Positions 1 to 64,000 of a stretch of DNA of 64,000 bases are shown in pieces. This DNA is from Lichenicola cladoniae (GTDB lineage Bacteria; Pseudomonadota; Alphaproteobacteria; Acetobacterales; Acetobacteraceae). The stretch lies in NCBI RefSeq assembly GCF_013201075.1, contig NZ_CP053708.1:3663501-3727500 (forward strand), read 5' to 3'. Both the position numbers and the translations under genes were made by a program. Each line of letters begins with the position of its first letter. Within the stretch, counting starts at the first letter, position 1. Below the pieces are notes generated by a model that saw only the letters and a list, made by a program, of their open reading frames with translations, searched no databases and had not been told where the DNA came from.

Positions 1-674
1 ATTTCGGTGCGTGGCAGGATCTTGTCGCAACCGGATGCACGGCCGGCGCAACCACTATTCTTTTGGCCAATGACAGTGTCTTTGGACCAATGCAGCCGCT
101 GGAGCCGATTTTTACCAGGATGCAGGCCCGTGACACTGACGTCTGGGGGATGGTCGAATCACGCGAGGGTGCCTGGCATCTTCAATCCTGGTTCCTGTGC
201 TTCACGGCGGCGGCTTTTGAAGCGCCGGCGGTCGAACGGGTCATGCGACTTCCGTTCCATGAAATGAGTAAAACCGAGATCGTCCTGCACGGCGAACTCG
301 GACTCGGCGTGGCGATCACGGCTGCAGGGCTCAACTGGGATGCATCCTGGTCTCCATCCAGACGCCGGCTACGACGACTGGTGCCGGGAAACCCAATGCA
401 TCTCGACTTCCTGTCCGTGATGCGATCGGGACAAGTACCGTTCATCAAGGTCGAGCTGCTGCGCGATAATCCAACCGCGGTGCGCTGGGTCGAACAGTGG
501 CGGAACCACGTGGGGGAACGGGCGATTTTTTCGGCAGACTGGATCGATCTGCACCTCGCCGACGGGGGCCGTCATACGGCGCCGCGGCAGCCACGAAGCA
601 TCAGGACCCGGCTGCTCTACGCAGCGATCAGTCGCGATCAGCCGGAGGCACTGCGCTCGCTGGTCGGCCTGTAA
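1..674 (+). CDS. Rhamnan synthesis protein F-like (RgpF family), 5' end cut off by window
   Basis: The frame is already open at base 3 and reads FGAWQDL...ILLANDSVFGP before the first ATG at 63, so this is the C-terminal part of a longer protein, not a 203-residue gene. The stretch LLANDSVFGP, followed by a DVWGMVESREGAWHLQSWF segment, is typical of the RgpF family of surface rhamnose-polysaccharide synthesis proteins. The family fits the neighbouring glycosyltransferases. It converges tail to tail with the next gene, 18 bases away. The exact enzymatic step of RgpF-type proteins is not established, and the N-terminal half cannot be assessed here. Confidence 0.75.
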   Translation, partial: FGAWQDLVATGCTAGATTILLANDSVFGPMQPLEPIFTRMQARDTDVWGMVESREGAWHLQSWFLCFTAAAFEAPAVERVMRLPFHEMSKTEIVLHGELGLGVAITAAGLNWDASWSPSRRRLRRLVPGNPMHLDFLSVMRSGQVPFIKVELLRDNPTAVRWVEQWRNHVGERAIFSADWIDLHLADGGRHTAPRQPRSIRTRLLYAAISRDQPEALRSLVGL

Positions 675-692
675 GTCGGCCGGCCAGCGTCC

Positions 693-3536
693 TCAAGGAC
701 TCGGCTGAGCCAGCCGATCGGTCACGCTGCGCAATACGCCGAGTAGTTCATCGGCTTGACGATGATAGGTGGCGAGCGCCGACGTGTGCGGATTGTTATA
801 TCGGTCAAGACGTTCCGGCACGAGAAGGAGTTCGCTGACTGCTTCAAGCAGGCCGTGTTCGCGGCCGTCGAGCGGGATCAAACGCCCGTTGACGCCATCG
901 TCGATATCCTCCGCCTGACCGCCGCCGGCCGTGGCGATCACCCAGACATCGCGGGCCAGGGCCTCGCGGACGCTGAGCCCGAAGCTCTCCTTCCATTGCG
1001 ACGGGAACAGCAGGACATCGATGCGGTCAAAGAAATCATCGAGCTCCGACTGCTTGTAGGCCGGCACGACGGTGATCTTTCCCTGCACCGTCCAGGCGGA
1101 TACGTCGATCGACCGGAAGCCGAGATTGAGCGTGTTGTCGACCAGCACGAGTTCCCAGTTGGACTGTGTCAGTGCCTCGAATGTCGCGCGGACCAGGTGG
1201 AAGCCTTTGATCGGCTCGTTGCCACCGACGAACCCGAACCGTAGCGGACTGCCCGGCTGCCTCGGCGTTCGCGCCTTCGACGGCATGCGGATGCCATTGC
1301 GATGAACCCGCACCGTCGACGGGTCCAGCCCGTTCGCCAGGTAGAGCTGGCGATGCGATTCGCTGGGCGAGAGCAGCAGGCTGGCCCGATGCAGGATACT
1401 GGTCATGATCCGCATCCGCTCGTTCAGGTGACGGGCGGCAGGCAGGCAATTCTGGCACACACGCAGGTCGATCCGGGTCTGGAAACAGTAGCGGTTGTCG
1501 CCACGGACCATGAACTGGCGATCGCAGAGCCACCACGCATCGTGCAGCGTGACCACGTAGGGAATGCCGCGCTCATGGCACAGGCGCAGGATCGAAGCGC
1601 CGAATCCCTGGATGGAATGCGCATGCACCACGTCCGGCCGCACCGCGTCCAGCATCTGGCCGAAGACCGCGACCATCGACGGGTTGTCCAGCTGGGCGAC
1701 CTGGTCGCTCGATGACGACAGGTTCGTGGCAAACACCGTGATGCCGTCCGTCGTGTAGCGGAGGATCGAGTTCGGGCGCCCGGGCAGGGCTGGCCGGGAG
1801 GCAAAGACACACAGCTCGACCCCGTCCGCCCGGTTCAGCCGTGCGGCAAGTTCCTGTGCCACGATGGTCGCGCCGCCGAAGCTTTGTGGCGTAAAGAAGA
1901 TGTTCGCGGATACCACGCGCAGCGCCTTGCGTACCGGTTCCGGCAATGGACCAGCTAGCTGCGCGACCTGCTCGCGTGCGATCCGCTCCGGTGCATAGCG
2001 GTCCATGACGTCCTGCAGAGCCTGCGCGCCCAGGCGTTGCCGCAGATCCGGGTCGAGGATCAGGCGTTCGAGCGCCGCCTCCCATTCCTGGACCGTATCG
2101 GCGAGGAGCCCGTTGCTGTCCTGCACGACGACATCGCGGAATGACTGCCGCGGCGAGACCACGGACGGCATTCCGAGGATGGCAGCTTCCTGAAACTTGA
2201 TATTGCTTTTGGCGTCGTTGAAGACCGTCGGCTCGAGCGGCGCGATCGCGATATCCGCTTCCGCGAGCAGGCCGAGATAGGCGCGGTAGTTGGTGCCGGC
2301 GATTTCCTCTATGCGGCCGGCGACGGCGGCGAACCCTTCGGGGATGGTGAGATCCCCGACGATACGCAGGCGCAGATGCGGGTGCCGCTGCAGCAGCAAC
2401 AGGATCGCCGGCGCCGCGACCACGAAGTCGGCATCGTGAGTCTTGGTGCCGGACCCGTAGACGATCGTCACCGGTCGCACGTCCGCTTCGCTGCTCAGAA
2501 TTGCCGACCGGACCTGCCGCAGGGTGGCGGCGACCTCGAGCGTTTCCGCGTCGAGCGCATTCTCCACGACGCAGGTCGTCGGAATGCCGGCCTCCCGCAT
2601 GCTCTGGGCCAGGCGTGAGGTAGACGCGATCGTGCGTCTGCAGCTCAGCATCGCCTCGCGGTAGAGCCGGATACCAGCCAGGACCTCGCGACGCAGGGCG
2701 GGTTCTAGCGTCTTGAGATTGCTGTTTTCGCGATAGAGAGCCTCGTCGAAAATGAGGTCGTCGACTTCCCACCAGGGGTCGAGCCCCAGGCGCCTGGCTT
2801 CCTCGATCATCGAGAGCACGATCGGCTCACCGGGCACCCGGTAGAAAATGACCTCGGTGCAGAACTGCAGTCCGGTCATCACATGGTCGATCTCGCGCCA
2901 GCCGATGACCTGGCAGGACCAACCAAGGCGCTCCAGCAGTTCCTGTTTTTGCCAGACGCGATATTTCGCGCATTGCGGGATGCTGAGCTCGGCAACGATA
3001 AGGATCGACGGAGACAGGAAGCCCCGCTCGACCAGGGATGGCGCTTCGTAGGGATTGACCGGCGCTTCCTGAACGGTCGCGGCCACAGCGTCCGGGACGG
3101 GCGGCTCGGTCACGCCAGGGATCGGCTTGGCCCGGCGCCATCTATGGTCCGCCAGGGGTACACGCCGCGCCAGCCGGCGACCGAGCCCTGCGGCACCTTC
3201 GGCCTGGAAGATGCCCGCAACATGATTCGCGACCTGTGCGATGGTACGGCCACTCGGGAGCCGGCCGGCGGCGAGGGCACGGACATTGCGGACAGGAACA
3301 GTCAGCCTCCAGGAGACCGAGCGCTCAAGGAGCCAGATACGATGCCGGACCTGGTCCAGACTGGCCTGGAGCCCGTCGCTTCGAAGCCCCTGCAATCTGA
3401 GGCTGGCGTTCGCACTCTCGAGCATAGCCTGGTTGTCGATGATCTCGCGTCGAAGCCGGATCAGTTCGTCAGCCGGCGCCTGGTCCGGTCGGCTGGATGC
3501 ATGAAGGCTGGTCGGAGACACCGGATCACCGTCCAT
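693..3536 (-). CDS. Two-domain GT4-type glycosyltransferase with N-terminal coiled coil
   Basis: 947 residues. A charged heptad-like segment (about 20-70) ends in SVSWRLTVPVR, a linker motif common in large polysaccharide glycosyltransferases. A first GT-B-like domain covers about 175-525, with YGSGTKTHD near 358 and SNIKFQEA near 440. A second, more canonical GT4 domain starts near 540 (SFGGATIVAQELAARL), carries VVHAHSIQG and FVGGNEPIKG (about 766), and ends with the donor-site region SQWKESFGLSVREA near 843. ATG 3536 is preceded by AGGA about nine bases upstream. It probably transfers two sugars during assembly of a surface polysaccharide on the cytoplasmic face. The first domain resembles the GT4 domain of the 5337-8882 protein, so the two genes share modular ancestry. 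Donor and acceptor are unknown. Confidence 0.85.
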   Translation of the reverse strand: MDGDPVSPTSLHASSRPDQAPADELIRLRREIIDNQAMLESANASLRLQGLRSDGLQASLDQVRHRIWLLERSVSWRLTVPVRNVRALAAGRLPSGRTIAQVANHVAGIFQAEGAAGLGRRLARRVPLADHRWRRAKPIPGVTEPPVPDAVAATVQEAPVNPYEAPSLVERGFLSPSILIVAELSIPQCAKYRVWQKQELLERLGWSCQVIGWREIDHVMTGLQFCTEVIFYRVPGEPIVLSMIEEARRLGLDPWWEVDDLIFDEALYRENSNLKTLEPALRREVLAGIRLYREAMLSCRRTIASTSRLAQSMREAGIPTTCVVENALDAETLEVAATLRQVRSAILSSEADVRPVTIVYGSGTKTHDADFVVAAPAILLLLQRHPHLRLRIVGDLTIPEGFAAVAGRIEEIAGTNYRAYLGLLAEADIAIAPLEPTVFNDAKSNIKFQEAAILGMPSVVSPRQSFRDVVVQDSNGLLADTVQEWEAALERLILDPDLRQRLGAQALQDVMDRYAPERIAREQVAQLAGPLPEPVRKALRVVSANIFFTPQSFGGATIVAQELAARLNRADGVELCVFASRPALPGRPNSILRYTTDGITVFATNLSSSSDQVAQLDNPSMVAVFGQMLDAVRPDVVHAHSIQGFGASILRLCHERGIPYVVTLHDAWWLCDRQFMVRGDNRYCFQTRIDLRVCQNCLPAARHLNERMRIMTSILHRASLLLSPSESHRQLYLANGLDPSTVRVHRNGIRMPSKARTPRQPGSPLRFGFVGGNEPIKGFHLVRATFEALTQSNWELVLVDNTLNLGFRSIDVSAWTVQGKITVVPAYKQSELDDFFDRIDVLLFPSQWKESFGLSVREALARDVWVIATAGGGQAEDIDDGVNGRLIPLDGREHGLLEAVSELLLVPERLDRYNNPHTSALATYHRQADELLGVLRSVTDRLAQPSP

Positions 3537-3566
3537 TTAAAATCCTGCCATCCAAGACGCTCTACG

Positions 3567-3596
3567 AAAAAAAACCGGGCCACGAGGGCCCGGTTT
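3567..3596 (-). terminator. Rho-independent terminator for the RTX-like gene
   Basis: Ten-base perfect stem AAACCGGGCC (3572-3581) paired with GGCCCGGTTT (3587-3596), with a five-base loop. On the minus strand it is followed by an eight-base T tract (the A run at 3567-3574). It lies 50 bases after the stop of the 3646-5010 gene and just before the start of the 693-3536 gene. The orientation of the T tract shows it serves the minus strand. Confidence 0.88.
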
Positions 3597-3645
3597 CTTG
3601 CACGTTTACTGCCAGGACCCAAGGGCCCTGGCGGAAGCGGTCGGG

Positions 3646-5010
3646 TTATGCGTCGCCGATGAAGCTGCCGGACTTCAGGTTGGTGACGTTGTTGAAGGTG
3701 ATGGTCGACTTGTCGGCCAGGGTGACCGTGGTGTTGGAACCGGAAACCACCGCGGTGCTGAGCGTCTTTGCAACTTCGTTGGCGCCGTAGCCATAAAGCT
3801 GGACCATGTTCCCGGCGGAGCTGCCGAAATCGCTGATCGTGATCGAGGCGTTACCTGCGGTGCCGTTCGCGGCGATGATGAACTGGTTCACACCGGTGCC
3901 GCCGGAGAGGGTCTGGTTACCGATGCCGGCAACCAGCGTATCGTCGCCGCTACCACCGCTGACACTGACGCCAGTTGCCGTGGATGCGTTCGTAACGAAG
4001 CCGATGAAGCCCTGGCTGCTCCCCGATCCGTTGAGTGTCTCGTTGCCGGAGCCTGCAATGACCATCCCGTGGCCGGTGTAGGTGATGTTCGAGCCGTCCG
4101 CACCGAATACGGTGGCGGTACCGTTGCCGGAGTTCACCGTCGCGTTGCCCAAGCCGCCGACGAACGTCAGCGAAGCGCTGCCGGTCTGCGTCAGGGACGT
4201 GCCGCCCGCGCCATAGACGGTTGTGTCGCCGGCTGCGTTGATGGTGTCGGACGTTCCTGCGAACACGGTCGAGGCGCCGTTCAGGGTGTAGAAGCTGTTC
4301 GTGCCGCCGACGATCAACGCACTGCCGGTGCCGCCGGAGAGGCTGGTGCTGGTGCCTGCCTTGTCGTCGACGACAAGGTTGCCGGAGCCGCCATAGATGG
4401 TGCTGTTCGTGCCGGTCAGGCTGATGGTGGCGCTGCCCGAACTGGCCAGGATGCGATCGGTGCCTTCCGAGACAACGGTATCGGCGCCGGAACCGAGATT
4501 GATCAGATTGTTGCCGGTGCCGCCATAGATCTGGGTCGCACCCGTTCCGGCGAAGATGCTGTCGTTGCCGTCGCTGGTCGCGATGCTGTAGGTGCCTGCA
4601 CCGGATCCAAGGAACAGGTTGTTCCCGCCGCCGGCGATGAACGAGCCCGACTCGTTACCCGAGATGAATGTCGCGCCGCCGATGCCGACCAGCGTGTTCA
4701 AAACGGTGCCGGTCTGGGCTGCCGAGGCATCGAGGAAGACCTGCTTGGTCGTTTCGGTCGTGATGTAGTTGTAGCCTGCCGGGAAGGTATAGAAACCGCC
4801 CTCGGTCGCCACATATTCGTTGATCTTGCCCGTGGGGGTCGGAACGGCGGTTCCGTCGCCCTCGACCGAGAAGAGAGTGCCATTGGAGGCCGCCCCGTTC
4901 ACAGCGTCATGATACGCCTGCGACAAGGAATAGGCATGGGCACCGTTGACCGTGACCGCAATCACATTCCCCGACGCGCCGACAACCGTAACTACGCCAC
5001 CACTAGCCAT
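3646..5010 (-). CDS. RTX-like beta-roll repeat protein, probable type I-secreted surface protein
   Basis: About 454 residues, almost without cysteine and rich in G, S, T, N and D. The N-terminus (VVTVVGASGNVIAVTVNG) has no Sec signal. The middle is a long run of short beta-strand repeats of the type IYGGTGNNLI, IAGSGNETLNGSG and GGSGDDTLVAG, some fitting the RTX nonapeptide GGxGxDxLx. The C-terminus has an ISDFGSSAGNMVQLYGYG segment and then an alternating T/V/N tail, typical of proteins exported by type I systems through a C-terminal signal. ATG 5016 directly abuts AGGGG, whereas ATG 5010 lies six bases after it, so 5010 is the likelier start. It has its own terminator and a palindrome upstream. 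No ABC exporter lies in this window. An adhesin or S-layer-like coat is the plausible role. Confidence 0.75.
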   Translation of the reverse strand: MASGGVVTVVGASGNVIAVTVNGAHAYSLSQAYHDAVNGAASNGTLFSVEGDGTAVPTPTGKINEYVATEGGFYTFPAGYNYITTETTKQVFLDASAAQTGTVLNTLVGIGGATFISGNESGSFIAGGGNNLFLGSGAGTYSIATSDGNDSIFAGTGATQIYGGTGNNLINLGSGADTVVSEGTDRILASSGSATISLTGTNSTIYGGSGNLVVDDKAGTSTSLSGGTGSALIVGGTNSFYTLNGASTVFAGTSDTINAAGDTTVYGAGGTSLTQTGSASLTFVGGLGNATVNSGNGTATVFGADGSNITYTGHGMVIAGSGNETLNGSGSSQGFIGFVTNASTATGVSVSGGSGDDTLVAGIGNQTLSGGTGVNQFIIAANGTAGNASITISDFGSSAGNMVQLYGYGANEVAKTLSTAVVSGSNTTVTLADKSTITFNNVTNLKSGSFIGDA

Positions 5011-5033
5011 ACTCATCCCCTGTTTATCGTCCC

Positions 5034-5051
5034 AATGACCGATCGGTCATT
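5034..5051. promoter_or_regulatory. 18-bp perfect palindrome, probable regulator operator
   Basis: AATGACCGATCGGTCATT is a perfect 18-base palindrome 24 bases upstream of the RTX-like gene start, inside the 320-base divergent intergenic region. The TGACC-N4-GGTCA spacing is of the kind bound by TetR-family dimers. This is motif resemblance only; no TetR gene is present in the window. Confidence 0.5.
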
Positions 5052-5336
5052 ACGACTGTCCGACGCGTGCAGCCGCAACCTAACAGTATTATGCCGCAGT
5101 GCAACCAAAAACCCATCTTGAAAGATGACTTGATTATGAACCGAGAATTCTTTCGAGATAATGAGACCGATCCGGAGGCGGTATAGTTAACACACCCGAT
5201 TCCGGACCGGCGTCCGCTTCTTTAGACACCTCAATTCTTAACCAATGCTTAAAAAGTGCGATTATGGGTATTCGAAGGCAGCCTTCCGTGGTCTTTTTCG
5301 AGCATTGACGGCATTCAGGCATCAGTTAAGTCCGGG

Positions 5337-8300
5337 ATGGCAATGCAGAACCAGATCGCTTCACCTGACCGCGCCGCGTCCGGCATTCCGGAACACAAGG
5401 CGGCGGCCAGCTACGGGCCGGGCCCGAATGCGATCCTGCGGCTGCTCGACCCGGCGCTCGATTCGGTATTCTCGCGCCCGACCAGGCTCGGTGTCGACAG
5501 CGCCTGGTATGGCCACCTGCCCTTCGCGGCCTGGACGGTCAGCGCCCTGCGACCGGCCCTGCTGGTCGAGCTCGGAACCCATGCCGGGGTGTCATACAGC
5601 GGTTTCTGCGAGGCGGTGATCGCCTCGGGCCTGCCGACGCGCTGCTTTGCGGTCGATGGCTGGACCGGCGACGAGCATGCCGGCTTCTATGACGACAGCG
5701 TGCTGACGGACCTGCGGGCCTTCCACGATACCCGCTACGGCACGTTCTCCCGGCTGCTGCAGATGCGCTTCGACGAGGCACTGTCGCTCTTCGCCGACGG
5801 CAGCATCGACCTCCTGCATATCGATGGACGGCACCATTTCGAGGACGTCGCGCACGACTACCGGAGCTGGCTGCCGAAGCTGTCCCCCCGGGCGATCGTG
5901 CTGTTCCACGATACCAATGTGCGCGAGCGGGATTTCGGGGTCTGGCGGTTCTGGGCGGAGGTATCGACGTCCAGCCCGAGCTTCGAATTCCTGCATGGCC
6001 ACGGGCTGGGCGTGCTGGCACCCGGCTCCGCGCCGCCTGCTGCGTTCGACGCACTGTTCGGGCTCGACGCCAATCCGGCCGCCACGGCACGCCTGCGGGA
6101 CCGGTTCGCGCTGCTCGGCGAGCGGTGGGAGGTCGAGTTCCAGCGTACGGCCGAAACTCGCGACCGCCAGGCACTCGTGGCACGTGCCGAGGTGGCTGCA
6201 GCGCTCGACTCGGAACTGGGACGTCTGCGAGCCGACATGGCGAAACAGGCGTCCGACGCCGACGAGGGCCGCTGGTCGCTCCATACCTTGCAGGCCCAGC
6301 ACGACCGGCTGCGCGACGACCTCGCACGCAGCAAGGCGGATCGCCATCAACTGGCGTTACAGGCCGCCAAGCTGGAGCAGACGGCCCTAGCTGCAGACCG
6401 CGAGCGCATCTGGAACGCCGAGATGCTCGAGACGGCCCTGAGGGATGCCGCTGCCGCGCAACAGGCGGAACGGGATGCAGGCCTGGTTCGGCAAGACGCG
6501 TTCGAACGCTTGGCTGAAGCCGAGAGCGCTGCGCGCTCCGACACCTGGGGGCAGGAGCGGGCCCGGCTGCAACGCGAGCTCGACGCGCGCGAGCTGGAGG
6601 TCGCGGCCTTGCGTGCGGATCTCGCCGTGATGCAGGCATCGTCGTCCTGGCGTCTGACCAGGCCGGGCCGGATCGTGGTGGCCCTGCTGCGCGGGGCGGC
6701 GGATGCCCGCAGCATCCAGGCGTCGGCGCCCGACGGCTATCCGATCATCACCCGCCACGATGCCGCGACGGACCTGAAGCCGGACGCTGTCGCCGACGCG
6801 CCGGACCAGCCGGATATCGGAACCACGGCACAGCCGGAGCCCATCCTACCGGTTTCGACAGAAGCGCATTCCACCGGCGCGGATGTCTCGCCCCCGGTGC
6901 CTGCGGAAGATGCAGCCGACACCTGGCATCGCCCATGGCGGCCGATCCGGCGCGTCCTGTTCGTCGCAGGCGAGCCAGGCACGCCGGGCAGCGTATACCG
7001 GACACGGCGCAACGCCGCTGCCTGCGCTGCCGCAGGCTACGAGACCGAAACCGTCGATATCTTCGACGTCAACCCGGACAACCTAGCGGCTGCCGACCTG
7101 GTCGTGTTGTGGCGCTCCGTCTACAGCGGCCACGTGCAGTCGATGATCCAGCTGGCGCACGATGCCGGCACCCGGATCGCGTTCGACGTCGACGACCTGA
7201 TCGTGAAACCGTCGCTCGCGGTGATCGAGATCATCGACGGCATCCGCACCACCTTCGTCACCGAGGCGGAAGGCCGGTCGTACTTCCAGGGAATGCAGCG
7301 AACGCTGACCTCCTGCGACGTCTGTCTCACCACGACCGAGGAACTGGCGTTGCCGATCGGCGAGTTGCACCCGATCGTCCATGTGCTGCCGAACATTTTC
7401 GACGATACGACCGCCCTTGCCTCGCGCTATGCGGTCAGGTTGCGCGCGGAACAAGCCGGCGATGGCCGGGTCAGGCTGGGCTACGCCGGCGGCACCCGCA
7501 CCCACCAGAAGGACATGGCCGCAATCGCCGGCGCCCTGGCGCGCGTGCTGCAGCAGCGGCCGGACACCCTGCTGGTGCTGTTCCGTGACGGCAGCAGCGG
7601 CGAAGGCCTGGTGCTGATCGAGGAGTTTCCCGACCTCATGCCGTTCGCGGACCGCGTCGAGTGGCGCGACATGGTGCCGCTCGCCGACCTGCCGGCCGAG
7701 CTGGCCCGGTTCGACATCTCGCTTTGTCCGCTCGAGCTCGGAAACCCGTTCTGCGAGGCCAAGAGCGAGCTCAAGTATTTCGAGTCTGCACTGGCCGGCG
7801 TGTGCCTGGTCGCCTCGCCGACCGGACCGTTCCAACGCGCGGTGCAGGACGGGATCACCGGCTTCCTCGCCGCGACACCGGACGAGTGGGAACAGGTCCT
7901 GCTCCGGCTGATCGATGACCCGGAACGGCGGGCTCGCACGGCTCGCGCTGCCTACCATCATGTGCTGTGGCAGTTCGGGCCCCGCCGGCAGATGGAGCTC
8001 TGGTCGCAGCTGCTGGACGGGCTGAATGGCGGGGTCGCCGGCGCCCGCGCATCCGAGCTGGCACTGTATCGTGGCGAGTATCGGGCCCGTGCGCTGCCCG
8101 AGGTTCCGGACAGCGACACCTTGTACTCTTATGATGCACTCGGCGAGGCGCGGGTCACCGTCGGCCTGACCTCGTACAACTACGAGGCGCATATCGGCGA
8201 GGCCCTGGATTCGGTGCTGGCGCAGACGATCGACGCGATCGACATGGTGGTGGTCGATGACGGCTCCAGCGACGGTTCGGTCGCGCTGCTGCTCGACTGG

Positions 8301-8882
8301 GCGGAGCGGCACCGGATGCGCTTCAACCGACTGCTCATCCTGAGGACGCGCGTCAATGCCGGCCTCGGCGGTGCCCGCAACGTGGTGTTCGACCAGGCCG
8401 AGACGCCGTGGATCATGGTGCTGGACTCCGACAACCGGCTGGCGCCCGAAGCCTGTGCCCGGCTGTTGCAGGCGCTCGATGCCGAGCCGGCGGCGGCATT
8501 CGCGTATCCACGCATCCGGCAGTTCGGCACGAGCGAGACGCTGATGGGCGACGCCGAGTTCGACCCGTCCCACCTCGCATCCGGCAACTATATCGACGCG
8601 ATGGCGATGGTCGCGAAATGGGCCTGGGCGGCGGCCGGCGGCTACTACGTGCGTCGCGACGCCATGGGCTGGGAGGATTTCTCGCTCTGGTGCCGGCTCG
8701 TCGAGCTCGGGCAGTTCGGGGTCGCGGTGCCGGACGAGCTCGCCGACTATCGGGTGCATGCAGGGTCGATGGTGAATGCGATCACCGAGCAGGACGACAA
8801 CAAGCGGCTGATGGTGGACTTCGTCGAGGACCGACATCCGTGGCTTCGGCTCCGCATGCGCGCGACCAGGAAGCGGCGCTGA
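5337..8882 (+). CDS. Methyltransferase / coiled-coil / GT4 / GT2 fusion glycosyltransferase
   Basis: 1181 residues from ATG 5337; earlier in-frame ATGs lie in sequence that does not look coding. Module order: a class I SAM-methyltransferase-like domain (about 60-260) with LLVELGTHAGVSYSGF, DLLHIDGRHHFEDV and VLFHDTNV; a coiled coil (about 290-430); a SSWRLTRPGR linker near 433; a GT-B domain (about 538-890) with YAGGTRTHQKDM near 715 and ELKYFESALAGV; and a GT-A/GT2 domain from about 938 with VVVDDGSSDGS and the metal-binding VLDSDN near 1030. It probably builds and caps or modifies a surface glycan at the inner membrane. It overlaps the following epimerase gene by 43 bases if the GTG at 8840 is used. 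Sugar specificity cannot be read from the sequence. Confidence 0.85.
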   Translation: MAMQNQIASPDRAASGIPEHKAAASYGPGPNAILRLLDPALDSVFSRPTRLGVDSAWYGHLPFAAWTVSALRPALLVELGTHAGVSYSGFCEAVIASGLPTRCFAVDGWTGDEHAGFYDDSVLTDLRAFHDTRYGTFSRLLQMRFDEALSLFADGSIDLLHIDGRHHFEDVAHDYRSWLPKLSPRAIVLFHDTNVRERDFGVWRFWAEVSTSSPSFEFLHGHGLGVLAPGSAPPAAFDALFGLDANPAATARLRDRFALLGERWEVEFQRTAETRDRQALVARAEVAAALDSELGRLRADMAKQASDADEGRWSLHTLQAQHDRLRDDLARSKADRHQLALQAAKLEQTALAADRERIWNAEMLETALRDAAAAQQAERDAGLVRQDAFERLAEAESAARSDTWGQERARLQRELDARELEVAALRADLAVMQASSSWRLTRPGRIVVALLRGAADARSIQASAPDGYPIITRHDAATDLKPDAVADAPDQPDIGTTAQPEPILPVSTEAHSTGADVSPPVPAEDAADTWHRPWRPIRRVLFVAGEPGTPGSVYRTRRNAAACAAAGYETETVDIFDVNPDNLAAADLVVLWRSVYSGHVQSMIQLAHDAGTRIAFDVDDLIVKPSLAVIEIIDGIRTTFVTEAEGRSYFQGMQRTLTSCDVCLTTTEELALPIGELHPIVHVLPNIFDDTTALASRYAVRLRAEQAGDGRVRLGYAGGTRTHQKDMAAIAGALARVLQQRPDTLLVLFRDGSSGEGLVLIEEFPDLMPFADRVEWRDMVPLADLPAELARFDISLCPLELGNPFCEAKSELKYFESALAGVCLVASPTGPFQRAVQDGITGFLAATPDEWEQVLLRLIDDPERRARTARAAYHHVLWQFGPRRQMELWSQLLDGLNGGVAGARASELALYRGEYRARALPEVPDSDTLYSYDALGEARVTVGLTSYNYEAHIGEALDSVLAQTIDAIDMVVVDDGSSDGSVALLLDWAERHRMRFNRLLILRTRVNAGLGGARNVVFDQAETPWIMVLDSDNRLAPEACARLLQALDAEPAAAFAYPRIRQFGTSETLMGDAEFDPSHLASGNYIDAMAMVAKWAWAAAGGYYVRRDAMGWEDFSLWCRLVELGQFGVAVPDELADYRVHAGSMVNAITEQDDNKRLMVDFVEDRHPWLRLRMRATRKRR

Positions 8883-9862
8883 GCCAGGCACCGCACGGCC
8901 TGTCGCCGCCCCCGCCGGGTGCGCGGTGCCTGGTGCTCGGCGCAGGTGGTTTCATCGGAACCAACCTGTGCCTGGCGCTGGATCACGCCCGAATACCGAC
9001 CACCGGCTTCGGTCGGGCCGCGCGGGTTCCCCAGGGACTGGCCGAGCTCGATCGCCTGGACTGGCGCCATGGCACGATCGAAATGCTGTCCGATCCTGAG
9101 CGGTTGGTCGCGGGCCACACCCACCTGTTCGACCTGATCGGGGCCGGCCTGCCGAACAGCTCGAACGACAATCCCGCCCAGGCCGTCGCGGACGGGCTGC
9201 CGCTTAAGGTCCGGCTGCTTGAAGCCTGCCGCCGCGAGGGGGTGCAGCGCACCGTGTTCACCTCGTCGGGCGGTACGGTCTACGGACCGGCCGGCAATGT
9301 GCCCATTCTCGAGACCGCGCCCACCAACCCGATCTGCGCATACGGGATAGGCAAGCTGACCGTCGAGAAATACCTGGCGCTGTACCGGCATCTGCACGGG
9401 CTCGATTACCGGGTATTGCGGATCGCCAATGCGTATGGCGAGCACCAGCGCCCGGAACGTGGCCAGGGCCTGGTCGCCGCCGTGCTGGACCGGCTGCTGA
9501 CCGGCATGCCGATCCCGGTCTGGGGCGACGGCGCGACGGTGCGGGACTACCTGCATATCGACGATGTGGTTGCGGCGATCCTGGCGGCGGCGTTCTCGGA
9601 CGCCGACGGCGCGCGGCTCTACAATGTCGGCAGCGGCATCGGCCGCAGCGTGCGCGCGGTGATCGACGACGCCGCACGGGTCACCGGCCTGCAACCGAAG
9701 CTCGCGATCACCGCCGCCCGGAGTGCGGACGTCGCCGTGAATATCCTCGATAGTGGATTATTGCGACGCGAGACCGGGTGGACACCGGTGGTCGCCTGGG
9801 AGGACGGGCTCGCCCGGACGGCGGCGTGGCTGCTTGGCCGGGACAGGATGCCAGGCACCTAG
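8840..9862 (+). CDS. NAD-dependent epimerase/dehydratase (extended SDR family)
   Basis: 340 residues from GTG 8840. The Rossmann motif GAGGFIGTN appears about 35 residues in, TSSGGTVYG carries the active-site serine region, and YGIGK is the YxxxK catalytic pair. Conserved VWGDGATVRDYLHIDDV and YNVGSG segments match the UDP-glucose 4-epimerase-like group. It probably interconverts or dehydrates a nucleotide sugar for the adjacent glycosyltransferases. No ATG exists in frame between the previous gene body and the Rossmann fold; GTG 8840 is the only reasonable canonical start and implies translational coupling with the upstream fusion gene. Substrate is unknown. Confidence 0.85.
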   Translation: MASAPHARDQEAALSQAPHGLSPPPPGARCLVLGAGGFIGTNLCLALDHARIPTTGFGRAARVPQGLAELDRLDWRHGTIEMLSDPERLVAGHTHLFDLIGAGLPNSSNDNPAQAVADGLPLKVRLLEACRREGVQRTVFTSSGGTVYGPAGNVPILETAPTNPICAYGIGKLTVEKYLALYRHLHGLDYRVLRIANAYGEHQRPERGQGLVAAVLDRLLTGMPIPVWGDGATVRDYLHIDDVVAAILAAAFSDADGARLYNVGSGIGRSVRAVIDDAARVTGLQPKLAITAARSADVAVNILDSGLLRRETGWTPVVAWEDGLARTAAWLLGRDRMPGT

Positions 9863-10306
9863 CGACGCATAGGGACCGCCGTTTCCATGCCAGCATCGTT
9901 TCAAGGAAGATGACGGCCTCAGATTGCATGTTCAGACTTGGCGAACTGAAGAATGCCGGCGTTCGACCCACCCTGATGCGCCGATGCAGGCTGCTAACGC
10001 ACCGAGTTCGACTGCAAGGTATGGTTAAGGATTATCCTGTATCAGACGGGCTGTTTCGCGTGACGGTTTTCATCCGTTCCTGCCTGAGCCGATGGGTTGG
10101 AGAACATACGGCAATGGTCTTGGGTGATTGCAGATGGCGTTTCGACAGCGTTTCACCGCCTTAGACAATAGCTGCACGCGGTGATAAGATAATCGGGGTC
10201 TGGTAACTTGCAGACCAGTGCCCGATGTTCGTTATGAGAATTCAGGCAATACCCCATCTTCCAAGAAAGCTCATTCAATCCGCCGGGTCCTGCAGGCCTC
10301 CGGCGT
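9863..10306. other. Intergenic region between convergent genes, no convincing gene
   Basis: 444 bases that are visibly less GC-rich than the surroundings. A short frame from ATG 9910 has no recognisable domain or ribosome-binding site. A nested hairpin, ATCGGG (10192-10197) with CCCGAT (10221-10226) enclosing GTCTG/CAGAC, lies about 80 bases past the minus-strand hydrolase stop and may end its transcript. Confidence 0.45.
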
Positions 10307-11311
10307 TCACGTGTCCAGCCATGTATGGACCGCACTGCGCAGGAACTGTTCGTCTTCCGGGTTTGAACCGGGACTGCCTGCACCGTGACCCCAGATCGAC
10401 GGGATCGGACGAAGTTCGGCGTGACGCAGGCCGAGCAGCTCCGCCTCGTTGTCGGCCACGCGGAAATACAGATCTGTAGTCCCCGGCAGCAAAAGTACTT
10501 TCGCCTCGATGGCAGCCAGCGCCTGGTCGAGATCATGCGCATACAACTCGTTGGCGCTGATGTCGGATGCAGCCCAGCTGCAGGCCTGAGCATAGAGGTC
10601 CGCCGCATGGCATCTGGTAAAGCCCGGCGCCCATTCGCGGTCGAGGTAATCGTCGAGGCTCGATGCGGTCGCCAGGTGCAGGCCGGCGCGATACCAGTCC
10701 TGGCTCTTGGCCCAGCCGGCATAGGTCCGTGCGAAGGCACGCAACGCAGCCTTCGGTTCGGCGCTGAACCGGCCGCCTCCCAGATGCTCCGGGGCGGCTT
10801 CGAGGATCGCCAGCAATGCCTTCAGGAACACCTGGTTGTGCACGGCGGTCCGGGCACTGCCGCAGACGACGATCGCGCGCTCGACCAAGCCTGGATACAG
10901 CGCCGCCCAGTGGTAGGCCTGTTGCGCGCCCATCGAGAAGCCATACACGGCGGCGATCCGGTCGATCGCGAACAGTTCGTGCAGCAGGCGCCGCTGCGCC
11001 CGCACGCTGTCGGTGGTGGTCACCAGCGCGGGATAATCGTCGCTGTTGGACGGGCTCGACGACAGGCCGTTGCCGAACAGGTCCGGCGTCACGATGAACC
11101 ATCGGGTCGGATCGAGAATACCGTCCGGCCGGACCAGCCATTCCTGGTCGGTGTGGGTGGCGCTGTAGCTGGTCGGATAGACGACGACATTATCGCGCGC
11201 CGGCGAGAGCGTGCCGTAGCTTTTCCAGGCAAGGCGCGCATTTCGAAGCGTCGCACCCGACTGCAGCGGCAGATCGCCCAGTTCGTAGACACCGGTCTCG
11301 CTGGCCCACAT
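10307..11311 (-). CDS. Alpha/beta hydrolase of the homoserine O-acetyltransferase (MetX-like) group
   Basis: 334 residues, the usual length for this group. Sequence typical of the MetX-like family: YELGDLPLQSGATL at the start, FGNGLSSSPSN, and the nucleophile elbow GFSMGAQQAYHW. The acid is probably the Asp in LPGTTDLYF and the histidine the one in IWGHGAG, giving a Ser-Asp-His triad. Family members acylate homoserine in methionine biosynthesis, but many relatives are hydrolases of unknown substrate. The gene stands alone, divergent from the malonate operon, with no metW partner alongside, so the methionine role is unproven. The N-terminus fits family length at ATG 11311, although no clear ribosome-binding site is visible. 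Confidence 0.7.
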   Translation of the reverse strand: MWASETGVYELGDLPLQSGATLRNARLAWKSYGTLSPARDNVVVYPTSYSATHTDQEWLVRPDGILDPTRWFIVTPDLFGNGLSSSPSNSDDYPALVTTTDSVRAQRRLLHELFAIDRIAAVYGFSMGAQQAYHWAALYPGLVERAIVVCGSARTAVHNQVFLKALLAILEAAPEHLGGGRFSAEPKAALRAFARTYAGWAKSQDWYRAGLHLATASSLDDYLDREWAPGFTRCHAADLYAQACSWAASDISANELYAHDLDQALAAIEAKVLLLPGTTDLYFRVADNEAELLGLRHAELRPIPSIWGHGAGSPGSNPEDEQFLRSAVHTWLDT

Positions 11312-11629
11312 GTTGAATTCCAGTTCGGCGAAGGGGTGGTTGGTTCGGTCTAACGCGGCGCACCGGACAATGGCGCCATCAGAACATCGTCCGCACGGTT
11401 CCAGGCCCGGGTGAAATACGGTTGCGATAACCGATCAGGCAAACAACCAGGGATCAGGCCGCCGGCCTTTGCAGATCCCGCCTCAGGTCGGCTTCGCGAC
11501 GGTGCCGGCTTCGACATCCTCCAGGCGATCTGTTAGGCCGGGTTTCGAAGCAAATGACCGTGATCGAGGCTGCTACCGCACGAGCGTTCGGCAGCAAGGA
11601 ATGCTGGATCGGTTTTCCATGGGGCAGAC
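11312..11629. other. Divergent intergenic region upstream of the malonate decarboxylase operon
   Basis: 318 bases separating the MetX-like hydrolase from mdcF. Promoters for both directions must lie here, but no confident -35/-10 pair or operator was identified. No LysR- or GntR-type malonate regulator gene is present next to it. Confidence 0.5.
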
Positions 11630-12565
11630 TTGCTAGAGATCATCCTGAACGCGCTGGTTCCGGTATTTTTCGGGATCGCGCTCGGCTACCTGGGCGGCTG
11701 GACCCGCAAACTCGACAACACGCATGTCAGCGGGCTGAACGCCCTCGTCATGGACTTCGCGGTGCCGGCGGCAATATTTTCAACCGTCGTCCAGGCATCC
11801 CGCACGACACTGTATCAGCAGCTTCCGCTCGCCGCGATCCTGTCGCTGTCCATGCTGATCATGTACGCCGTGACCTATGCCATGGTCCGGCGTGTCTTCG
11901 GCGTGCCGTCCGGCGAGGCCTCGGTCCAGGCCCTGACCGCGTCGCTGCCGAACTACGCGTCGGCAGGATTCCCATTGATCGCCGCCCTCCTCGGGAGGTC
12001 TCACCTGGTCTCGGTCGCGGTGGCGATCGCCTGCGGATCGATCGTCGTCTCGCCGATCACCCTCATCATCCTGGCCAGGACCTCGCAGAAGCCGGGCCAG
12101 GGCGGCATCGGGCGCGCATTCCTGAGCACGTTCAAGAAGCCGATCGTGCTGGCACCGCTGCTGGCGGTCGCGTTCGTCGCCACCGGGCTGGGACTGCCGG
12201 ATCCCCTGGCACGCTCGGTGTCGCTGATCGGGCAGGCCGGCGGCGGGTCGGCCCTGTTCCTGACCGGTTTGATCCTGTCGGCGCAGAAGGTGCGGCTCGG
12301 CATGAGCGTCAACATCCAGGCGCTGGTCGCCAACATCGCTCATCCGCTGCTCGCGGCTGGACTGGCCTGGATTTTGGCCGTCTCTCCCCTGATCATGCGC
12401 GAATCCATCGTGCTTTCGGCGCTTCCAGCAGGGTTCTTCGGCATCCTGTTCGGCTTACGCTTCGGCATTGCATCGGAGGTAGTCGGCTCGACGTTGATTG
12501 CGAGCACGATCCTCAGTGCCGCGACACTGGCCGCGGCGATCTATCTGACTGCCGGCCTGGGGTAG
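11630..12565 (+). CDS. mdcF: AEC-family malonate transporter
   Basis: 311 residues with about ten hydrophobic segments, the size and layout of auxin-efflux-carrier (AEC) family permeases such as MdcF. Typical features are LVMDFAVPAAIF in the third segment and SLPNYASAGFPLI, a half-helix region with N and P conserved in the family. The start is TTG 11630, eight bases downstream of GGGG; no ATG precedes the first membrane helix. It lies 55 bases upstream of mdcA in the same orientation, so uptake of malonate across the inner membrane is a strong contextual inference. Topology and substrate are not directly visible. Confidence 0.82.
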   Translation: MLEIILNALVPVFFGIALGYLGGWTRKLDNTHVSGLNALVMDFAVPAAIFSTVVQASRTTLYQQLPLAAILSLSMLIMYAVTYAMVRRVFGVPSGEASVQALTASLPNYASAGFPLIAALLGRSHLVSVAVAIACGSIVVSPITLIILARTSQKPGQGGIGRAFLSTFKKPIVLAPLLAVAFVATGLGLPDPLARSVSLIGQAGGGSALFLTGLILSAQKVRLGMSVNIQALVANIAHPLLAAGLAWILAVSPLIMRESIVLSALPAGFFGILFGLRFGIASEVVGSTLIASTILSAATLAAAIYLTAGLG

Positions 12566-12620
12566 AAGCCGCCTCGCGATCCAGGCCTTATCGTCGACAC
12601 CATCATGGGACCTCAACCAC

Positions 12621-14264
12621 ATGGCCGAATGGCAAGCCCAGCGTAAATCCCGCGACGACCGGCTCGCGGCGGGCGGTGCGTTCGCCAAGGGAAAGCTCGT
12701 CTCGCCCGGGGATACGACGGCGCTGCTCGAAGCGGTGATACGGCCGGGTGATCGCGTCTGCCTCGAGGGAGACAACCAGAAGCAGGCCGATTTCCTGGCC
12801 GCCTGCCTGTCCAGGGCCGATCCGGGCCGGCTGCACGACCTGCACATCGTGCAGTCCGGGATCGTGTTGCCGGAGCATATCGACCTGTTCGAGAAGGGCA
12901 TCGCGAAAAAGCTCGATTTTTCCTATTCCGGCCCGCAGGGCGGCGCCATCGCGCGCGTCCTGAACGCAGGCAAGATCGAGCTCGGCGCGATCCATACCTA
13001 CATCGAGTTGTTCGCGCGGTATTTCGTCGACCTGACGCCGCATGTGGCGCTGACCGTCGCCCGTGCGGCCGACCGTCACGGCAATCTCTACATGGGCCCC
13101 AACACCGAAGACTCGCCGGCGGTGATCGAGGCGACTTCGTTCAAGCAGGGCATCGTCATCGCCCAGGTGAACGAGCTCATGGACACGCTGCCACGGGTCG
13201 ATATTCCCGGCGACCGGGTCGACTACGTGATCGTGACGCCGAAGCCGTTCTACGTGGAGCCGCTCTTCACCCGCGATCCGGCCAGCATCACCGAGATGCA
13301 TATCCTTGCTGGCATGATGGCGATCAAGGGGATCTACGCCGAATACGGCATCAAGCGGCTGAACCACGGTATCGGCTACAACACTGCCGCGATCGAGCTG
13401 CTGTTGCCGACTTTCGCGGAAAAGCTCGGGCTCAAGGGAAAGATCGCCACGCACTGGGCGCTCAACCCGCACCCGACGCTCATCCCGGCGATCGAGTCCG
13501 GCTGGGTCAAGCAGATCCACAGCTTCGGCTCCGAGGTCGGCATGGACGAATACATGCGGGCACGTCCGGACATCTATTTCACCGGGCGCGACGGCTCGAT
13601 GAGCTCGAACCGCATGTACTGCCAGGTCGCCGGCCTGTATGCGACCGACCTGTTCATCGGCTCGACGCTGCAGATCGACCTGCAGGGCAACAGCTCGACG
13701 GTGACCACGGACCGGATCGCCGGCTTCGGCGGCGCCCCGAACATGGGCTCGGACCCTCATGGACGACGCCATCCCAGCGACGCATGGCTGAAAGCCGGAC
13801 GGGAGGCGAACGACGGCAACCCGCAACTGATGCGAGGCCGCAAGCTGGTCGTACAGCTGGTGGAGAGCTTCAGCGAGAAGATGGTGCCGGTGTTCGTCGA
13901 AAAGCTCGACAGCCTCGAACTGGCGAAAAAGCTGAAGCTCGAGCTGGCACCGGTGATGATCTATGGTGACGACGTGACCCACATCGTCAGCGAGGAAGGC
14001 ATTGCCAACCTGCTGCTGTGCCGCACGCCGGAGGAACGCGAGCAGGCGATCCGCGGCATCGCCGGCTTCACCGAGGTCGGCCGCAAGCGCGACCGTGCCA
14101 TGGTCGAGAGGCTGCGCGCGCGAAAGATCATCCAGCGTCCCGAGGATCTCGGCATCAATCCGCTGGACGCCCAACGCGGGCTGCTGGCCGCCCAGTCGAT
14201 CAAGGAGCTGATGCACTGGTCTGGGAACCTCTACGCGCCACCAAGCAAGTTCCGGAACTGGTAG
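12621..14264 (+). CDS. mdcA: Malonate decarboxylase alpha subunit (acetyl-S-ACP:malonate ACP transferase)
   Basis: 547 residues, full length for MdcA. The protein exchanges acetyl for malonyl on the acyl carrier subunit in the biotin-independent cytosolic malonate decarboxylase. Characteristic stretches are DRVCLEGDNQKQADFLA, DFSYSGPQGGAIARVL, DRHGNLYMGPNTEDSPAV, GYNTAAIELLLPT and IAGFGGAPNMGSDPHGRRH, typical of the CoA-transferase fold of this subunit. ATG 12621 begins MAEWQAQRKSRDDRL, the normal MdcA N-terminus. It is followed 12 bases later by mdcC with an AGGAGA ribosome-binding site. Confidence 0.95.
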   Translation: MAEWQAQRKSRDDRLAAGGAFAKGKLVSPGDTTALLEAVIRPGDRVCLEGDNQKQADFLAACLSRADPGRLHDLHIVQSGIVLPEHIDLFEKGIAKKLDFSYSGPQGGAIARVLNAGKIELGAIHTYIELFARYFVDLTPHVALTVARAADRHGNLYMGPNTEDSPAVIEATSFKQGIVIAQVNELMDTLPRVDIPGDRVDYVIVTPKPFYVEPLFTRDPASITEMHILAGMMAIKGIYAEYGIKRLNHGIGYNTAAIELLLPTFAEKLGLKGKIATHWALNPHPTLIPAIESGWVKQIHSFGSEVGMDEYMRARPDIYFTGRDGSMSSNRMYCQVAGLYATDLFIGSTLQIDLQGNSSTVTTDRIAGFGGAPNMGSDPHGRRHPSDAWLKAGREANDGNPQLMRGRKLVVQLVESFSEKMVPVFVEKLDSLELAKKLKLELAPVMIYGDDVTHIVSEEGIANLLLCRTPEEREQAIRGIAGFTEVGRKRDRAMVERLRARKIIQRPEDLGINPLDAQRGLLAAQSIKELMHWSGNLYAPPSKFRNW

Positions 14265-14276
14265 GAGACGCGGACC

Positions 14277-14589
14277 ATGCTGACCCCTCAAATTCGCCCA
14301 CACCGCCCACCAGCGACTGCCCGGCAACAAGGACCAGGCGATCGTCGGCGTCGTGGCCTCCGGAAACCTCGAGATCCTGCTGGAGCGCCTGCTTCCCGGG
14401 GCCGAGTGCGAAGTGATCATCGCCACGCCCGTGAAGGGCTATGACGACACGTGGAAAGCGGTGGTCGACGAGTTCGTCGAACGGTCCTCCCCCGGCGGCC
14501 TGCGGATCTCGATCAATGACGGGGGTGCGCGCCCCGACACGGTTTTCCTGCGCCTGCTCCAGGGCAGCGCTCTGATGGGTTCCGAATGA
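14277..14589 (+). CDS. mdcC: Malonate decarboxylase acyl carrier protein (delta), with apparent one-base frameshift
   Basis: The start ATG at 14277 follows AGGAGA, but its frame fails: ATG CTG ACC is followed by an extra C in the run CCCC (14282-14285). Removing one C gives MLTLKFAHTAHQRLP and continues in frame through VGVVASGNLEILL to the TGA at 14587, a protein of 103 residues, normal for MdcC. The Ser of ASGNLE (residue 28 of the corrected protein) is the expected attachment point of the phosphoribosyl-dephospho-CoA group. As written, the real frame has no ATG/GTG/TTG until GTG 14353, which would give only 78 residues starting two residues before that Ser. This could be a sequencing error, a true mutation, or translational slippage. 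Intact flanking genes favour error or recent mutation. Confidence 0.8.
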
Positions 14590-15512
14590 TGGCAACGCCC
14601 GAGACCTATGGTCACAGCAGCTGGCTGCAGGCGACGGCGCGCCAGCGCATCGCCGGCCTGCTGGACCCGGACAGCTTCACCGAGTTCCTGCGTCCGTCCG
14701 AGCGCATCCAGAGCCCGCATCTGCACCTGTTCGACCTTCCGGCGGCCTTCGACGATGGCGTCGTCATCGGGCGAGGCAACCTGGACGGCGCGCCGGTGCT
14801 GCTTGCGGCACAGGAAGGCCAGTTCATGGGCGGCACCTTCGGCGAGGTCAGCGGCGCCAAGATCGTCGGCCTGCTGCGCGCCGCCCGCGACCACCCCGAG
14901 CTGCCGCGCACCGTGTTGCTGCTGCTCGATAGCGGCGGCGTGCGGCTGCAGGAAGCCAACGCCGGCGAGCTCGCGGTCGCCGAGATCATGCGCGCCGTGG
15001 TCGAGGCACGCGTCGCCGGCGTCGCGGTGATCGCGCTGGTCGGGGGCCGGGCGGGCGCCTTCGGCGGCGCCGGCCTGACCGCGGCCACCTGCTCGCGGAT
15101 CATCGTGTCGGAGCAGGGCCGCATCGGCGTTTCCGGACCCGAAGTCATCGAGACCAACAAGGGTGTCGAGGAGTTCGATTCCAAGGACAAAGCGCTCGTG
15201 TGGAGCGTCACCGGCGGCAAGAACCGCCGGCTGATCGGCGGCGCGGATGCGTTTGCCGCGGACACGATGGAGGGGTTTCGCGCGGCCGCGAAGGCGATCC
15301 TCGGCCATGCGCCGGGCTTCGACCTCCGCTCCATGCGCGCGGAACAGGACCGCCTGTCGAAGCGGGAGATCCTGTTCGCCGGCTGCGACGATGCCGCCTC
15401 GATGTGGAAGATCCTCGGGATCGATGATCCCCATGATATCAGCGCGATGGATACCGACCTGTTCGTGACGCTCGCAAACGCCATCGAGGGAGCCAGCCAT
15501 GACGCTCGATGA
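14586..15512 (+). CDS. mdcD: Malonate decarboxylase beta subunit
   Basis: 308 residues. MdcD and MdcE form the carboxyltransferase-like complex that decarboxylates malonyl-S-ACP to acetyl-S-ACP and CO2. Crotonase-fold features are visible: GQFMGGTFGEVSGAKIVG, LLDSGGVRLQEANAGE and GGRAGAFGGAGL, the last two forming glycine-rich oxyanion regions. ATG 14586 overlaps the mdcC stop by four bases (ATGA), giving translational coupling. The 3' end overlaps mdcE by 14 bases. Confidence 0.94.
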   Translation: MMATPETYGHSSWLQATARQRIAGLLDPDSFTEFLRPSERIQSPHLHLFDLPAAFDDGVVIGRGNLDGAPVLLAAQEGQFMGGTFGEVSGAKIVGLLRAARDHPELPRTVLLLLDSGGVRLQEANAGELAVAEIMRAVVEARVAGVAVIALVGGRAGAFGGAGLTAATCSRIIVSEQGRIGVSGPEVIETNKGVEEFDSKDKALVWSVTGGKNRRLIGGADAFAADTMEGFRAAAKAILGHAPGFDLRSMRAEQDRLSKREILFAGCDDAASMWKILGIDDPHDISAMDTDLFVTLANAIEGASHDAR

Positions 15513-16242
15513 GGTGCTGAACAGCCTGTTCCCGTCCGGCCACGCCGTGAGCGTCGGCAACGAAGGCATCATCACCGGCTCGGCCAGGCGTCCGGGCGGC
15601 GAGCCGGTCTCGGTCATCGGCGTCGCGAACGGCGTGGCGCTGGGAACGGCCGGGGTCTTGCCGCTGGCGGAACAGGTGCTGCAGGTGATCGCCGCCGGCG
15701 GCGACACCCCGATCCTGGTGCTTGTCGATACCCAAGGCCAGCTCATGACACGGCGCGACGAGATGCGCGGCCTGAACGAATACCTGGCGCATCTCGCCAA
15801 GTGCCTGCTGCTCGCCAGCCAGCAGGGCCATCGGACCATCGGCCTGGAATACGGCAAGGCCGCCGCGGGTGCCTTCCTGGCCACCGCACTCGCCACCGAC
15901 ACGCTCATCGGCCTCCCCGGCGCGACGCCGACGGTCATGGACCTGCCCTCGGTCTCGCGGGTGACCAAGCTGCCGGTGGAGCAGCTGGAGGAGCTTTCGA
16001 AAACCACGCCGGTGTTCGCACCCGGGCTCGAGCATATGGTCCAGATGGGTGCCTTCGCGGCGGTCTGGGATCCGGCGCAACCACTCGATGCACAGCTGGA
16101 GGCGACCCTGGCAACCGGCCCGTCCGGCGACGTGCGCGATGAGACCGGCGAACGACGCAAGGGCCGGCCCATGGCGGCGTCGGTCGCCAGGCGTGTGATC
16201 GCGGACGCGCTGGTCCAGAGCGGCGGTCGTGCGACGGCATGA
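15499..16242 (+). CDS. mdcE: Malonate decarboxylase gamma subunit
   Basis: 247 residues, typical for MdcE, the partner of MdcD in malonyl-S-ACP decarboxylation. LVDTQGQLMTRRDEMRGLNE, GKAAAGAFLATALATD and LPGATPTVMDLPSVSRVT are signature stretches of the subunit. The start at ATG 15499 sits inside the end of mdcD (14-base overlap) and the gene overlaps mdcG by 14 bases, so the subunits are made from one polycistronic message in near stoichiometric order. Confidence 0.94.
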   Translation: MTLDEVLNSLFPSGHAVSVGNEGIITGSARRPGGEPVSVIGVANGVALGTAGVLPLAEQVLQVIAAGGDTPILVLVDTQGQLMTRRDEMRGLNEYLAHLAKCLLLASQQGHRTIGLEYGKAAAGAFLATALATDTLIGLPGATPTVMDLPSVSRVTKLPVEQLEELSKTTPVFAPGLEHMVQMGAFAAVWDPAQPLDAQLEATLATGPSGDVRDETGERRKGRPMAASVARRVIADALVQSGGRATA

Positions 16243-16882
16243 TCTGCTGCGGGTGCCGCCCGCAACATGGGACGCGATGCTTGCGCGCCATCCCGACCTT
16301 GGCGAACTGCCGCTGGTGACCGGCTGGGCGCTGCAGGGCTGGCCGGTCATTGTCCGGCGACGCCTGGCGGCCGATGCCTCCGGCGACATACCCGCCGCAC
16401 TGCCCCTGCCCCCGGCATACGGCAAGCGCCGTATCGCCTTCGCTTTTCCGGGCGATGCCGACCTGCATGCGCTCCCGCCGGTCTCCCTGCGCGATGCCGC
16501 CCACGCGGCGCCACCGGAATGGCAACCGGTGATCGCCGAGATCATCCAGCTTGGCGAGGCCGTGGGGGTCGTGCCTCGCGTGTTCGGGTCGCTGCTCTGG
16601 CAGCACGCGACCGGGCTTTCCTATATTGCGGCAGGATCGGATCTCGACCTGCTCTGGTCGGGCGCGAACCACGCTTCCATGAGAACCCTCGCCGGTGAAC
16701 TTCAGCGTCTCGACGAACACGGTGCGGTCCGGATCGACGGCGAGATAGAGATGCCGGACGGAGCGGCGTTCAACTGGCGCGAGCTTGCGTTGCGCCGGGG
16801 CGGCGACACGGTGCTGCTGAAGACGATGGCCGGCGTGGAGTTGCGGGCGATCGACGACCTGATCCGCGGCCCGGTCGCGTGA
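16229..16882 (+). CDS. mdcG: Malonate decarboxylase holo-ACP synthase (phosphoribosyl-dephospho-CoA transferase)
   Basis: 217 residues. MdcG attaches the 2'-(5''-triphosphoribosyl)-3'-dephospho-CoA precursor to the serine of MdcC. The nucleotidyltransferase motif GSDLDLLW is present with a preceding PRVFGSLLWQ segment; the two acidic residues of GSDLD are the expected metal ligands. GTG 16229 gives RRHDLLRVPP, the usual N-terminus of the family. It overlaps mdcE by 14 and mdcB by four bases. Confidence 0.92.
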   Translation: MRRHDLLRVPPATWDAMLARHPDLGELPLVTGWALQGWPVIVRRRLAADASGDIPAALPLPPAYGKRRIAFAFPGDADLHALPPVSLRDAAHAAPPEWQPVIAEIIQLGEAVGVVPRVFGSLLWQHATGLSYIAAGSDLDLLWSGANHASMRTLAGELQRLDEHGAVRIDGEIEMPDGAAFNWRELALRRGGDTVLLKTMAGVELRAIDDLIRGPVA

Positions 16883-17769
16883 CGTCAGTCGCCCTGCATC
16901 GCGTAACCGGCTCGGGTGCCGATCGGTTCACGTCGCAGAGCGCGGCCCATATCTCCGGTGTCGCCGTCGCCGCCCTGATCGCAGAGCTTGAGACATGGCC
17001 CAAGCCCGGCCTCGTCAGCCACGTGGATAGCGGCAGCCATACCGACATGACGGCCTCCACCTTCCGGGACAGTGCCGCGGCGATCGAGCCGTTCCTGGCC
17101 GAGCTTGCAGAGGCCGGTGCCGCCGGGGCACCCATGGGCCGGCTCCGCACGATCGGCATCGCGGCGGAACACGCGATGCTGTCGGCCACTCGCGGCGTCA
17201 ACACGCATCGCGGCGCCATCTTCGGTCTTGGGCTCCTCTGCGCCGCAGCCGGTACAGCGTGGACCGACGCTTCCGGCCTGGCGCGTCGCCGGCCGCCCGG
17301 GCTGCTCTGCGAACTCGTGCGCGTACATTGGGGCCAGTCGATCCTGGGCGGGCCGATCCCGCTGCACAGCCATGGCGCAAACGCGCTGCGTCGGCATGGC
17401 GCCGGTGGCGCGAGAGCCCAGGCTGCCGCCGGCTTTCCGCACGCCCGGGAGGTCGGGCTGCCGGCCCTGCATTTTGGCCGCGTGCTGGCGCCCGGGAACG
17501 AGGAGGCCGCCCGCGTCCAGGCCTTCTTCGCGCTGCTGGCGGCTACGGAGGATACGAACCTGCTGCATCGTGGCGGCACCGCCGGCCTTGCATATGCGCA
17601 GGCAGCGGCGGCCGACTTCCTCGCATCGGGCGGGATCGCGCAGCCGGACTGGCAGGATGAAGCGGAGCGGATCCACCGCGCCTTCATCGATCGTCGCCTG
17701 AGCCCCGGCGGCTGTGCCGACCTGCTCGCCATCACGCTGTTTCTCGATGGGCTGGAGGAGCATCCATGA
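16879..17769 (+). CDS. mdcB: Triphosphoribosyl-dephospho-CoA synthase
   Basis: 296 residues, CitG/MdcB family. The enzyme makes the prosthetic-group precursor from ATP and dephospho-CoA for MdcG. Visible signatures are ELETWPKPGLVSHVDSGSH near the N-terminus, GVNTHRGAIFGLGLLCAAAG in the middle, and DTNLLHRGGTAGL later, all typical of the family. GTG 16879 overlaps the mdcG stop (GTGA). The end overlaps mdcH by four bases. Confidence 0.93.
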   Translation: MTSVALHRVTGSGADRFTSQSAAHISGVAVAALIAELETWPKPGLVSHVDSGSHTDMTASTFRDSAAAIEPFLAELAEAGAAGAPMGRLRTIGIAAEHAMLSATRGVNTHRGAIFGLGLLCAAAGTAWTDASGLARRRPPGLLCELVRVHWGQSILGGPIPLHSHGANALRRHGAGGARAQAAAGFPHAREVGLPALHFGRVLAPGNEEAARVQAFFALLAATEDTNLLHRGGTAGLAYAQAAAADFLASGGIAQPDWQDEAERIHRAFIDRRLSPGGCADLLAITLFLDGLEEHP

Positions 17770-18704
17770 CCGGCACTGCCATCCTGTGTTCGGGCCAGGG
17801 CGCGCAGGGTGCCGGCATGTTCGCCCTGCTGGCCGACGCGCCGGAAGCCGCCTCCGTGTTCGAGGCTGCGAAGGCGCTCCTGGATGGGGCCGACCCGAGG
17901 GAACTCGTTCATGCGGCAAGCGACGAGGAGCTGCACGCGAACCGGCTGGGGCAGATACTGTGCTGCACCCAGACGCTGGCGGCATGGGCGGTCATCCGCG
18001 ACAGGCTGTCCGGCACGCTGGTCGTCGCCGGTTACAGCGTGGGCGAGTTGGGCGCCTGGGGCGTTGCCGGACTGGCCGACCCCGGCGAGATCCTGCGGCT
18101 CGCCGCGCAACGCGCCGCGGCGATGGACGCCGCGACGACGGAGCCATCCAGCCTGGTTGCCATACGAGGCCTCGACCGGGGGAAACTGGAGCCGATCTGC
18201 GTCGCGCATGGCACTTTCGTCGCCATCGTCAACGGAAGCGACCAGATGGTGGTTGGCGGAACCAGGACAGCGCTGGTCGGCTTCGTCGCCGATGCCGGTG
18301 CGGCAGGGGCGACGCGGATCACCCCGCTTGCGGTCGAGGTGGCATCGCACACGCCTCTTCTCGCCGAGGCGAGCGCGCAGTTCCGGAACGATCTTGCAAG
18401 CGCCCGCCTGGCCGGCCGCATCCCGCCCGACATGCGCCTGCTGAGCGGCATCGACGGAGCCGCACTCTTCGATGTCGAGGACGGTGCAGACAAGCTTGCC
18501 CGGCAGATCTGTCAGACGGTCGACTGGAGCGCCTGCATGGAAACCTGCACTGCGTCGAGCGTGTCCAAGGTCGTGGAACTCGGGCCCGGCAATGGCCTTG
18601 CGCGCATGATGCAGGACGCAGCCCCGGGTATCGATGCACACAGCCTATCCGAGTTCCGTTCGCTCGAGGGGTTTCTCCGTTGGGTCGAGAAGCCGGCATC
18701 GTGA
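17766..18704 (+). CDS. mdcH: Malonyl-CoA:ACP transacylase of malonate decarboxylase (epsilon)
   Basis: 312 residues of the FabD-like acyltransferase fold. MdcH primes the system by loading malonyl groups onto MdcC. LCSGQGAQGAGMF is the family opening, GYSVGELGAWG the nucleophile elbow with the catalytic Ser, and VEVASHTPLL holds the catalytic His. ATG 17766 overlaps the mdcB stop (ATGA). Last gene of the mdc run; no clear terminator follows. Confidence 0.93.
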   Translation: MTGTAILCSGQGAQGAGMFALLADAPEAASVFEAAKALLDGADPRELVHAASDEELHANRLGQILCCTQTLAAWAVIRDRLSGTLVVAGYSVGELGAWGVAGLADPGEILRLAAQRAAAMDAATTEPSSLVAIRGLDRGKLEPICVAHGTFVAIVNGSDQMVVGGTRTALVGFVADAGAAGATRITPLAVEVASHTPLLAEASAQFRNDLASARLAGRIPPDMRLLSGIDGAALFDVEDGADKLARQICQTVDWSACMETCTASSVSKVVELGPGNGLARMMQDAAPGIDAHSLSEFRSLEGFLRWVEKPAS

Positions 18705-18794
18705 GCGAGCCGATGCGGACTACGCTCCGCGGCCGCCTGCATTGGTAACGGCTGAATTTGTGAGCTAAGGTTGGCTGCACAGCTGGATGTTTCG

Positions 18795-19241
18795 ATGTTC
18801 AAATACATGCCCGTCGGCCTGGCCATTCTCTCCTGCGCAGCGGTCATGCCGGCACGAGCGGCGGCACCGGCCACGCGATTTTTCACCACCGGGGACACGC
18901 CCAAGCCATTTTCCGCCGCTGTCCGGATCGGAAACATGGTCTTCGTATCCGGCGTGATCGGCGTCGGCCCGGACGGTACGTTGCCTGCCGACTTCACGGT
19001 CCAGGCGACGAACGTCATGGAGGGCATCTCCAATGAACTGAAACTCGCGGATGCATCCATGGACGACGTGTTCAAGTGCGACGTCGCCTTGGCGGACATG
19101 AAGAATTACGCGGCGTTCAACTCGGTCTATGTGAAATACTTCAAGGCCGGTCATTTCCCGGTCAGGATGGCGTCCGGCGCCAACGGCCTGGCCAAGGGCG
19201 CTGCCGTCGAAGCCTCATGCCAGGCCTATACGCGGAAGTAG
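18795..19241 (+). CDS. RidA-family protein with predicted signal peptide
   Basis: 148 residues from ATG 18795. The first 25 or so residues (MFKYMPVGLAILSCAAVMPA then RAAA) look like a Sec signal peptide with an AxA-type cleavage site. The rest is a RidA/YjgF fold: FFTTGDTPKPFSAAVRIGN, VFVSGVIGVGPDG, and ASGANGLAKGAAVEASCQAY at the end. Cytosolic RidA deaminates reactive enamines/imines; the usual catalytic Arg lies in an IPxRxAVxV motif, and here the matching place reads FPVRMASGAN, with the Arg kept. A periplasmic location would be unusual for the housekeeping role. A TTG 24 bases upstream would mask the signal peptide; ATG is preferred. Confidence 0.78.
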   Translation: MFKYMPVGLAILSCAAVMPARAAAPATRFFTTGDTPKPFSAAVRIGNMVFVSGVIGVGPDGTLPADFTVQATNVMEGISNELKLADASMDDVFKCDVALADMKNYAAFNSVYVKYFKAGHFPVRMASGANGLAKGAAVEASCQAYTRK

Positions 19242-19270
19242 TTTCCCGACCGGTACGTCCGAGCGACACG

Positions 19271-20755
19271 TTACGCGGATCGTCTGGGCGTATCGCTCGA
19301 CAGCCTGTGCAGGAAGCTTCGCATCCGGGTGAGGAACAGTTCGGGCCGGGCGAGTTCTCCATCCTGGTGCGACGCCAAATCCTCGGCGATCGCGGCCTGG
19401 CTGCGGAGCGCCAGTTCCTCGAGTGCCGTGGCAAGCCCGGGGCTGGTCCTGATCGCCTCGGCGATCGCCGGCCCGTCCAGGCGATAGGCTCGGACCGGTG
19501 TCAACGCCGTCGCCGTGGCGACGTAGGGCGCGCCGGTGATGAGCCCGATCGCACCGAGGCTGCCGCCGGGGCTCATCCGGTGCAGCACATGCGAAAGGCC
19601 CGGGGTGTCGCTGGTGATTTCCACGGTGCCTGACGCCACCAGGAACAAGGCCTCCGGCTTGTCGTGCTGGCGGATGAGCGTGTTGCCGATACCGAGCCGG
19701 ATCTCGACCAGCTTTTCCGCAAGCAGGTTGCGCTGGCTGTCGGGGATCATCCCGAACAGGTTGGATTGCTGCAGCAGTTCAGCCGGTGTCGGCACCGGCA
19801 GCCGCGGCACCGTCGCCTGGCCCGCAACCGCGAGCCCGATGCCGGCATGACGCAAGTGACGCTGCACCAGTGCGAACAGTTCGGTCCGGGCAGCGCCGAG
19901 CTTGTCGCTGGAAGCCACCGAGAAGCTGATCTCATAGGTGGCCCCATCGCCCTGCAGCCCGACCGCAGACACGCCTGCGGCCGGCGTGTCGAGCGGCATC
20001 CGGCTCGCGGCGACCGCGGCGACGAGCGCCGCCATGCAATCCTCCGGGCTCGCACCGGGGTCCAGCCGCACCGTGATCGTCTCGCGGCGGGCCGTGGTGC
20101 GCAGCGTGTAGTTCACCAGGCGCGCCTTCGCCATGACGCTGTTGGGCACGATCGCGATGTTGTTCTGGCCGGTGGCGATATGCGTCGACCGCCAGTTCAC
20201 CTGGACGACATGGCCTTCGACACCGCCTTCGACCCACAGCAGGTCGCCGGTCCGATACGGTTTCTCGATGCCGACCGCGATCCCGGAGAACACGTCCGAC
20301 AGCGTGCTCTGCAGCGCCAGGCCGAGGATGATCGCGAGCACGCCGGAGGTTGCCAGCAGCCCGCCGATCGGTACGCCGAACACAAAGTTGACCACCACCA
20401 GCGCGGTGGAGATGTAGACCGCACCGGCAATGAGGTCGGACATGAACCGGGTCTCGCGGGATCGTGTTTCCAGCATCACCACGAGGCGCGCGACGCCGAC
20501 GGCACTGCGAGCCGCGATCGTCCACCAGCCGGCATCGACCAACTGCTCCCAGAACCGCACGTTCGCCGGGCCGACATGAAAGTGCGGCAAGACCGGCGAT
20601 CCGAAGATCCGCGGCAGCAGGATGGTCAGCACCACCAGGGCCACGATGTTCCACGCCGCGCGGCCCCAGAGCGGCCAGCCCCGGAACAGCAGGGGCAGGA
20701 TCAGCGCACCGGCTACGATCAACGTGGCCGACAGAAGAAGGCTATGAGCGTCCAC
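19271..20755 (-). CDS. MscS-type mechanosensitive channel with C-terminal cyclic-nucleotide-binding domain
   Basis: 494 residues from GTG 20755, which has GAGG about ten bases upstream; in-frame codons further up are arginine-rich and do not look coding. Three to four N-terminal membrane helices lead into the MscS pore and beta domain (SGVLAIILGLALQSTLSDVF, then WRSTHIATGQNNIAIVPNS). The last about 130 residues form a cNMP-binding-like domain (LFLVASGTVEITSDTPG, GGSLGAIGLITGAPYVATAT). It would be an inner-membrane channel gated or tuned by a bound nucleotide. The phosphate-binding cassette is degenerate (no clear RxA pair), so ligand binding is uncertain. Confidence 0.85.
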   Translation of the reverse strand: MDAHSLLLSATLIVAGALILPLLFRGWPLWGRAAWNIVALVVLTILLPRIFGSPVLPHFHVGPANVRFWEQLVDAGWWTIAARSAVGVARLVVMLETRSRETRFMSDLIAGAVYISTALVVVNFVFGVPIGGLLATSGVLAIILGLALQSTLSDVFSGIAVGIEKPYRTGDLLWVEGGVEGHVVQVNWRSTHIATGQNNIAIVPNSVMAKARLVNYTLRTTARRETITVRLDPGASPEDCMAALVAAVAASRMPLDTPAAGVSAVGLQGDGATYEISFSVASSDKLGAARTELFALVQRHLRHAGIGLAVAGQATVPRLPVPTPAELLQQSNLFGMIPDSQRNLLAEKLVEIRLGIGNTLIRQHDKPEALFLVASGTVEITSDTPGLSHVLHRMSPGGSLGAIGLITGAPYVATATALTPVRAYRLDGPAIAEAIRTSPGLATALEELALRSQAAIAEDLASHQDGELARPELFLTRMRSFLHRLSSDTPRRSA

Positions 20756-20937
20756 GGCGACCTCGGGGCGTGCGATGCGGGACGACGGGCCCAGGACGCG
20801 ACGGTCGCGGGCACACACGCTTATGCACCGTAACGATCGGGGTGTCCTCTCTCCGCATCGGGGCCGGCGCAGTCGCGGCATCCCGGACCGGTGGAGCGCG
20901 TTATGCGCGCGATACGTCTCCCGCCTGGACACATCCG

Positions 20938-21255
20938 ATGCATCTCAACACTGTCACGATCGTCAGCCTGTTCGCGGCCACGCTGTCGATGGTCAGCTAC
21001 GTGCCGCAGGCCTGGAGCATCATCCGCACCCGCGATACCGACGGTATCTCCCTGAAAATGTATCTGATCACGGTGTTGGGTTTCACCACCTGGCTGATCT
21101 ACGGCTTCCTGCAGGGGCAATGGCCGATCATCGTCCAGAACCTGATCTGCCTCGGCCTGTCGACCTTCATCCTGACGATGAAATTGTTGCCGCAGCATAA
21201 GAAGGAGGCGGTCGCCGACACGCTGGCCCCGATCGTCGGCGCGGACGGGGACTAG
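20938..21255 (+). CDS. SemiSWEET-type sugar transporter (PQ-loop/MtN3 family)
   Basis: 105 residues with three hydrophobic helices, the single-repeat unit of bacterial SemiSWEETs, which work as dimers in the inner membrane. YVPQAWSIIRTRDTDGIS holds the PQ motif and LGFTTWLIYGFLQGQWPII the conserved W/Y of the second helix. ATG 20938 starts right at the hydrophobic region. It is divergent from the channel gene with 182 bases between. No sugar-utilisation genes lie alongside, so substrate is open. Confidence 0.88.
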   Translation: MHLNTVTIVSLFAATLSMVSYVPQAWSIIRTRDTDGISLKMYLITVLGFTTWLIYGFLQGQWPIIVQNLICLGLSTFILTMKLLPQHKKEAVADTLAPIVGADGD

Positions 21256-21330
21256 CCGGACCGGCCTGGATGCAGTGGCATGCAACGTGCTTGACCGGAA
21301 GTTCCCCGGCCTTGCTCATCGAGTGCCACC

Positions 21331-22122
21331 ATGCGTTGCAGCCTCCCCTGCCAGGCGATCCCTCGCCCCGTCGCCGCCCTTTCGGACGAATACCCGCAAG
21401 GATTCGTCGATACGCGCCACCGGCATGCACGGGCGCAACTGCTGTTCGCGGCGAGCGGGGTCATGATGATCACCACCGATGCGGGCACCTTCGTCGTACC
21501 GCCGCAGCGGGCACTCTGGCTGCCGTCCGGCGTCCAGCACGAGGTGGCATGCCGGTCGGCGGTGTCGCTACGCACGCTGTATGTCGACGACGCGGCCATC
21601 GCGGGCCTCCCGCATCAACCGCGGGTGATCGAGGTTTCCGGCCTGCTGCGGGCGCTCATTCTCGAGGCGATGAGGATGGACGCCAACTATGCGGTCGACG
21701 GACGCGATGGACGGATCATGCGGCTCATCCTCGACGAGATCAGCGAGGAACCGGAAATACGCCTGTTCCTGCCGATGCCGTCCAGCGAACGGCTGCTGCG
21801 CGTATGCCGGTTCGTGCTCGCGGACCTGACGGACGGTGATCTCGATGCATGGGCCAGTATCGCCGGGATGAGCCGGCGCACGATGACCCGGATGTTTCGC
21901 GACGAGACCGGGGTCAGCCTCGGCACCTGGCGGCAGCAGGCGCGCCTGGTGACCGCCTGCGCCCGGCTGTCGGAGGGGGCATCGGTCGCGCAGGCGGCCT
22001 GCGAGGTCGGCTACGACAGTCCGAGCGCATTCACGGCGCTGTTCCAGCGGGTGTTCGGCATGACGCCCAGCGTCCATATGCGCCGGACATTCAGTCCGGC
22101 GGCAACGGCACCAGCCGCCTGA
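21331..22122 (+). CDS. AraC-family transcriptional regulator with N-terminal cupin domain
   Basis: 263 residues. The N-terminal half is a cupin sensor (DTRHRHARAQLLFAASG, VPPQRALWLPSGVQHEV). The C-terminal half has two helix-turn-helix motifs: DLDAWASIAGMSRRTMTRMF and SVAQAACEVGYDSPSAFTAL, followed by FQRVFGMTPS. A local activator or repressor; the target is not evident. Its 3' end overlaps the convergent PaiB-like gene by 32 bases. Confidence 0.9.
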   Translation: MRCSLPCQAIPRPVAALSDEYPQGFVDTRHRHARAQLLFAASGVMMITTDAGTFVVPPQRALWLPSGVQHEVACRSAVSLRTLYVDDAAIAGLPHQPRVIEVSGLLRALILEAMRMDANYAVDGRDGRIMRLILDEISEEPEIRLFLPMPSSERLLRVCRFVLADLTDGDLDAWASIAGMSRRTMTRMFRDETGVSLGTWRQQARLVTACARLSEGASVAQAACEVGYDSPSAFTALFQRVFGMTPSVHMRRTFSPAATAPAA

Positions 22123-22741
22123 TCAGGCCGGCAATCGCCTGCGCGCCGGCGCCGCCTTCCGACAATGCCGCCAGGACCCGGCGGCGATCGTCCGGGTCGT
22201 TAGTCTGGCCCAGCCGCAGCTGTGTCTCGACCTGCTCGATCTCGATGCTGAAGCCGACGATGTGCGGCATCAGCCGCTCGGTGTAGCCGACGATCTGGCC
22301 GGTATCCCAATCGCTGCCGGCCGGTTCGAGCTCGGCCGACAGCCGCTCCACCATCGCCCGCAGCGCCGCGGGATCGGTGACCAGGACCGCCCTGCCCCGC
22401 ACATGCACCGCGACATATAACCAGGTCGGCGCCCTCGGGCGTGTGCCGTACCAGGACGGCGACACGTGCGCCTGGGGCCCGAGGAACGCGACGCGGCATT
22501 CCGGCCGGGCCGCCAGCGCCTGCCATTGCGGATTGCGCCGGTCGACATGGCCGATCAGCCGGCCACAACGACCGGTCCCCGGATCGGCACCGTCGCGGTC
22601 GACCATGAAGGGCAGGTGGCTGGCATCGGGTGCGCCGGTGCCATCCGGGCTCGCGGTCATGAGGGTACCGGTGCGGATCTCCTCGATCAGGTCGAAGGCG
22701 GTGGCGGCGTCATCGAGACGATAGGCTTCGGGGATGAACAT
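22091..22741 (-). CDS. FMN-binding negative transcriptional regulator (PaiB-like)
   Basis: 216 residues from ATG 22741 (MFIPEAYRLDD, the standard start of this family). The split-barrel FMN-binding fold shows ASHLPFMVD, LIGHVDRRNPQW, FLGPQAHVSPSWYG and VAVHVRGRAVL in order, all typical of PaiB and its relatives. PaiB in Bacillus represses sporulation/protease genes, but most family members have no known target and may be flavin enzymes. Twelve bases separate it from the esterase upstream on the same strand, so the two are probably cotranscribed. Confidence 0.88.
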   Translation of the reverse strand: MFIPEAYRLDDAATAFDLIEEIRTGTLMTASPDGTGAPDASHLPFMVDRDGADPGTGRCGRLIGHVDRRNPQWQALAARPECRVAFLGPQAHVSPSWYGTRPRAPTWLYVAVHVRGRAVLVTDPAALRAMVERLSAELEPAGSDWDTGQIVGYTERLMPHIVGFSIEIEQVETQLRLGQTNDPDDRRRVLAALSEGGAGAQAIAGLIRRLVPLPPD

Positions 22742-22752
22742 CGGGAGCTGCC

Positions 22753-23742
22753 CTACCCTGCCCGGTCCAGCCCGAAGGTCGTGCGCAGCCAGGCGGCGGT
22801 TTCCTGGAACGCACGTGCGCTGGTGGGCGAGATCGAGACCGCTTCCAGGAAGCTGTGCAGCATCCCGGGATAGGTCTGCGACCGGACGGAGACGCCGGCC
22901 TTCTGCAGGGCCGCCGCGAGGGCCAGGTTTTCGTCGCGCAGCACATCGCATTCGGCAATCGCGAGATAGGTCGGCGGCAGGGCGTTCAGCGTCCCGCGTA
23001 GCAGGGCGGCACGCGGGTCCTGGCGAACCGCCGGATCGAGCGCGTAGCCGTCCCAGAAACCGCGCATTTCCTCCTCGGTCAGATTGTAGTCGGGGCCGCC
23101 GTAGATTCTGTACGATGGCCGGGTTTCGTCGCTGTCGGTGACTGCATAGTTGAGAATGATCGCCTGCAGCCGGTCGATCTCGCCGGCGTCGCGCAGCGTC
23201 AGGGCGGTGGCCATCGCCAGGTTGCCGCCAGCCGAATCTCCGCCGATCGCGGTCGGCAGGCCGGTGGGATCGAAGCCCAGCCAGGCCGGCGCATCGGGCT
23301 CTCGCAGCAGCCGGACCAGGGCCGTCACCTCGTTCACCTGCCGTGGAAACACCGCCTCCGGAACCAGCGTATAGTCGATGCCGACCACGGCGATGCCGGC
23401 GCGGCCCGCATACTCGCGCATCACCCGGTCATGCGTGTCCATCGAGAACAGCGTCCAGCCGCCGCCGTGGACATAGACCAGCACGCCGTCCGGTGTTTCC
23501 TTGGGCCGATGCACACGCAGCCGGAGCGACAGGCCGCCAAACTCGACAACGTGATTCCGCGTGTCGTGCATCGCCGGGCCGCCGCTGGCCCAGGGCGCAC
23601 GAACGATCTCGGCCACTGCACGGGCTGCCTGGATCGAGAGCGTGTGCAGCGGCGGATGCTGGGCATAGGAGGCCGCCAGCAGATCGCGGAACCGGATCAT
23701 GTCGGGAGCAGGCGGCTGCATCCGCGGCGACGGGTCGGACAT
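22753..23742 (-). CDS. Alpha/beta hydrolase, hormone-sensitive-lipase (HSL) type esterase
   Basis: 329 residues from ATG 23742, which follows AGAAGGAAACCC, a good ribosome-binding site. VYVHGGGWTLFS is the HSL oxyanion motif, IGGDSAGGNLAMA the nucleophile elbow, ECDVLRDE the acidic residue and GMLHSFLE the histidine. It probably hydrolyses short- to medium-chain esters in the cytosol. The partner PaiB-like gene lies immediately downstream. Confidence 0.9.
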   Translation of the reverse strand: MSDPSPRMQPPAPDMIRFRDLLAASYAQHPPLHTLSIQAARAVAEIVRAPWASGGPAMHDTRNHVVEFGGLSLRLRVHRPKETPDGVLVYVHGGGWTLFSMDTHDRVMREYAGRAGIAVVGIDYTLVPEAVFPRQVNEVTALVRLLREPDAPAWLGFDPTGLPTAIGGDSAGGNLAMATALTLRDAGEIDRLQAIILNYAVTDSDETRPSYRIYGGPDYNLTEEEMRGFWDGYALDPAVRQDPRAALLRGTLNALPPTYLAIAECDVLRDENLALAAALQKAGVSVRSQTYPGMLHSFLEAVSISPTSARAFQETAAWLRTTFGLDRAG

Positions 23743-23936
23743 GGGTTTCCTTCTGTCTGAGGACGGCACCCGTGGTAGCGGCCCCCTCGTATGCGCGCCA
23801 TGCCCGTGCGGGCCGATCATCGTCGTGGCCGGGCCATTAAGCCATGGCGTGGCGAAGATCCGCCCCGACCGGGTATGCTTGCGGGGAAACCGCGAGCTAT
23901 GCTCGGCGACCAGCATCATTCGCGTCGGGGTTCTCC

Positions 23937-25469
23937 ATGCAGACAGTCTCCAGCAGACTGCTTCAGCGCAAGACGCCCGAGGCGATCACCCGCGAGGCAG
24001 GCGAGACCGGCATGCTGCGGACGCTGGGACCGCTGCAGCTCACCCTGCTCGGTGTCGGCTCGATCATCGGCGCCGGCATCTACGTGATGACTGGCAACGC
24101 CGCAGCCAACTATGCCGGTCCGGCGATCCTGCTGTCGTTCGTTCTCGCCGGGATGGCCTGCGTGTTCGCAGCGCTCTGCTACGCGGAGCTGGCCTCGGCG
24201 ATGCCGGTCGCCGGCTCGGCCTACACCTACGCCTATGCCACCACCGGCGAGCTCAGCGCCTGGGTGATCGGCTGGCTGATGCTGCTCGAATACGGCATCG
24301 CCGGCGCGGCGGTGTCGTCCGGATTGTCGGGCTACCTCGCGTCGCTGCTCGCCGATCTCGGCATGGGCATTCCAGGCTGGCTGCACGTGTCGATGATCTC
24401 GACCGTGACGACACAAGGCGGTCAGCATCTGGTCTGGAGCGGCGGGTTCAACCTGCTGGCGATGCTGGCGATCGCCGCGGTGGTTGTTCTGCTGGTGCGC
24501 GGCGTCGCGGAGTCGGCCGCTGTAAACAGCGTCATCGTGGTGATCAAGCTGGGGGTGCTGCTGCTGTTCGTGCTGTTCGGCGTCGGTGCGATCCATCGCG
24601 CCAACTGGGTGCCGTTCATCCCGCCGAACCAGGGCGGTTTCCGGTTCGGCGTGCCCGGAATCTTCCGCGCCGCCTCGGTCATCTTCTTTGCCTACATGGG
24701 CTTCGAAACGGTTTCGACCGCCGCTGCCGAGGCACGCAATCCGCAGCGCGACATGCCACGCGGCATTCTCTCGGCGCTGCTGCTGAGCACGGTCGCCTAC
24801 CTTTGCGTGGCCGCCGTGCTGACCGGTGTGGTGCCGTACCAGCGCCTCGGCGTGCCGGACCCGCTGGCGATCGCTGTCGACGCGATGCATTACCCGGCCC
24901 TAGGGCTGGTGGTGAAGTTCGGCGCGGTTGCCGGCCTGTCGTCGGTGCTGCTGGCACTGACCTATGGCCAGTCCCGCATCTTCTACACCATGGCGCGCGA
25001 CGGGCTGCTGCCGGCGCTGTTCGGCCGGCTGCATCCGAAGCGCCGCACCCCGTGGCTCGGCACGATCGTGCTCGGCGTGTGCATGGCCGCCGCCGCCGCG
25101 ACCCTGCCGATCGCCATCATCGGCGACCTGGTCAGCCTCGGCACGACGGCCTCGTTCGGCATCGTGTGCGTCACCGTGATGTGGCACCGCAACCGCTTTC
25201 CCGACGCGCCGCGACCGTTCCGGGTACCGCTGGGCGGGATCAAGGTGAAGGGCATCTGGATCGGCACGGTGCCGACGCTCGGCGTGATGTTCTGCCTACT
25301 GATGGCGTTGCCGTTGCTGATCGACCTGGTCGGCAGCGCGCTGCACGGCAACATGCTGCCGCTGTCGCTGCTGGTCGGATATCTGCTGCTGGGAGCGGCC
25401 GCCTATGTCGGCTACGGCTACCGGCATTCGCAGCTCGGCCGGGCTGAACCACCGCGCGCGGCGGTCTGA
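23937..25469 (+). CDS. APC-superfamily amino acid permease (cationic amino acid transporter-like)
   Basis: 510 residues from ATG 23937 with GGGG eight bases upstream. Twelve or more hydrophobic segments. LLGVGSIIGAGIYVMTG carries the unwound TM1 glycine motif of the APC fold; FFAYMGFETVSTAAAEARNP is the TM6 region typical of CAT/YfnA-like permeases. Likely an inner-membrane proton-coupled amino acid importer. Divergent from the esterase with 194 bases between them. Confidence 0.88.
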   Translation: MQTVSSRLLQRKTPEAITREAGETGMLRTLGPLQLTLLGVGSIIGAGIYVMTGNAAANYAGPAILLSFVLAGMACVFAALCYAELASAMPVAGSAYTYAYATTGELSAWVIGWLMLLEYGIAGAAVSSGLSGYLASLLADLGMGIPGWLHVSMISTVTTQGGQHLVWSGGFNLLAMLAIAAVVVLLVRGVAESAAVNSVIVVIKLGVLLLFVLFGVGAIHRANWVPFIPPNQGGFRFGVPGIFRAASVIFFAYMGFETVSTAAAEARNPQRDMPRGILSALLLSTVAYLCVAAVLTGVVPYQRLGVPDPLAIAVDAMHYPALGLVVKFGAVAGLSSVLLALTYGQSRIFYTMARDGLLPALFGRLHPKRRTPWLGTIVLGVCMAAAAATLPIAIIGDLVSLGTTASFGIVCVTVMWHRNRFPDAPRPFRVPLGGIKVKGIWIGTVPTLGVMFCLLMALPLLIDLVGSALHGNMLPLSLLVGYLLLGAAAYVGYGYRHSQLGRAEPPRAAV

Positions 25470-25564
25470 GCCGGTTCCACGCGCCGATGTCGATTGGCCC
25501 ATCCACTGCGATGTTCGGCCCGCCGGAGCGAGACGATGAAGCGCGAAGCGAAACATAATCGATC

Positions 25565-27805
25565 ATGCGGAACAGTTCCTTCGACGCAGAACCGGCGACC
25601 ACCACCAGCACGACCCGCGTTGGCCGACGCACGCTGCTGGCAGGCTCCGTCGCCTTACTGGCGCTTCGTTCGGAACTTGCCCGTTCAGAAGATATTGCGA
25701 TGGCGGACGCGGTTCGGGGCCTCGCCTTGCCGCCGGCGCCGCTGACGGCAAAACATCCGGTGCGGCTCGAACGCTGGGGGATGGTGCGGACCGACGAATA
25801 CCAGTGGCTGCGCAATCCGGACTGGTTCAACAGGCTGTTGCATCCGGAAAGCCTGGAGCCGGCGATCCGCACGCATCTGGACGCGGAGAATGCCTATTGC
25901 GCGGAGGTGATGCGTCCGACCGACGCGCTGCAGGCGGAACTGCTGCATGAGATGCGAGCCCGCAGCGGCGGCAGCGGGGCCGGCCCGCCGGAGCCGGATG
26001 GCGCATGGCTATACTGGTCCGACATGCGGCCCGGCGCGCAGCAACCCGTGTATCTGCGCCGGCCCCGCGCCGGTGGCGCCGACGAGCTGCTGTTCGACTT
26101 CGACGCGGCGGCACGTGGCAAGCGCTATTTTCGGCTCTCCTCGCTCAAGGGTCCGGCACACAGCCCGGACGGACACTATTTTGCCTGGACCGTGGACGAG
26201 CGTGGCGACGAGCATTTCAGCCTGCACGTGATCGACCTCGACACGAAGCAGCCGATGTTTCCGCCGATCGAGAACTGCTACGGCGAGTTTGTGTTCTCGC
26301 CCGACAGCGCTTCGATCTTCTGGCTGCTGCGTGACGAGCATAGCCGTCCGACCAAGGTGTTCCGGCGCGCCCTGTCCGGGCGCACCGACGTGCTGGTCCA
26401 TGAAGAGCACGACCCGGCCTTCTTCATCGCCCTGTCGCGTACCGCCTCGAACGGCTACGTGCTGATCACCATCGAGAATGGATCGACGTCGGAAATACGG
26501 CTGATCCCGGCCACCGACCCGACCGCGATGCCCACGATCATGCAGCCGCGCACAGCCGGGCTGCGCTATGCGATCGAGCATTGGGGCGACCGGTTCGTGG
26601 TGCGCACCAACGCCGATGGCGCCATCGACAACAAGCTGATGCTGGCGCCGGTGCACACGCCGGACCGGACGCGCTGGCAGGACTGGATCGCGTATCGCCC
26701 CGGCACCTACATTGCCGAGATGCGCGCGTTCCGCGACCATTTCGCCCGCGTGGAATGGGTCGATGCCAGCCCGCTGCTTGTGACGATCGCCCGCGATGGT
26801 CGGCAGGAGCGACGCGTCGGCTGCGAGGATGCGGCCTATGTGCTGACGCTCGATACCGATGCCGCCTACGACAGCACGCTGGTCCGCTTCTCCTGCCAGT
26901 CGCCGCGCCTGCCGGTCCAGTGGGAAACCGTCGACATGGCGTCGGGCCAGCGCTCGGTCATCTGGCGACAGACGGTGGCGGGGGTGCGTCGCGACGACTA
27001 CGTGGTGGAACGACTGCTGGCGCCGACCGCGGACGGTGTCCTGGTGCCGATCTCGCTGCTCCGCCGCCGCACGACGCCGATGAACGGCCAGGCGCCGTTG
27101 ATGCTGTATGGCTATGGCGCCTACGGGTTTTCGCTGCCGCCGGAATTCTCCGCACCCGACCTGTCCCTGGCCGATCGCGGCTGGATGGTGGCGATCGCGC
27201 ATGTGCGCGGCGGCTCTGAGCGCGGGATGGGCTGGTACACCCAGACCCTGACGACGGGAAAGCCGCGCACGATCACCGACTTCATCGATTGCGCCGCGCA
27301 TCTCGTCACGACGGGGCACACGGGCACCGGACGCATCGTCGGCCACAGTTTCTCGGCGGGCGGCATCCTGATCGGCGGCGCGATCAATCGGAGGCCGGAC
27401 CTGTTCGCCGGCGCAATCGGGCAGGTGCCGTTCGTCGACGTGCTGAACACCATGCAGGACGACAGCAACCCGCTGGTGGCGTCGGCCCTGTCGCTCTGGG
27501 GAGACCCGTCCGATCCTGCGATGTTCCGCTCGATCGCCGGCTGGGCACCATACGAGACAATCCGAACACAGGACTATCCGGCGGTGCTGGCGACCGCCGG
27601 GCTGCTGGATGATCGGCTCGGGTATTGGGAGGCCGCCAAATGGGTGGCCCGGCTGCGCGACCGTTCCACCAGCGGTCGGCCGGTCATGCTGCTGACCAAC
27701 ATGCATGCCGGGCACCAGGGAGATGCCGGCGAGGATGCCGTGCTGGCACAGCACGCGTTGTTCTACGCGTTCGCGATCCGCGCGGTGTCGAATGCCTGGG
27801 CTTGA
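25565..27805 (+). CDS. S9 prolyl-oligopeptidase-family peptidase with Tat-like signal
   Basis: 746 residues. VGRRTLLAGSVALLA near the N-terminus is a twin-arginine-type signal, so export to the periplasm is likely. A beta-propeller domain follows (about 60-460), opening with DEYQWLRNP as in oligopeptidase B. The catalytic domain holds LYGYGAYGFSLPPEFSA, GHSFSAGGILIGGA with the nucleophile Ser before AGG, GLLDDRLGYWEAAKW with the Asp, and NMHAGHQG with the His. The next gene overlaps its end by 14 bases and a siderophore receptor follows, so the peptidase may process a peptide-containing siderophore. That role is inference from context. Confidence 0.88.
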   Translation: MRNSSFDAEPATTTSTTRVGRRTLLAGSVALLALRSELARSEDIAMADAVRGLALPPAPLTAKHPVRLERWGMVRTDEYQWLRNPDWFNRLLHPESLEPAIRTHLDAENAYCAEVMRPTDALQAELLHEMRARSGGSGAGPPEPDGAWLYWSDMRPGAQQPVYLRRPRAGGADELLFDFDAAARGKRYFRLSSLKGPAHSPDGHYFAWTVDERGDEHFSLHVIDLDTKQPMFPPIENCYGEFVFSPDSASIFWLLRDEHSRPTKVFRRALSGRTDVLVHEEHDPAFFIALSRTASNGYVLITIENGSTSEIRLIPATDPTAMPTIMQPRTAGLRYAIEHWGDRFVVRTNADGAIDNKLMLAPVHTPDRTRWQDWIAYRPGTYIAEMRAFRDHFARVEWVDASPLLVTIARDGRQERRVGCEDAAYVLTLDTDAAYDSTLVRFSCQSPRLPVQWETVDMASGQRSVIWRQTVAGVRRDDYVVERLLAPTADGVLVPISLLRRRTTPMNGQAPLMLYGYGAYGFSLPPEFSAPDLSLADRGWMVAIAHVRGGSERGMGWYTQTLTTGKPRTITDFIDCAAHLVTTGHTGTGRIVGHSFSAGGILIGGAINRRPDLFAGAIGQVPFVDVLNTMQDDSNPLVASALSLWGDPSDPAMFRSIAGWAPYETIRTQDYPAVLATAGLLDDRLGYWEAAKWVARLRDRSTSGRPVMLLTNMHAGHQGDAGEDAVLAQHALFYAFAIRAVSNAWA

Positions 27806-28988
27806 GCTGCGCCGGCTGGTTTTCGTCACGCATCGCTATGTCGGGCTGGTCATGGCGCTGTTCCTGCTGATCGCCGCGGTGACGGGATGCCTGCTGGTGT
27901 TTCGTGCCACCCTGGATGCGGCACTCAATCCGTCGTTTTTTGCCATTCCCGTGCGACCCGCGCTGCCGGCGACCGAACTGGTGCAGCGGCTGCAGCAGGC
28001 GCATCCCGGCTGGCGGGTCCAGAGCTTCGATCTGCAGACGCAGCCCGGCCAGGTGCTGCATGTCGGTGTAGGCGCACTACACTCGGACGGACACGACGCG
28101 ATCATCGAGGGGGCGGACCAGGTGTTCGTCGATCCGGCCGACGCGCGCGTGGTCGGCATGCGCAGCAGCGGTGCCGGGATCGATCGCCCGCATCTGTTCC
28201 AGGCGATCTACCTGCTGCATTACACACTGCTCGCCGGCACCGCCGGGCGCTGGCTCATGGGCATCGTCGCACTTGCCTGGCTGGTGTCGAACGGCCTCGG
28301 GGTCTGGATCACCTGGCCGCGCCGGCGGCCGTGGCTGGCAGGCTGGCGTCCGGCGTGGGTGACCACACGGGCCCGGCTCCACCGGCGGCCGATGCCGGAA
28401 CTGCATCGTGTCGGCGGCGTGTGGCTGCTGGTTCCGCTGACGGTCCTGGCCATCACGTCGGTGGCGATGAACTTCTACGACGAGCTGTTCAGGCCGTTGG
28501 TCGAGATGGTGTCGCCGCCACGGGTTTCCCCGTTCGACCGGCCGCCGGCCACGCCGGCGTCGTCCGGCCCGACGATCGGGTTCGCCGCCGCCGAGCGGAT
28601 CGCCATCGCAGCCGCGTCGACGCAGACACCCTCCCTGGCGCCGGTGGCGATGACCGACGATCCGGTGCACGACTTCTACGATATAGGCTTCGCGCCGGGT
28701 GGAACCTCGCTGTATGAGGATTTCGGACGGGTGACCTACTCGATCGACCGGCACACCGGGCAACTCGCATGGATCGATCGGCCACGTCTCGACGGCACCG
28801 GCCGGCTGGTGCTGCGTGCGCTGTATCCTCTGCATAGCGGGCAGGTGTTCGGCCTGCCGACGCGCCTGCTGGTCCTGCTGCTCGGGGTGGTTACCGCAGG
28901 CCTGGCCGTTACCGGCTTCCTGCCATGGTGGCGACGCCGGCACATGCGTAGGCGGCAGGCCCATGCACGCACCCCCGAACATATCTGA
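27792..28988 (+). CDS. PepSY-associated TM protein, putative ferric-siderophore reductase
   Basis: 398 residues from ATG 27792, inside the end of the peptidase gene. Four membrane segments: one near the N-terminus (HRYVGLVMALFLLIAAVTG), two in the middle (MGIVALAWLVSNGLGVW; VPLTVLAITSVAMNF), and one near the C-terminus (LVLLLGVVTAGLAVTGFLPW). This is the PepSY_TM layout of inner-membrane proteins encoded with TonB-dependent receptors, for which ferric-siderophore reduction has been shown in some cases. Histidines in the helices (HRY, HLFQAIYLLHY) could be haem ligands. It ends 28 bases before the receptor start. Confidence 0.85.
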   Translation: MPGLELRRLVFVTHRYVGLVMALFLLIAAVTGCLLVFRATLDAALNPSFFAIPVRPALPATELVQRLQQAHPGWRVQSFDLQTQPGQVLHVGVGALHSDGHDAIIEGADQVFVDPADARVVGMRSSGAGIDRPHLFQAIYLLHYTLLAGTAGRWLMGIVALAWLVSNGLGVWITWPRRRPWLAGWRPAWVTTRARLHRRPMPELHRVGGVWLLVPLTVLAITSVAMNFYDELFRPLVEMVSPPRVSPFDRPPATPASSGPTIGFAAAERIAIAAASTQTPSLAPVAMTDDPVHDFYDIGFAPGGTSLYEDFGRVTYSIDRHTGQLAWIDRPRLDGTGRLVLRALYPLHSGQVFGLPTRLLVLLLGVVTAGLAVTGFLPWWRRRHMRRRQAHARTPEHI

Positions 28989-29016
28989 TCCGTTCCAACC
29001 CATAGAGGACTTCCCG

Positions 29017-31221
29017 ATGCAGGACCGCCCAGGACGCCAGCCCGGCCGCCGGACATTGTTGCGTTCGCTGATGTTGTCGACTGCCGCGCTGCCGCTGGTT
29101 GCATATCCTGTCGCCGCACAGGACGCCCCCCAGGCCGCGGCATCCGGCACCAGCGGTGCCGCTCCGGAGATCGTATCGGTGATCGGCCATGGTTCGAGGC
29201 GCAACGGCTTCGTGCCGAAGGGTTCGAACGCCGCCACCAAAACCGATACGCCGCTGATCGACACGCCGCAGGCAGTCTCGGTGGTGACGCGCGCGCAGAT
29301 GGACCAGCAGAACGCGCGCACCCTGGGCGAGGCGCTGCGCTACACCTCCGGCATCGCCAGCGAGAATCGCGGCTTCTCGACACGCTACGACCAGATCAGC
29401 ATACGCGGCTTCAACGCGGTCGACGGGATCGACGAGTTCCTCGACGGGCTCAAGCTGTTCAACGGCGCGTTCTATGCGACGCAGCAGATCGACCCGTTCC
29501 TGCTCGAGCGGGTGGACGTGCTGAAAGGCCCGCCCTCGGTGCTGTATGGCCAGGCGAGCCCGGGCGGCGTGGTGGTGCTCACCTCGAAGCTCCCTGTGCT
29601 CGATCCGATCCACATGCTGTCGATCGAGGGCGGCACCTTCGGCTATGTGCGCGGCACCGCCGATTTCGGAGGAGCCCTGGATAAGTCTGGACACTTCCTG
29701 TACCGGCTCGCCGCCACCGGCACCACCTCCGGCGCGCAGGACGAACACACACGCTCGGAACGCTACGCCGTCGCTCCCTCGGTGTCATGGCTGGCGGACG
29801 ACCAGACTACGCTCACCATCAACGGCTTCTACCAGCATGATCCGCGCGGCGGCGGTTACGGCACGGTGCCGCTCGACGGCTCCATCCTGCCCAATCGCAA
29901 CGGCGAGATTTCCGAGAACGTCTACACCGGTGACAACGGCTTCGAGAAGTTCGACCGGTCGCAGGCGTCGATCGGATACCAGCTCGAACATCATTTCAAC
30001 GACGACTGGACGGTACGCTCGGTCGCCCGCTACGCCCAGGTCGGCACCGACTACCGGCAGGTCTATGGCAGCGGCGCGCTGGAAGCCGACGATCGCACCC
30101 TCGACCGGTCCACGGCCGGCTCCAAGGAGCATTACGATACCATCACGCTCGAGGAGCAGATCCTCGGACATTTCGATACCGGTCCGTTGCATCACAGCAT
30201 GCTCGCCGGGGTGAACTGGCAGAACCTGCGCGACGGCTATAATTTCTATTTCGGGTCGGCCCCTTCCATCGACATCTTCGCGCCGAATTCCAACCAGGCG
30301 ATCCCGTCGCCGTCGCTAACCACCGTGGAAGGCGTCACCACCAACCAGGAGGCGATCTTCGCCGAGGACCAGATCGCCTTGGGCCGGCTGCATCTGCAGA
30401 TCGGCGGTCGCGAGGACTGGTCAGCGATCGACACGCGCAACCAGCTTTACCAAGCCAGCAGCTTCAATCAGTTCGACCGTGCCTTCACCTGGCGCGCCGG
30501 CATCCTGTATGCGTTCCCGGTCGGGCTCTCGCCATATTTCAACTATGCGCGCTCGTTCCAGCCCGCCAACTCGGTGGATTTCTCCGGCCATCCGTTCGTG
30601 CCGACCAAGGGCGAGCAGTACGAGGTCGGGCTGAAGTTCCAGCCGCGCGACATCGACGCCTTCGTCACCGCCGCCTTGTTCCACCTGACCGAAAGCCATG
30701 TCCTGGTCGCCGATCCGGATCCGGCGCACCTGTTCGCAAGCGTCCAGACCGGCGGCATCCGTTCGCAGGGGATCGAGCTGGAGGCGCACGCCAACATCAC
30801 CCGCCGGCTCAACATCATCGCCGCGTACACCTATCAGGACGTGTCGTACGAAAGCGGCAGCGGCGCACTGGTCGGCAAGCGTCCGACGCAGATCCCGGCG
30901 CAGTACGCGTCGTTGTGGGGCCATTACGACATCGGTGACGGCAGGCTCGCCGGCCTCGGCTTCGGTGCGGGCGTTCGCTACAACGGCAATACGCTGGCCG
31001 ACCAGACGATCGAAAGCGTGACGCCGAACTACACGCTGGTCGACGCACAGATCCAGTATGCGCTCGGCAACGCGTTACCGTCACTGAAGGGCGCGCTGCT
31101 GCAGGTCACCGCGCAGAACCTGCTCGATACGCGCTACGTGTCGAGCTGCTATTCTGCATCGTTCGGCTGCTTCTTCGGCGCCAGCCGCAACGTGATCGGC
31201 AAGCTGACCTACCGCTGGTAG
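29017..31221 (+). CDS. TonB-dependent siderophore receptor
   Basis: 734 residues from ATG 29017 (AGAGG nine bases upstream). An N-terminal signal segment ends near VAYPVAAQDA. The plug domain runs about 60-190 with DTPQAVSVVTRAQMDQQ, RYDQISIRGFN, ERVDVLKGPPSVLYGQASPG and GGVVVLTSKLP. The 22-strand barrel follows and ends in the aromatic C-terminus GKLTYRW expected of outer-membrane proteins. The family is the FhuA/FoxA-type ferric-siderophore receptor group. It probably forms one operon with the S9 peptidase and PepSY protein. Iron control is expected, but no clear Fur-type box was seen directly upstream. Confidence 0.92.
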   Translation: MQDRPGRQPGRRTLLRSLMLSTAALPLVAYPVAAQDAPQAAASGTSGAAPEIVSVIGHGSRRNGFVPKGSNAATKTDTPLIDTPQAVSVVTRAQMDQQNARTLGEALRYTSGIASENRGFSTRYDQISIRGFNAVDGIDEFLDGLKLFNGAFYATQQIDPFLLERVDVLKGPPSVLYGQASPGGVVVLTSKLPVLDPIHMLSIEGGTFGYVRGTADFGGALDKSGHFLYRLAATGTTSGAQDEHTRSERYAVAPSVSWLADDQTTLTINGFYQHDPRGGGYGTVPLDGSILPNRNGEISENVYTGDNGFEKFDRSQASIGYQLEHHFNDDWTVRSVARYAQVGTDYRQVYGSGALEADDRTLDRSTAGSKEHYDTITLEEQILGHFDTGPLHHSMLAGVNWQNLRDGYNFYFGSAPSIDIFAPNSNQAIPSPSLTTVEGVTTNQEAIFAEDQIALGRLHLQIGGREDWSAIDTRNQLYQASSFNQFDRAFTWRAGILYAFPVGLSPYFNYARSFQPANSVDFSGHPFVPTKGEQYEVGLKFQPRDIDAFVTAALFHLTESHVLVADPDPAHLFASVQTGGIRSQGIELEAHANITRRLNIIAAYTYQDVSYESGSGALVGKRPTQIPAQYASLWGHYDIGDGRLAGLGFGAGVRYNGNTLADQTIESVTPNYTLVDAQIQYALGNALPSLKGALLQVTAQNLLDTRYVSSCYSASFGCFFGASRNVIGKLTYRW

Positions 31222-31296
31222 GTCGGCCAAGCCGCGAGCCACGGCGCAAGGGGATGCTGGCTATCTGTTTTCATCTGATAAGATTCTAGGTTTCAG

Positions 31297-31781
31297 ATGA
31301 TCTCAGAGTCGAAGCCAGTGCCGGTAGCCAAGAGAGCGTCGACCAGCATCCTGCGCATCGGTGGCAGCGGGCGGCCGCGTGGTCCGATGCCGGTGATGAG
31401 CCTGATGCGCGAGGTCGAGAAGGGCCTTGCGGTCACCGTGCTGGATGAGGCGCGCGGGCGGTCGCGCCAGGCGACGGCGCCTTTGCATCCCGGATCATCC
31501 CCAAGGCCACCCTGTCCCGGCGTCGCAAGGCATTCGCGATGGCTGACGGCGACACGGCGGTGCTGGCGCCGGAGGAAGGGGGACGCGTGGCCCGGGTCGC
31601 CGAGGTTTAAGTATCGGCGATCGACGTCTGGGGCGGCGAGGAGGCTGCGCGTGCCTTCCTGTTCCGTCCGCATCCGCTGCTTGAGGGGCAGCGTCCGATG
31701 GATGTCGTCCTGGCAAGCGAATATGGCCGTCCCGTCGTCCTGGATATTCTGGGCAGCCTCAAGCACGGGACCGCCGTGTGA
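31297..31781 (+). pseudogene. Broken Xre/ParS-type (DUF2384) antitoxin of a RES toxin-antitoxin pair
   Basis: The frame from ATG 31297 is sensible up to MREVEKGLAVTVLDE (about 31455), then loses coding character. From about 31455 the homologous sequence continues in another frame as SRIIPKATLSRRRKAFAMAD ... GGRVARVAEV, where an in-frame TAA at 31608-31610 interrupts it. It then reads VSAIDVWGGEEAARAFLF, PHPLLEGQRPMDVVLASEYG and LDILGSLKHGTAV to TGA 31779-31781. This last part is the DUF2384 antitoxin C-terminus. So one frameshift and one nonsense codon separate three recognisable blocks. The final TGA overlaps the toxin GTG start (GTGTGA), preserving the usual operon join. Confidence 0.85.
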
Positions 31782-32266
31782 CGACTCAGACGCTCGACCG
31801 GGTGACGCGCGCCTATCGTATCGGAGACCCGGATGGCGGCTACCCGATCCATGACGCACGAGGGTGCACGATCAGCCCGGGCCGTTGGAACACCACGCGC
31901 AGCCCGATGATCTATGCAGTCGAGCATTACTCGACCGGGATGCTCGAGAAACTAGTGCACGGCAGCGGCTTCATGCCGCCCAACCAGCATTCCATCGAAA
32001 TCACCATTGCGGACGGGGTCAGTTTCGAAGACCTCACACCCGCGCATCTGCCCGGCTGGGACGATCCGAGTTGTGCCGCCTCCCGTGCTTTCGGGGAGCG
32101 GTGGCAGCACAAGGAACGCTCGCTGCTCCTGTTCGTGCCGAGCGTGGTGGCACGCATGGAGATGAACATCCTGATCAACCCGGATCACGCCGATTTCCGC
32201 CGGGTCACCCCGTCACGGCACCGGAAGATCTGGTGGGACATGCGGTTGTTCGTGTCGGCAGCCTAG
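31778..32266 (+). CDS. RES-domain toxin (NAD+-degrading type II toxin family)
   Basis: 162 residues from GTG 31778. RES-family features are intact: AYRIGDPDGGYPIHDARG, GRWNTTRSPMIYAVEHYS, MLEKLVH, SLLLFVPSVVARMEMNILIN, and NPDHADF near the C-terminus. RES toxins deplete NAD+ and are normally neutralised by the Xre/ParS antitoxin encoded just upstream, which is broken here. The toxin frame itself shows no lesion. Its stop (32264-32266) coincides with the edge of an inverted-repeat element, so its last residues could have been altered by insertion, although length is about normal. Confidence 0.85.
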   Translation: MTTQTLDRVTRAYRIGDPDGGYPIHDARGCTISPGRWNTTRSPMIYAVEHYSTGMLEKLVHGSGFMPPNQHSIEITIADGVSFEDLTPAHLPGWDDPSCAASRAFGERWQHKERSLLLFVPSVVARMEMNILINPDHADFRRVTPSRHRKIWWDMRLFVSAA

Positions 32267-32366
32267 AGACCGTCCGACAATGCGCTGTGGCGGCGATCCG
32301 GCGCGGCTTTCGGGCGCTCTCGAAGGGGGAGCTCTCACTCGCCACAGCGCATTCCCAACCGGTCTC
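32266..32366. mobile_element. MITE-like 101-bp inverted-repeat element
   Basis: The ends GAGACCG (32266-32272) and CGGTCTC (32360-32366) are inverted copies. Inside them AATGCGCTGTGGCG (32279-32292) and CGCCACAGCGCATT (32340-32353) form a 14-base perfect inverted repeat, making 27-base imperfect terminal repeats with a diverged 7-base spacer. Flanks are CCTA on the left and TTAG on the right, suggesting a short TA-type target duplication as in IS5-group elements. No room for a transposase. It sits between convergent genes, so it could also act as a bidirectional terminator. Confidence 0.55.
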
Positions 32367-32387
32367 TTAGGACCCGGTAGGAAACGA

Positions 32388-34439
<2,052 letters not shown>

Positions 34440-34631
34440 CAGGCCGCTCCAGGGTTTTTCGAGGCCCGGACAACATCCGGAGCCAGTCATGGCCCGCCGG
34501 CAACCGGCCGGGCTGATAAGCTTGTGATGGGATGAAGTGCCGTAGAGTGCAAGCAGCACGCGTCCCAGGGTTGAAATTCGGCCTCGCAGACGACTGGTAA
34601 GGGTGAACAAAGCATGTAAGCTTCTTGTCGA

Positions 34632-36206
34632 ATGATGCGTCCTGTCTCAATCATCGGTGCCGGTCCCGGCGGTCTTGCGGCAGCGATGCTGCTGTCTCAG
34701 GCCGGGGCGGATGTTACCTTGTTCGAACGTCACGCCCGGGTTGGCGGGCGATCCGGCACGATAGAGGCGCCCACCTCGCATGGGCGTTTCCATTTCGACA
34801 TGGGGCCGACCTTCTTCCTGTATCCCCGCGTACTGGCCGACATCTTCGCTACGTGCGGGCGCCGGCTCGAGGATGTCGTCGAGCTCATCAGGCTCGATAC
34901 CCATTATGACGTGATCTTCGAAAGCGGTGCGCGTATCAGCGCGAGCAGCGACATTCCCCGGCTGCAGCGCTCGATCGCACAGATCAGCCCTGAGGATGCC
35001 GCCGCGATCCCGGCCTTCATGGCCGACAACCGCGCCAAGTTGGCAGCCTTCAGGCCGGTGCTGGAAAGCCCGTTCAACAGCGCGGCCGACCTGCTGAAGC
35101 CGGAGGTGCTGAAATCGTTGCGGCTATTGCGGCCGTTCACCTCGGTCGACCAGGATCTGAAGCGCTGGTTCAAGGATCCGCGGGTCAGGCTCGGCTTCTC
35201 GTTCCAGAGCAAATATCTTGGCATGTCGCCCTACCGGTGCCCGAGCCTGTTCACGATCCTGGCATTTATGGAATACGAGTTCGGAATTTTCCACCCACGT
35301 GGCGGTCATGGCGCGATCATGCGGGCGATGGCCGATGCGGCCAGGCAGATGGGTGCCAAGATCAAGCTGGGCGAACCGGTGCGCGAGATCCTGTTCGAGG
35401 GCAGGCGCGCGGTCGGTGTGCGAACCGACGCCGGCATCACCAAGGCGGATGCCGTCGTGGTCAATGCCGACTTCCTGGATGCGATGACCAACCTGGTCCC
35501 GAACGGACTCCGCAAGCGGTGGAACGACAAGCGAATCGCACGGGCAAAACTCTCCTGTTCCACCTTCATGCTTTATCTCGGCATAGAAGGCAGACTCGAG
35601 AATCTCGCGCACCATACGATCTATCTGTCGGACGATTACCGGCGCACCTTGCAGGATGTCGAGGAAGGGCGCGTGCCGCCCGGCGAACCCTGCTTCTATA
35701 TCCAGAATGCATGCGTAACCGATCCGGCGCTGGCGCCACCCAACCACTCGACCTTGTATGTGCTGGTACCGGTCGGGCACGAGCGGACCGGAGGCATCGA
35801 CTGGAAGGTCGAGGCGCCGAAGTTCCGACGACTAATCCTGGATCGGCTATGCCGGGCCGGTGTGCCTGATATCGAGAAGCGGATCGTGTTCGAGAAGATG
35901 ATGACACCGGACGACTGGCGCGATGATCTCGCCGTACATCGTGGCGCGGTCTTCAATCTCGCCCATTCCCTGACCCAGATGCTGCAGTTTCGGCCGCATA
36001 ACCGCTACGAGGATCTGGATGGCGTGTATCTGGTCGGCGGCGGTACCCATCCCGGAAGCGGACTGCCGGTGATTTTCGAAGGTGCGCGCATCACCGCGAA
36101 ACTGCTGGCAGACGATCTGGGCCTGACCCCGATCGATACGGCAATGCATTGGACCGGAACACCGGGGGCTCCGATGGAGCCGGTGCTCGAAGGGGAAGTG
36201 TCGTGA
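34632..36206 (+). CDS. CrtI/CrtN-type carotenoid desaturase (first)
   Basis: 524 residues, FAD-dependent. VSIIGAGPGGLAAAMLLSQA is the dinucleotide-binding motif, followed by VTLFERHARVGGRSG and HFDMGPTFFLYP. The C-terminal GVYLVGGGTHPGSGLPVIFE is the hallmark of the phytoene/diapophytoene desaturase family. It stands at the head of a five-gene coupled run. With the second desaturase, an acyltransferase and a glycosyltransferase, the set resembles the crtN/crtP/crtO/crtQ gene kit of C30 carotenoids. Substrate (squalene, diapophytoene or phytoene) is inferred, not shown. The next gene starts in GTGA overlap. Confidence 0.85.
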   Translation: MMRPVSIIGAGPGGLAAAMLLSQAGADVTLFERHARVGGRSGTIEAPTSHGRFHFDMGPTFFLYPRVLADIFATCGRRLEDVVELIRLDTHYDVIFESGARISASSDIPRLQRSIAQISPEDAAAIPAFMADNRAKLAAFRPVLESPFNSAADLLKPEVLKSLRLLRPFTSVDQDLKRWFKDPRVRLGFSFQSKYLGMSPYRCPSLFTILAFMEYEFGIFHPRGGHGAIMRAMADAARQMGAKIKLGEPVREILFEGRRAVGVRTDAGITKADAVVVNADFLDAMTNLVPNGLRKRWNDKRIARAKLSCSTFMLYLGIEGRLENLAHHTIYLSDDYRRTLQDVEEGRVPPGEPCFYIQNACVTDPALAPPNHSTLYVLVPVGHERTGGIDWKVEAPKFRRLILDRLCRAGVPDIEKRIVFEKMMTPDDWRDDLAVHRGAVFNLAHSLTQMLQFRPHNRYEDLDGVYLVGGGTHPGSGLPVIFEGARITAKLLADDLGLTPIDTAMHWTGTPGAPMEPVLEGEVS

Positions 36207-37753
36207 TCGATCCTGTCGGCGTCATCGGTTCCGGGTTGGGCGGTCTTGCCGCGGCGTGCACGCTGGCGGCGCGTGGGCACAAAGTCGTGCTGTTCGAGAA
36301 AAACGACTGGCTCGGCGGCAAGGCGGCACTCTACGAGGAAGCCGGCTACCGGTTCGACATGGGTCCGACTATCCTCACGGTGCCGTCGGTACTGGCGCGG
36401 ATTTTCGGCGAAGCGAACGACCGCCTGGAGAACAGCCTCGATCTTAGGCGGCTCGATCCGCAATGGCGCTGCTTCTTCGACGACGGTGCGGTGCTCGATC
36501 TCGACGAGGACGTTGCCACGATGGCATTGCGCCTGCGCGGCTTTTCCGGCGCCGGCGAGAACAATACCGAACAGGGCTACATCGATTTCCTGGCGCTGAG
36601 CGAGAAGCTGCACGACGTCAGCCGGAAGTTCTTTTTCTGGCGGTCGGTCGAAGACATCTCCGACACTATGGATCTCAAGAAGAACATGGATCTGGGCACG
36701 CTCCGCGACGTGCTGAGCCTGCGCATGGGCTCCACCGTCGCACGACAGATCCGCAAGCGCATCGGCGACGAGCGGGTCAGCCAGATGCTCGATCATTTCA
36801 CCCAGTATGTCGGATCGTCGCCGTATCTTGCGCCGGCAGTACTCTGCAGCATCGCGCACATGCAGACGCAGGAAGGCATCTGGTATCCGATGGGCGGCAC
36901 CCGCGCCGTGCCGGAAGCTCTGGCCGAACTGGCAGGACGGCTCGGTGTCGAGTTCCGCACCAGCACCGGGATCGCCCGCATCACCCAGAGCAACGGTCGG
37001 GCCGATGGCGTGGTGACGGAGGCGGGCGAGACGGTGAAGCTGTCGGCCGTGGTGTCCAACATGGACAGCGTGCGGACGTATCGCGAGCTGGTCGGGGGGG
37101 CTGCGCAGAAGAGCTTCGCCAAGCGGCGCAAGCGCGAGCCGGCGTGTTCGGGCGTGGTGCTGTATCTCGGTCTCGACCATGCGTACGATCATCTGCTGCA
37201 CCACGACTTCGTCTTCTCGCGCGATCCGGAAGAGGAGTTCGACTACATCTACAAGAAAGGCGAGCCTGCGCCGGACCCGACCTGCTACGTCGCGGCTCCC
37301 TCCCGCACCGAGCCGGGTGTGGCTCCACCGGGCGGCGAGGCGTTGTATGTGCTGGTGCACACGCCGTATCTGCGGCCGCATCACGACTGGAATGCGATGC
37401 TGCCTGGCTACCGTAAGGTGATCCTGGACAAGCTGGCACGCACGGCCGGCATGAAGGACCTGGAAAGCCGGATCAAGGTCGAGCGCATCCTGACGCCCGC
37501 CGACATCCACGAGCGATACCGGGTGCTCGACGGGGCGATCTATGGGTTGGCCAGCCATGGCCGGTTCATCGGCGCGTTCAAGCCAGGTAATAGGTCGCGC
37601 GACCTCGATGGGCTCTATCTGGCCGGCGGCGCGGCGCATCCGGGACCGGGCATGCCGATGGTGATGATGTCCGGCTGGATCGCGGCGGACAGTCTGGATC
37701 AGGACGTGCGGTCCAATCATCCCGGTGCGAGCGAGACGAGGCTCAGCGCCTGA
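36203..37753 (+). CDS. CrtI/CrtN-type carotenoid desaturase or oxidase (second, CrtP-like)
   Basis: 516 residues from GTG 36203, overlapping the previous stop and preceded by AAGGGGAA. GVIGSGLGGLAAACTLAARG and VVLFEKNDWLGGKAA form the FAD site, then FDMGPTILTVPSVLARIF. LYLAGGAAHPGPGMPMVMMS is the family C-terminal motif. Paired paralogues of this kind occur in C30 carotenoid operons, where one desaturates and the other oxidises the chain end (CrtP/CrtNb). Which copy does which step cannot be told from sequence alone. It is followed by the acyltransferase through a CTGA overlap. Confidence 0.85.
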   Translation: MIDPVGVIGSGLGGLAAACTLAARGHKVVLFEKNDWLGGKAALYEEAGYRFDMGPTILTVPSVLARIFGEANDRLENSLDLRRLDPQWRCFFDDGAVLDLDEDVATMALRLRGFSGAGENNTEQGYIDFLALSEKLHDVSRKFFFWRSVEDISDTMDLKKNMDLGTLRDVLSLRMGSTVARQIRKRIGDERVSQMLDHFTQYVGSSPYLAPAVLCSIAHMQTQEGIWYPMGGTRAVPEALAELAGRLGVEFRTSTGIARITQSNGRADGVVTEAGETVKLSAVVSNMDSVRTYRELVGGAAQKSFAKRRKREPACSGVVLYLGLDHAYDHLLHHDFVFSRDPEEEFDYIYKKGEPAPDPTCYVAAPSRTEPGVAPPGGEALYVLVHTPYLRPHHDWNAMLPGYRKVILDKLARTAGMKDLESRIKVERILTPADIHERYRVLDGAIYGLASHGRFIGAFKPGNRSRDLDGLYLAGGAAHPGPGMPMVMMSGWIAADSLDQDVRSNHPGASETRLSA

Positions 37754-38547
37754 CCAACCAGGATCCGGTCGCAGCGCGGTCGGAGTTCCTGTTCCGCCTG
37801 TTCGCTTTCTATCTGAGGCTTTCGATCCGCCGGCGCTTCCGGGCAATCCGGATCTCCGGCTTCGATGCCGAAACTCTTCCACGCGACCGACCGCTGATCA
37901 TCTATGGCAACCATCCATCCTGGTGGGACCCGGCGCTGTATCTTCTGCTCGCCGATCTGCAGTTCCGCGGACGCCCGGGTTTCGGTCCGATGGAGGAGGA
38001 TGCGCTCGAACGCTACGGGTTCTTCCGGAAGCTCGGCATCTTCGGCATCGACAAGCACAGTGCGGCCGGCGCGCGTCGCTTCCTGTCCGTGGCAAAGCAG
38101 GTGCTGGGCAATACCGGTGGCCCGGGCGGGCGAATGATGCTCTGGGTGACGGCCGAGGGCGATTTCACCGATCCACGAGTACGCCCGGTCCGGCTGCGCC
38201 CCGGCATCGCCCATCTTGCGGCGCTGCAGCCCGACGCGCTGCTGGTGCCGCTTGCCGTCGAATACGTGTTCTGGAATGAGAGCCGGCCCGAACTTCTGCT
38301 CCGCCTCGGCACGCCACTCGCGGCAGACCGGAGCGTGCGCACCGCCGAGTGGACCAGCCGGCTGGAACGTGGATTGACCGAAACGATGGACCAGCTCGCC
38401 CTCGACAGCCAGGCACGCAACCCGGCCCGGTTCACCCGGCTGCTGTTCGGCGGCGCCGGCGTCGGCGGCCCTTACGATGCGTGGCGACGCCTGCGTGCCC
38501 GGCTGTCCGGCCAGCGGATCACGACCGCGCATGGCGAGGAGGCATGA
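37750..38547 (+). CDS. Lysophospholipid acyltransferase-like enzyme with apparent CTG start
   Basis: 265 residues. The PlsC-type motif NHPSWWDPALY (H-x4-D) is present about 60 codons in, followed by FGPMEEDALERYGFF, and WVTAEGDFTDPR near the second conserved block. No ATG, GTG or TTG precedes the motif in this frame. ATG 37990 would delete the catalytic H-x4-D, so it cannot be the start. CTG 37750 overlaps the previous stop as CTGA, mirroring the GTGA and ATGA joins on either side, and lies ten bases after GAGG. In context it probably acylates the carotenoid glycoside, as CrtO does for staphyloxanthin. That assignment is inference. Confidence 0.78.
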   Translation: MTNQDPVAARSEFLFRLFAFYLRLSIRRRFRAIRISGFDAETLPRDRPLIIYGNHPSWWDPALYLLLADLQFRGRPGFGPMEEDALERYGFFRKLGIFGIDKHSAAGARRFLSVAKQVLGNTGGPGGRMMLWVTAEGDFTDPRVRPVRLRPGIAHLAALQPDALLVPLAVEYVFWNESRPELLLRLGTPLAADRSVRTAEWTSRLERGLTETMDQLALDSQARNPARFTRLLFGGAGVGGPYDAWRRLRARLSGQRITTAHGEEA

Positions 38548-39665
38548 ACCACGGTCGGGCGGCAGCGGTCGCCGGATGGATGGCGCTTGGTCTCGCCGCG
38601 CTTCCGCTGGCGCTGGCAATCGGCAACCTGAAGCGCCTGCAGGCCCCCAAGCCGGCGGCGATCCGGCCGCGCATGTCGGTGCTGATCCCGGCCCGGAACG
38701 AGGCCGCCAACATCGGCGATGCGGTGGCCTGCGTGCTCGCCAGTCGCGACGTCGAACTCGAAGTGCTGGTGCTCGACGACGGCTCGACCGATGCGACGCC
38801 CGCCATTCTGGCGACAATCGCCGATCCGCGGCTGCGGGTGATATCCGGGGGCGGCGTCCTGCCGTCCGGCTGGTCCGGCAAGCAATATGCGTGTGCACGC
38901 CTGGGTCGCGAGGCCAGCCTCGAGTTGCTGGTGTTCGTGGATGCGGATGTCCGGCTAGCCCCGGACGCGTTGTCGCGCATGGCGGGCTACATGCAGGCGA
39001 ACCCGGATATCGGGCTGGCCAGCGGCATCCCGCGCCAGATCACCGGGACCTGGTCCGAATGGCTGTTGTTACCGCTGATCCACCTGTTGCTGCTGGGCTA
39101 CCGGCCGGATGCGCTCGATCATGGCCGTGTCGATCCCCGCTTCGCAGCCGGTTGCGGCCAGTTGTTCATCGCGCGCTCAGGGGCCTATCGCGCCATGGGG
39201 GGCCACGATGCGATCCGTGCATCGCTGCATGACGGGCTTACCCTGCCCCGGGCCTTCAGGCGCCACGGGATGCCGACCGGCCTCTTCGACGCAACCGCGC
39301 TTGCCTCCTGCCGGATGTATACCACTGCCGCCGACCTGTGGGAGGGCCTGACCAAGAACGCCACCGAAGGCCTGGCCACGCCGCGCGGCCTGCCGATCTG
39401 GACGATCATCCTCGGCGGTGGCCACGTGCTGCCACTGCCGCTCATGCTGTTCGCGCCGAGCCTGCCGGCGGCAGCGGCGGTCGCCTGCGGGACGACGCTC
39501 CGGCTGTTGCTGGCACGGCGGTTCGACCAGAGCATGCGCAGCGTGGTCCTGCATCCGTTGGGCGTGCTGGCGTTGCTTGCGCTGCAATGGTCGGCGCTGG
39601 TTCGTGCGCGGTCGGGGCGGCCATCCACCTGGCGCGGGCGCGTATATCCGGCAGCGCAGTCGTGA
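38544..39665 (+). CDS. GT2 family membrane glycosyltransferase, CrtQ-like
   Basis: 373 residues. One N-terminal helix (VAGWMALGLAALPLALAIG) and about three C-terminal helices anchor a cytosolic GT-A domain: MSVLIPARNEAANIGDAV, LVLDDGSTDATPAILA and VFVDADVRLAPDAL (metal site). SGWSGKQYACARLG is typical of CrtQ-like and hopanoid-type GT2 enzymes. ATG 38544 overlaps the acyltransferase stop (ATGA). In this operon it most likely glycosylates the carotenoid carboxyl or hydroxyl end. Confidence 0.85.
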   Translation: MNHGRAAAVAGWMALGLAALPLALAIGNLKRLQAPKPAAIRPRMSVLIPARNEAANIGDAVACVLASRDVELEVLVLDDGSTDATPAILATIADPRLRVISGGGVLPSGWSGKQYACARLGREASLELLVFVDADVRLAPDALSRMAGYMQANPDIGLASGIPRQITGTWSEWLLLPLIHLLLLGYRPDALDHGRVDPRFAAGCGQLFIARSGAYRAMGGHDAIRASLHDGLTLPRAFRRHGMPTGLFDATALASCRMYTTAADLWEGLTKNATEGLATPRGLPIWTIILGGGHVLPLPLMLFAPSLPAAAAVACGTTLRLLLARRFDQSMRSVVLHPLGVLALLALQWSALVRARSGRPSTWRGRVYPAAQS

Positions 39666-39706
39666 CGCCGGCTCCCGACATCACGCACGAGGCGGGCAGA
39701 GAGACA

Positions 39707-40177
39707 ATGCGCCGTGCACCCCCCGCCGGGAGACGGTTGGCCCCTCGTCTTGTTCCCGGCTGTCTCCGCCTCATGGTCCTCGGCGTGTTCCTGTCATGCG
39801 GGACATCCGCCTGGTCAGCCGCACTGACCATCACTGTCGCCAACCTGCCAAGCGAGAAAGGTCACGTACGGATAGGCGTCTGCACACGTTCGCAGTTCCT
39901 GAGCGAGCGGTGCAGCTATCACGCGATAGTGTCGGCAAAAGCCGGCACGATTACGACAACGATCCAGGATGTGGCTCCCGGCACCTACGCGGTTGCGGCG
40001 TACCAGGATGAAACCGACCTCGGGCGCATGCGCCGCAACCTGTTTGGAATTCCGCTGAACCCGTCGGGCTTCTCGCGCGATCCGAAGATCGGCTATGGGC
40101 CACCTTCGTTCGACGCCTGCGCGTTCCGGATCGGCGCCCAGGATGCCGCGATCACCGTCACGGTGCGTACCCACTAG
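39707..40177 (+). CDS. DUF2141 secreted protein
   Basis: 156 residues from ATG 39707. A hydrophobic segment after a basic start (LMVLGVFLSCGTSAWSAAL) is a likely signal peptide. The mature part has the DUF2141 pattern: VRIGVCTRSQFL, VAPGTYAVAAYQDET, GRMRRNLFGIP and GYGPPSFDACAF. GTG 39662 overlaps the previous stop and is an alternative start giving 15 more residues. The DUF2141 family has no established biochemical role; its place at the end of the carotenoid run suggests a periplasmic pigment- or membrane-associated function. Confidence 0.8.
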   Translation: MRRAPPAGRRLAPRLVPGCLRLMVLGVFLSCGTSAWSAALTITVANLPSEKGHVRIGVCTRSQFLSERCSYHAIVSAKAGTITTTIQDVAPGTYAVAAYQDETDLGRMRRNLFGIPLNPSGFSRDPKIGYGPPSFDACAFRIGAQDAAITVTVRTH

Positions 40178-40245
40178 GCTGTTGCGAACCGGCTTCTTCT
40201 TCTTGAAGATACCTGCATCGAATAGATGCACGGAGCGGGCGGCTT

Positions 40246-41358
40246 ATGGCGGATCGGGTCCTGGTCACGGGCGGAGCGGGCTTCATCGGTCGGCATGTGG
40301 TGCGGGCCCTCCTGGCGCGCGGCGATAGCGTCCGTGTCTATGACAGCCTGATCGAGCAGGTGCACCCGCATGGTGCAACTTCGGAATCCGTGCCCGACGA
40401 CGTCGAACTGGTCCAGGCCGATATCCGCGATAGCGAAGCGCTCGGTCATGCGCTGGATGGCATCGACAAGGTCGTGCACCTGGCGGCAGACGTCGGTGTC
40501 GGCCAGAGCATGTACCTGATCGAACGCTACGTGGCGGTCAACGATCTCGGGACGGCCTGCCTCTGCCAGGCGCTGATCGACAAGCCTGTGAAGCGGGTCG
40601 TGGTGGCATCCTCGATGTCGATCTACGGCGAGGGCCTCTACACCGCGACCGACGGCACGATGATGCAGGAGGTCGTGCGCCCGGTGCGTCAGGTCGGCGC
40701 GGGCTGGGACCCGCTCGGGCCGGACGGGTCCCCGCTCACTCCCGCCGCGACGCCGGAGTGGAAACAGGCGCGGCTCGCATCGGTGTATGCGATCACCAAG
40801 TACATGCAGGAGCAGTTGATCCTGTGCGCGCCTCCGGCTTATGGCATCGAGGGCGTCGCGTTACGGCTGTTCAACGTCTATGGACCGGGCCAGGCGCTTT
40901 CCAATCCGTATACCGGCGTGCTGGCGATCTTCGCGTCGCGGCTGCTCAACCGCGAGCGGCCGCTGGTGTTCGAGGATGGCGGTCAGCGCCGCGACTTCGT
41001 GCATGTGGACGACGTGGTGCAGGCGTTCCTGCTGGCGCTCGACCACCCGGCCGCGGCCAACCGGGTGTTCAACATCGGCAGCGGCCGCAACGTCTCGATT
41101 TCCGATGTGGCCCGGGCAGCCGCTTCAGCGATGGATCTGGCTCAAATCGAACCGGAGTTCGTCGGCAAGGCCCGCACCGGCGATATCAGGCACTGCTTCT
41201 CCGACATCACCCTGGCCCGCGACGTGCTGGGTTTTGCGCCTACGCGGACGTTCGACAATGCACTGCCCGAACAGATGGAATGGGTGCGTCGCCAGCAGGC
41301 CACCGATCGCGTGCAGGAAGCCCGCAGCGAACTGGAAGCACGCGGACTGGTCGCATGA
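40246..41358 (+). CDS. NAD-dependent nucleotide-sugar epimerase (extended SDR)
   Basis: 370 residues. VLVTGGAGFIGRHVV is the NAD site, VHLAADVGVGQSM and SSMSIYGEG surround the active Ser/Thr, and YAITKYMQE holds YxxxK. The RLFNVYGPGQALSNPYTGV, QRRDFVHVDDVV and NIGSGRNVSI stretches are typical of dTDP-L-rhamnose/UDP-sugar 4-epimerases. It opens the oligosaccharide cluster and overlaps the next gene by four bases (ATGA). Confidence 0.88.
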   Translation: MADRVLVTGGAGFIGRHVVRALLARGDSVRVYDSLIEQVHPHGATSESVPDDVELVQADIRDSEALGHALDGIDKVVHLAADVGVGQSMYLIERYVAVNDLGTACLCQALIDKPVKRVVVASSMSIYGEGLYTATDGTMMQEVVRPVRQVGAGWDPLGPDGSPLTPAATPEWKQARLASVYAITKYMQEQLILCAPPAYGIEGVALRLFNVYGPGQALSNPYTGVLAIFASRLLNRERPLVFEDGGQRRDFVHVDDVVQAFLLALDHPAAANRVFNIGSGRNVSISDVARAAASAMDLAQIEPEFVGKARTGDIRHCFSDITLARDVLGFAPTRTFDNALPEQMEWVRRQQATDRVQEARSELEARGLVA

Positions 41359-41489
41359 CGGATCTCCTCCGGACCGATGGCATGAGCGATCTCCTGCGGG
41401 CCGGTCGCGCGAAGGAAATTCCTCCGACCGCTCGCGTCAAGGAAGTCCGCCGGACTGGTCGCGTGGAGAAAGTTCTTCGGGGCGGAGGC
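41355..41489 (+). repeat. Imperfect 27-bp tandem repeat in the 5' end of the fusion gene
   Basis: Five consecutive 27-base units (41355-41381, 41382-41408, 41409-41435, 41436-41462, 41463-41489). They encode nine-residue units MTDLLRTDG, MSDLLRAGR, AKEIPPTAR, VKEVRRTGR and VEKVLRGGG. Units 1 and 2 are closest; later ones diverge. The repeat ends exactly where the hydrolase domain begins. Confidence 0.75.
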
Positions 41490-43532
41490 GGCGCGCTCGG
41501 GCTGGTCGAGTGGTTCCATCCGGGCGAGCATGCACGCGTCGAGGAAAGCCTGGGCCGGTTGCGTGTTCTCGGCATTACCCGCTTGCGCACGCACATCTCC
41601 TGGGCCGAATACGTCAATGACGGTGGCGCAGACTGGTATGGCTGGCTGGTGCCGCGCCTGGCAGGCGAAATCGAACTGCTGCCGTGCGTGCATTTCACCC
41701 CGCCGAGCCTGTCCCGCACCGGCCGCACCAGTGGCCCGCCGCACGATCTCAGGGCCTACGCCGATTTCATCGACCATCTGATCACCCGGTTCGACGGCAT
41801 GTTCCCTGCCGTCGAGATCTGGAACGAGCCGAACAACCTGCTCGACTGGGACTGGCAGCAGGACCATGACTGGCTGCTGTTCTGTGAGATGGCGGGCGCC
41901 GCCGCGCACTGGATCCAGGCGCGCGGGCTCAAGGCGGTGCTCGGCGGCCCCTGCCCCGCGGACCTGAACTGGCTCCGGCTGATGGGCGAGCGCGGGCTGC
42001 TGAACGTGCTCGATGCGGTCGGGCTGCACGGGTTTCCCGGCACATGGGATGCGGAGGCACGGTCCTGGCGCGGCTGGCCGGCGCTGATCGCCTCGGTCCG
42101 CGAGACCGTTGATGGATTCAACCCGAAGCTTGAGCTGTGGATCACCGAGACCGGCTATTCCACATGGCGTAACGATCCGTTCGCGCAGGTGACCCGGTTC
42201 GTCGAGATCGCCGAGCTGCCGGTCGAGCGGATCTACTGGTACGGGTTGCAGGATATCGCCGCGGACGTGGCGGTACAGGAAGGCCTGCATTTCGACGAAC
42301 GGCACTATCATTTCGGGCTGTACACCGAGGCAGGCAGCCCGAAGCTGCTCGGCAGACTGCTTGCCAGCGGCGGCCTGGCGCTGGCACGCGACATCGCCGA
42401 TGCCGGCGCGCCGAAACCGGCCCTCGGCAAGCCCGGCCTGATCGGCACCAAGCCCGCGCTGGTGACCGGAGGCGCCGGCTTCATCGGCACCAATCTCGCC
42501 GACCGGCTGGCACGCGACGGCGAGGATGTGCTGATCCTGGACAGCCTGGCGCGGCCCGGGGTCGAGGAGAACCTGGACTGGCTCAGGCGGCGCCACCGCG
42601 GCCGGCTGTCGGTGGCGATCGCCGATCTGCGCGATACGAAGGCGGTGGCGGATGCCGCACGCGACGCCTCCAGCGTGTTCCATCTGGCCGGCCAGGTGGC
42701 GGTCACCACCAGCCTGGTCGACCCGCTGGCCGACTTCGACATCAACCTGCGCGGCACCATCAACCTGCTCGAGGCGCTTCGCCGCCGGAGTGAAGGCGCC
42801 GGGTCCGAACCGGTGCCGCTGGTGTTCGCCAGCACCAACAAGGTCTATGGCGACCTCGCCGACATAAGGCTGTCGCACAACGACGACGCCTACCTGCCGA
42901 TCGACCCGTTGCTTCGTGCGCACGGCATCGGCGAAGCCCGGCCGCTGTCGTTCCACACCCCATACGGTTGCTCCAAGGGTGCTGCCGACCAGTATGTACT
43001 GGACTATGCCCGCTCGTTCGGCCTGCCGATGGTGGTGCTGCGGATGAGCTGCATCTATGGGCCACGCCAGCTCGGCACCGAGGACCAGGGCTGGCTCGCG
43101 CATTTCCTGTTGTCGGCGCTGCAGGATCGCCCACTGAGCCTATACGGCGACGGGCGCCAGGTCCGCGACGTGCTGGAAGTCGAGGATGCGGTCTCGGCCT
43201 ACCTGGCGGCGCGGGACCATGCGCCGCTGGTGGCGGGCGAGGCGTTCAACCTCGGCGGCGGCGCCGACAATGCGATCACACTGCTGATGCTGATCGAGGA
43301 GATCGAGCGGCTCACCGGGCAGCGGGTACGGCGCGATTTCCATCCCTGGCGCACCGGCGACCAGCGCTATTTCGTGGCGGACACCAGGCGCGCCAGGCAG
43401 GTTCTGGGATTGTCACAGCCCCTGGGATGGCGGGACGGCGTGGCGAGGCTGCTGCGCTGGATCGAGACGGAACGGCCGCATCTGGTCGGGCGTTCGATGG
43501 CGACCGGACAGATGATCGAGGGTGCCGCATGA
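41355..43532 (+). CDS. Clan-A glycoside hydrolase fused to CDP-paratose 2-epimerase-like SDR
   Basis: 725 residues from ATG 41355 (ATGA join). After about 45 repeat-derived residues, a TIM-barrel domain (about 50-345) carries the two clan-A glutamates: EIWNEPNN (E158, acid/base) and WITETGYST (E265, nucleophile). From about 365 a complete extended SDR follows: LVTGGAGFIGTNLADRLA, FHLAGQVAVTTSLVDPL, STNKVYGD, and FHTPYGCSKGAADQY with YxxxK at 537-541, then RMSCIYGPRQLGTEDQGW, a pattern close to CDP-paratose 2-epimerase. One chain thus joins glycan cleavage or transglycosylation with nucleotide-sugar epimerisation. No signal peptide, so it acts in the cytosol. Substrates unknown. Confidence 0.85.
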   Translation: MTDLLRTDGMSDLLRAGRAKEIPPTARVKEVRRTGRVEKVLRGGGGALGLVEWFHPGEHARVEESLGRLRVLGITRLRTHISWAEYVNDGGADWYGWLVPRLAGEIELLPCVHFTPPSLSRTGRTSGPPHDLRAYADFIDHLITRFDGMFPAVEIWNEPNNLLDWDWQQDHDWLLFCEMAGAAAHWIQARGLKAVLGGPCPADLNWLRLMGERGLLNVLDAVGLHGFPGTWDAEARSWRGWPALIASVRETVDGFNPKLELWITETGYSTWRNDPFAQVTRFVEIAELPVERIYWYGLQDIAADVAVQEGLHFDERHYHFGLYTEAGSPKLLGRLLASGGLALARDIADAGAPKPALGKPGLIGTKPALVTGGAGFIGTNLADRLARDGEDVLILDSLARPGVEENLDWLRRRHRGRLSVAIADLRDTKAVADAARDASSVFHLAGQVAVTTSLVDPLADFDINLRGTINLLEALRRRSEGAGSEPVPLVFASTNKVYGDLADIRLSHNDDAYLPIDPLLRAHGIGEARPLSFHTPYGCSKGAADQYVLDYARSFGLPMVVLRMSCIYGPRQLGTEDQGWLAHFLLSALQDRPLSLYGDGRQVRDVLEVEDAVSAYLAARDHAPLVAGEAFNLGGGADNAITLLMLIEEIERLTGQRVRRDFHPWRTGDQRYFVADTRRARQVLGLSQPLGWRDGVARLLRWIETERPHLVGRSMATGQMIEGAA

Positions 43533-44842
43533 AGGTCGCGTTGCTGAACCCGCCCTGGACGTTCGAACACAGCATCTATTTCGGCTGTCGCGCCCCGCAC
43601 TTGCCGATCGAACTCGGCGCGTCGAAAACCCTGCTGGAACGGGCCGGTCACGCGACACTGATGCGCGACGGCCTGCTCGACGAGCTCGATATCGGCGGCA
43701 TGGCCGAGGCCTGCGCCGGGTTCGCGCCGGACATGATCGTCGTCACCACCGCGCCCACCTACCTGTTCTGGCGCTGCGCCCAGCCCGAGTTGCGGCTGCC
43801 GCGGATGCTGCTCGATGCGCTGCGTGTGGCATGCCCGCACGCGACGCTGGTGGCGGTCGGACCGCACGGATCGGCCACACCGGACGCGGCACTGCGCAAG
43901 CTCGGCGCCGATATCGTCGTGCGCGGCGAATGCGAGGAGGTGGTGCTGGCGCTGGCGAACGGTGGCGTACCCGGCGAGGTTCCAGGAACCGCCGCCCTGC
44001 AGCCGGACGGCAGCATCCGCGCCAATGGCGGGCCACAGGCGACACGCTTCACCGACCTGCCGGCAGTGCGCTGGCCGGACCACTGGGTCGCCCGTCACCA
44101 TCATCATCATCATCGGTTCGAGCAGCCGCACCAGGGGTCGGGCCACGATCTGCCCGGTGCCGAAGTGGAAGCCTCGCGCGGCTGCCCATACTCGTGCTCG
44201 TTCTGCGCCAAGATCGATTTCCGGGACTCCTATCGTCGTCGCGACCTGGTGCCATTGCTGGAAGAAATCGATGCGCTTCGGGCGCAGGGCGTCGGCTACC
44301 TGTATTTCATCGACGAGATCTTCCTGCCGAACCGGTTGCTTCTGGAGGCACTGGTCGGACGCGGGCTGAAGTTCGGCGTGCAGACACGGATCGACCTGTG
44401 GAAGCCGGAGATGCTGGAACTGCTGGGACAGGCCGGCTGCGTCTCGATCGAGGCCGGGGTCGAGAGCCTGACCGAAGCGGGGCGTGCGGAACTGGACAAG
44501 AACTGCAAGCTCTCGACCGACGAACTCGCCGACCGGCTCATCATGGCAAAGCAGCATGTCGCCTTCGTGCAGGCCAACCTGATCCAGGTGAGCGGCGACG
44601 ATCCGGCGATGGTGACGGCCTGGCGCGAGCGCCTTCTCGCCGCCGGGGTATGGGCCAACGATCCGGTGCCGCTCTATCCGTATCCGAGTTCACCCGATTA
44701 CCGGAAGCTGTTCGGCCTCCCCGACGCGCAGGCCTGGGAACGGGCGCACGCGCATTATCTCGGGCTGTTCGACCGGATGTCCGACATCCAGGATGACACC
44801 CCGCTACCGCTCGCCGAGCTGGAATCCGTCTGCCGCCGCTGA
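43529..44842 (+). CDS. Radical SAM protein with N-terminal B12-binding-like domain
   Basis: 437 residues, ATGA overlap with the fusion gene. The first about 150 residues look like a Rossmann-type B12-binding-like domain (VALLNPPWTFEHSIYFGCR, VAVGPHGSATPDAALRKLG, IVVRGECEEVV), but a DxHxxG cobalamin-ligand motif is missing. The radical SAM core starts at SRGCPYSCSFC (CxxxCxxC cluster ligands), with YFIDEIFLPN and CVSIEAGVES strands following. A natural run of six His occupies residues 190-195. The setting among glycosyltransferases recalls radical SAM families linked to oligosaccharide clusters. It may methylate or rearrange a sugar or lipid; chemistry is not deducible. Confidence 0.85.
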   Translation: MKVALLNPPWTFEHSIYFGCRAPHLPIELGASKTLLERAGHATLMRDGLLDELDIGGMAEACAGFAPDMIVVTTAPTYLFWRCAQPELRLPRMLLDALRVACPHATLVAVGPHGSATPDAALRKLGADIVVRGECEEVVLALANGGVPGEVPGTAALQPDGSIRANGGPQATRFTDLPAVRWPDHWVARHHHHHHRFEQPHQGSGHDLPGAEVEASRGCPYSCSFCAKIDFRDSYRRRDLVPLLEEIDALRAQGVGYLYFIDEIFLPNRLLLEALVGRGLKFGVQTRIDLWKPEMLELLGQAGCVSIEAGVESLTEAGRAELDKNCKLSTDELADRLIMAKQHVAFVQANLIQVSGDDPAMVTAWRERLLAAGVWANDPVPLYPYPSSPDYRKLFGLPDAQAWERAHAHYLGLFDRMSDIQDDTPLPLAELESVCRR

Positions 44843-45909
44843 TGTCGCGGCATATCCTGGTCACCACCGATGCGGTCGGCGGCGTCTGGCGCTACAGCCT
44901 GACGCTGGCGCGGGAATGGGCCAAGGCCGGCGTGCGGGTCGAGCTCGCCGTGCTGGGCCCTGCTCCCGACCCGGCACAGCGTGCGGAGGCGGGGGCGATC
45001 GACGGTCTCGCCATCCACGTGACCCTCCTAGAGCTGGACTGGACCGCGCCGGATCGTGCGTCGCTGGAACGCGTCGCCGTCGCGCTGGCCGATCTGGCGC
45101 GGCAATGTGGCGTGACCTCGGTGCATCTGCATGCACCGGCGCTGGTGGGCATGGTCGAATGGCCCGGTCCGGTTATCGCAGTGCTGCATTCCTGTCTCGC
45201 CACATGGTGGCGCGCGATGCGTGACGGTCCGCCGCCGAAGGATTTCCGGTGGCGCATCGAAGTGACCGCCGACGGACTGCGGCGTGCCGAGCACATCGTA
45301 GCGCCGAGTCGGGCATTCCGAAACATGGCAGTCGAAGCCTATGACAATTGCAGGCCGATCACCGTCGTCCTGAACGGGCGCGATCCGCCTGCCGGTCTTT
45401 TCGGGCCTGCATCGGCGCGAACGCGGCAGGTATTGTCCGCCGGACGGTTCTGGGATGAGGGCAAGGACGTGGCGACGCTCGATCGCGCGGCGGCACTGGT
45501 CGATGCTCCGGTACAGGCAGCGGGGAGCTTTCGCGGGCCGAATGGGCAGGAGGCGGCATCGTCTTCGCTGGTCAGGCTGGGCAGCCTCGGCGAACCTGCC
45601 CTGGCTCTGGCATTTGCCGATACGCGCGTGTTCGTTTCCACCGCCCGCTACGAGCCGTTCGGCCTCGCCGTGCTGGAAGCGGCCCAATGTGGTCTGGCAT
45701 TGGTGCTCTCCGACATCACGAGCTTTCGCGAACTCTGGGACGGCGCCGCCCTGTTCGTGCGACCGGGCGATGCGGCCGATTTCGCATCCGCAACGATGCA
45801 GGCACTGGACAACCCCGACCTGCTTGCGGCGAACGCGCATGCTCGCGCCAGCCAATATTCCGCTGCCGGCATGGCCGGCGCCACCCTGGCATTGCATCAT
45901 CGCGCATGA
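44842..45909 (+). CDS. GT4-family glycosyltransferase
   Basis: 355 residues. ATG 44842 shares one base with the previous stop (TGATG). The N-terminal LVTTDAVGGVWRYSLTLARE is the acceptor-side GT-B opening. The C-terminal domain shows VLSAGRFWDEGKDVATL and STARYEPFGLAVLEAAQCGL, the E-x7-E donor-site region of GT4 enzymes. It transfers a sugar from an activated donor within this cluster; specificity unknown. Confidence 0.88.
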   Translation: MSRHILVTTDAVGGVWRYSLTLAREWAKAGVRVELAVLGPAPDPAQRAEAGAIDGLAIHVTLLELDWTAPDRASLERVAVALADLARQCGVTSVHLHAPALVGMVEWPGPVIAVLHSCLATWWRAMRDGPPPKDFRWRIEVTADGLRRAEHIVAPSRAFRNMAVEAYDNCRPITVVLNGRDPPAGLFGPASARTRQVLSAGRFWDEGKDVATLDRAAALVDAPVQAAGSFRGPNGQEAASSSLVRLGSLGEPALALAFADTRVFVSTARYEPFGLAVLEAAQCGLALVLSDITSFRELWDGAALFVRPGDAADFASATMQALDNPDLLAANAHARASQYSAAGMAGATLALHHRA

Positions 45910-45935
45910 CCTAAACCGAAAGGATCGCCTGAGCC

Positions 45936-47033
45936 GTGCAGGTCGTCGTGTTCACCCACTCCCTCACTTCATGCTGGAACCACGGCAACGCGCATTTCCT
46001 GCGCGGCGTGTTGCGCGAGCTGCAGGCGCTGGGTCATGCGGTCCGCGCCTACGAGCCGGAAGGAAGTTGGAGCCGGGAGAACCTGATCCAGGATGGCGGC
46101 GATGAGGGTCTTGCCGCGTTCACCGACCATTATCCGGAACTTACCGCCAGGCTCTATCCGCCGGACGCACCCGATTTCGACGCCATGCTCGACGGGGCCG
46201 ACCTGGTGCTGGTGCATGAATGGAACCCGCCCGAACTGGTCGCGGCGATCGGCGCGCGGCGCTCGGCCGGCGGGCAGTTCCTGGCGCTGTTCCACGATAC
46301 CCACCACCGCGCGGTCAGCGATCCCGAGGCGATCCGGCATTTCGACCTGTCCGGCTATGATGGCGTGCTGGCATTCGGGGCGACCCTGGCCCGGATCTAC
46401 GAACACTGGGGCTGGGGCGGACGCGTGTTCGTCTGGCACGAGGCGGCCGACCTGAGGCGTTTCCAACCGCCTGCGGAACCGGTCGACCGCCAGGGCGGTG
46501 TCTGGATCGGCAACTGGGGCGACGGCGAGCGGAGCGCCGAACTCGAGGAGTTCCTGCTGCGGCCGATGCACGAGGCCGAGCTGCCGCTCGACATCTACGG
46601 CGTGCGCTATCCGGACGAAGCGAAACAGACGCTGCTGCGGCACCACGCGCAACTGCGCGGCTGGCTGCCGAACCCGAAAGCGCCTGACGTATTCGCGCGT
46701 CATCTGGCAACGGTGCATGTGCCGCGCCGGTTCTACGTCACGCTGCTGCCCGGCATCCCGACCATCCGCGTGTTCGAGGCGCTGGCGTGCGGCATCCCGC
46801 TGCTGTCGGCACCCTGGGACGACGCGGAAGGCTTGTTCACGCCGGGCGAGGATTTCCTGGTTGCCCGCGACGGCGCCGAGATGACCCGGCTGCTGCGCGA
46901 TGTCGCCAACGATCCCGACCTGCGCTCGGCTCTTGCGGCACATGGGCTCGCCACGATCCGCGCCAGGCATTCGTGCGCACACCGCGCCGTCGAGCTTCTG
47001 GCGATCGCCGCACACCTTGGGACACCAGCCTGA
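45936..47033 (+). CDS. CgeB-like glycosyltransferase, copy 1
   Basis: 365 residues from GTG 45936, with AAAGGA about 12 bases upstream. The N-terminus reads FTHSLTSCWNHGNAHFLRGV and GHAVRAYEPEGSW; the C-terminal third has the CgeB-type donor region RFYVTLLPGIPTIRVFEALA, then GIPLLSAPWDDAEGLFTPG and a terminal RHSCAHRAVELL. The three consecutive genes here share this plan and are paralogues, this one being the most diverged. The family is GT-B-like; donor unknown. It sits 26 bases after the GT4 gene. Confidence 0.82.
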   Translation: MQVVVFTHSLTSCWNHGNAHFLRGVLRELQALGHAVRAYEPEGSWSRENLIQDGGDEGLAAFTDHYPELTARLYPPDAPDFDAMLDGADLVLVHEWNPPELVAAIGARRSAGGQFLALFHDTHHRAVSDPEAIRHFDLSGYDGVLAFGATLARIYEHWGWGGRVFVWHEAADLRRFQPPAEPVDRQGGVWIGNWGDGERSAELEEFLLRPMHEAELPLDIYGVRYPDEAKQTLLRHHAQLRGWLPNPKAPDVFARHLATVHVPRRFYVTLLPGIPTIRVFEALACGIPLLSAPWDDAEGLFTPGEDFLVARDGAEMTRLLRDVANDPDLRSALAAHGLATIRARHSCAHRAVELLAIAAHLGTPA

Positions 47034-48130
47034 TGCAGATCGCCGTCTATGGATCGAGCCTGCTGTCGTCGTACTGGAACGGCGCCGCCACCTATTATCG
47101 AGGCCTGCTTGGCGCTATGGCGCGTCGCGGCCACGGCATCGTCTTCTTCGAGCCGGACGCGTTCGGACGGCAGCAGAACCGCGACATAGCGCCGCCCGAC
47201 TGGGCGAAAATCGTGGTGTATGAAGCGACACCGGAGGGCGTGCGCGACGTGCTCGGCCAGGCCGGTGACGCAGACATCATCGTCAAGTGCAGCGGCGTCG
47301 GCGTGTTCGACGACGAGTTGCTGGACGGCATTCTCGTCAATGGCCGTGCCGGCGCGGTCCGGGTGTTTCTCGACGTCGATGCGCCGGCGACGCTTGCCGA
47401 GCTGCGGCAGAACGAGGCGCACGCGCTGCATGCAGCACTGCCGGCGCTTGACCTGGTGCTGACCTATGGCGGCGGCGATCCGGTCATGCGTGCCTATGCC
47501 GGATTCGGCGCGCGCGCCTGCGTTCCGATCTACAACGCGCTCGATCCGGCCACGCATCATCCGGTCATGCGCGATCCCGCTTACGAGGCCACGCTATCGC
47601 TGCTGGCCAACCGGTTGCCCGATCGCGAGGCTCGGATCGAGGAGTTTTTCCTGCGCCCCGCCGCATCGCTGCCGGGGCAATCGTTCCTGCTGGGCGGCTC
47701 GGGCTGGCACGACAAGCCGATGCCGGCGAACGTGCGCGCCATCGGCCATGTCCCCACGGCAGCGCACAACGTGCTGAACGTGTCGGCGCGGGCGGTGCTG
47801 AATGTCGCCCGCGACAGCATGGCGGAAGTCGGGTTCTCCCCGGCGACCCGGGTCTTCGAGGCGGCCGGCGCCGGTGCCTGCCTGATCACCGACTTCTGGA
47901 ACGGGATCGAGCTGTTTCTCGAGGCGGGCAGCGAAATCCTGGTGGCGCGGGATGGACAGGACGTGGTGGAGCACCTGCGCACGCTGACGGCGGAGCGCGC
48001 GCGAAGCATCGGCGAGGCTGCACGGGCGCGCATCCTGGCGGGTCACACCTACGACCAGCGCGCCGTGCTGCTGGAGACGGTGCTGGCCGGCGCGATCGCC
48101 GTGCGCCGCGACCAGCCGGGCCGGACCTGA
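47033..48130 (+). CDS. CgeB-like glycosyltransferase, copy 2
   Basis: 365 residues, starting in the previous stop (TGATG). Opens with VYGSSLLSSYWNGAATYYRG and RRGHGIVFFEPD, then QQNRDI, nearly the same pattern as copy 3. The donor region has LNVARDSMAEVGFSPATRVF, EAAGAGACLITDFWNGIELF, and a final HTYDQRAVLLE. Likely adds one sugar in a stepwise series with its neighbours; cytosolic, no membrane segment seen. Confidence 0.82.
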   Translation: MQIAVYGSSLLSSYWNGAATYYRGLLGAMARRGHGIVFFEPDAFGRQQNRDIAPPDWAKIVVYEATPEGVRDVLGQAGDADIIVKCSGVGVFDDELLDGILVNGRAGAVRVFLDVDAPATLAELRQNEAHALHAALPALDLVLTYGGGDPVMRAYAGFGARACVPIYNALDPATHHPVMRDPAYEATLSLLANRLPDREARIEEFFLRPAASLPGQSFLLGGSGWHDKPMPANVRAIGHVPTAAHNVLNVSARAVLNVARDSMAEVGFSPATRVFEAAGAGACLITDFWNGIELFLEAGSEILVARDGQDVVEHLRTLTAERARSIGEAARARILAGHTYDQRAVLLETVLAGAIAVRRDQPGRT

Positions 48131-48133
48131 GCG

Positions 48134-49204
48134 ATGCGCCTCGTCGTCGTCGGTCTCAGCCTGAGCTCGAGCTGGGGCAACGGCCATGCCACCACCTACC
48201 GCGCTTTGCTCGCCGCCTTCGCCGCACGCGGCCACGACATCATGTTCCTCGAACGCGACATGCCCTGGTACGCGCAGAATCGCGACTTGGCCGATCCGTC
48301 GTTCTGTCGGCTAGCGCTGTATGACGGGCTGGACGGGCTGCGCGAGCACGGCCCGGCAATCGCCGGCGCGGATGCGGTGATCGTCGGATCTTACGTGCCG
48401 GACGGGATCGAGGTCGCGCGGTTCGTGCAGGATACGGCCCGGGGCGTGACGGCGTTCTACGACATCGATACCCCGGTGACGCTGGCGGCACTCGAGCGCG
48501 GCGACTGCGCCTATCTGTCGCGCGCCGTGATCCCGGGCTTCGACCTCCTGTTGTCCTTCACCGCCGGGCCCACGCTGACCCGCTTGGAGCAGGAGTTCGG
48601 CGCCCGCGATGCAAGGGGCTTCTACTGTTCGGTCGATCCGGCGCGCTACCGCCCGACAGCTGCTCTACGGCGTTGGGATCTCGGTTACCTCGGGACCTAC
48701 AGCGATGACCGCCAGCCGACCCTCGACCGCCTGCTGATCGAGGTCGCCCGTCGCGCACCCGAGCGCCGCTTCGTGGTTGCGGGACCGCAATATCCCGCAT
48801 CGATCGACTGGCCCGGCAACGTCGAGCGGATCGAGCACCTGGCGCCGCAGGACCACCCGGATTTCTACTCAGCCTGCGGCTGGACCCTGAACGTGACCCG
48901 CGCCGACATGATCCGCGCCGGCTGGAGCCCGAGCGTGCGGCTGTTCGAAGCCGGGGCGTGCGGATGCCCGATCGTTTCGGACCGCTGGGACGGGATCGAG
49001 GACGTACTGACGCCGGGCCTGGAGATCGTCCTGGCCGATGATACCGACGCCCTCGTGACACTGCTCGACTGGCCGGCCGAACGTCGCGAGACAGTGGCGG
49101 TGGCGGCAAAAACCCGCATCCTGGCTGCCCACACCAGTGCTCACCGTGCCGTGCAGCTGGAAACGATTTTCCTGATGCAGCCGAAACGGTCGGCGCGGCG
49201 TTAG
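48134..49204 (+). CDS. CgeB-like glycosyltransferase, copy 3
   Basis: 356 residues, three bases after copy 2. Opening VVGLSLSSSWGNGHATTYRA, RGHDIMFLERDMPWY and QNRDL align by eye with copy 2. The C-terminal region has LNVTRADMIRAGWSPSVRLF, EAGACGCPIVSDRWDGIEDV and HTSAHRAVQLE. Last gene of the coupled cluster; 33 bases then lead to a small secreted-protein gene with its own AGGAG site. Confidence 0.82.
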   Translation: MRLVVVGLSLSSSWGNGHATTYRALLAAFAARGHDIMFLERDMPWYAQNRDLADPSFCRLALYDGLDGLREHGPAIAGADAVIVGSYVPDGIEVARFVQDTARGVTAFYDIDTPVTLAALERGDCAYLSRAVIPGFDLLLSFTAGPTLTRLEQEFGARDARGFYCSVDPARYRPTAALRRWDLGYLGTYSDDRQPTLDRLLIEVARRAPERRFVVAGPQYPASIDWPGNVERIEHLAPQDHPDFYSACGWTLNVTRADMIRAGWSPSVRLFEAGACGCPIVSDRWDGIEDVLTPGLEIVLADDTDALVTLLDWPAERRETVAVAAKTRILAAHTSAHRAVQLETIFLMQPKRSARR

Positions 49205-49237
49205 CCAGTGGTCCTTCATCCCACAACAGGAGACACG

Positions 49238-49435
49238 ATGCGCAAGCTCATCCTGCTCTGCTCGGTGCTTGGCATCGGGCTGACGCTCTCGGCACCGATG
49301 GCCATGGCCCAGCCAGGCCCCGGACGCGATGGTCCTCCGATGGCCGGTCCGCACGGACCGCCGCCCGGCTACCACCACAGGCCGCCGCGTCACCGTCACT
49401 GGCGCATGCGCAACCATCGTCGCTACTACTACTGA
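49238..49435 (+). CDS. Small exported Pro/His/Arg-rich protein
   Basis: 65 residues from ATG 49238, six bases after AGGAG. A clear signal peptide (LILLCSVLGIGLTLSAPMAM, cleavage after AMA) precedes a mature peptide of about 40 residues rich in Pro, Gly, His and Arg and ending in RRYYY. No family recognised. The His/Arg clusters could bind metal or polyanions; that is speculation from composition. Confidence 0.7.
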   Translation: MRKLILLCSVLGIGLTLSAPMAMAQPGPGRDGPPMAGPHGPPPGYHHRPPRHRHWRMRNHRRYYY

Positions 49436-49493
49436 CCCGTTCGGGCAGTCATCGGCGCGTTCGGCGCGCCGGTGGTCCCGAGCCTGACCAGAA

Positions 49494-49505
49494 GGACGTA
49501 CGTCC
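49494..49505. promoter_or_regulatory. 12-bp perfect palindrome overlapping the ribosome-binding site
   Basis: GGACGTACGTCC immediately precedes the ATG of the DUF1328 gene and includes the end of its AGAAGGA ribosome-binding site. It could be an operator or a small hairpin limiting initiation. Evidence is the symmetry alone. Confidence 0.4.
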
Positions 49506-49685
49506 ATGGACCTTCTTCGCTGGACCCTGATCTTCCTGGTGATCGCCCTTGTCGCGGCCGTGTTCGGTTTCGGCGGCGTGGCCGCGAGCTTTGCCTCGAT
49601 CGGCAAGATCCTGTTCTTCGTCTTCATCGTGCTGTTCGTGATCAGCCTGTTCTTCGGCCGGGGCGGCCGCCGCAACAGGCTCTGA
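49506..49685 (+). CDS. DUF1328 small inner-membrane protein (YtjA-like)
   Basis: 59 residues, two hydrophobic helices: [20 protein letters not shown] and [18 protein letters not shown], separated by [11 protein letters not shown], and a basic tail GRGGRRNRL. This is the size and pattern of the DUF1328/YtjA family, whose members are often stress-induced but of unknown function. AGAAGGA lies upstream. Too short to be found by most length filters. Confidence 0.88.
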
Positions 49686-49692
49686 TCCAGGC

Positions 49693-49717
49693 TCCGTGCG
49701 GCCTTAGGCCGCGCGGA
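49693..49717. terminator. Bidirectional hairpin between convergent genes
   Basis: Stem TCCGTGCGGCC (49693-49703) pairs with GGCCGCGCGGA (49707-49717) through 11 base pairs including one G-U, with a TTA loop. It spans the stop codon of the minus-strand chemoreceptor and lies eight bases past the DUF1328 stop. No T tract in either direction, so it may be a pause or Rho-assisted site. Confidence 0.5.
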
Positions 49718-51392
49718 CTCCCTGAACGAACACGCCGACCTCGCTGGAGAGCTGCTCGGCCTGCTTCGACAAGCCGGCGGCTGCGCTGAGTACCTCTCCG
49801 GCGGCGGTGCCGGTATCGTTGGCGGCCTGGCTGACCCCGGCGACGTTGATCGTCACGTCGTTCGCAGCCGTTGCGGTCTGCTGGACATTGCGGGCGATCT
49901 CGGACGTTGCGGCGCCCTGCTGCTCGACGGCGGCGGCGATCGTGGTCGCGATCATGCTTACCTCCTCGATCGTGCTGGTGATCGCCCGGATCGCCTCGAC
50001 CGCCTCGCGGGTCGCATCCTGGATCCGCGTGACCCGACCGGCGATCTCGGCCGTTGCCTGCGCCGTCTGGCTCGCAAGGTTCTTGACCTCCGATGCAACC
50101 ACCGCGAAGCCCTTGCCGGCATCCCCGGCCCTGGCCGCCTCGATGGTCGCGTTCAGGGCCAGAAGATTGGTCTGGCTGGCGACGTTCTGGATAAGCCCGA
50201 CCACGCCGCCGATTTTCTGAGCCTCGTCAGCGAGGGTGCGGACGATGGTGTCCGTTCGCCTGGCATCATCCACCGCGCGGCCGGTGATCCGTGCCGACTG
50301 GGCCACCTGCCTGCCGATCTCGCTGATCGACACCGACAGTTCCTCGGCAGCGGCTGCCACGGTCCGGACGCCGATCCCCGCCTCCGCGGCGGCCGCGGCA
50401 ACCGTGGTCGCCTGGCGGTTGGCCTGGTCGGCGGAACCGGTCATCGAATGCGCGGTTGCCTCTAGTTCGGTGGATGCCGAAGCCAGGAGACCGACCATGC
50501 TTCCGACCCTGGCCTCGAAATCGCGAACCAGTTCGCTCATCCGGATCGACTGGCGCTCCTTGAGTGCACGCGCCGCGTCCTGTTCGGCGGCAAGACGGTC
50601 AGCCTCGATCATGCCGTCCTTGAACACCTGAACCGCGGTTGCCATTCGTCCGATCTCGTCGGCACGGCCGACACCCGGGATGGTCGTCGCCAGATCCCGG
50701 CTCGCCAGCCGATGCATGGACGCCGTCATCGCAGCCAGCGGCCTCGAAATGCTCCGGATCATCGACCAGCCGGTCAGGATGCAGAACAGCGCCATCGCGC
50801 ACAGCACGACGATGATCCACGCATGCGCGGACCGTCCCAGACTGGCTCCACGGTCCGCCCTATGCGTGCCGTCACGGACGTTGAAATCCGACGCATCCTG
50901 TATCGCCTGGCGGAAATCGTTCATTGCCGGGTTCATCTGGTCGAGCAACGACCCGGCCTTGGCGATGTCGTGGGTGGCCAGCACTGCGACCAGTTGTGCG
51001 GAGACCGTCTGGTAGCGGGCCCAGGTATCGGCAATCAACGCCGCAAGCGCGGCTTCCTCGCCGGCGCCGGCCAGCGGCTGGTAGTCGGCATAGGCTGCGT
51101 CGAACAGACTGGATTGCTGGTCGGCAAGCTGGATCTTGGCCTTGCGACTATCGTCCGTCAGCGCGGTCACCGCCTGATACTGGTTAAGCCGGAAGCGTTC
51201 CGACGTCTGGCTCATCTGGCCAAGCGCCCTGGTCGCCGGGAGATTGATGTCGCGCAGACCTGCCGCGGCCCGGTTGACCTCCCCAAGACGGTCCAGCGCG
51301 AACAATCCCATCGCGACCGCACAAGCCAGCACGAGAGCGAAAGCGAAAATGATTTTCGCGCGGATCGTGATCCGCTTCGAAATACCGGTCAC
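49704..51392 (-). CDS. Methyl-accepting chemotaxis protein
   Basis: 562 residues from GTG 51392, preceded by GGAGGG. TM1 is near residues 8-30 and TM2 near 185-205, with a four-helix-bundle-like periplasmic sensor between them ([20 protein letters not shown]). A HAMP domain follows TM2 ([20 protein letters not shown]), then the coiled-coil signalling domain with the conserved hairpin tip region [20 protein letters not shown] and [13 protein letters not shown]. It signals to CheA-CheW. Ligand unknown. No che genes are in the window, though flhB nearby shows flagellar genes are present. Confidence 0.92.
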
Positions 51393-51486
51393 AGGCAGCC
51401 CTCCAACGGCTCCCGGTATGCACGTGCATGGAGCCAGGCCAGGGTGATGCCATGGCAAGGACTGAGATCCGGTTAACGGAAAACCT

Positions 51487-52053
51487 CTAGACGATCTCGC
51501 TGGCGGCAATGGCCACCTTGCAGCCGGTCTTGATCAACCGGGCGAGCACGCGGTAGCCGGGGGTCAGCTCGGCCTCGTTGGCCAGGCCGATATCACGGTG
51601 CTCCAGTTCCTCGATGCGGAATTTCTCGATCGTCGCACGCAGCCCGGGCTCGTCGCCGTCGGCGAAGGATGCTGCCTGTTCAGCGTAATGCTCGTCGATC
51701 GCCTCCTCCACCGCGACGGTGCAGGCCATCGCGGCACGCCTGCCCATCGCCGCGGTCAGTACGCCGAGCGCGAACCCTGCCACATGCCAGACCGGCAGCA
51801 GCACGGTCGGACGTACCCGGCGGCTGACGATCATCGCCGAGAAGGTGTCCCTGTGGACGGTCTCCTGCGCCTTCATGTGGCGGAGGATGTCGCCGGTCTC
51901 GGTATGGCCGAGCACGGCGAGCTGGCCTTCATAGATGCGCTCCGCGCCGTATTCGCCGGCGTGATCGACACGGATCATCCGGGCAAGCCGGACGGGGCCC
52001 ATGGCGTCGCCGGGCTGGGGTGGCGAAAGGGACGAACGGCGCGTCTCGCTCAT
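51487..52053 (-). CDS. coq7: 3-demethoxyubiquinol 3-hydroxylase, COQ7 type
   Basis: 188 residues. Diiron carboxylate hydroxylase of ubiquinone biosynthesis. Ligand motifs are present: [19 protein letters not shown] with the first Glu, [10 protein letters not shown] (ExxH), [11 protein letters not shown] (ExxxxEH) and [12 protein letters not shown] (ExxH). The start abuts the dsbB stop with no gap, so it is translated from the ots-dsbB transcript. It acts at the inner-membrane face in the penultimate hydroxylation of ubiquinone. Confidence 0.93.
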
Positions 52054-52581
52054 TCAGGCTCTCCGTGACGATCCCAGCAGGCGCCGCAGGACGACCTGCC
52101 CCACGACCAGCAGGAACGCCGCGTAGAGCAGATCGATCATCGCCATCGAAACCGGCAGCCACTGGAACAGCCGGTTCGGCGAGTCGCATGGCTTGGCAGG
52201 CCGGGCCGGCATCGATGCCAGCCGCTCGGCGAAGCTGCCGCCGCTGAAATGCGGAGCCATGCATTCCGGCAGCGGGCTCGGCCACCAGCCCTGTTCGACG
52301 CCGACATGGATGCCGGCGATGACGATCGCCGCAATCAGCGTGAGGGTGATCAGGATGCCGATCGGCCTGGCCGGACGCAGCTCAAGCGCCGCCAGCGCGC
52401 TCCAGACGAATCCCAGCGCGATCAGGACGCGATACGGCCAGCGCTCCCAGAGGCAAAGCGCGCATGGCGCCATGCCTTCCAGATGCTGCGCCCACCACAC
52501 CCAGGCGATCGCCCAGAACCCGGCCAGGGCCCAGAAGCCGCCCTGGAGCAGGCCGGCCTCGCGCCTATCGATGACTGGCAT
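52054..52581 (-). CDS. dsbB: Disulfide bond formation protein B
   Basis: 175 residues, four membrane helices. [15 protein letters not shown] holds the CxxC pair facing the periplasm, and LPECMAP with AKPCDS the second cysteine pair in the other loop. It reoxidises DsbA and passes electrons to ubiquinone; its neighbour coq7 makes that quinone. Its 5' end overlaps otsA by 17 bases. Confidence 0.9.
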
Positions 52582-53929
52582 GCGGCTTCCGCTCCGGGGT
52601 CGCGTTCAGCACGGCCAGGAAGTCGCGGGCCCAGGTCGCGGCAGTGACGCGATGCACCGCTTCGTTCATCGCCTCCCAGCGCCGGGACCGCTCCTTCAGT
52701 CCCATGGTCAATGCCTGGTCCAGCGCTTCGGCGATCTCGTCCGGGTCATACGGATTGACCATCACCGCATCGCTGAGTTCCGGCGCCGCGCCGGCAAAGC
52801 GGGACAGCACCAGCACGCCCGGATCGGCCGCGTCCTGGGCCGCGACATACTCCTTGGCGACCAGGTTCATCCCATCCCGCAACGGCGTTACCAGCCCGAC
52901 GGCGGCGCGACGATGCACGCCGGCCAGCACCTTCCGCGGCAGGGCGCGGGTGATGTAGCGCAGCGGGATCCAGTCGATCTCGGCCCAGTTGCCGTTGATG
53001 CGTCCGGACAGCTCGTCCAGCTCGCGGCGCAGCGCCTTGTATTCCGCGACCTCGCCCCGCGAGACCGGGGCGATCTGCAGGAACGACACCTTGCCCCGGT
53101 GCGCCGGGAAGCGCTGCAGCAGTCGCTCGAAGCCGCGGAACCGCTCGGGGATGCCCTTGGAATAATCCAGCCGGTCGACGCCGAGGATCAGGGCGCGGCC
53201 ATTCAGCGCCTGGGTCAGGCGCGCCATCTCCTTGCTGGTCTCGCCGCGCAGCGCCTGCTTGGCGAACGCCACCGGATCGATACCGATCGGAAACGACTGT
53301 GCCTGCACCTCGACGCCGAGAGCCGACAGCGACTGGTTCATGTTGTCGGCGTCCTGCTGCGTCTGCACGCCGACAACATCGTAGGCGCCGAGATCGGCCA
53401 GCAGCAGGTCGGCGCCGGGCAGTGCACGGAACAGCGCTTCCGGCGGAAACGGGATGTGCAGGAAGAAGCCGATCTTGGACGTGACGCCCTCGCGCCGGAG
53501 GGCCTCGCCGAGCGGGAACAGATGATAATCCTGCACCCAGATCACGTCGTCCGGCTTGAGCAGCGTCTTCAGGCTGCGCGCGAAGATCGCGTTGACCTCG
53601 AGATACGTCTCGAGCTCCTCGCGGCTGTACTGCATCAGGCCGAGGCGGTAGTGGCAGACCGGCCAGAGGATGCCGTTCGAGAACCCCTGGTAGAAGCCTT
53701 CATGCTGCTTTGCGGTCAGGTCGATGGTGGCGTAGGTGACGCCGCCCTGCTCGGCCAGCTCCGGCGTGGGCGCCGGCGACTCCTTGCCTTGCGAGCTGCC
53801 CGACCAGCCGAACCAGAGGCTGGGCTGGCCCTTGATCGCGTCGGCGAGACCGACCGTCAGTCCACCGGCCGGCTGGGTCCGCTCGCGAGGCGACGGAACC
53901 CGGTTCGAGACAATGACTAGCCTTCCCAT
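52565..53929 (-). CDS. otsA: Alpha,alpha-trehalose-phosphate synthase
   Basis: 454 residues from ATG 53929, GT20 family; makes trehalose-6-phosphate from UDP-glucose and glucose-6-phosphate in the cytosol. [20 protein letters not shown] is the N-terminal loop, [15 protein letters not shown] and [16 protein letters not shown] follow, and [20 protein letters not shown] is the donor-site motif. Its start overlaps the end of otsB by 13 bases. Trehalose supports osmotic and desiccation tolerance. Confidence 0.96.
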
Positions 53930-54684
53930 GAGTCTGCCGCGCCGGAGCTGCGAGCCAGCTCGCCGAGCCACGCCCGGAAGGCGTCGGGATCGGGGAAGTC
54001 GTCCGGGATGCGGAAGCCGAGCCCGCCCAGCGCTTGGGCGCCGCGGATGCCGTCCTCGTCGGTCACGTCGTCGCCGATGAAGATCGGGACCCGGCCGGCA
54101 AAAGGCGCTTGCTGCATCAATTGGGCGACCGCTGTGCCCTTGTCGATGCCGCCGGGCTTGAGCTCCCAGGCCATCTTCGCCGTCTGCAGATGGAACCGGC
54201 GCTGCGGGTCCTGCGCCAGCAGCGCCTCCGCCTCGGCCTTGAGGGCTGCGCCGGCATCCGGTGCGCCGCGGAAATGCAGCACGAGTCCGGTCTGCTTGCG
54301 CTCGACGCTGGCACCCGGATGACCGGCCACGATCCGTTCGGCTTCTGCCAGCCAGTGCGAGGGCAGCGCGGGCAGAACGGCGCGGACGACCGGCTGGTCC
54401 GGCGCATGGCGCACGGCGACCCCGTGCTCGCCGGCAACGGCGTACGGAATGCCCGGGATGAAATGGTCGATCTGCGCGATCGGCCGGCCACTGACGACCG
54501 CAAGGGCGCCGCCGCAGCGCTCGCGCAAGGCGACGAGGATCTCGGGCAGGCCCGGCACGACAGACACCGATTCCGGGGTTGGCGCGATATCCACCAGGGT
54601 GCCGTCGAAATCGAGCAGGAACGCGGCGCGTGATGGTGGCGGCAGCCGGGCAAGGGTCGGATGACGGGGGGTGCTTGAGCTCAT
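53917..54684 (-). CDS. otsB: Trehalose-6-phosphate phosphatase
   Basis: 255 residues from ATG 54684. HAD-family phosphatase: FLLDFDGTLVDIAP holds the DxD nucleophile pair, VVSGRPIAQIDHFI motif II, and FIGDDVTDEDGIRGA motif IV. It completes trehalose synthesis with OtsA. Upstream is a 58-base gap after the DUF2155 gene that includes a short hairpin; a longer in-frame extension to 54930 is proline-rich and not expected to be coding. Confidence 0.95.
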   Translation of the reverse strand: MSSSTPRHPTLARLPPPSRAAFLLDFDGTLVDIAPTPESVSVVPGLPEILVALRERCGGALAVVSGRPIAQIDHFIPGIPYAVAGEHGVAVRHAPDQPVVRAVLPALPSHWLAEAERIVAGHPGASVERKQTGLVLHFRGAPDAGAALKAEAEALLAQDPQRRFHLQTAKMAWELKPGGIDKGTAVAQLMQQAPFAGRVPIFIGDDVTDEDGIRGAQALGGLGFRIPDDFPDPDAFRAWLGELARSSGAADSWEG

Positions 54685-54722
54685 GCTGACGGAACCAGTG
54701 TCAAACGGACCGGCTTCACGGC

Positions 54723-54739
54723 GCGGCCCTTCAGGCCGC
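54723..54739 (-). terminator. Short GC hairpin between DUF2155 gene and otsB
   Basis: GCGGCC (54723-54728) pairs with GGCCGC (54734-54739) around a CTTCA loop, in the only sizeable gap of this minus-strand run. It has no T tract. It may attenuate read-through from the DUF2155 gene into otsBA. Confidence 0.35.
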
Positions 54740-54742
54740 CCG

Positions 54743-55447
54743 TCAATTCCGTGGTCCGGCCGGCGGGTCTGCCGGCGGCGTCTGGGAGGCACCCGCGGGT
54801 GGGGCGCCGGACGGATAGACCGGGTCGGGCTGGGTATCGTCGCCCGGTGTCTGGTCGTTGGCAGGGGGATGCCGGGCGGCGGCTGCACCGGCAGCGCTGT
54901 CCGGATCGGTTTCGGCGCCGGTGTCGGCATCGGTCAGACCGCCATCGTTGGCACCCGCCGACGGGTCGCCAGGCGACTGGCTCGACACCATGTCCGGCGG
55001 CGGCGGTGCCGGCGTGGGCAGAGGCGGTGCCATCGGTGCGACCAGGTCGCCCTGGCATGTCACCAGCTGCACGCCATAGATCGGGCTCTCGAACACGCCG
55101 ACCGACGGCTCGCCTGCGAAGGTCCAGCCGCTGAACGGCTGCACATCGCCACGCTTGTCCTGGATGTCCAGGAATGCACCGGAATCACGGGGGAGCCCGT
55201 CCGGACGGTCCATGCAGCTGCGGACGGTGACGGTCAGGGTCTTGTAGGTCCCCGTCTCGCCGGCTTTCAGTGTCATGGTCTCGATATGCGCGTCGAGCTT
55301 GTCGAGCACGCGCACCACCGCCTGACCCCGGCCCTGCCACGCGGTGGCGATCGGCATTACCGGGGCCGCGATATACGAGGCGGCAACCGCCGGCCCGCTC
55401 GCCACCACGAGCACGGCGAGGGTTGCGGGAGCGAACGGCACCCTCAT
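54743..55447 (-). CDS. DUF2155 exported protein with proline-rich tail
   Basis: 234 residues. A signal peptide (PATLAVLVVASGPAVAA) is followed by the DUF2155 domain (about 45-140): LDKLDAHIETMTLKAGETG, TVRSCMDRP, FLDIQDKRGDVQPFSGWTFA and SPIYGVQLVTC, with two cysteines that may pair. The last about 90 residues are low-complexity Pro/Ala/Asp/Gly. Alphaproteobacterial DUF2155 genes commonly lie near the NDUFA12-like gene; function unknown. Four-base overlap with the preceding small gene. Confidence 0.85.
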   Translation of the reverse strand: MRVPFAPATLAVLVVASGPAVAASYIAAPVMPIATAWQGRGQAVVRVLDKLDAHIETMTLKAGETGTYKTLTVTVRSCMDRPDGLPRDSGAFLDIQDKRGDVQPFSGWTFAGEPSVGVFESPIYGVQLVTCQGDLVAPMAPPLPTPAPPPPDMVSSQSPGDPSAGANDGGLTDADTGAETDPDSAAGAAAARHPPANDQTPGDDTQPDPVYPSGAPPAGASQTPPADPPAGPRN

Positions 55448-55659
55448 CCCGCGGCTTTCCCACGGTTCGGGCTCGGGAGGGCCTGGATCGTCTCGATCAG
55501 GATCCGCCGCATCTCGCCCTCGTCCACGCCCATCAGCACCGCATCGTCGAACACGTCGCGCAGCATGGTGTGCAGTTCGGCCTGGTTGTCGGCGAGCACA
55601 CGCAGTTTTTCACGGCAGCTGATCAGTGAACCGTCCGCCTGCGGCCAGGTGGTGGTCAC
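55444..55659 (-). CDS. Conserved small hypothetical protein
   Basis: 71 residues, no family recognised. Mostly helical and acidic (REKLRVLADNQAELHTMLRD, DEGEMRRILIETIQALPSP), no signal or membrane segment. Four-base overlaps with both mlaD upstream and the DUF2155 gene downstream make it a real coupled gene. Its role is unknown. Confidence 0.7.
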   Translation of the reverse strand: MTTTWPQADGSLISCREKLRVLADNQAELHTMLRDVFDDAVLMGVDEGEMRRILIETIQALPSPNRGKAAG

Positions 55660-56297
55660 GGCTGCGGGCTGGCGGGCGGTAGCGACGGGGTCGTTACGGG
55701 AGCGGGGGTCGTTACGGGAGCGGGGGCCGTTACGGGCGTGGGGGCCGGAGCGTTCAGGCCCGCCGGCTTGGGCTTCTGCGCGGTCATCGCGTCGGTCACG
55801 CTGAAGATGAACTTGCTCAGCAACTGCTCCAGGCTGATCGAGCCCTGGGTGAGGTCGATCCGGCTACCGGGCTTCAGGATCGCCTCGGCGCCGCCGGGAT
55901 CGAGCGCCAGATACTTGCCGCCGAGCAGGCTGTCGCTGGTGACCACGGCGGAGCTATCGGTGGGAAGCTCGATGCCGTCGCGCACGGTGAAGGTGACGCT
56001 CGCCTGGTAGGTTTTCGCATCGACCTGCTCGGCGACCACCTGCCCGATCGCCACGCCGGCCAGCCGGACGTCGGAGCCGACGCTGAGACCGTCGATGTGG
56101 CTGAACCTGGCGGTCAGGCGGTAGCCATCCTCGGAACGCCGTCCGCTGCCGATGATCGCGAACACCAGCATGCCGAACAGGGCCGCGAGCACGACGAGGC
56201 CGGTCAGGAATTCGATGGCGCGGCCATCACGACGCGGCAGGCCGGCAAGGGCTGGTGCGGAACTGGTGCCGGCGATCGGCTGATCTAGCATTGCCAT
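55656..56297 (-). CDS. mlaD: MlaD-like lipid-transport substrate-binding protein
   Basis: 213 residues. One N-terminal membrane anchor (FLTGLVVLAALFGMLVFAII) and an MCE domain: YRLTARFSHIDGLSVGSDVR, LAGVAIGQVV, SVTFTVRDGIELPTDSSA and DSLLGGKYLALDPGG. MlaD forms the periplasmic hexamer of the Mla phospholipid-transport system with MlaFEB, none of which is in this window. The C-terminus carries hexapeptide repeats rich in Pro, Val and Thr. Three bases separate it from the NDUFA12 gene upstream. Confidence 0.88.
   Translation of the reverse strand: MAMLDQPIAGTSSAPALAGLPRRDGRAIEFLTGLVVLAALFGMLVFAIIGSGRRSEDGYRLTARFSHIDGLSVGSDVRLAGVAIGQVVAEQVDAKTYQASVTFTVRDGIELPTDSSAVVTSDSLLGGKYLALDPGGAEAILKPGSRIDLTQGSISLEQLLSKFIFSVTDAMTAQKPKPAGLNAPAPTPVTAPAPVTTPAPVTTPSLPPASPQP
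55690..55743 (-). repeat. Three 18-bp tandem repeats in the mlaD 3' end
   Basis: Units at 55690-55707, 55708-55725 and 55726-55743; the first two are identical and the third differs at two positions. They encode six-residue units of the TPAPVT type in the C-terminal tail of MlaD. Such repeats can vary in copy number by slippage. Confidence 0.8.
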
Positions 56298-56300
56298 GTA

Positions 56301-56660
56301 TCAGGCGTCCGGGGTCCAGGATTCGTAGTCGCCGGTCGCATGCGGTCGCAGTCCGCCACGATAGTCGCTGCCCGGAGGACGATAACCGGCGGGATCGCCG
56401 GTGCGGTTCGCCTGGAACGGAATCTGCCATGGCTGGCGCGCGGCGGCTGCCAGCGGCGCGTCGTCCGCATGGTGCAGCCAGTTCCACCATTCCGCCGGCA
56501 CCGAGGAGGCATCCTCGTCGCCGTTGTAAATCACCCAGCGGCGAAACCGCATGGTGTAGCCACCCGGCTTGCGCGATTCATAATAGGCGCGTCCATCGGC
56601 GTCGCGGCCGATCAGGCGCCCCCTGAGGAGGGTGAAAAGACGGGTGCCGATGCTGGTCAT
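56301..56660 (-). CDS. NADH:ubiquinone oxidoreductase NDUFA12-like subunit
   Basis: 119 residues from ATG 56660 with AGGTGG eight bases upstream. The family pattern is clear: LIGRDADGRAYYESR, RRWVIYNGDEDASSVPAEWW, NWLHHADDAP, and PWQIPFQANRTGDPAGYRPP. In mitochondria and alphaproteobacteria this is an accessory subunit of complex I on the matrix/cytosolic side. It heads the minus-strand run with mlaD. Confidence 0.92.
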   Translation of the reverse strand: MTSIGTRLFTLLRGRLIGRDADGRAYYESRKPGGYTMRFRRWVIYNGDEDASSVPAEWWNWLHHADDAPLAAAARQPWQIPFQANRTGDPAGYRPPGSDYRGGLRPHATGDYESWTPDA

Positions 56661-56762
56661 GGTGGCCACCTATACGCACGAGACGGCTACGGGTCCATCC
56701 GTCCGGATGCGGCACCACGATCCGGCTTCCGCGCGCAATCGCCACGGTCTAGCATCCGGGTC

Positions 56763-58322
56763 ATGGCACAGATCCCCGATCCGACCGGACCCGAAACTAC
56801 CGTAACACCTCCGGGCCAGGGTGCCAGCCGGGCAAGCCGGGGGCGCTGGAACGGGGTCAGGATGCGGATCGCCCATGCGGCTGCCGATCCCGACGCTGCA
56901 CCCCGGCGCATCACCCTGCCCACCGACTGGGACGACGAGGCGGCGCAGGCGCTGGCGGCCATGGCACCGGGCGACGGCGCGGCTTCGCTCGCCGAGATGG
57001 CCGATCGCTGGATCGACCGGCTGGCCGGCCTGCCGGGTGCGGACGATGGGCTCGGCCGGCGGCTGGCACGATTGCTGCTGCTGCGTCAGGCAGCGCCTGG
57101 TCCCCTCATCTGGACCGGCATCGGCTCGACTGGCGCGAACGAACCGCCGGTGTTCGTGCTGAACCTGGCCGGGTTCGTGAAGCCCGGCAGCGGGTTCGAG
57201 ACCGAGAGCTATACCGAGGCGCTGCACACCCTCTCCACCGCGTTGCGCCTGGTCGAGCCGGGCACCCAGCCAGCACCCGGGCGGCCGCGCCTGCTGCTGA
57301 CCAATCTCGATGCCTGCCTCGCCGGGCTCGGCCTCGACTACGACGGCGAACCGGGCCGCGACGTCGCGCGATGCCTGGCCACCGCCGCCGCCGGCGTGAT
57401 GCGCGGCGACGAGGATGGCGGGCAGTTGCCCCTGGTGCGGCCCCCGGGCTCCTGCGTCGTGCCCGGATTGGCGGCACTGGCTGCGGTGGTGCGTGAAGCG
57501 GCACCGCCGGGACAGCGGATCGAGACCGGATTTTCTGCACCCGGACCGGTCGATGCACTGCTCGGTGTCGAGGGATGCGGGTTCGCGCCGATCTTCTCGC
57601 CGCTGCGCCCCGACGGCCGCCTGTCCGAAAGCACCCTGGCCCGGCTCTCGGGACGCGGCCTTACCCCCGAGGCAGCACTGGCATTGAGCCTGTCCGGCGA
57701 CGGCGTGCTGCCCCGTCCCGGTCGCGACGCGTGGCTGGCGATGCACCGCGCCCTGGGCGGGCTGGTGGACCGCATGCCGGCGCTGCCCGAGCGGCAGCCG
57801 ACCACCTTGCTGGCCGGCCCGTTGCGGCGCGAGCTGCCGGCACGCCGGCGCGGCTTCACCCAGAAGGCGGCGGTCGGTGGTCACCGGCTGTTCCTGCAGA
57901 CCGGCGAGTTCGAGGATGGCAGCCTCGGCGAGCTGGCGATCACGCCGCCGCGCGAGACGCCGGCGATGCGCGGGCTGATGGACGCGTTCACCCGCTCGGT
58001 CAGCCTGGGGCTGCAGCATGGGGTGCCGCTCGAGGCCTATGTCGAGGCGTTCGCCTATACGCGGTTCGGTCCGGCCGGGCCGGTCGACGGCGACGGCGGC
58101 ATAGCCCACGCCACGTCGCTGCTCGATTACGCCTTCCGCATGCTGTCCGAAGCCTATCTCGGCCGCACCCTGCCGGACGCCCCGCATGCCGATGCCGACC
58201 CGCATGCGGATGATCGCCCGCTGCTGCCGCTGGACCTGCCGGAGACCGGGTTCCGGCCCCGGCAGGCAACCTCCCCGCGGACCGGGCGAACGGTTCTTCG
58301 CGTCGTTGGAGGCGGGTCATGA
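56763..58322 (+). CDS. TSCPD-domain protein related to the C-terminus of B12-dependent ribonucleotide reductase
   Basis: 519 residues from ATG 56763. The C-terminal about 130 residues match the end region of NrdJ: RLFLQTGEFEDGSLGELAI, VSLGLQHGVPLEAYVEAFAY, TRFGPAGPV and HATSLLDYAFRMLSEAYLGR. Further in, VLNLAGFVKPGSGFETESY and CLAGLGLDYDGEPGRDVARC look like decayed versions of the reductase barrel. The protein is far shorter than NrdJ and the finger-loop and redox cysteine motifs are not visible, so it is probably not a working reductase. Role unknown. It overlaps the RidA gene by four bases. Confidence 0.78.
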   Translation: MAQIPDPTGPETTVTPPGQGASRASRGRWNGVRMRIAHAAADPDAAPRRITLPTDWDDEAAQALAAMAPGDGAASLAEMADRWIDRLAGLPGADDGLGRRLARLLLLRQAAPGPLIWTGIGSTGANEPPVFVLNLAGFVKPGSGFETESYTEALHTLSTALRLVEPGTQPAPGRPRLLLTNLDACLAGLGLDYDGEPGRDVARCLATAAAGVMRGDEDGGQLPLVRPPGSCVVPGLAALAAVVREAAPPGQRIETGFSAPGPVDALLGVEGCGFAPIFSPLRPDGRLSESTLARLSGRGLTPEAALALSLSGDGVLPRPGRDAWLAMHRALGGLVDRMPALPERQPTTLLAGPLRRELPARRRGFTQKAAVGGHRLFLQTGEFEDGSLGELAITPPRETPAMRGLMDAFTRSVSLGLQHGVPLEAYVEAFAYTRFGPAGPVDGDGGIAHATSLLDYAFRMLSEAYLGRTLPDAPHADADPHADDRPLLPLDLPETGFRPRQATSPRTGRTVLRVVGGGS

Positions 58323-58789
58323 GCGAGAGCTACGTCGAGCGGCTCGCAGCGCTCGGGATCGTTCTTCCGGTCGCCGCATCGCCGGTCGCGAATTATGTCG
58401 CTGTCGTGCGCACCGGGTCGCTGCTGGTGGTGTCGGGACAGCTGCCCCTGGTCGAAGGCAGGCTGAGCGCCAACGGCAAGCTCGGCGGCGGCATCACCGT
58501 CGAGGTCGGCGCACAGGCCGCCCGCCAGTGCATGATCAACGTGATCGCCCAGTTGCAGGCAGCACTCGGCGATCTCGGCAAGGTCAGGCGGGTGGTGCGG
58601 CTTGGCGGGTTCATCGCGTGCACGCCGGACTTCATCCAGCACGCCACGGTGATGAACGGCGCATCGGACCTGGCCGTCGCGGTGTTCGGCGATGCCGGCC
58701 GGCATGCGCGATCGACCATCGGCGTGCCCTCGCTGCCGCTCGATGCACCGGTCGAGGTGGAAGGCTTGTTCGAGGTGGAAGACTGTTAG
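58319..58789 (+). CDS. RidA-family protein (cytosolic, YjgF-like)
   Basis: 156 residues, ATGA overlap with the TSCPD gene. SYVERLAALGIVLPVAASPV and ANYVAVVRTGSLLVVSGQLP open it; AARQCMINVIAQLQAALGDL, VRLGGFIACTPDF and RSTIGVPSLPLDAPVEVEGL close it. No signal peptide. This longer RidA subgroup lacks the exact IPxRxAV stretch of canonical RidA (here HARSTIGVPSLP), so imine deaminase activity is less sure. Confidence 0.88.
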   Translation: MSESYVERLAALGIVLPVAASPVANYVAVVRTGSLLVVSGQLPLVEGRLSANGKLGGGITVEVGAQAARQCMINVIAQLQAALGDLGKVRRVVRLGGFIACTPDFIQHATVMNGASDLAVAVFGDAGRHARSTIGVPSLPLDAPVEVEGLFEVEDC

Positions 58790-58817
58790 AGAGCCGTCCG
58801 CGTTCCATATCGGCCTG

Positions 58818-59993
58818 ATGACCGACGCGGCGCCCTCCCTCTCCCTTTCGCTTCATCCGACGATCGCCTCGATCGACGCAGCCGGCTGGGATGCCTGCGC
58901 CGGCGACGATAATCCGTTCGTCAGCCACGCCTTCCTGTCCGCCGTCGAGGAAAGCGGTTCGACCGGGCGTCGTACCGGCTGGCTGCCGCAGCATGCCGCC
59001 CTGCGCGACCAGGGCGGGCGGTTGCTGGCGGTGGCGCCGATGTATGCGAAGTCGCATTCGTACGGCGAATACGTGTTCGACCATGGCTGGGCGCAGGCAT
59101 TCGAGCGCGCCGGCGGCAACTACTATCCCAAGCTCCAGGTCGCCTCGCCCTTCAGCCCAGTGCCTGGTCCGCGCCTGCTGGTACGGCCTGATAGCGGCTA
59201 CCCGGCGGCTGCGATGACGGTGGCACTCGGGCAGGCGCTCGCACAGGCCTGCGAGGAGCTGTCGCTATCGTCCGTGCACGTGACCTTCTGCCAGGAAGAC
59301 GAATACGAGGCGCTCGGCGAACAGGGCTGGCTGCAGCGGCTGGGCACGCAGTTCCACTGGGAGAATAACGGGTTCACCAGTTTCGATGATTTCCTCGGCG
59401 CCCTCAGTTCACGCAAGCGCAAGGTGCTGCGACGCGAGCGACGCGATGCCAACGCAGCCGGGCTGGAATTCCGGACGCTGCGGGGCGCGGAGATCACGCC
59501 GAAGCACTGGGCGGCGTTCTACCGGTTCTACCAGTCAACGGTCGACCGCAAATGGGGCAGCGCCTACCTGACCGAACGGTTCTTTTCCCTGCTGTCGGAA
59601 CGGCTCGGCGACCGGGTGGTGCTGATGCTCGCCGAGCATGACGGCAAGCCGGTGGCCGGGGCGCTCAACCTGATGGGGCGGGACGCGCTGTATGGGCGCA
59701 ACTGGGGTTGCGAGGGCGACTGGCCGTTCCTGCATTTCGAACTCTGCTATTACCGCGCCATCGATTTCGCGATCGAGCACGGGCTGAAGCGGGTCGAGGC
59801 GGGCGCGCAGGGCGAACACAAGATCCAGCGCGGCTACCTGCCGAAGCCGACCTATTCGGCGCACTGGATCGCCCATCCCGGGTTGCGCGACGCGGTGGCC
59901 GACTACCTGGTGCAGGAACGGGCGTCACGGCTCGAGGAGATGGAAGAACTGGCGACATTGTCGCCATATCGCCGCGGAGACGGCGACGGCTGA
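58818..59993 (+). CDS. GNAT/FemAB-like acyltransferase (DUF482 peptidogalycan biosynthesis family)
   Basis: 391 residues from ATG 58818. Family stretches: NPFVSHAFLSAVEESGS, SHSYGEYVFDHGWAQAFERA, YYPKLQVASPFSPVPGPRLL, SSRKRKVLRRERRDA, and at the end RVEAGAQGEHKIQRGYLPKP. This is the FemAB-like GNAT family seen throughout Alphaproteobacteria. A peptidoglycan-related acyl transfer role has been suggested by name, without firm evidence. It is 28 bases after the RidA gene and convergent with icd. Confidence 0.85.
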   Translation: MTDAAPSLSLSLHPTIASIDAAGWDACAGDDNPFVSHAFLSAVEESGSTGRRTGWLPQHAALRDQGGRLLAVAPMYAKSHSYGEYVFDHGWAQAFERAGGNYYPKLQVASPFSPVPGPRLLVRPDSGYPAAAMTVALGQALAQACEELSLSSVHVTFCQEDEYEALGEQGWLQRLGTQFHWENNGFTSFDDFLGALSSRKRKVLRRERRDANAAGLEFRTLRGAEITPKHWAAFYRFYQSTVDRKWGSAYLTERFFSLLSERLGDRVVLMLAEHDGKPVAGALNLMGRDALYGRNWGCEGDWPFLHFELCYYRAIDFAIEHGLKRVEAGAQGEHKIQRGYLPKPTYSAHWIAHPGLRDAVADYLVQERASRLEEMEELATLSPYRRGDGDG

Positions 59994-60002
59994 TCCCGGG
60001 AA

Positions 60003-60026
60003 GGGCGCGCTCCGAAGAACGCGCCC
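60003..60026. terminator. Hairpin between convergent acyltransferase gene and icd
   Basis: GGGCGCG (60003-60009) pairs perfectly with CGCGCCC (60020-60026) around a ten-base loop, within the 48-base gap between two convergent stops. No T tract. It may serve both transcripts. Confidence 0.45.
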
Positions 60027-60041
60027 CTGGTTACATCCCGA

Positions 60042-61256
60042 TCAGATCGAGGCTTTCTTCAGATTGTCGTCGATCTTGGCCAGGAAGTCCTGGGTGGTGA
60101 GCCATTTCTGGTCCGGGCCGATCAGGATCGACAGGTCCTTGGTCATGAAGCCGGCCTCGACCGTGTCGATGCACACCTTCTCCAGCGTCTCCGCGAAGTT
60201 GGTGACGTCGGGGGTGTTGTCGAAGCGGCCGCGATAGACCAGGCCGCGGGTCCAGGCGAACACCGAGGCGATCGGGTTGGTGCTGGTCGCACGGCCCTTC
60301 TGGTGCTCGCGGAAATGTCGGGTCACCGTGCCATGTGCGGCCTCGGACTCGACCGTGTTGCCGTCCGGCGCGAGCAGCACCGAGGTCATCAGGCCGAGCG
60401 AGCCGAAGCCCTGCGCCACGATGTCGCTCTGCACGTCGCCGTCGTAGTTCTTGCATGCCCACACGTAGCCGCCCGACCACTTGATCGCGCAGGCGACCAT
60501 GTCGTCGATCAGCCGGTGCTCGTAGGTCAGGCCGAGCGCGTCGAACTGCGTCTTGAACTCGGCGTCGAACACCTCCTGGAACACGTCCTTGAACATCCCG
60601 TCATAGGCCTTGAGGATCGTGTTCTTGGTCGAGAGATAGACCGGCAGCTTGCGCGACAGACCGTAGTTGAAGCTGGCGCGGGCGAACCCCTCGATCGAGT
60701 GCCTGGTATTGTGGATGCCGAGCGCGACACCCGGTCCCTTGAAGTCGTGGACTTCCATCTCGAGCGGTGCGCCGCCGTCGGCGGGCTGGTAGGTGAGCGT
60801 CACCTTGCCCGGACCAGGAATCTTCGTCTCGACGGCGCGGTAGATGTCGCCGTATGCGTGACGGCCGATGACGATAGGCTGGGTCCAGTGCGGCACCAGG
60901 CGCGGCACGTTCGAGCAGATGATCGGCTCGCGAAAGATTGTCCCGTCGAGGATGTTGCGGATGGTGCCGTTCGGGCTGCGCCACATCTTTTTCAGGCCGA
61001 ATTCGGTGACCCGCGCTTCGTCCGGGGTAATGGTCGCGCACTTCACGCCGACGCCATAGGTCTTGATCGCGTTCGCCGAATCGATGGTGACCTGGTCGTT
61101 GGTCTGGTCACGGTATTCGATGCCCAGATCGTAGTATTTCAGGTCGATATCGAGGTACGGGAGGATCAGCTTCTCCTTGATAAAGCTCCAGATGATGCGC
61201 GTCATCTCGTCGCCGTCGAGTTCTACGACGGGTTCCTTCACCTTGATCTTGGCCAT
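60042..61256 (-). CDS. icd: NADP-dependent isocitrate dehydrogenase
   Basis: 404 residues from ATG 61256; the upstream in-frame extension is discarded. TCA-cycle oxidation of isocitrate to 2-oxoglutarate. [14 protein letters not shown] is the eukaryotic-type (type II) dimeric IDH opening, [20 protein letters not shown] binds isocitrate, and [20 protein letters not shown] and [19 protein letters not shown] hold the metal-binding aspartates. [20 protein letters not shown] is the NADP-binding segment. Cytosolic, single gene. Confidence 0.97.
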
Positions 61257-61660
61257 GTTTCCATCCCGATTTGGCGCAGAACGCTCGAGATACGCGCTGC
61301 TATGGTTTCCGTGCGGCGGCAAAATCGCACTTGCGACGGACACCGGCAAGCAGCGGCAGCCACTTGCGAATGATTATCAGTCTGGATTAGGCTCGACGGA
61401 CCAGGTTGGAGTTCCCGGTCATGCAACGTCATCTCTCCGCAGGCACGATGGTCCTGAGCGCCCTGATGTCAGCCCACAGAGCCCAGGATCACGGGCCCCG
61501 ATCGGCTGGCGTGCCGGATGTCAGGCAATTGCTGGCATTGATGGGCGAACACAGCAAAAGGACGGCTCCACCTACGCAGCGCCGTCCTGAAGCAGATCGT
61601 TCGGAAAGTCGGAACCGGAGCAGCGCGGCTTTCTAGCCGCGCCGTCCGATAAGGCCGACC
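61257..61660. other. Intergenic region between icd and recA
   Basis: 404 bases. A strong hairpin GCGCGGCT (61623-61630) / AGCCGCGC (61635-61642) with a TTCT loop lies 19 bases past the recA stop and may end that transcript; it has no T tract. An AT-rich patch with a TGATTATCA core (61371-61379) is about 115 bases upstream of icd. A plus-strand frame from ATG 61421 has no recognisable family and is not called. Confidence 0.5.
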
Positions 61661-62692
<1,032 letters not shown>

Positions 62693-62859
62693 GTCTGCTC
62701 CTTGGAGCGCATCCTGCGCACGCGTGTCGTTGGCCGAACCTTACCGCACGCAGCTTAACGAAGCAGCGCACCGGCTGGCTTCACAATAAGCTCCATGCCT
62801 TACCGAATCGTTTCCGTGTCGTGCCCAGCAGGCTACCAGCCCAGAACTCTTTTGCCTGA

Positions 62860-62874
62860 GAACAAATAGGGCAC
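62860..62874 (-). promoter_or_regulatory. Candidate LexA (SOS) box of recA
   Basis: GAAC-AAATAGG-GCAC, read on the recA strand as GTGC-N7-GTTC, differs by one base from the alphaproteobacterial LexA consensus GTTC-N7-GTTC. It lies 168 bases upstream of the recA start in a 249-base intergenic region. A second GAAC at 62843-62846 is nearby, but its spacing does not match. Confidence 0.55.
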
Positions 62875-62941
62875 AGACGCACGAATTGCCACTGTCTTGG
62901 CCGATTTTCTTTGTGTCGGCGACGCGGGACCGGGCCTGGCG

Positions 62942-64000
62942 TCACCGGATCGGCCGCGAGCCGGGCGGCGGACGCTGCAGCCGCCAGACATAGGCGATGA
63001 TCCCGGCGACCACCTGGAAATGTTCCTGCGGGATCTCCTGGTCGAGCGGCACGGTGTAGAGCGCCCGGGCCAGCGGCGGATTCGCGACCAGCGGCACCTT
63101 GTTGTCCTCGGCGATGGCGCGAATCCGGGCCGCGATCTGGTCCACGCCCTTGGCGATGATCCTCGGAGCACCCTTGCCACCCTGGTCGTAGGCGAGCGCC
63201 ACCGCGAAATGGGTCGGGTTGACGATCACCACCGTTGCCCGGGACACCGCATCCATCATGCGCCGCTTCGAACGCTGCCGGCGTATCTGGCGCTGGCGGG
63301 CCTTCACGTGCGGGTCGCCGTCGCTTTCGCGCTGCTCGTCGCGCAGTTCCTGCTTGCTCATGCGCAGCTTCGACATGTGCCGGTAGCGCACCCAGCCCAC
63401 GTCCAGCCCGGCGATGACCGCCTGCACCCCCAGCAACATTAGCAGCGCATGCATCACCACCCCGGCGGCACGGTTCGCCAGCGTTCCGGCGTCCCAGGCG
63501 GTCGAGCCCAGGAGCACGGGCCATAATCCTTCGAGGACGTGACGCAGCACGAGCGCGAACGCGATCAGCTTGACCAGCGCCTTCAGCGTCTCCATCAGAT
63601 TGTCGCCGCCGACGATCCGCATCAGCCCTTTGGCCGGGCTCAACCGGCCGAGTTGCGGCATCAGCCCGGCCGGACGGAGCAGGAACCCGGTCTGCAGCAG
63701 CGTGATCCCCACCACGCCGCCGACCGCCGCAAGAACGACCGGCGCCGCGAGGCCGACACCGAGCAACAGCATCTCGCGGATGACCGCCGTGCCGCCGGCG
63801 CTCATGTCGACCTGCCCGACGCTGCTCATCAGGCGCTGCATCCCCAGGATGAAATGCGTGGTCCGCGCCGGACCGGTCATCGACATCGCCAGCAGCGCGC
63901 AACCGATCACCGTCACCGACTGCAACTCGCGGGACAGGGCGACCTGCCCCTCCCCGCGCGCAGTCTCGAGGCGCCGCGCCGACGGGCCCTCGGTCCGGTC
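62942..64000 (-). CDS. flhB: Flagellar export-gate protein FlhB, 5' end outside window
   Basis: The frame is open to the window edge: upstream of TTG 63925 it continues as GPSARRLETARGEGQVALSR, matching the conserved cytosolic N-terminus of FlhB, so the gene is longer than the apparent ORF. Four membrane helices follow. VIVNPTHFAVALAYDQGGKG contains the NPTH autocleavage site of the cytoplasmic substrate-specificity switch domain. FlhB is part of the flagellar type III export gate and switches from hook to filament export after cleavage. The C-terminus ends RLQRPPPGSRPIR. Confidence 0.92.
   Translation of the reverse strand, partial: DRTEGPSARRLETARGEGQVALSRELQSVTVIGCALLAMSMTGPARTTHFILGMQRLMSSVGQVDMSAGGTAVIREMLLLGVGLAAPVVLAAVGGVVGITLLQTGFLLRPAGLMPQLGRLSPAKGLMRIVGGDNLMETLKALVKLIAFALVLRHVLEGLWPVLLGSTAWDAGTLANRAAGVVMHALLMLLGVQAVIAGLDVGWVRYRHMSKLRMSKQELRDEQRESDGDPHVKARQRQIRRQRSKRRMMDAVSRATVVIVNPTHFAVALAYDQGGKGAPRIIAKGVDQIAARIRAIAEDNKVPLVANPPLARALYTVPLDQEIPQEHFQVVAGIIAYVWRLQRPPPGSRPIR

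Follow-up and report, generated by a model that had tools for sequence, protein, structure and literature searches.

Seven adjacent genes (g1-g7) on the plus strand of Lichenicola cladoniae, at positions 40246-49204 of the window (the whole 64,000-nucleotide stretch of DNA analysed here), form a genuine conserved pathway around a radical SAM family already named by NCBI; the cluster is not categorically new. As far as the searched literature shows, the pathway is uncharacterised, and it has several testable, partly surprising features. The NCBI model concerned (TIGR04295, B12_rSAM_oligo) names a single protein, and what is described here beyond that name is a wider gene set, a stress-sigma motif and the permutation of a glycosidase. 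Literature searches on TIGR04295, TIGR04290, the gene set, and EcfG together with radical SAM found no description of this cluster among the papers listed, in agreement with the original prediction, which knew of no characterised pathway with such genes. That prediction is partly supported: it did not see that the hydrolase is fused to an epimerase, nor the inositol module and stress-sigma motif of relatives, nor the existing family name of the radical SAM protein. Our best reading, which we hold tentatively, is that these genes encode a cytosolic pathway to a short soluble oligosaccharide with one radical-modified residue, likely a protectant in the alphaproteobacterial general stress response. 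If this is true, many alphaproteobacteria of soil, leaves and lichens make a so far unrecognised sugar chain as part of their general stress response, and a radical SAM family that has a name and no function would get a testable role.

Layout and conservation of the cluster

The genes, domains and motifs of the window cluster are as follows:

40246..41358 (+): g1, SDR-type NDP-sugar epimerase/dehydratase (PF01370, 173 bits)
41355..43532 (+): g2, fusion of a predicted N-terminal clan-A glycosidase and a C-terminal CDP-tyvelose 2-epimerase-like domain
41484..42428 (+): g2 glycosidase domain, predicted TIM barrel in canonical strand order (AlphaFold2 model, Foldseek)
42435..43529 (+): g2 epimerase domain, CDP-tyvelose 2-epimerase-like (sequence match to 9rl0 and 1orr)
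43529..44842 (+): g3, B12-binding-domain radical SAM protein, TIGR04295 (666.6 bits against a cut-off of 400)
44096..44116 (+): g3 His-rich motif, H190-x-H-H-H-H-R196 (alignment of 91 rows)
44183..44206 (+): g3 CxxxCxxC [4Fe-4S] motif, C219, C223 and C226 (alignment of 91 rows)
44842..45909 (+): g4, GT4 glycosyltransferase (PF13439, PF13692)
45936..47033 (+): g5, PF13524 (CgeB-type) glycosyltransferase, GTG start (124.6 bits)
47033..48130 (+): g6, PF13524 glycosyltransferase (128.3 bits)
48134..49204 (+): g7, PF13524 glycosyltransferase (124.9 bits)

Four of the six junctions are overlaps (4, 4, 1 and 1 bp), and the gaps at the other two are 26 and 3 bp; at the start of g5, an in-frame ATG at 45906 runs into a stop two codons later. 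These coordinates bear out the original prediction of seven consecutive same-strand genes, mostly overlapping or abutting. The contents that it gave (two epimerase modules, a clan-A hydrolase, a radical SAM enzyme, one GT4 and three CgeB-like transferases) correspond to g1, the two halves of g2 and g3-g7: an epimerase, a hydrolase-epimerase fusion, a B12-type radical SAM protein, one GT4 and three PF13524 (CgeB-type) transferases. A search of the PDB at E 0.01 gave no sequence match for g7. The claim that the cluster includes no flippase, polymerase or membrane enzyme also held in family scans and hydropathy analysis. Flippase, polymerase and ABC exporter, by which a Wzx/Wzy or ABC-dependent polysaccharide cluster would be recognised, are absent among the seven products, and none of these has a membrane-like segment (highest 19-residue mean hydropathy 1.56). 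The hydropathy test comprised 15 sequences, eight from the window (one per gene product, with g2 split in two) and seven proteins of relatives, and none was membrane-like.

With one genome scanned per species, 181 relatives of g3 were found, 80 of which were fetched with their surroundings; 20 further stretches were taken from genomes of the window's family, and ten of these, recognised as repeats by the length and content of their contigs, were dropped before counting, leaving 90 distinct loci. All loci were annotated by BLAST of ORFs of at least 80 aa, and strongly diverged genes or those cut by a contig end were scored as missing. Sixty-five fetched loci extend 4.5 kb or more before and 7 kb or more after the middle of g3; in 54 of them all seven genes are collinear with the window, and the other 11 contain five or six in order. 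Thus, the gene set is conserved together around the radical SAM protein, the check that had been proposed for it, and the 54 collinear loci rule out chance or artefact as the origin of the grouping. In Methylobacterium loci L005, L006, L009, L012, L019 and L020, g1-g5 are kept and no g6 or g7 match was present in the fetched flank.

The distribution of TIGR04295 was examined in even samples of genomes. Matches over the cut-off turned up in 21 of 150 family genomes, in 14 of 385 from the class and in 10 of 398 from the phylum, and every genome among these last ten belongs to the window's class. One locus, L080, is titled as a Gemmatimonadaceae metagenome bin. Two other genomes of the window's genus were sampled, one with a TIGR04295 match (G512) and one with none (G334). 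In a quick tree of 91 rows, in which 36 of the 88 inner branches are open, the window belongs to a starred set of four together with its nearest kin, L126 (same genus), L003 and L004, and this grouping rules out a cluster private to the window. Three labels on this tree are off: L003 is marked as fused (its upstream end is missing), L014 as permuted (it is not in the glycosidase census below) and L023 as having none, though a glycosidase is present at the edge of that locus.

Enzymes of the cluster and a permuted glycosidase

The product of g3 is a full-length TIGR04295 member, at the score listed above against the curated cut-off. Its structural model (pLDDT 87.0, pTM 0.90) was matched by Foldseek to TsrM, OxsB, MgmA, CysS and TokK, and also to AprD4. 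The Pfam B12-binding model scored 24.2 bits, under its cut-off of 32.1, and the three cysteines of the CxxxCxxC motif are each present in 91 of 91 rows. Judged from the model and its fold matches, g3 has a B12-binding-like domain followed by a CxxxCxxC radical SAM core, as defines a B12-dependent radical SAM enzyme. Methyl transfer is the likely reaction, and no more than likely because AprD4, an aminoglycoside dehydratase titled diol dehydratase, ranks with the best hits in both fold and sequence searches and is matched about as well. Between the B12-like domain and the radical SAM core lies the HxHHHHR block, whose residues H190, H193, H194, H195 and R196 occur in 91 of 91 rows and H192 in 90 of 91. 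The model is of low confidence here (mean 57 over residues 191-200); as a guess, it could be a putative metal or phosphate site.

The nearest solved relatives of g1 (alignment of 83 rows) are 6wjb and 6wj9, at 143 and 140 bits. The epimerase half of g2 matches 9rl0 (281 bits) and 1orr (261 bits) from end to end, the next other family scoring 126 bits, and is by this full-domain kinship a CDP-tyvelose 2-epimerase homologue. The enzyme 9rl0, from Thermodesulfatator, is reported to convert CDP-glucose to CDP-mannose (PMC13098431). The g2 copy differs from these enzymes in being fused to a glycosidase, and no other CDP-sugar gene could be recognised among the seven. Twelve of 81 loci have a nucleotidyltransferase near the cluster; the scanned copy fell below the cut-offs of its matched families. 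At the start of g2 (41343-41462), a 27-bp imperfect tandem repeat of 4.4 copies gives the protein a repetitive N-terminal tail, which was not seen in the same-genus copy L126.

The AlphaFold2 model of the g2 glycosidase domain is a TIM barrel (pLDDT 82.3, pTM 0.85), for which the best Foldseek match was PslG of Pseudomonas aeruginosa (4zn2; E 1.4e-13, TM 0.69, 17% identity). With a predicted Glu at strands 4 and 7 of the barrel, the modelled domain has the features of clan GH-A. The predicted acid/base Glu is encoded at 41826-41828 and the predicted nucleophile Glu at 42147-42149, these roles being assigned by analogy. Membership of glycoside hydrolase family 39 found no support at Pfam level (PF01229, 11.2 bits versus a gathering score of 26), and the only solved match of the domain at the sequence level, titin, was judged spurious. 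Eight of ten aligned fused copies, including that of the window, retain both Glu115 and Glu222 of the domain; both are replaced in L030 (Asp, Gln) and L056 (Gly, Gly). These two copies show that hydrolysis is probably not always needed, and the alignment suggests that the domain may be retained there for binding or folding. PslG is itself a hydrolase within a biosynthetic cluster, that of an exopolysaccharide pathway, and it is the nearest solved fold; the domain here differs from it in being fused to an epimerase, in being permuted in relatives and in its low identity.

This permutation separates the two forms in which the glycosidase occurs. All ten fused copies examined (the window and nine others) have the usual strand order, whereas the stand-alone glycosidases (48 in a census limited to ORFs whose match to a fused copy has an E-value of 1e-10 or lower) start at strand 4 (MIEAAMIWNEPNN...) and carry strands 1-3 at the end. 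The census rule classified 42 of the 48 as permuted and 6 as one-segment; four of the latter also show a second segment in permuted order, which brings the permuted copies to 46 of 48, and the remaining two are L046 and L029, the ORF of which is cut by the locus end. When stand-alone copies were separately aligned to the window, 14 of 14 were permuted; one segment aligned at E-values of 1e-21 to 1e-29, the other at 1e-7 to 1e-12. Examples are L037:4154-5041 (-) and the copies in L016, L015 and L036. These alignments show the stand-alone glycosidase and the fused form (41484-42428), which occur in like clusters, to be circular permutants of each other. A literature search on permuted clan-A glycosidases gave none on point by title among the matches listed. 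The occurrence of a fused and a permuted stand-alone form of one cluster's glycosidase offers a clean natural case for the study of protein evolution.

Associated genes and a stress-sigma motif in relatives

Genes in the flanks were counted over 81 loci (L003-L082 plus L001, the piece from the window itself). A glycosidase is present in 55 loci, fused copies counted, a TIGR04290 methyltransferase in 48, an inositol-3-phosphate synthase in 46, a histidine phosphatase in 42 and a UDP-glucuronate decarboxylase in 40, one copy of which matches solved UDP-glucuronate decarboxylases at 340 bits. The methyltransferase copy scanned from relatives passes its model (372 against a cut-off of 300). Inositol synthase (E<=1e-80) also co-occurs with TIGR04295 at the genome level, being found in 6 of 14 TIGR04295 genomes versus 23 of 371 others in the class sample of 385 (hypergeometric p 2e-4). 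None of the three genes of this inositol module (INO1, phosphatase and TIGR04290 methyltransferase) is among the scanned genes beside the window cluster. The L. cladoniae genome has an unclustered myo-inositol-phosphate synthase far from the cluster (PF07994, 203 bits), and no TIGR04290 match over the cut-off was found in it. Twelve more ORF families recur in the flanks. Five were unmatched in Pfam at the chosen thresholds; according to Pfam, the others are topoisomerase IB, DUF1003, a methyltransferase, a GH15/trehalase-like protein, an SDR, PIG-L and, weakly, GT9.

A small specialised metabolite or cofactor of mycothiol-like or aminocyclitol-like type, rather than a protectant, is an improbable product. 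It could account for the mycothiol-type inositol synthase and MSMEG_4193-like phosphatase that adjoin the cluster in relatives, for a PIG-L deacetylase-like gene in four loci and for the place of AprD4 among the top matches of g3. However, two scanned inositol synthase copies gave 493 and 515 bits with the mycothiol-type model (TIGR03450, cut-off 638) and the phosphatase 163 bits with TIGR03848 (MSMEG_4193-like, cut-off 204), so that this test places neither among the mycothiol enzymes. Moreover, Pfam identified none of the recurrent flank families as a ligase, resistance or export gene, and it left 5 of the 12 without a match.

The chain could also be a surface glycan, or a decoration of a preformed lipid, LPS core, S-layer or flagellin, whose flippase or acceptor genes lie elsewhere, which we consider unlikely, though far from negligible. 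The exopolysaccharide pathway of PslG fits such a role, as do the CgeB-type transferases, a class that takes part in spore-surface glycosylation, and a DUF1003 gene, which we take to encode a membrane protein, recurs in the flanks of eight loci. Against it, the seven products lack membrane-like segments, and no flippase, polymerase or exporter was recognised by Pfam among the 12 recurrent flank families (5 unmatched). In addition, a hydrolase fused to an epimerase should act in the cytosol, which weakens both the exported and the glycolipid readings.

A promoter motif may connect the cluster in relatives to the general stress response. Of 82 loci (L023, whose g1 begins before the locus start, was excluded), 26 carry the dyad GGAAC-N16-18-GTT in the 450 bp preceding g1, where 1.8 would be expected from the rate over all loci (0.022 per stretch); in the same range upstream of inositol synthase it was found in 14 of 48 (1.1 expected). 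Controls upstream of g1 with wrong spacing and GTT gave 4 and 2 of 82, those with scrambled halves 1 and 4 of 82, and those with wrong spacing and CGTT, which are stronger than the ones with GTT, 1 and 0 of 82. In an unbiased scan of all 5+3 dyads of this spacing upstream of g1, GGAAC/GTT ranked first (23 of 82 versus 1.3 expected; log10 p -22, kinship ignored). Upstream of inositol synthase the stress dyad ranked 220th in such a scan (6 of 48 in a stricter stretch), so support for that promoter comes from the targeted count. When the first locus per genus-level group was taken (51 groups, with unnamed loci counted singly), 22 of 51 had the motif upstream of g1. It was seen in none of 8 Azospirillum, 4 Belnapia and 4 Methylorubrum loci and in 2 of 13 of Methylobacterium. 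Before the other core genes the motif occurs in 0 or 1 locus each, except for g5 (9 of 85). These nine loci, all titled as Roseomonadaceae, carry the full motif 141 bp before g5, by position within the end of g4; it was taken as inherited coding sequence and left uncounted.

The distance from motif to g1 ranges from -57 to -371, and in L014 another gene lies in between, which argues that the motif is not one inherited stretch. This L014 gene (7540-7836, +), directly upstream of g1, encodes a 98-residue protein with no Pfam or NCBIfam match, whose family recurs in the flanks of eight loci. The motif of the relatives overlaps the consensus of the EcfG/PhyR general stress regulon, which is published for Sphingomonas melonis as GGAAC-N17-20-GTT (PMC6599016). 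The window differs in that its g1 has no GGAAC-N16-18-GTT upstream, the best relaxed site holding 7 of 9 letters, and its cluster would not be assigned to the EcfG regulon on this basis. A full-consensus EcfG site is present inside g2 (43469-43494), 60 bp before g3; it was not counted because it is not conserved before g3 (a looser motif in only 1 of 89 loci) and about two such sites are expected by chance per 64 kb. PhyR-type domains are present in the L. cladoniae genome (two over the cut-off), and the window copy might share the stress regulation of its relatives.

A proposed oligosaccharide and the surroundings of the window cluster

In the pathway that we tentatively favour, the two SDR epimerases, together with UDP-glucuronate decarboxylase in about half of the relatives, would provide unusual NDP-sugars, from which the GT4 enzyme and the three CgeB-type transferases might add about four residues. 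The acceptor in many relatives is probably inositol, supplied by the clustered inositol-phosphate synthase and phosphatase; in L. cladoniae it could come from the unclustered synthase. The B12-type radical SAM enzyme would then change one C-H position, with C-methylation as the first guess, and the PslG-like glycosidase would trim or turn over the chain in the cytosol. The cytosolic enzymes, the hydrolase tied to a nucleotide-sugar enzyme, the adjacent inositol synthesis and the stress motif all point to a soluble, intracellular, protective oligosaccharide. Mycobacterial methylated polysaccharides (MMP and MGLP) are made by cytosolic glycosyltransferases, with methylation and a hydrolase in one cluster. 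The likeness is only that of a system that works in a similar way, and the enzymes here are of the B12-type radical SAM and CgeB types.

A more far-reaching version would make the product an intracellular protectant of a new class, induced by stress and consisting of a (methyl)inositol-based oligosaccharide in which a sugar is modified by the radical SAM enzyme. The invariant HxHHHHR would be an extra metal or substrate site of that enzyme, and the chain would be processed by a glycosidase that became both fused to an epimerase and circularly permuted in evolution. Taken as a whole, this version is doubtful.

Immediately before the window cluster, on the same strand (34632-40177), are genes of carotenoid type, namely two CrtI-family enzymes, an HpnB/CruG-like GT2 and a DUF2141 gene, the last of which is separated from the cluster by 68 bp. 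The window cluster may be read from this upstream operon. In this lineage the carotenoid could conceivably carry the oligosaccharide, which we regard as very improbable. The two CrtI-type enzymes and the GT2 end 581-4040 bp upstream, and carotenoid-type genes are likewise upstream in L126 and L004. Among the other distinct loci, however, 90 in all and many with short flanks, such genes were seen in those two only. Further upstream, 32280-34535 holds a 751-residue open frame with no Pfam or NCBIfam match, the opposite strand being likewise open. Downstream of the cluster, on the opposite strand (52565-54930), lie trehalose-6-phosphate synthase and phosphatase genes, and a trehalose-6-phosphate synthase match is found downstream in L003, L004 and L126 too.
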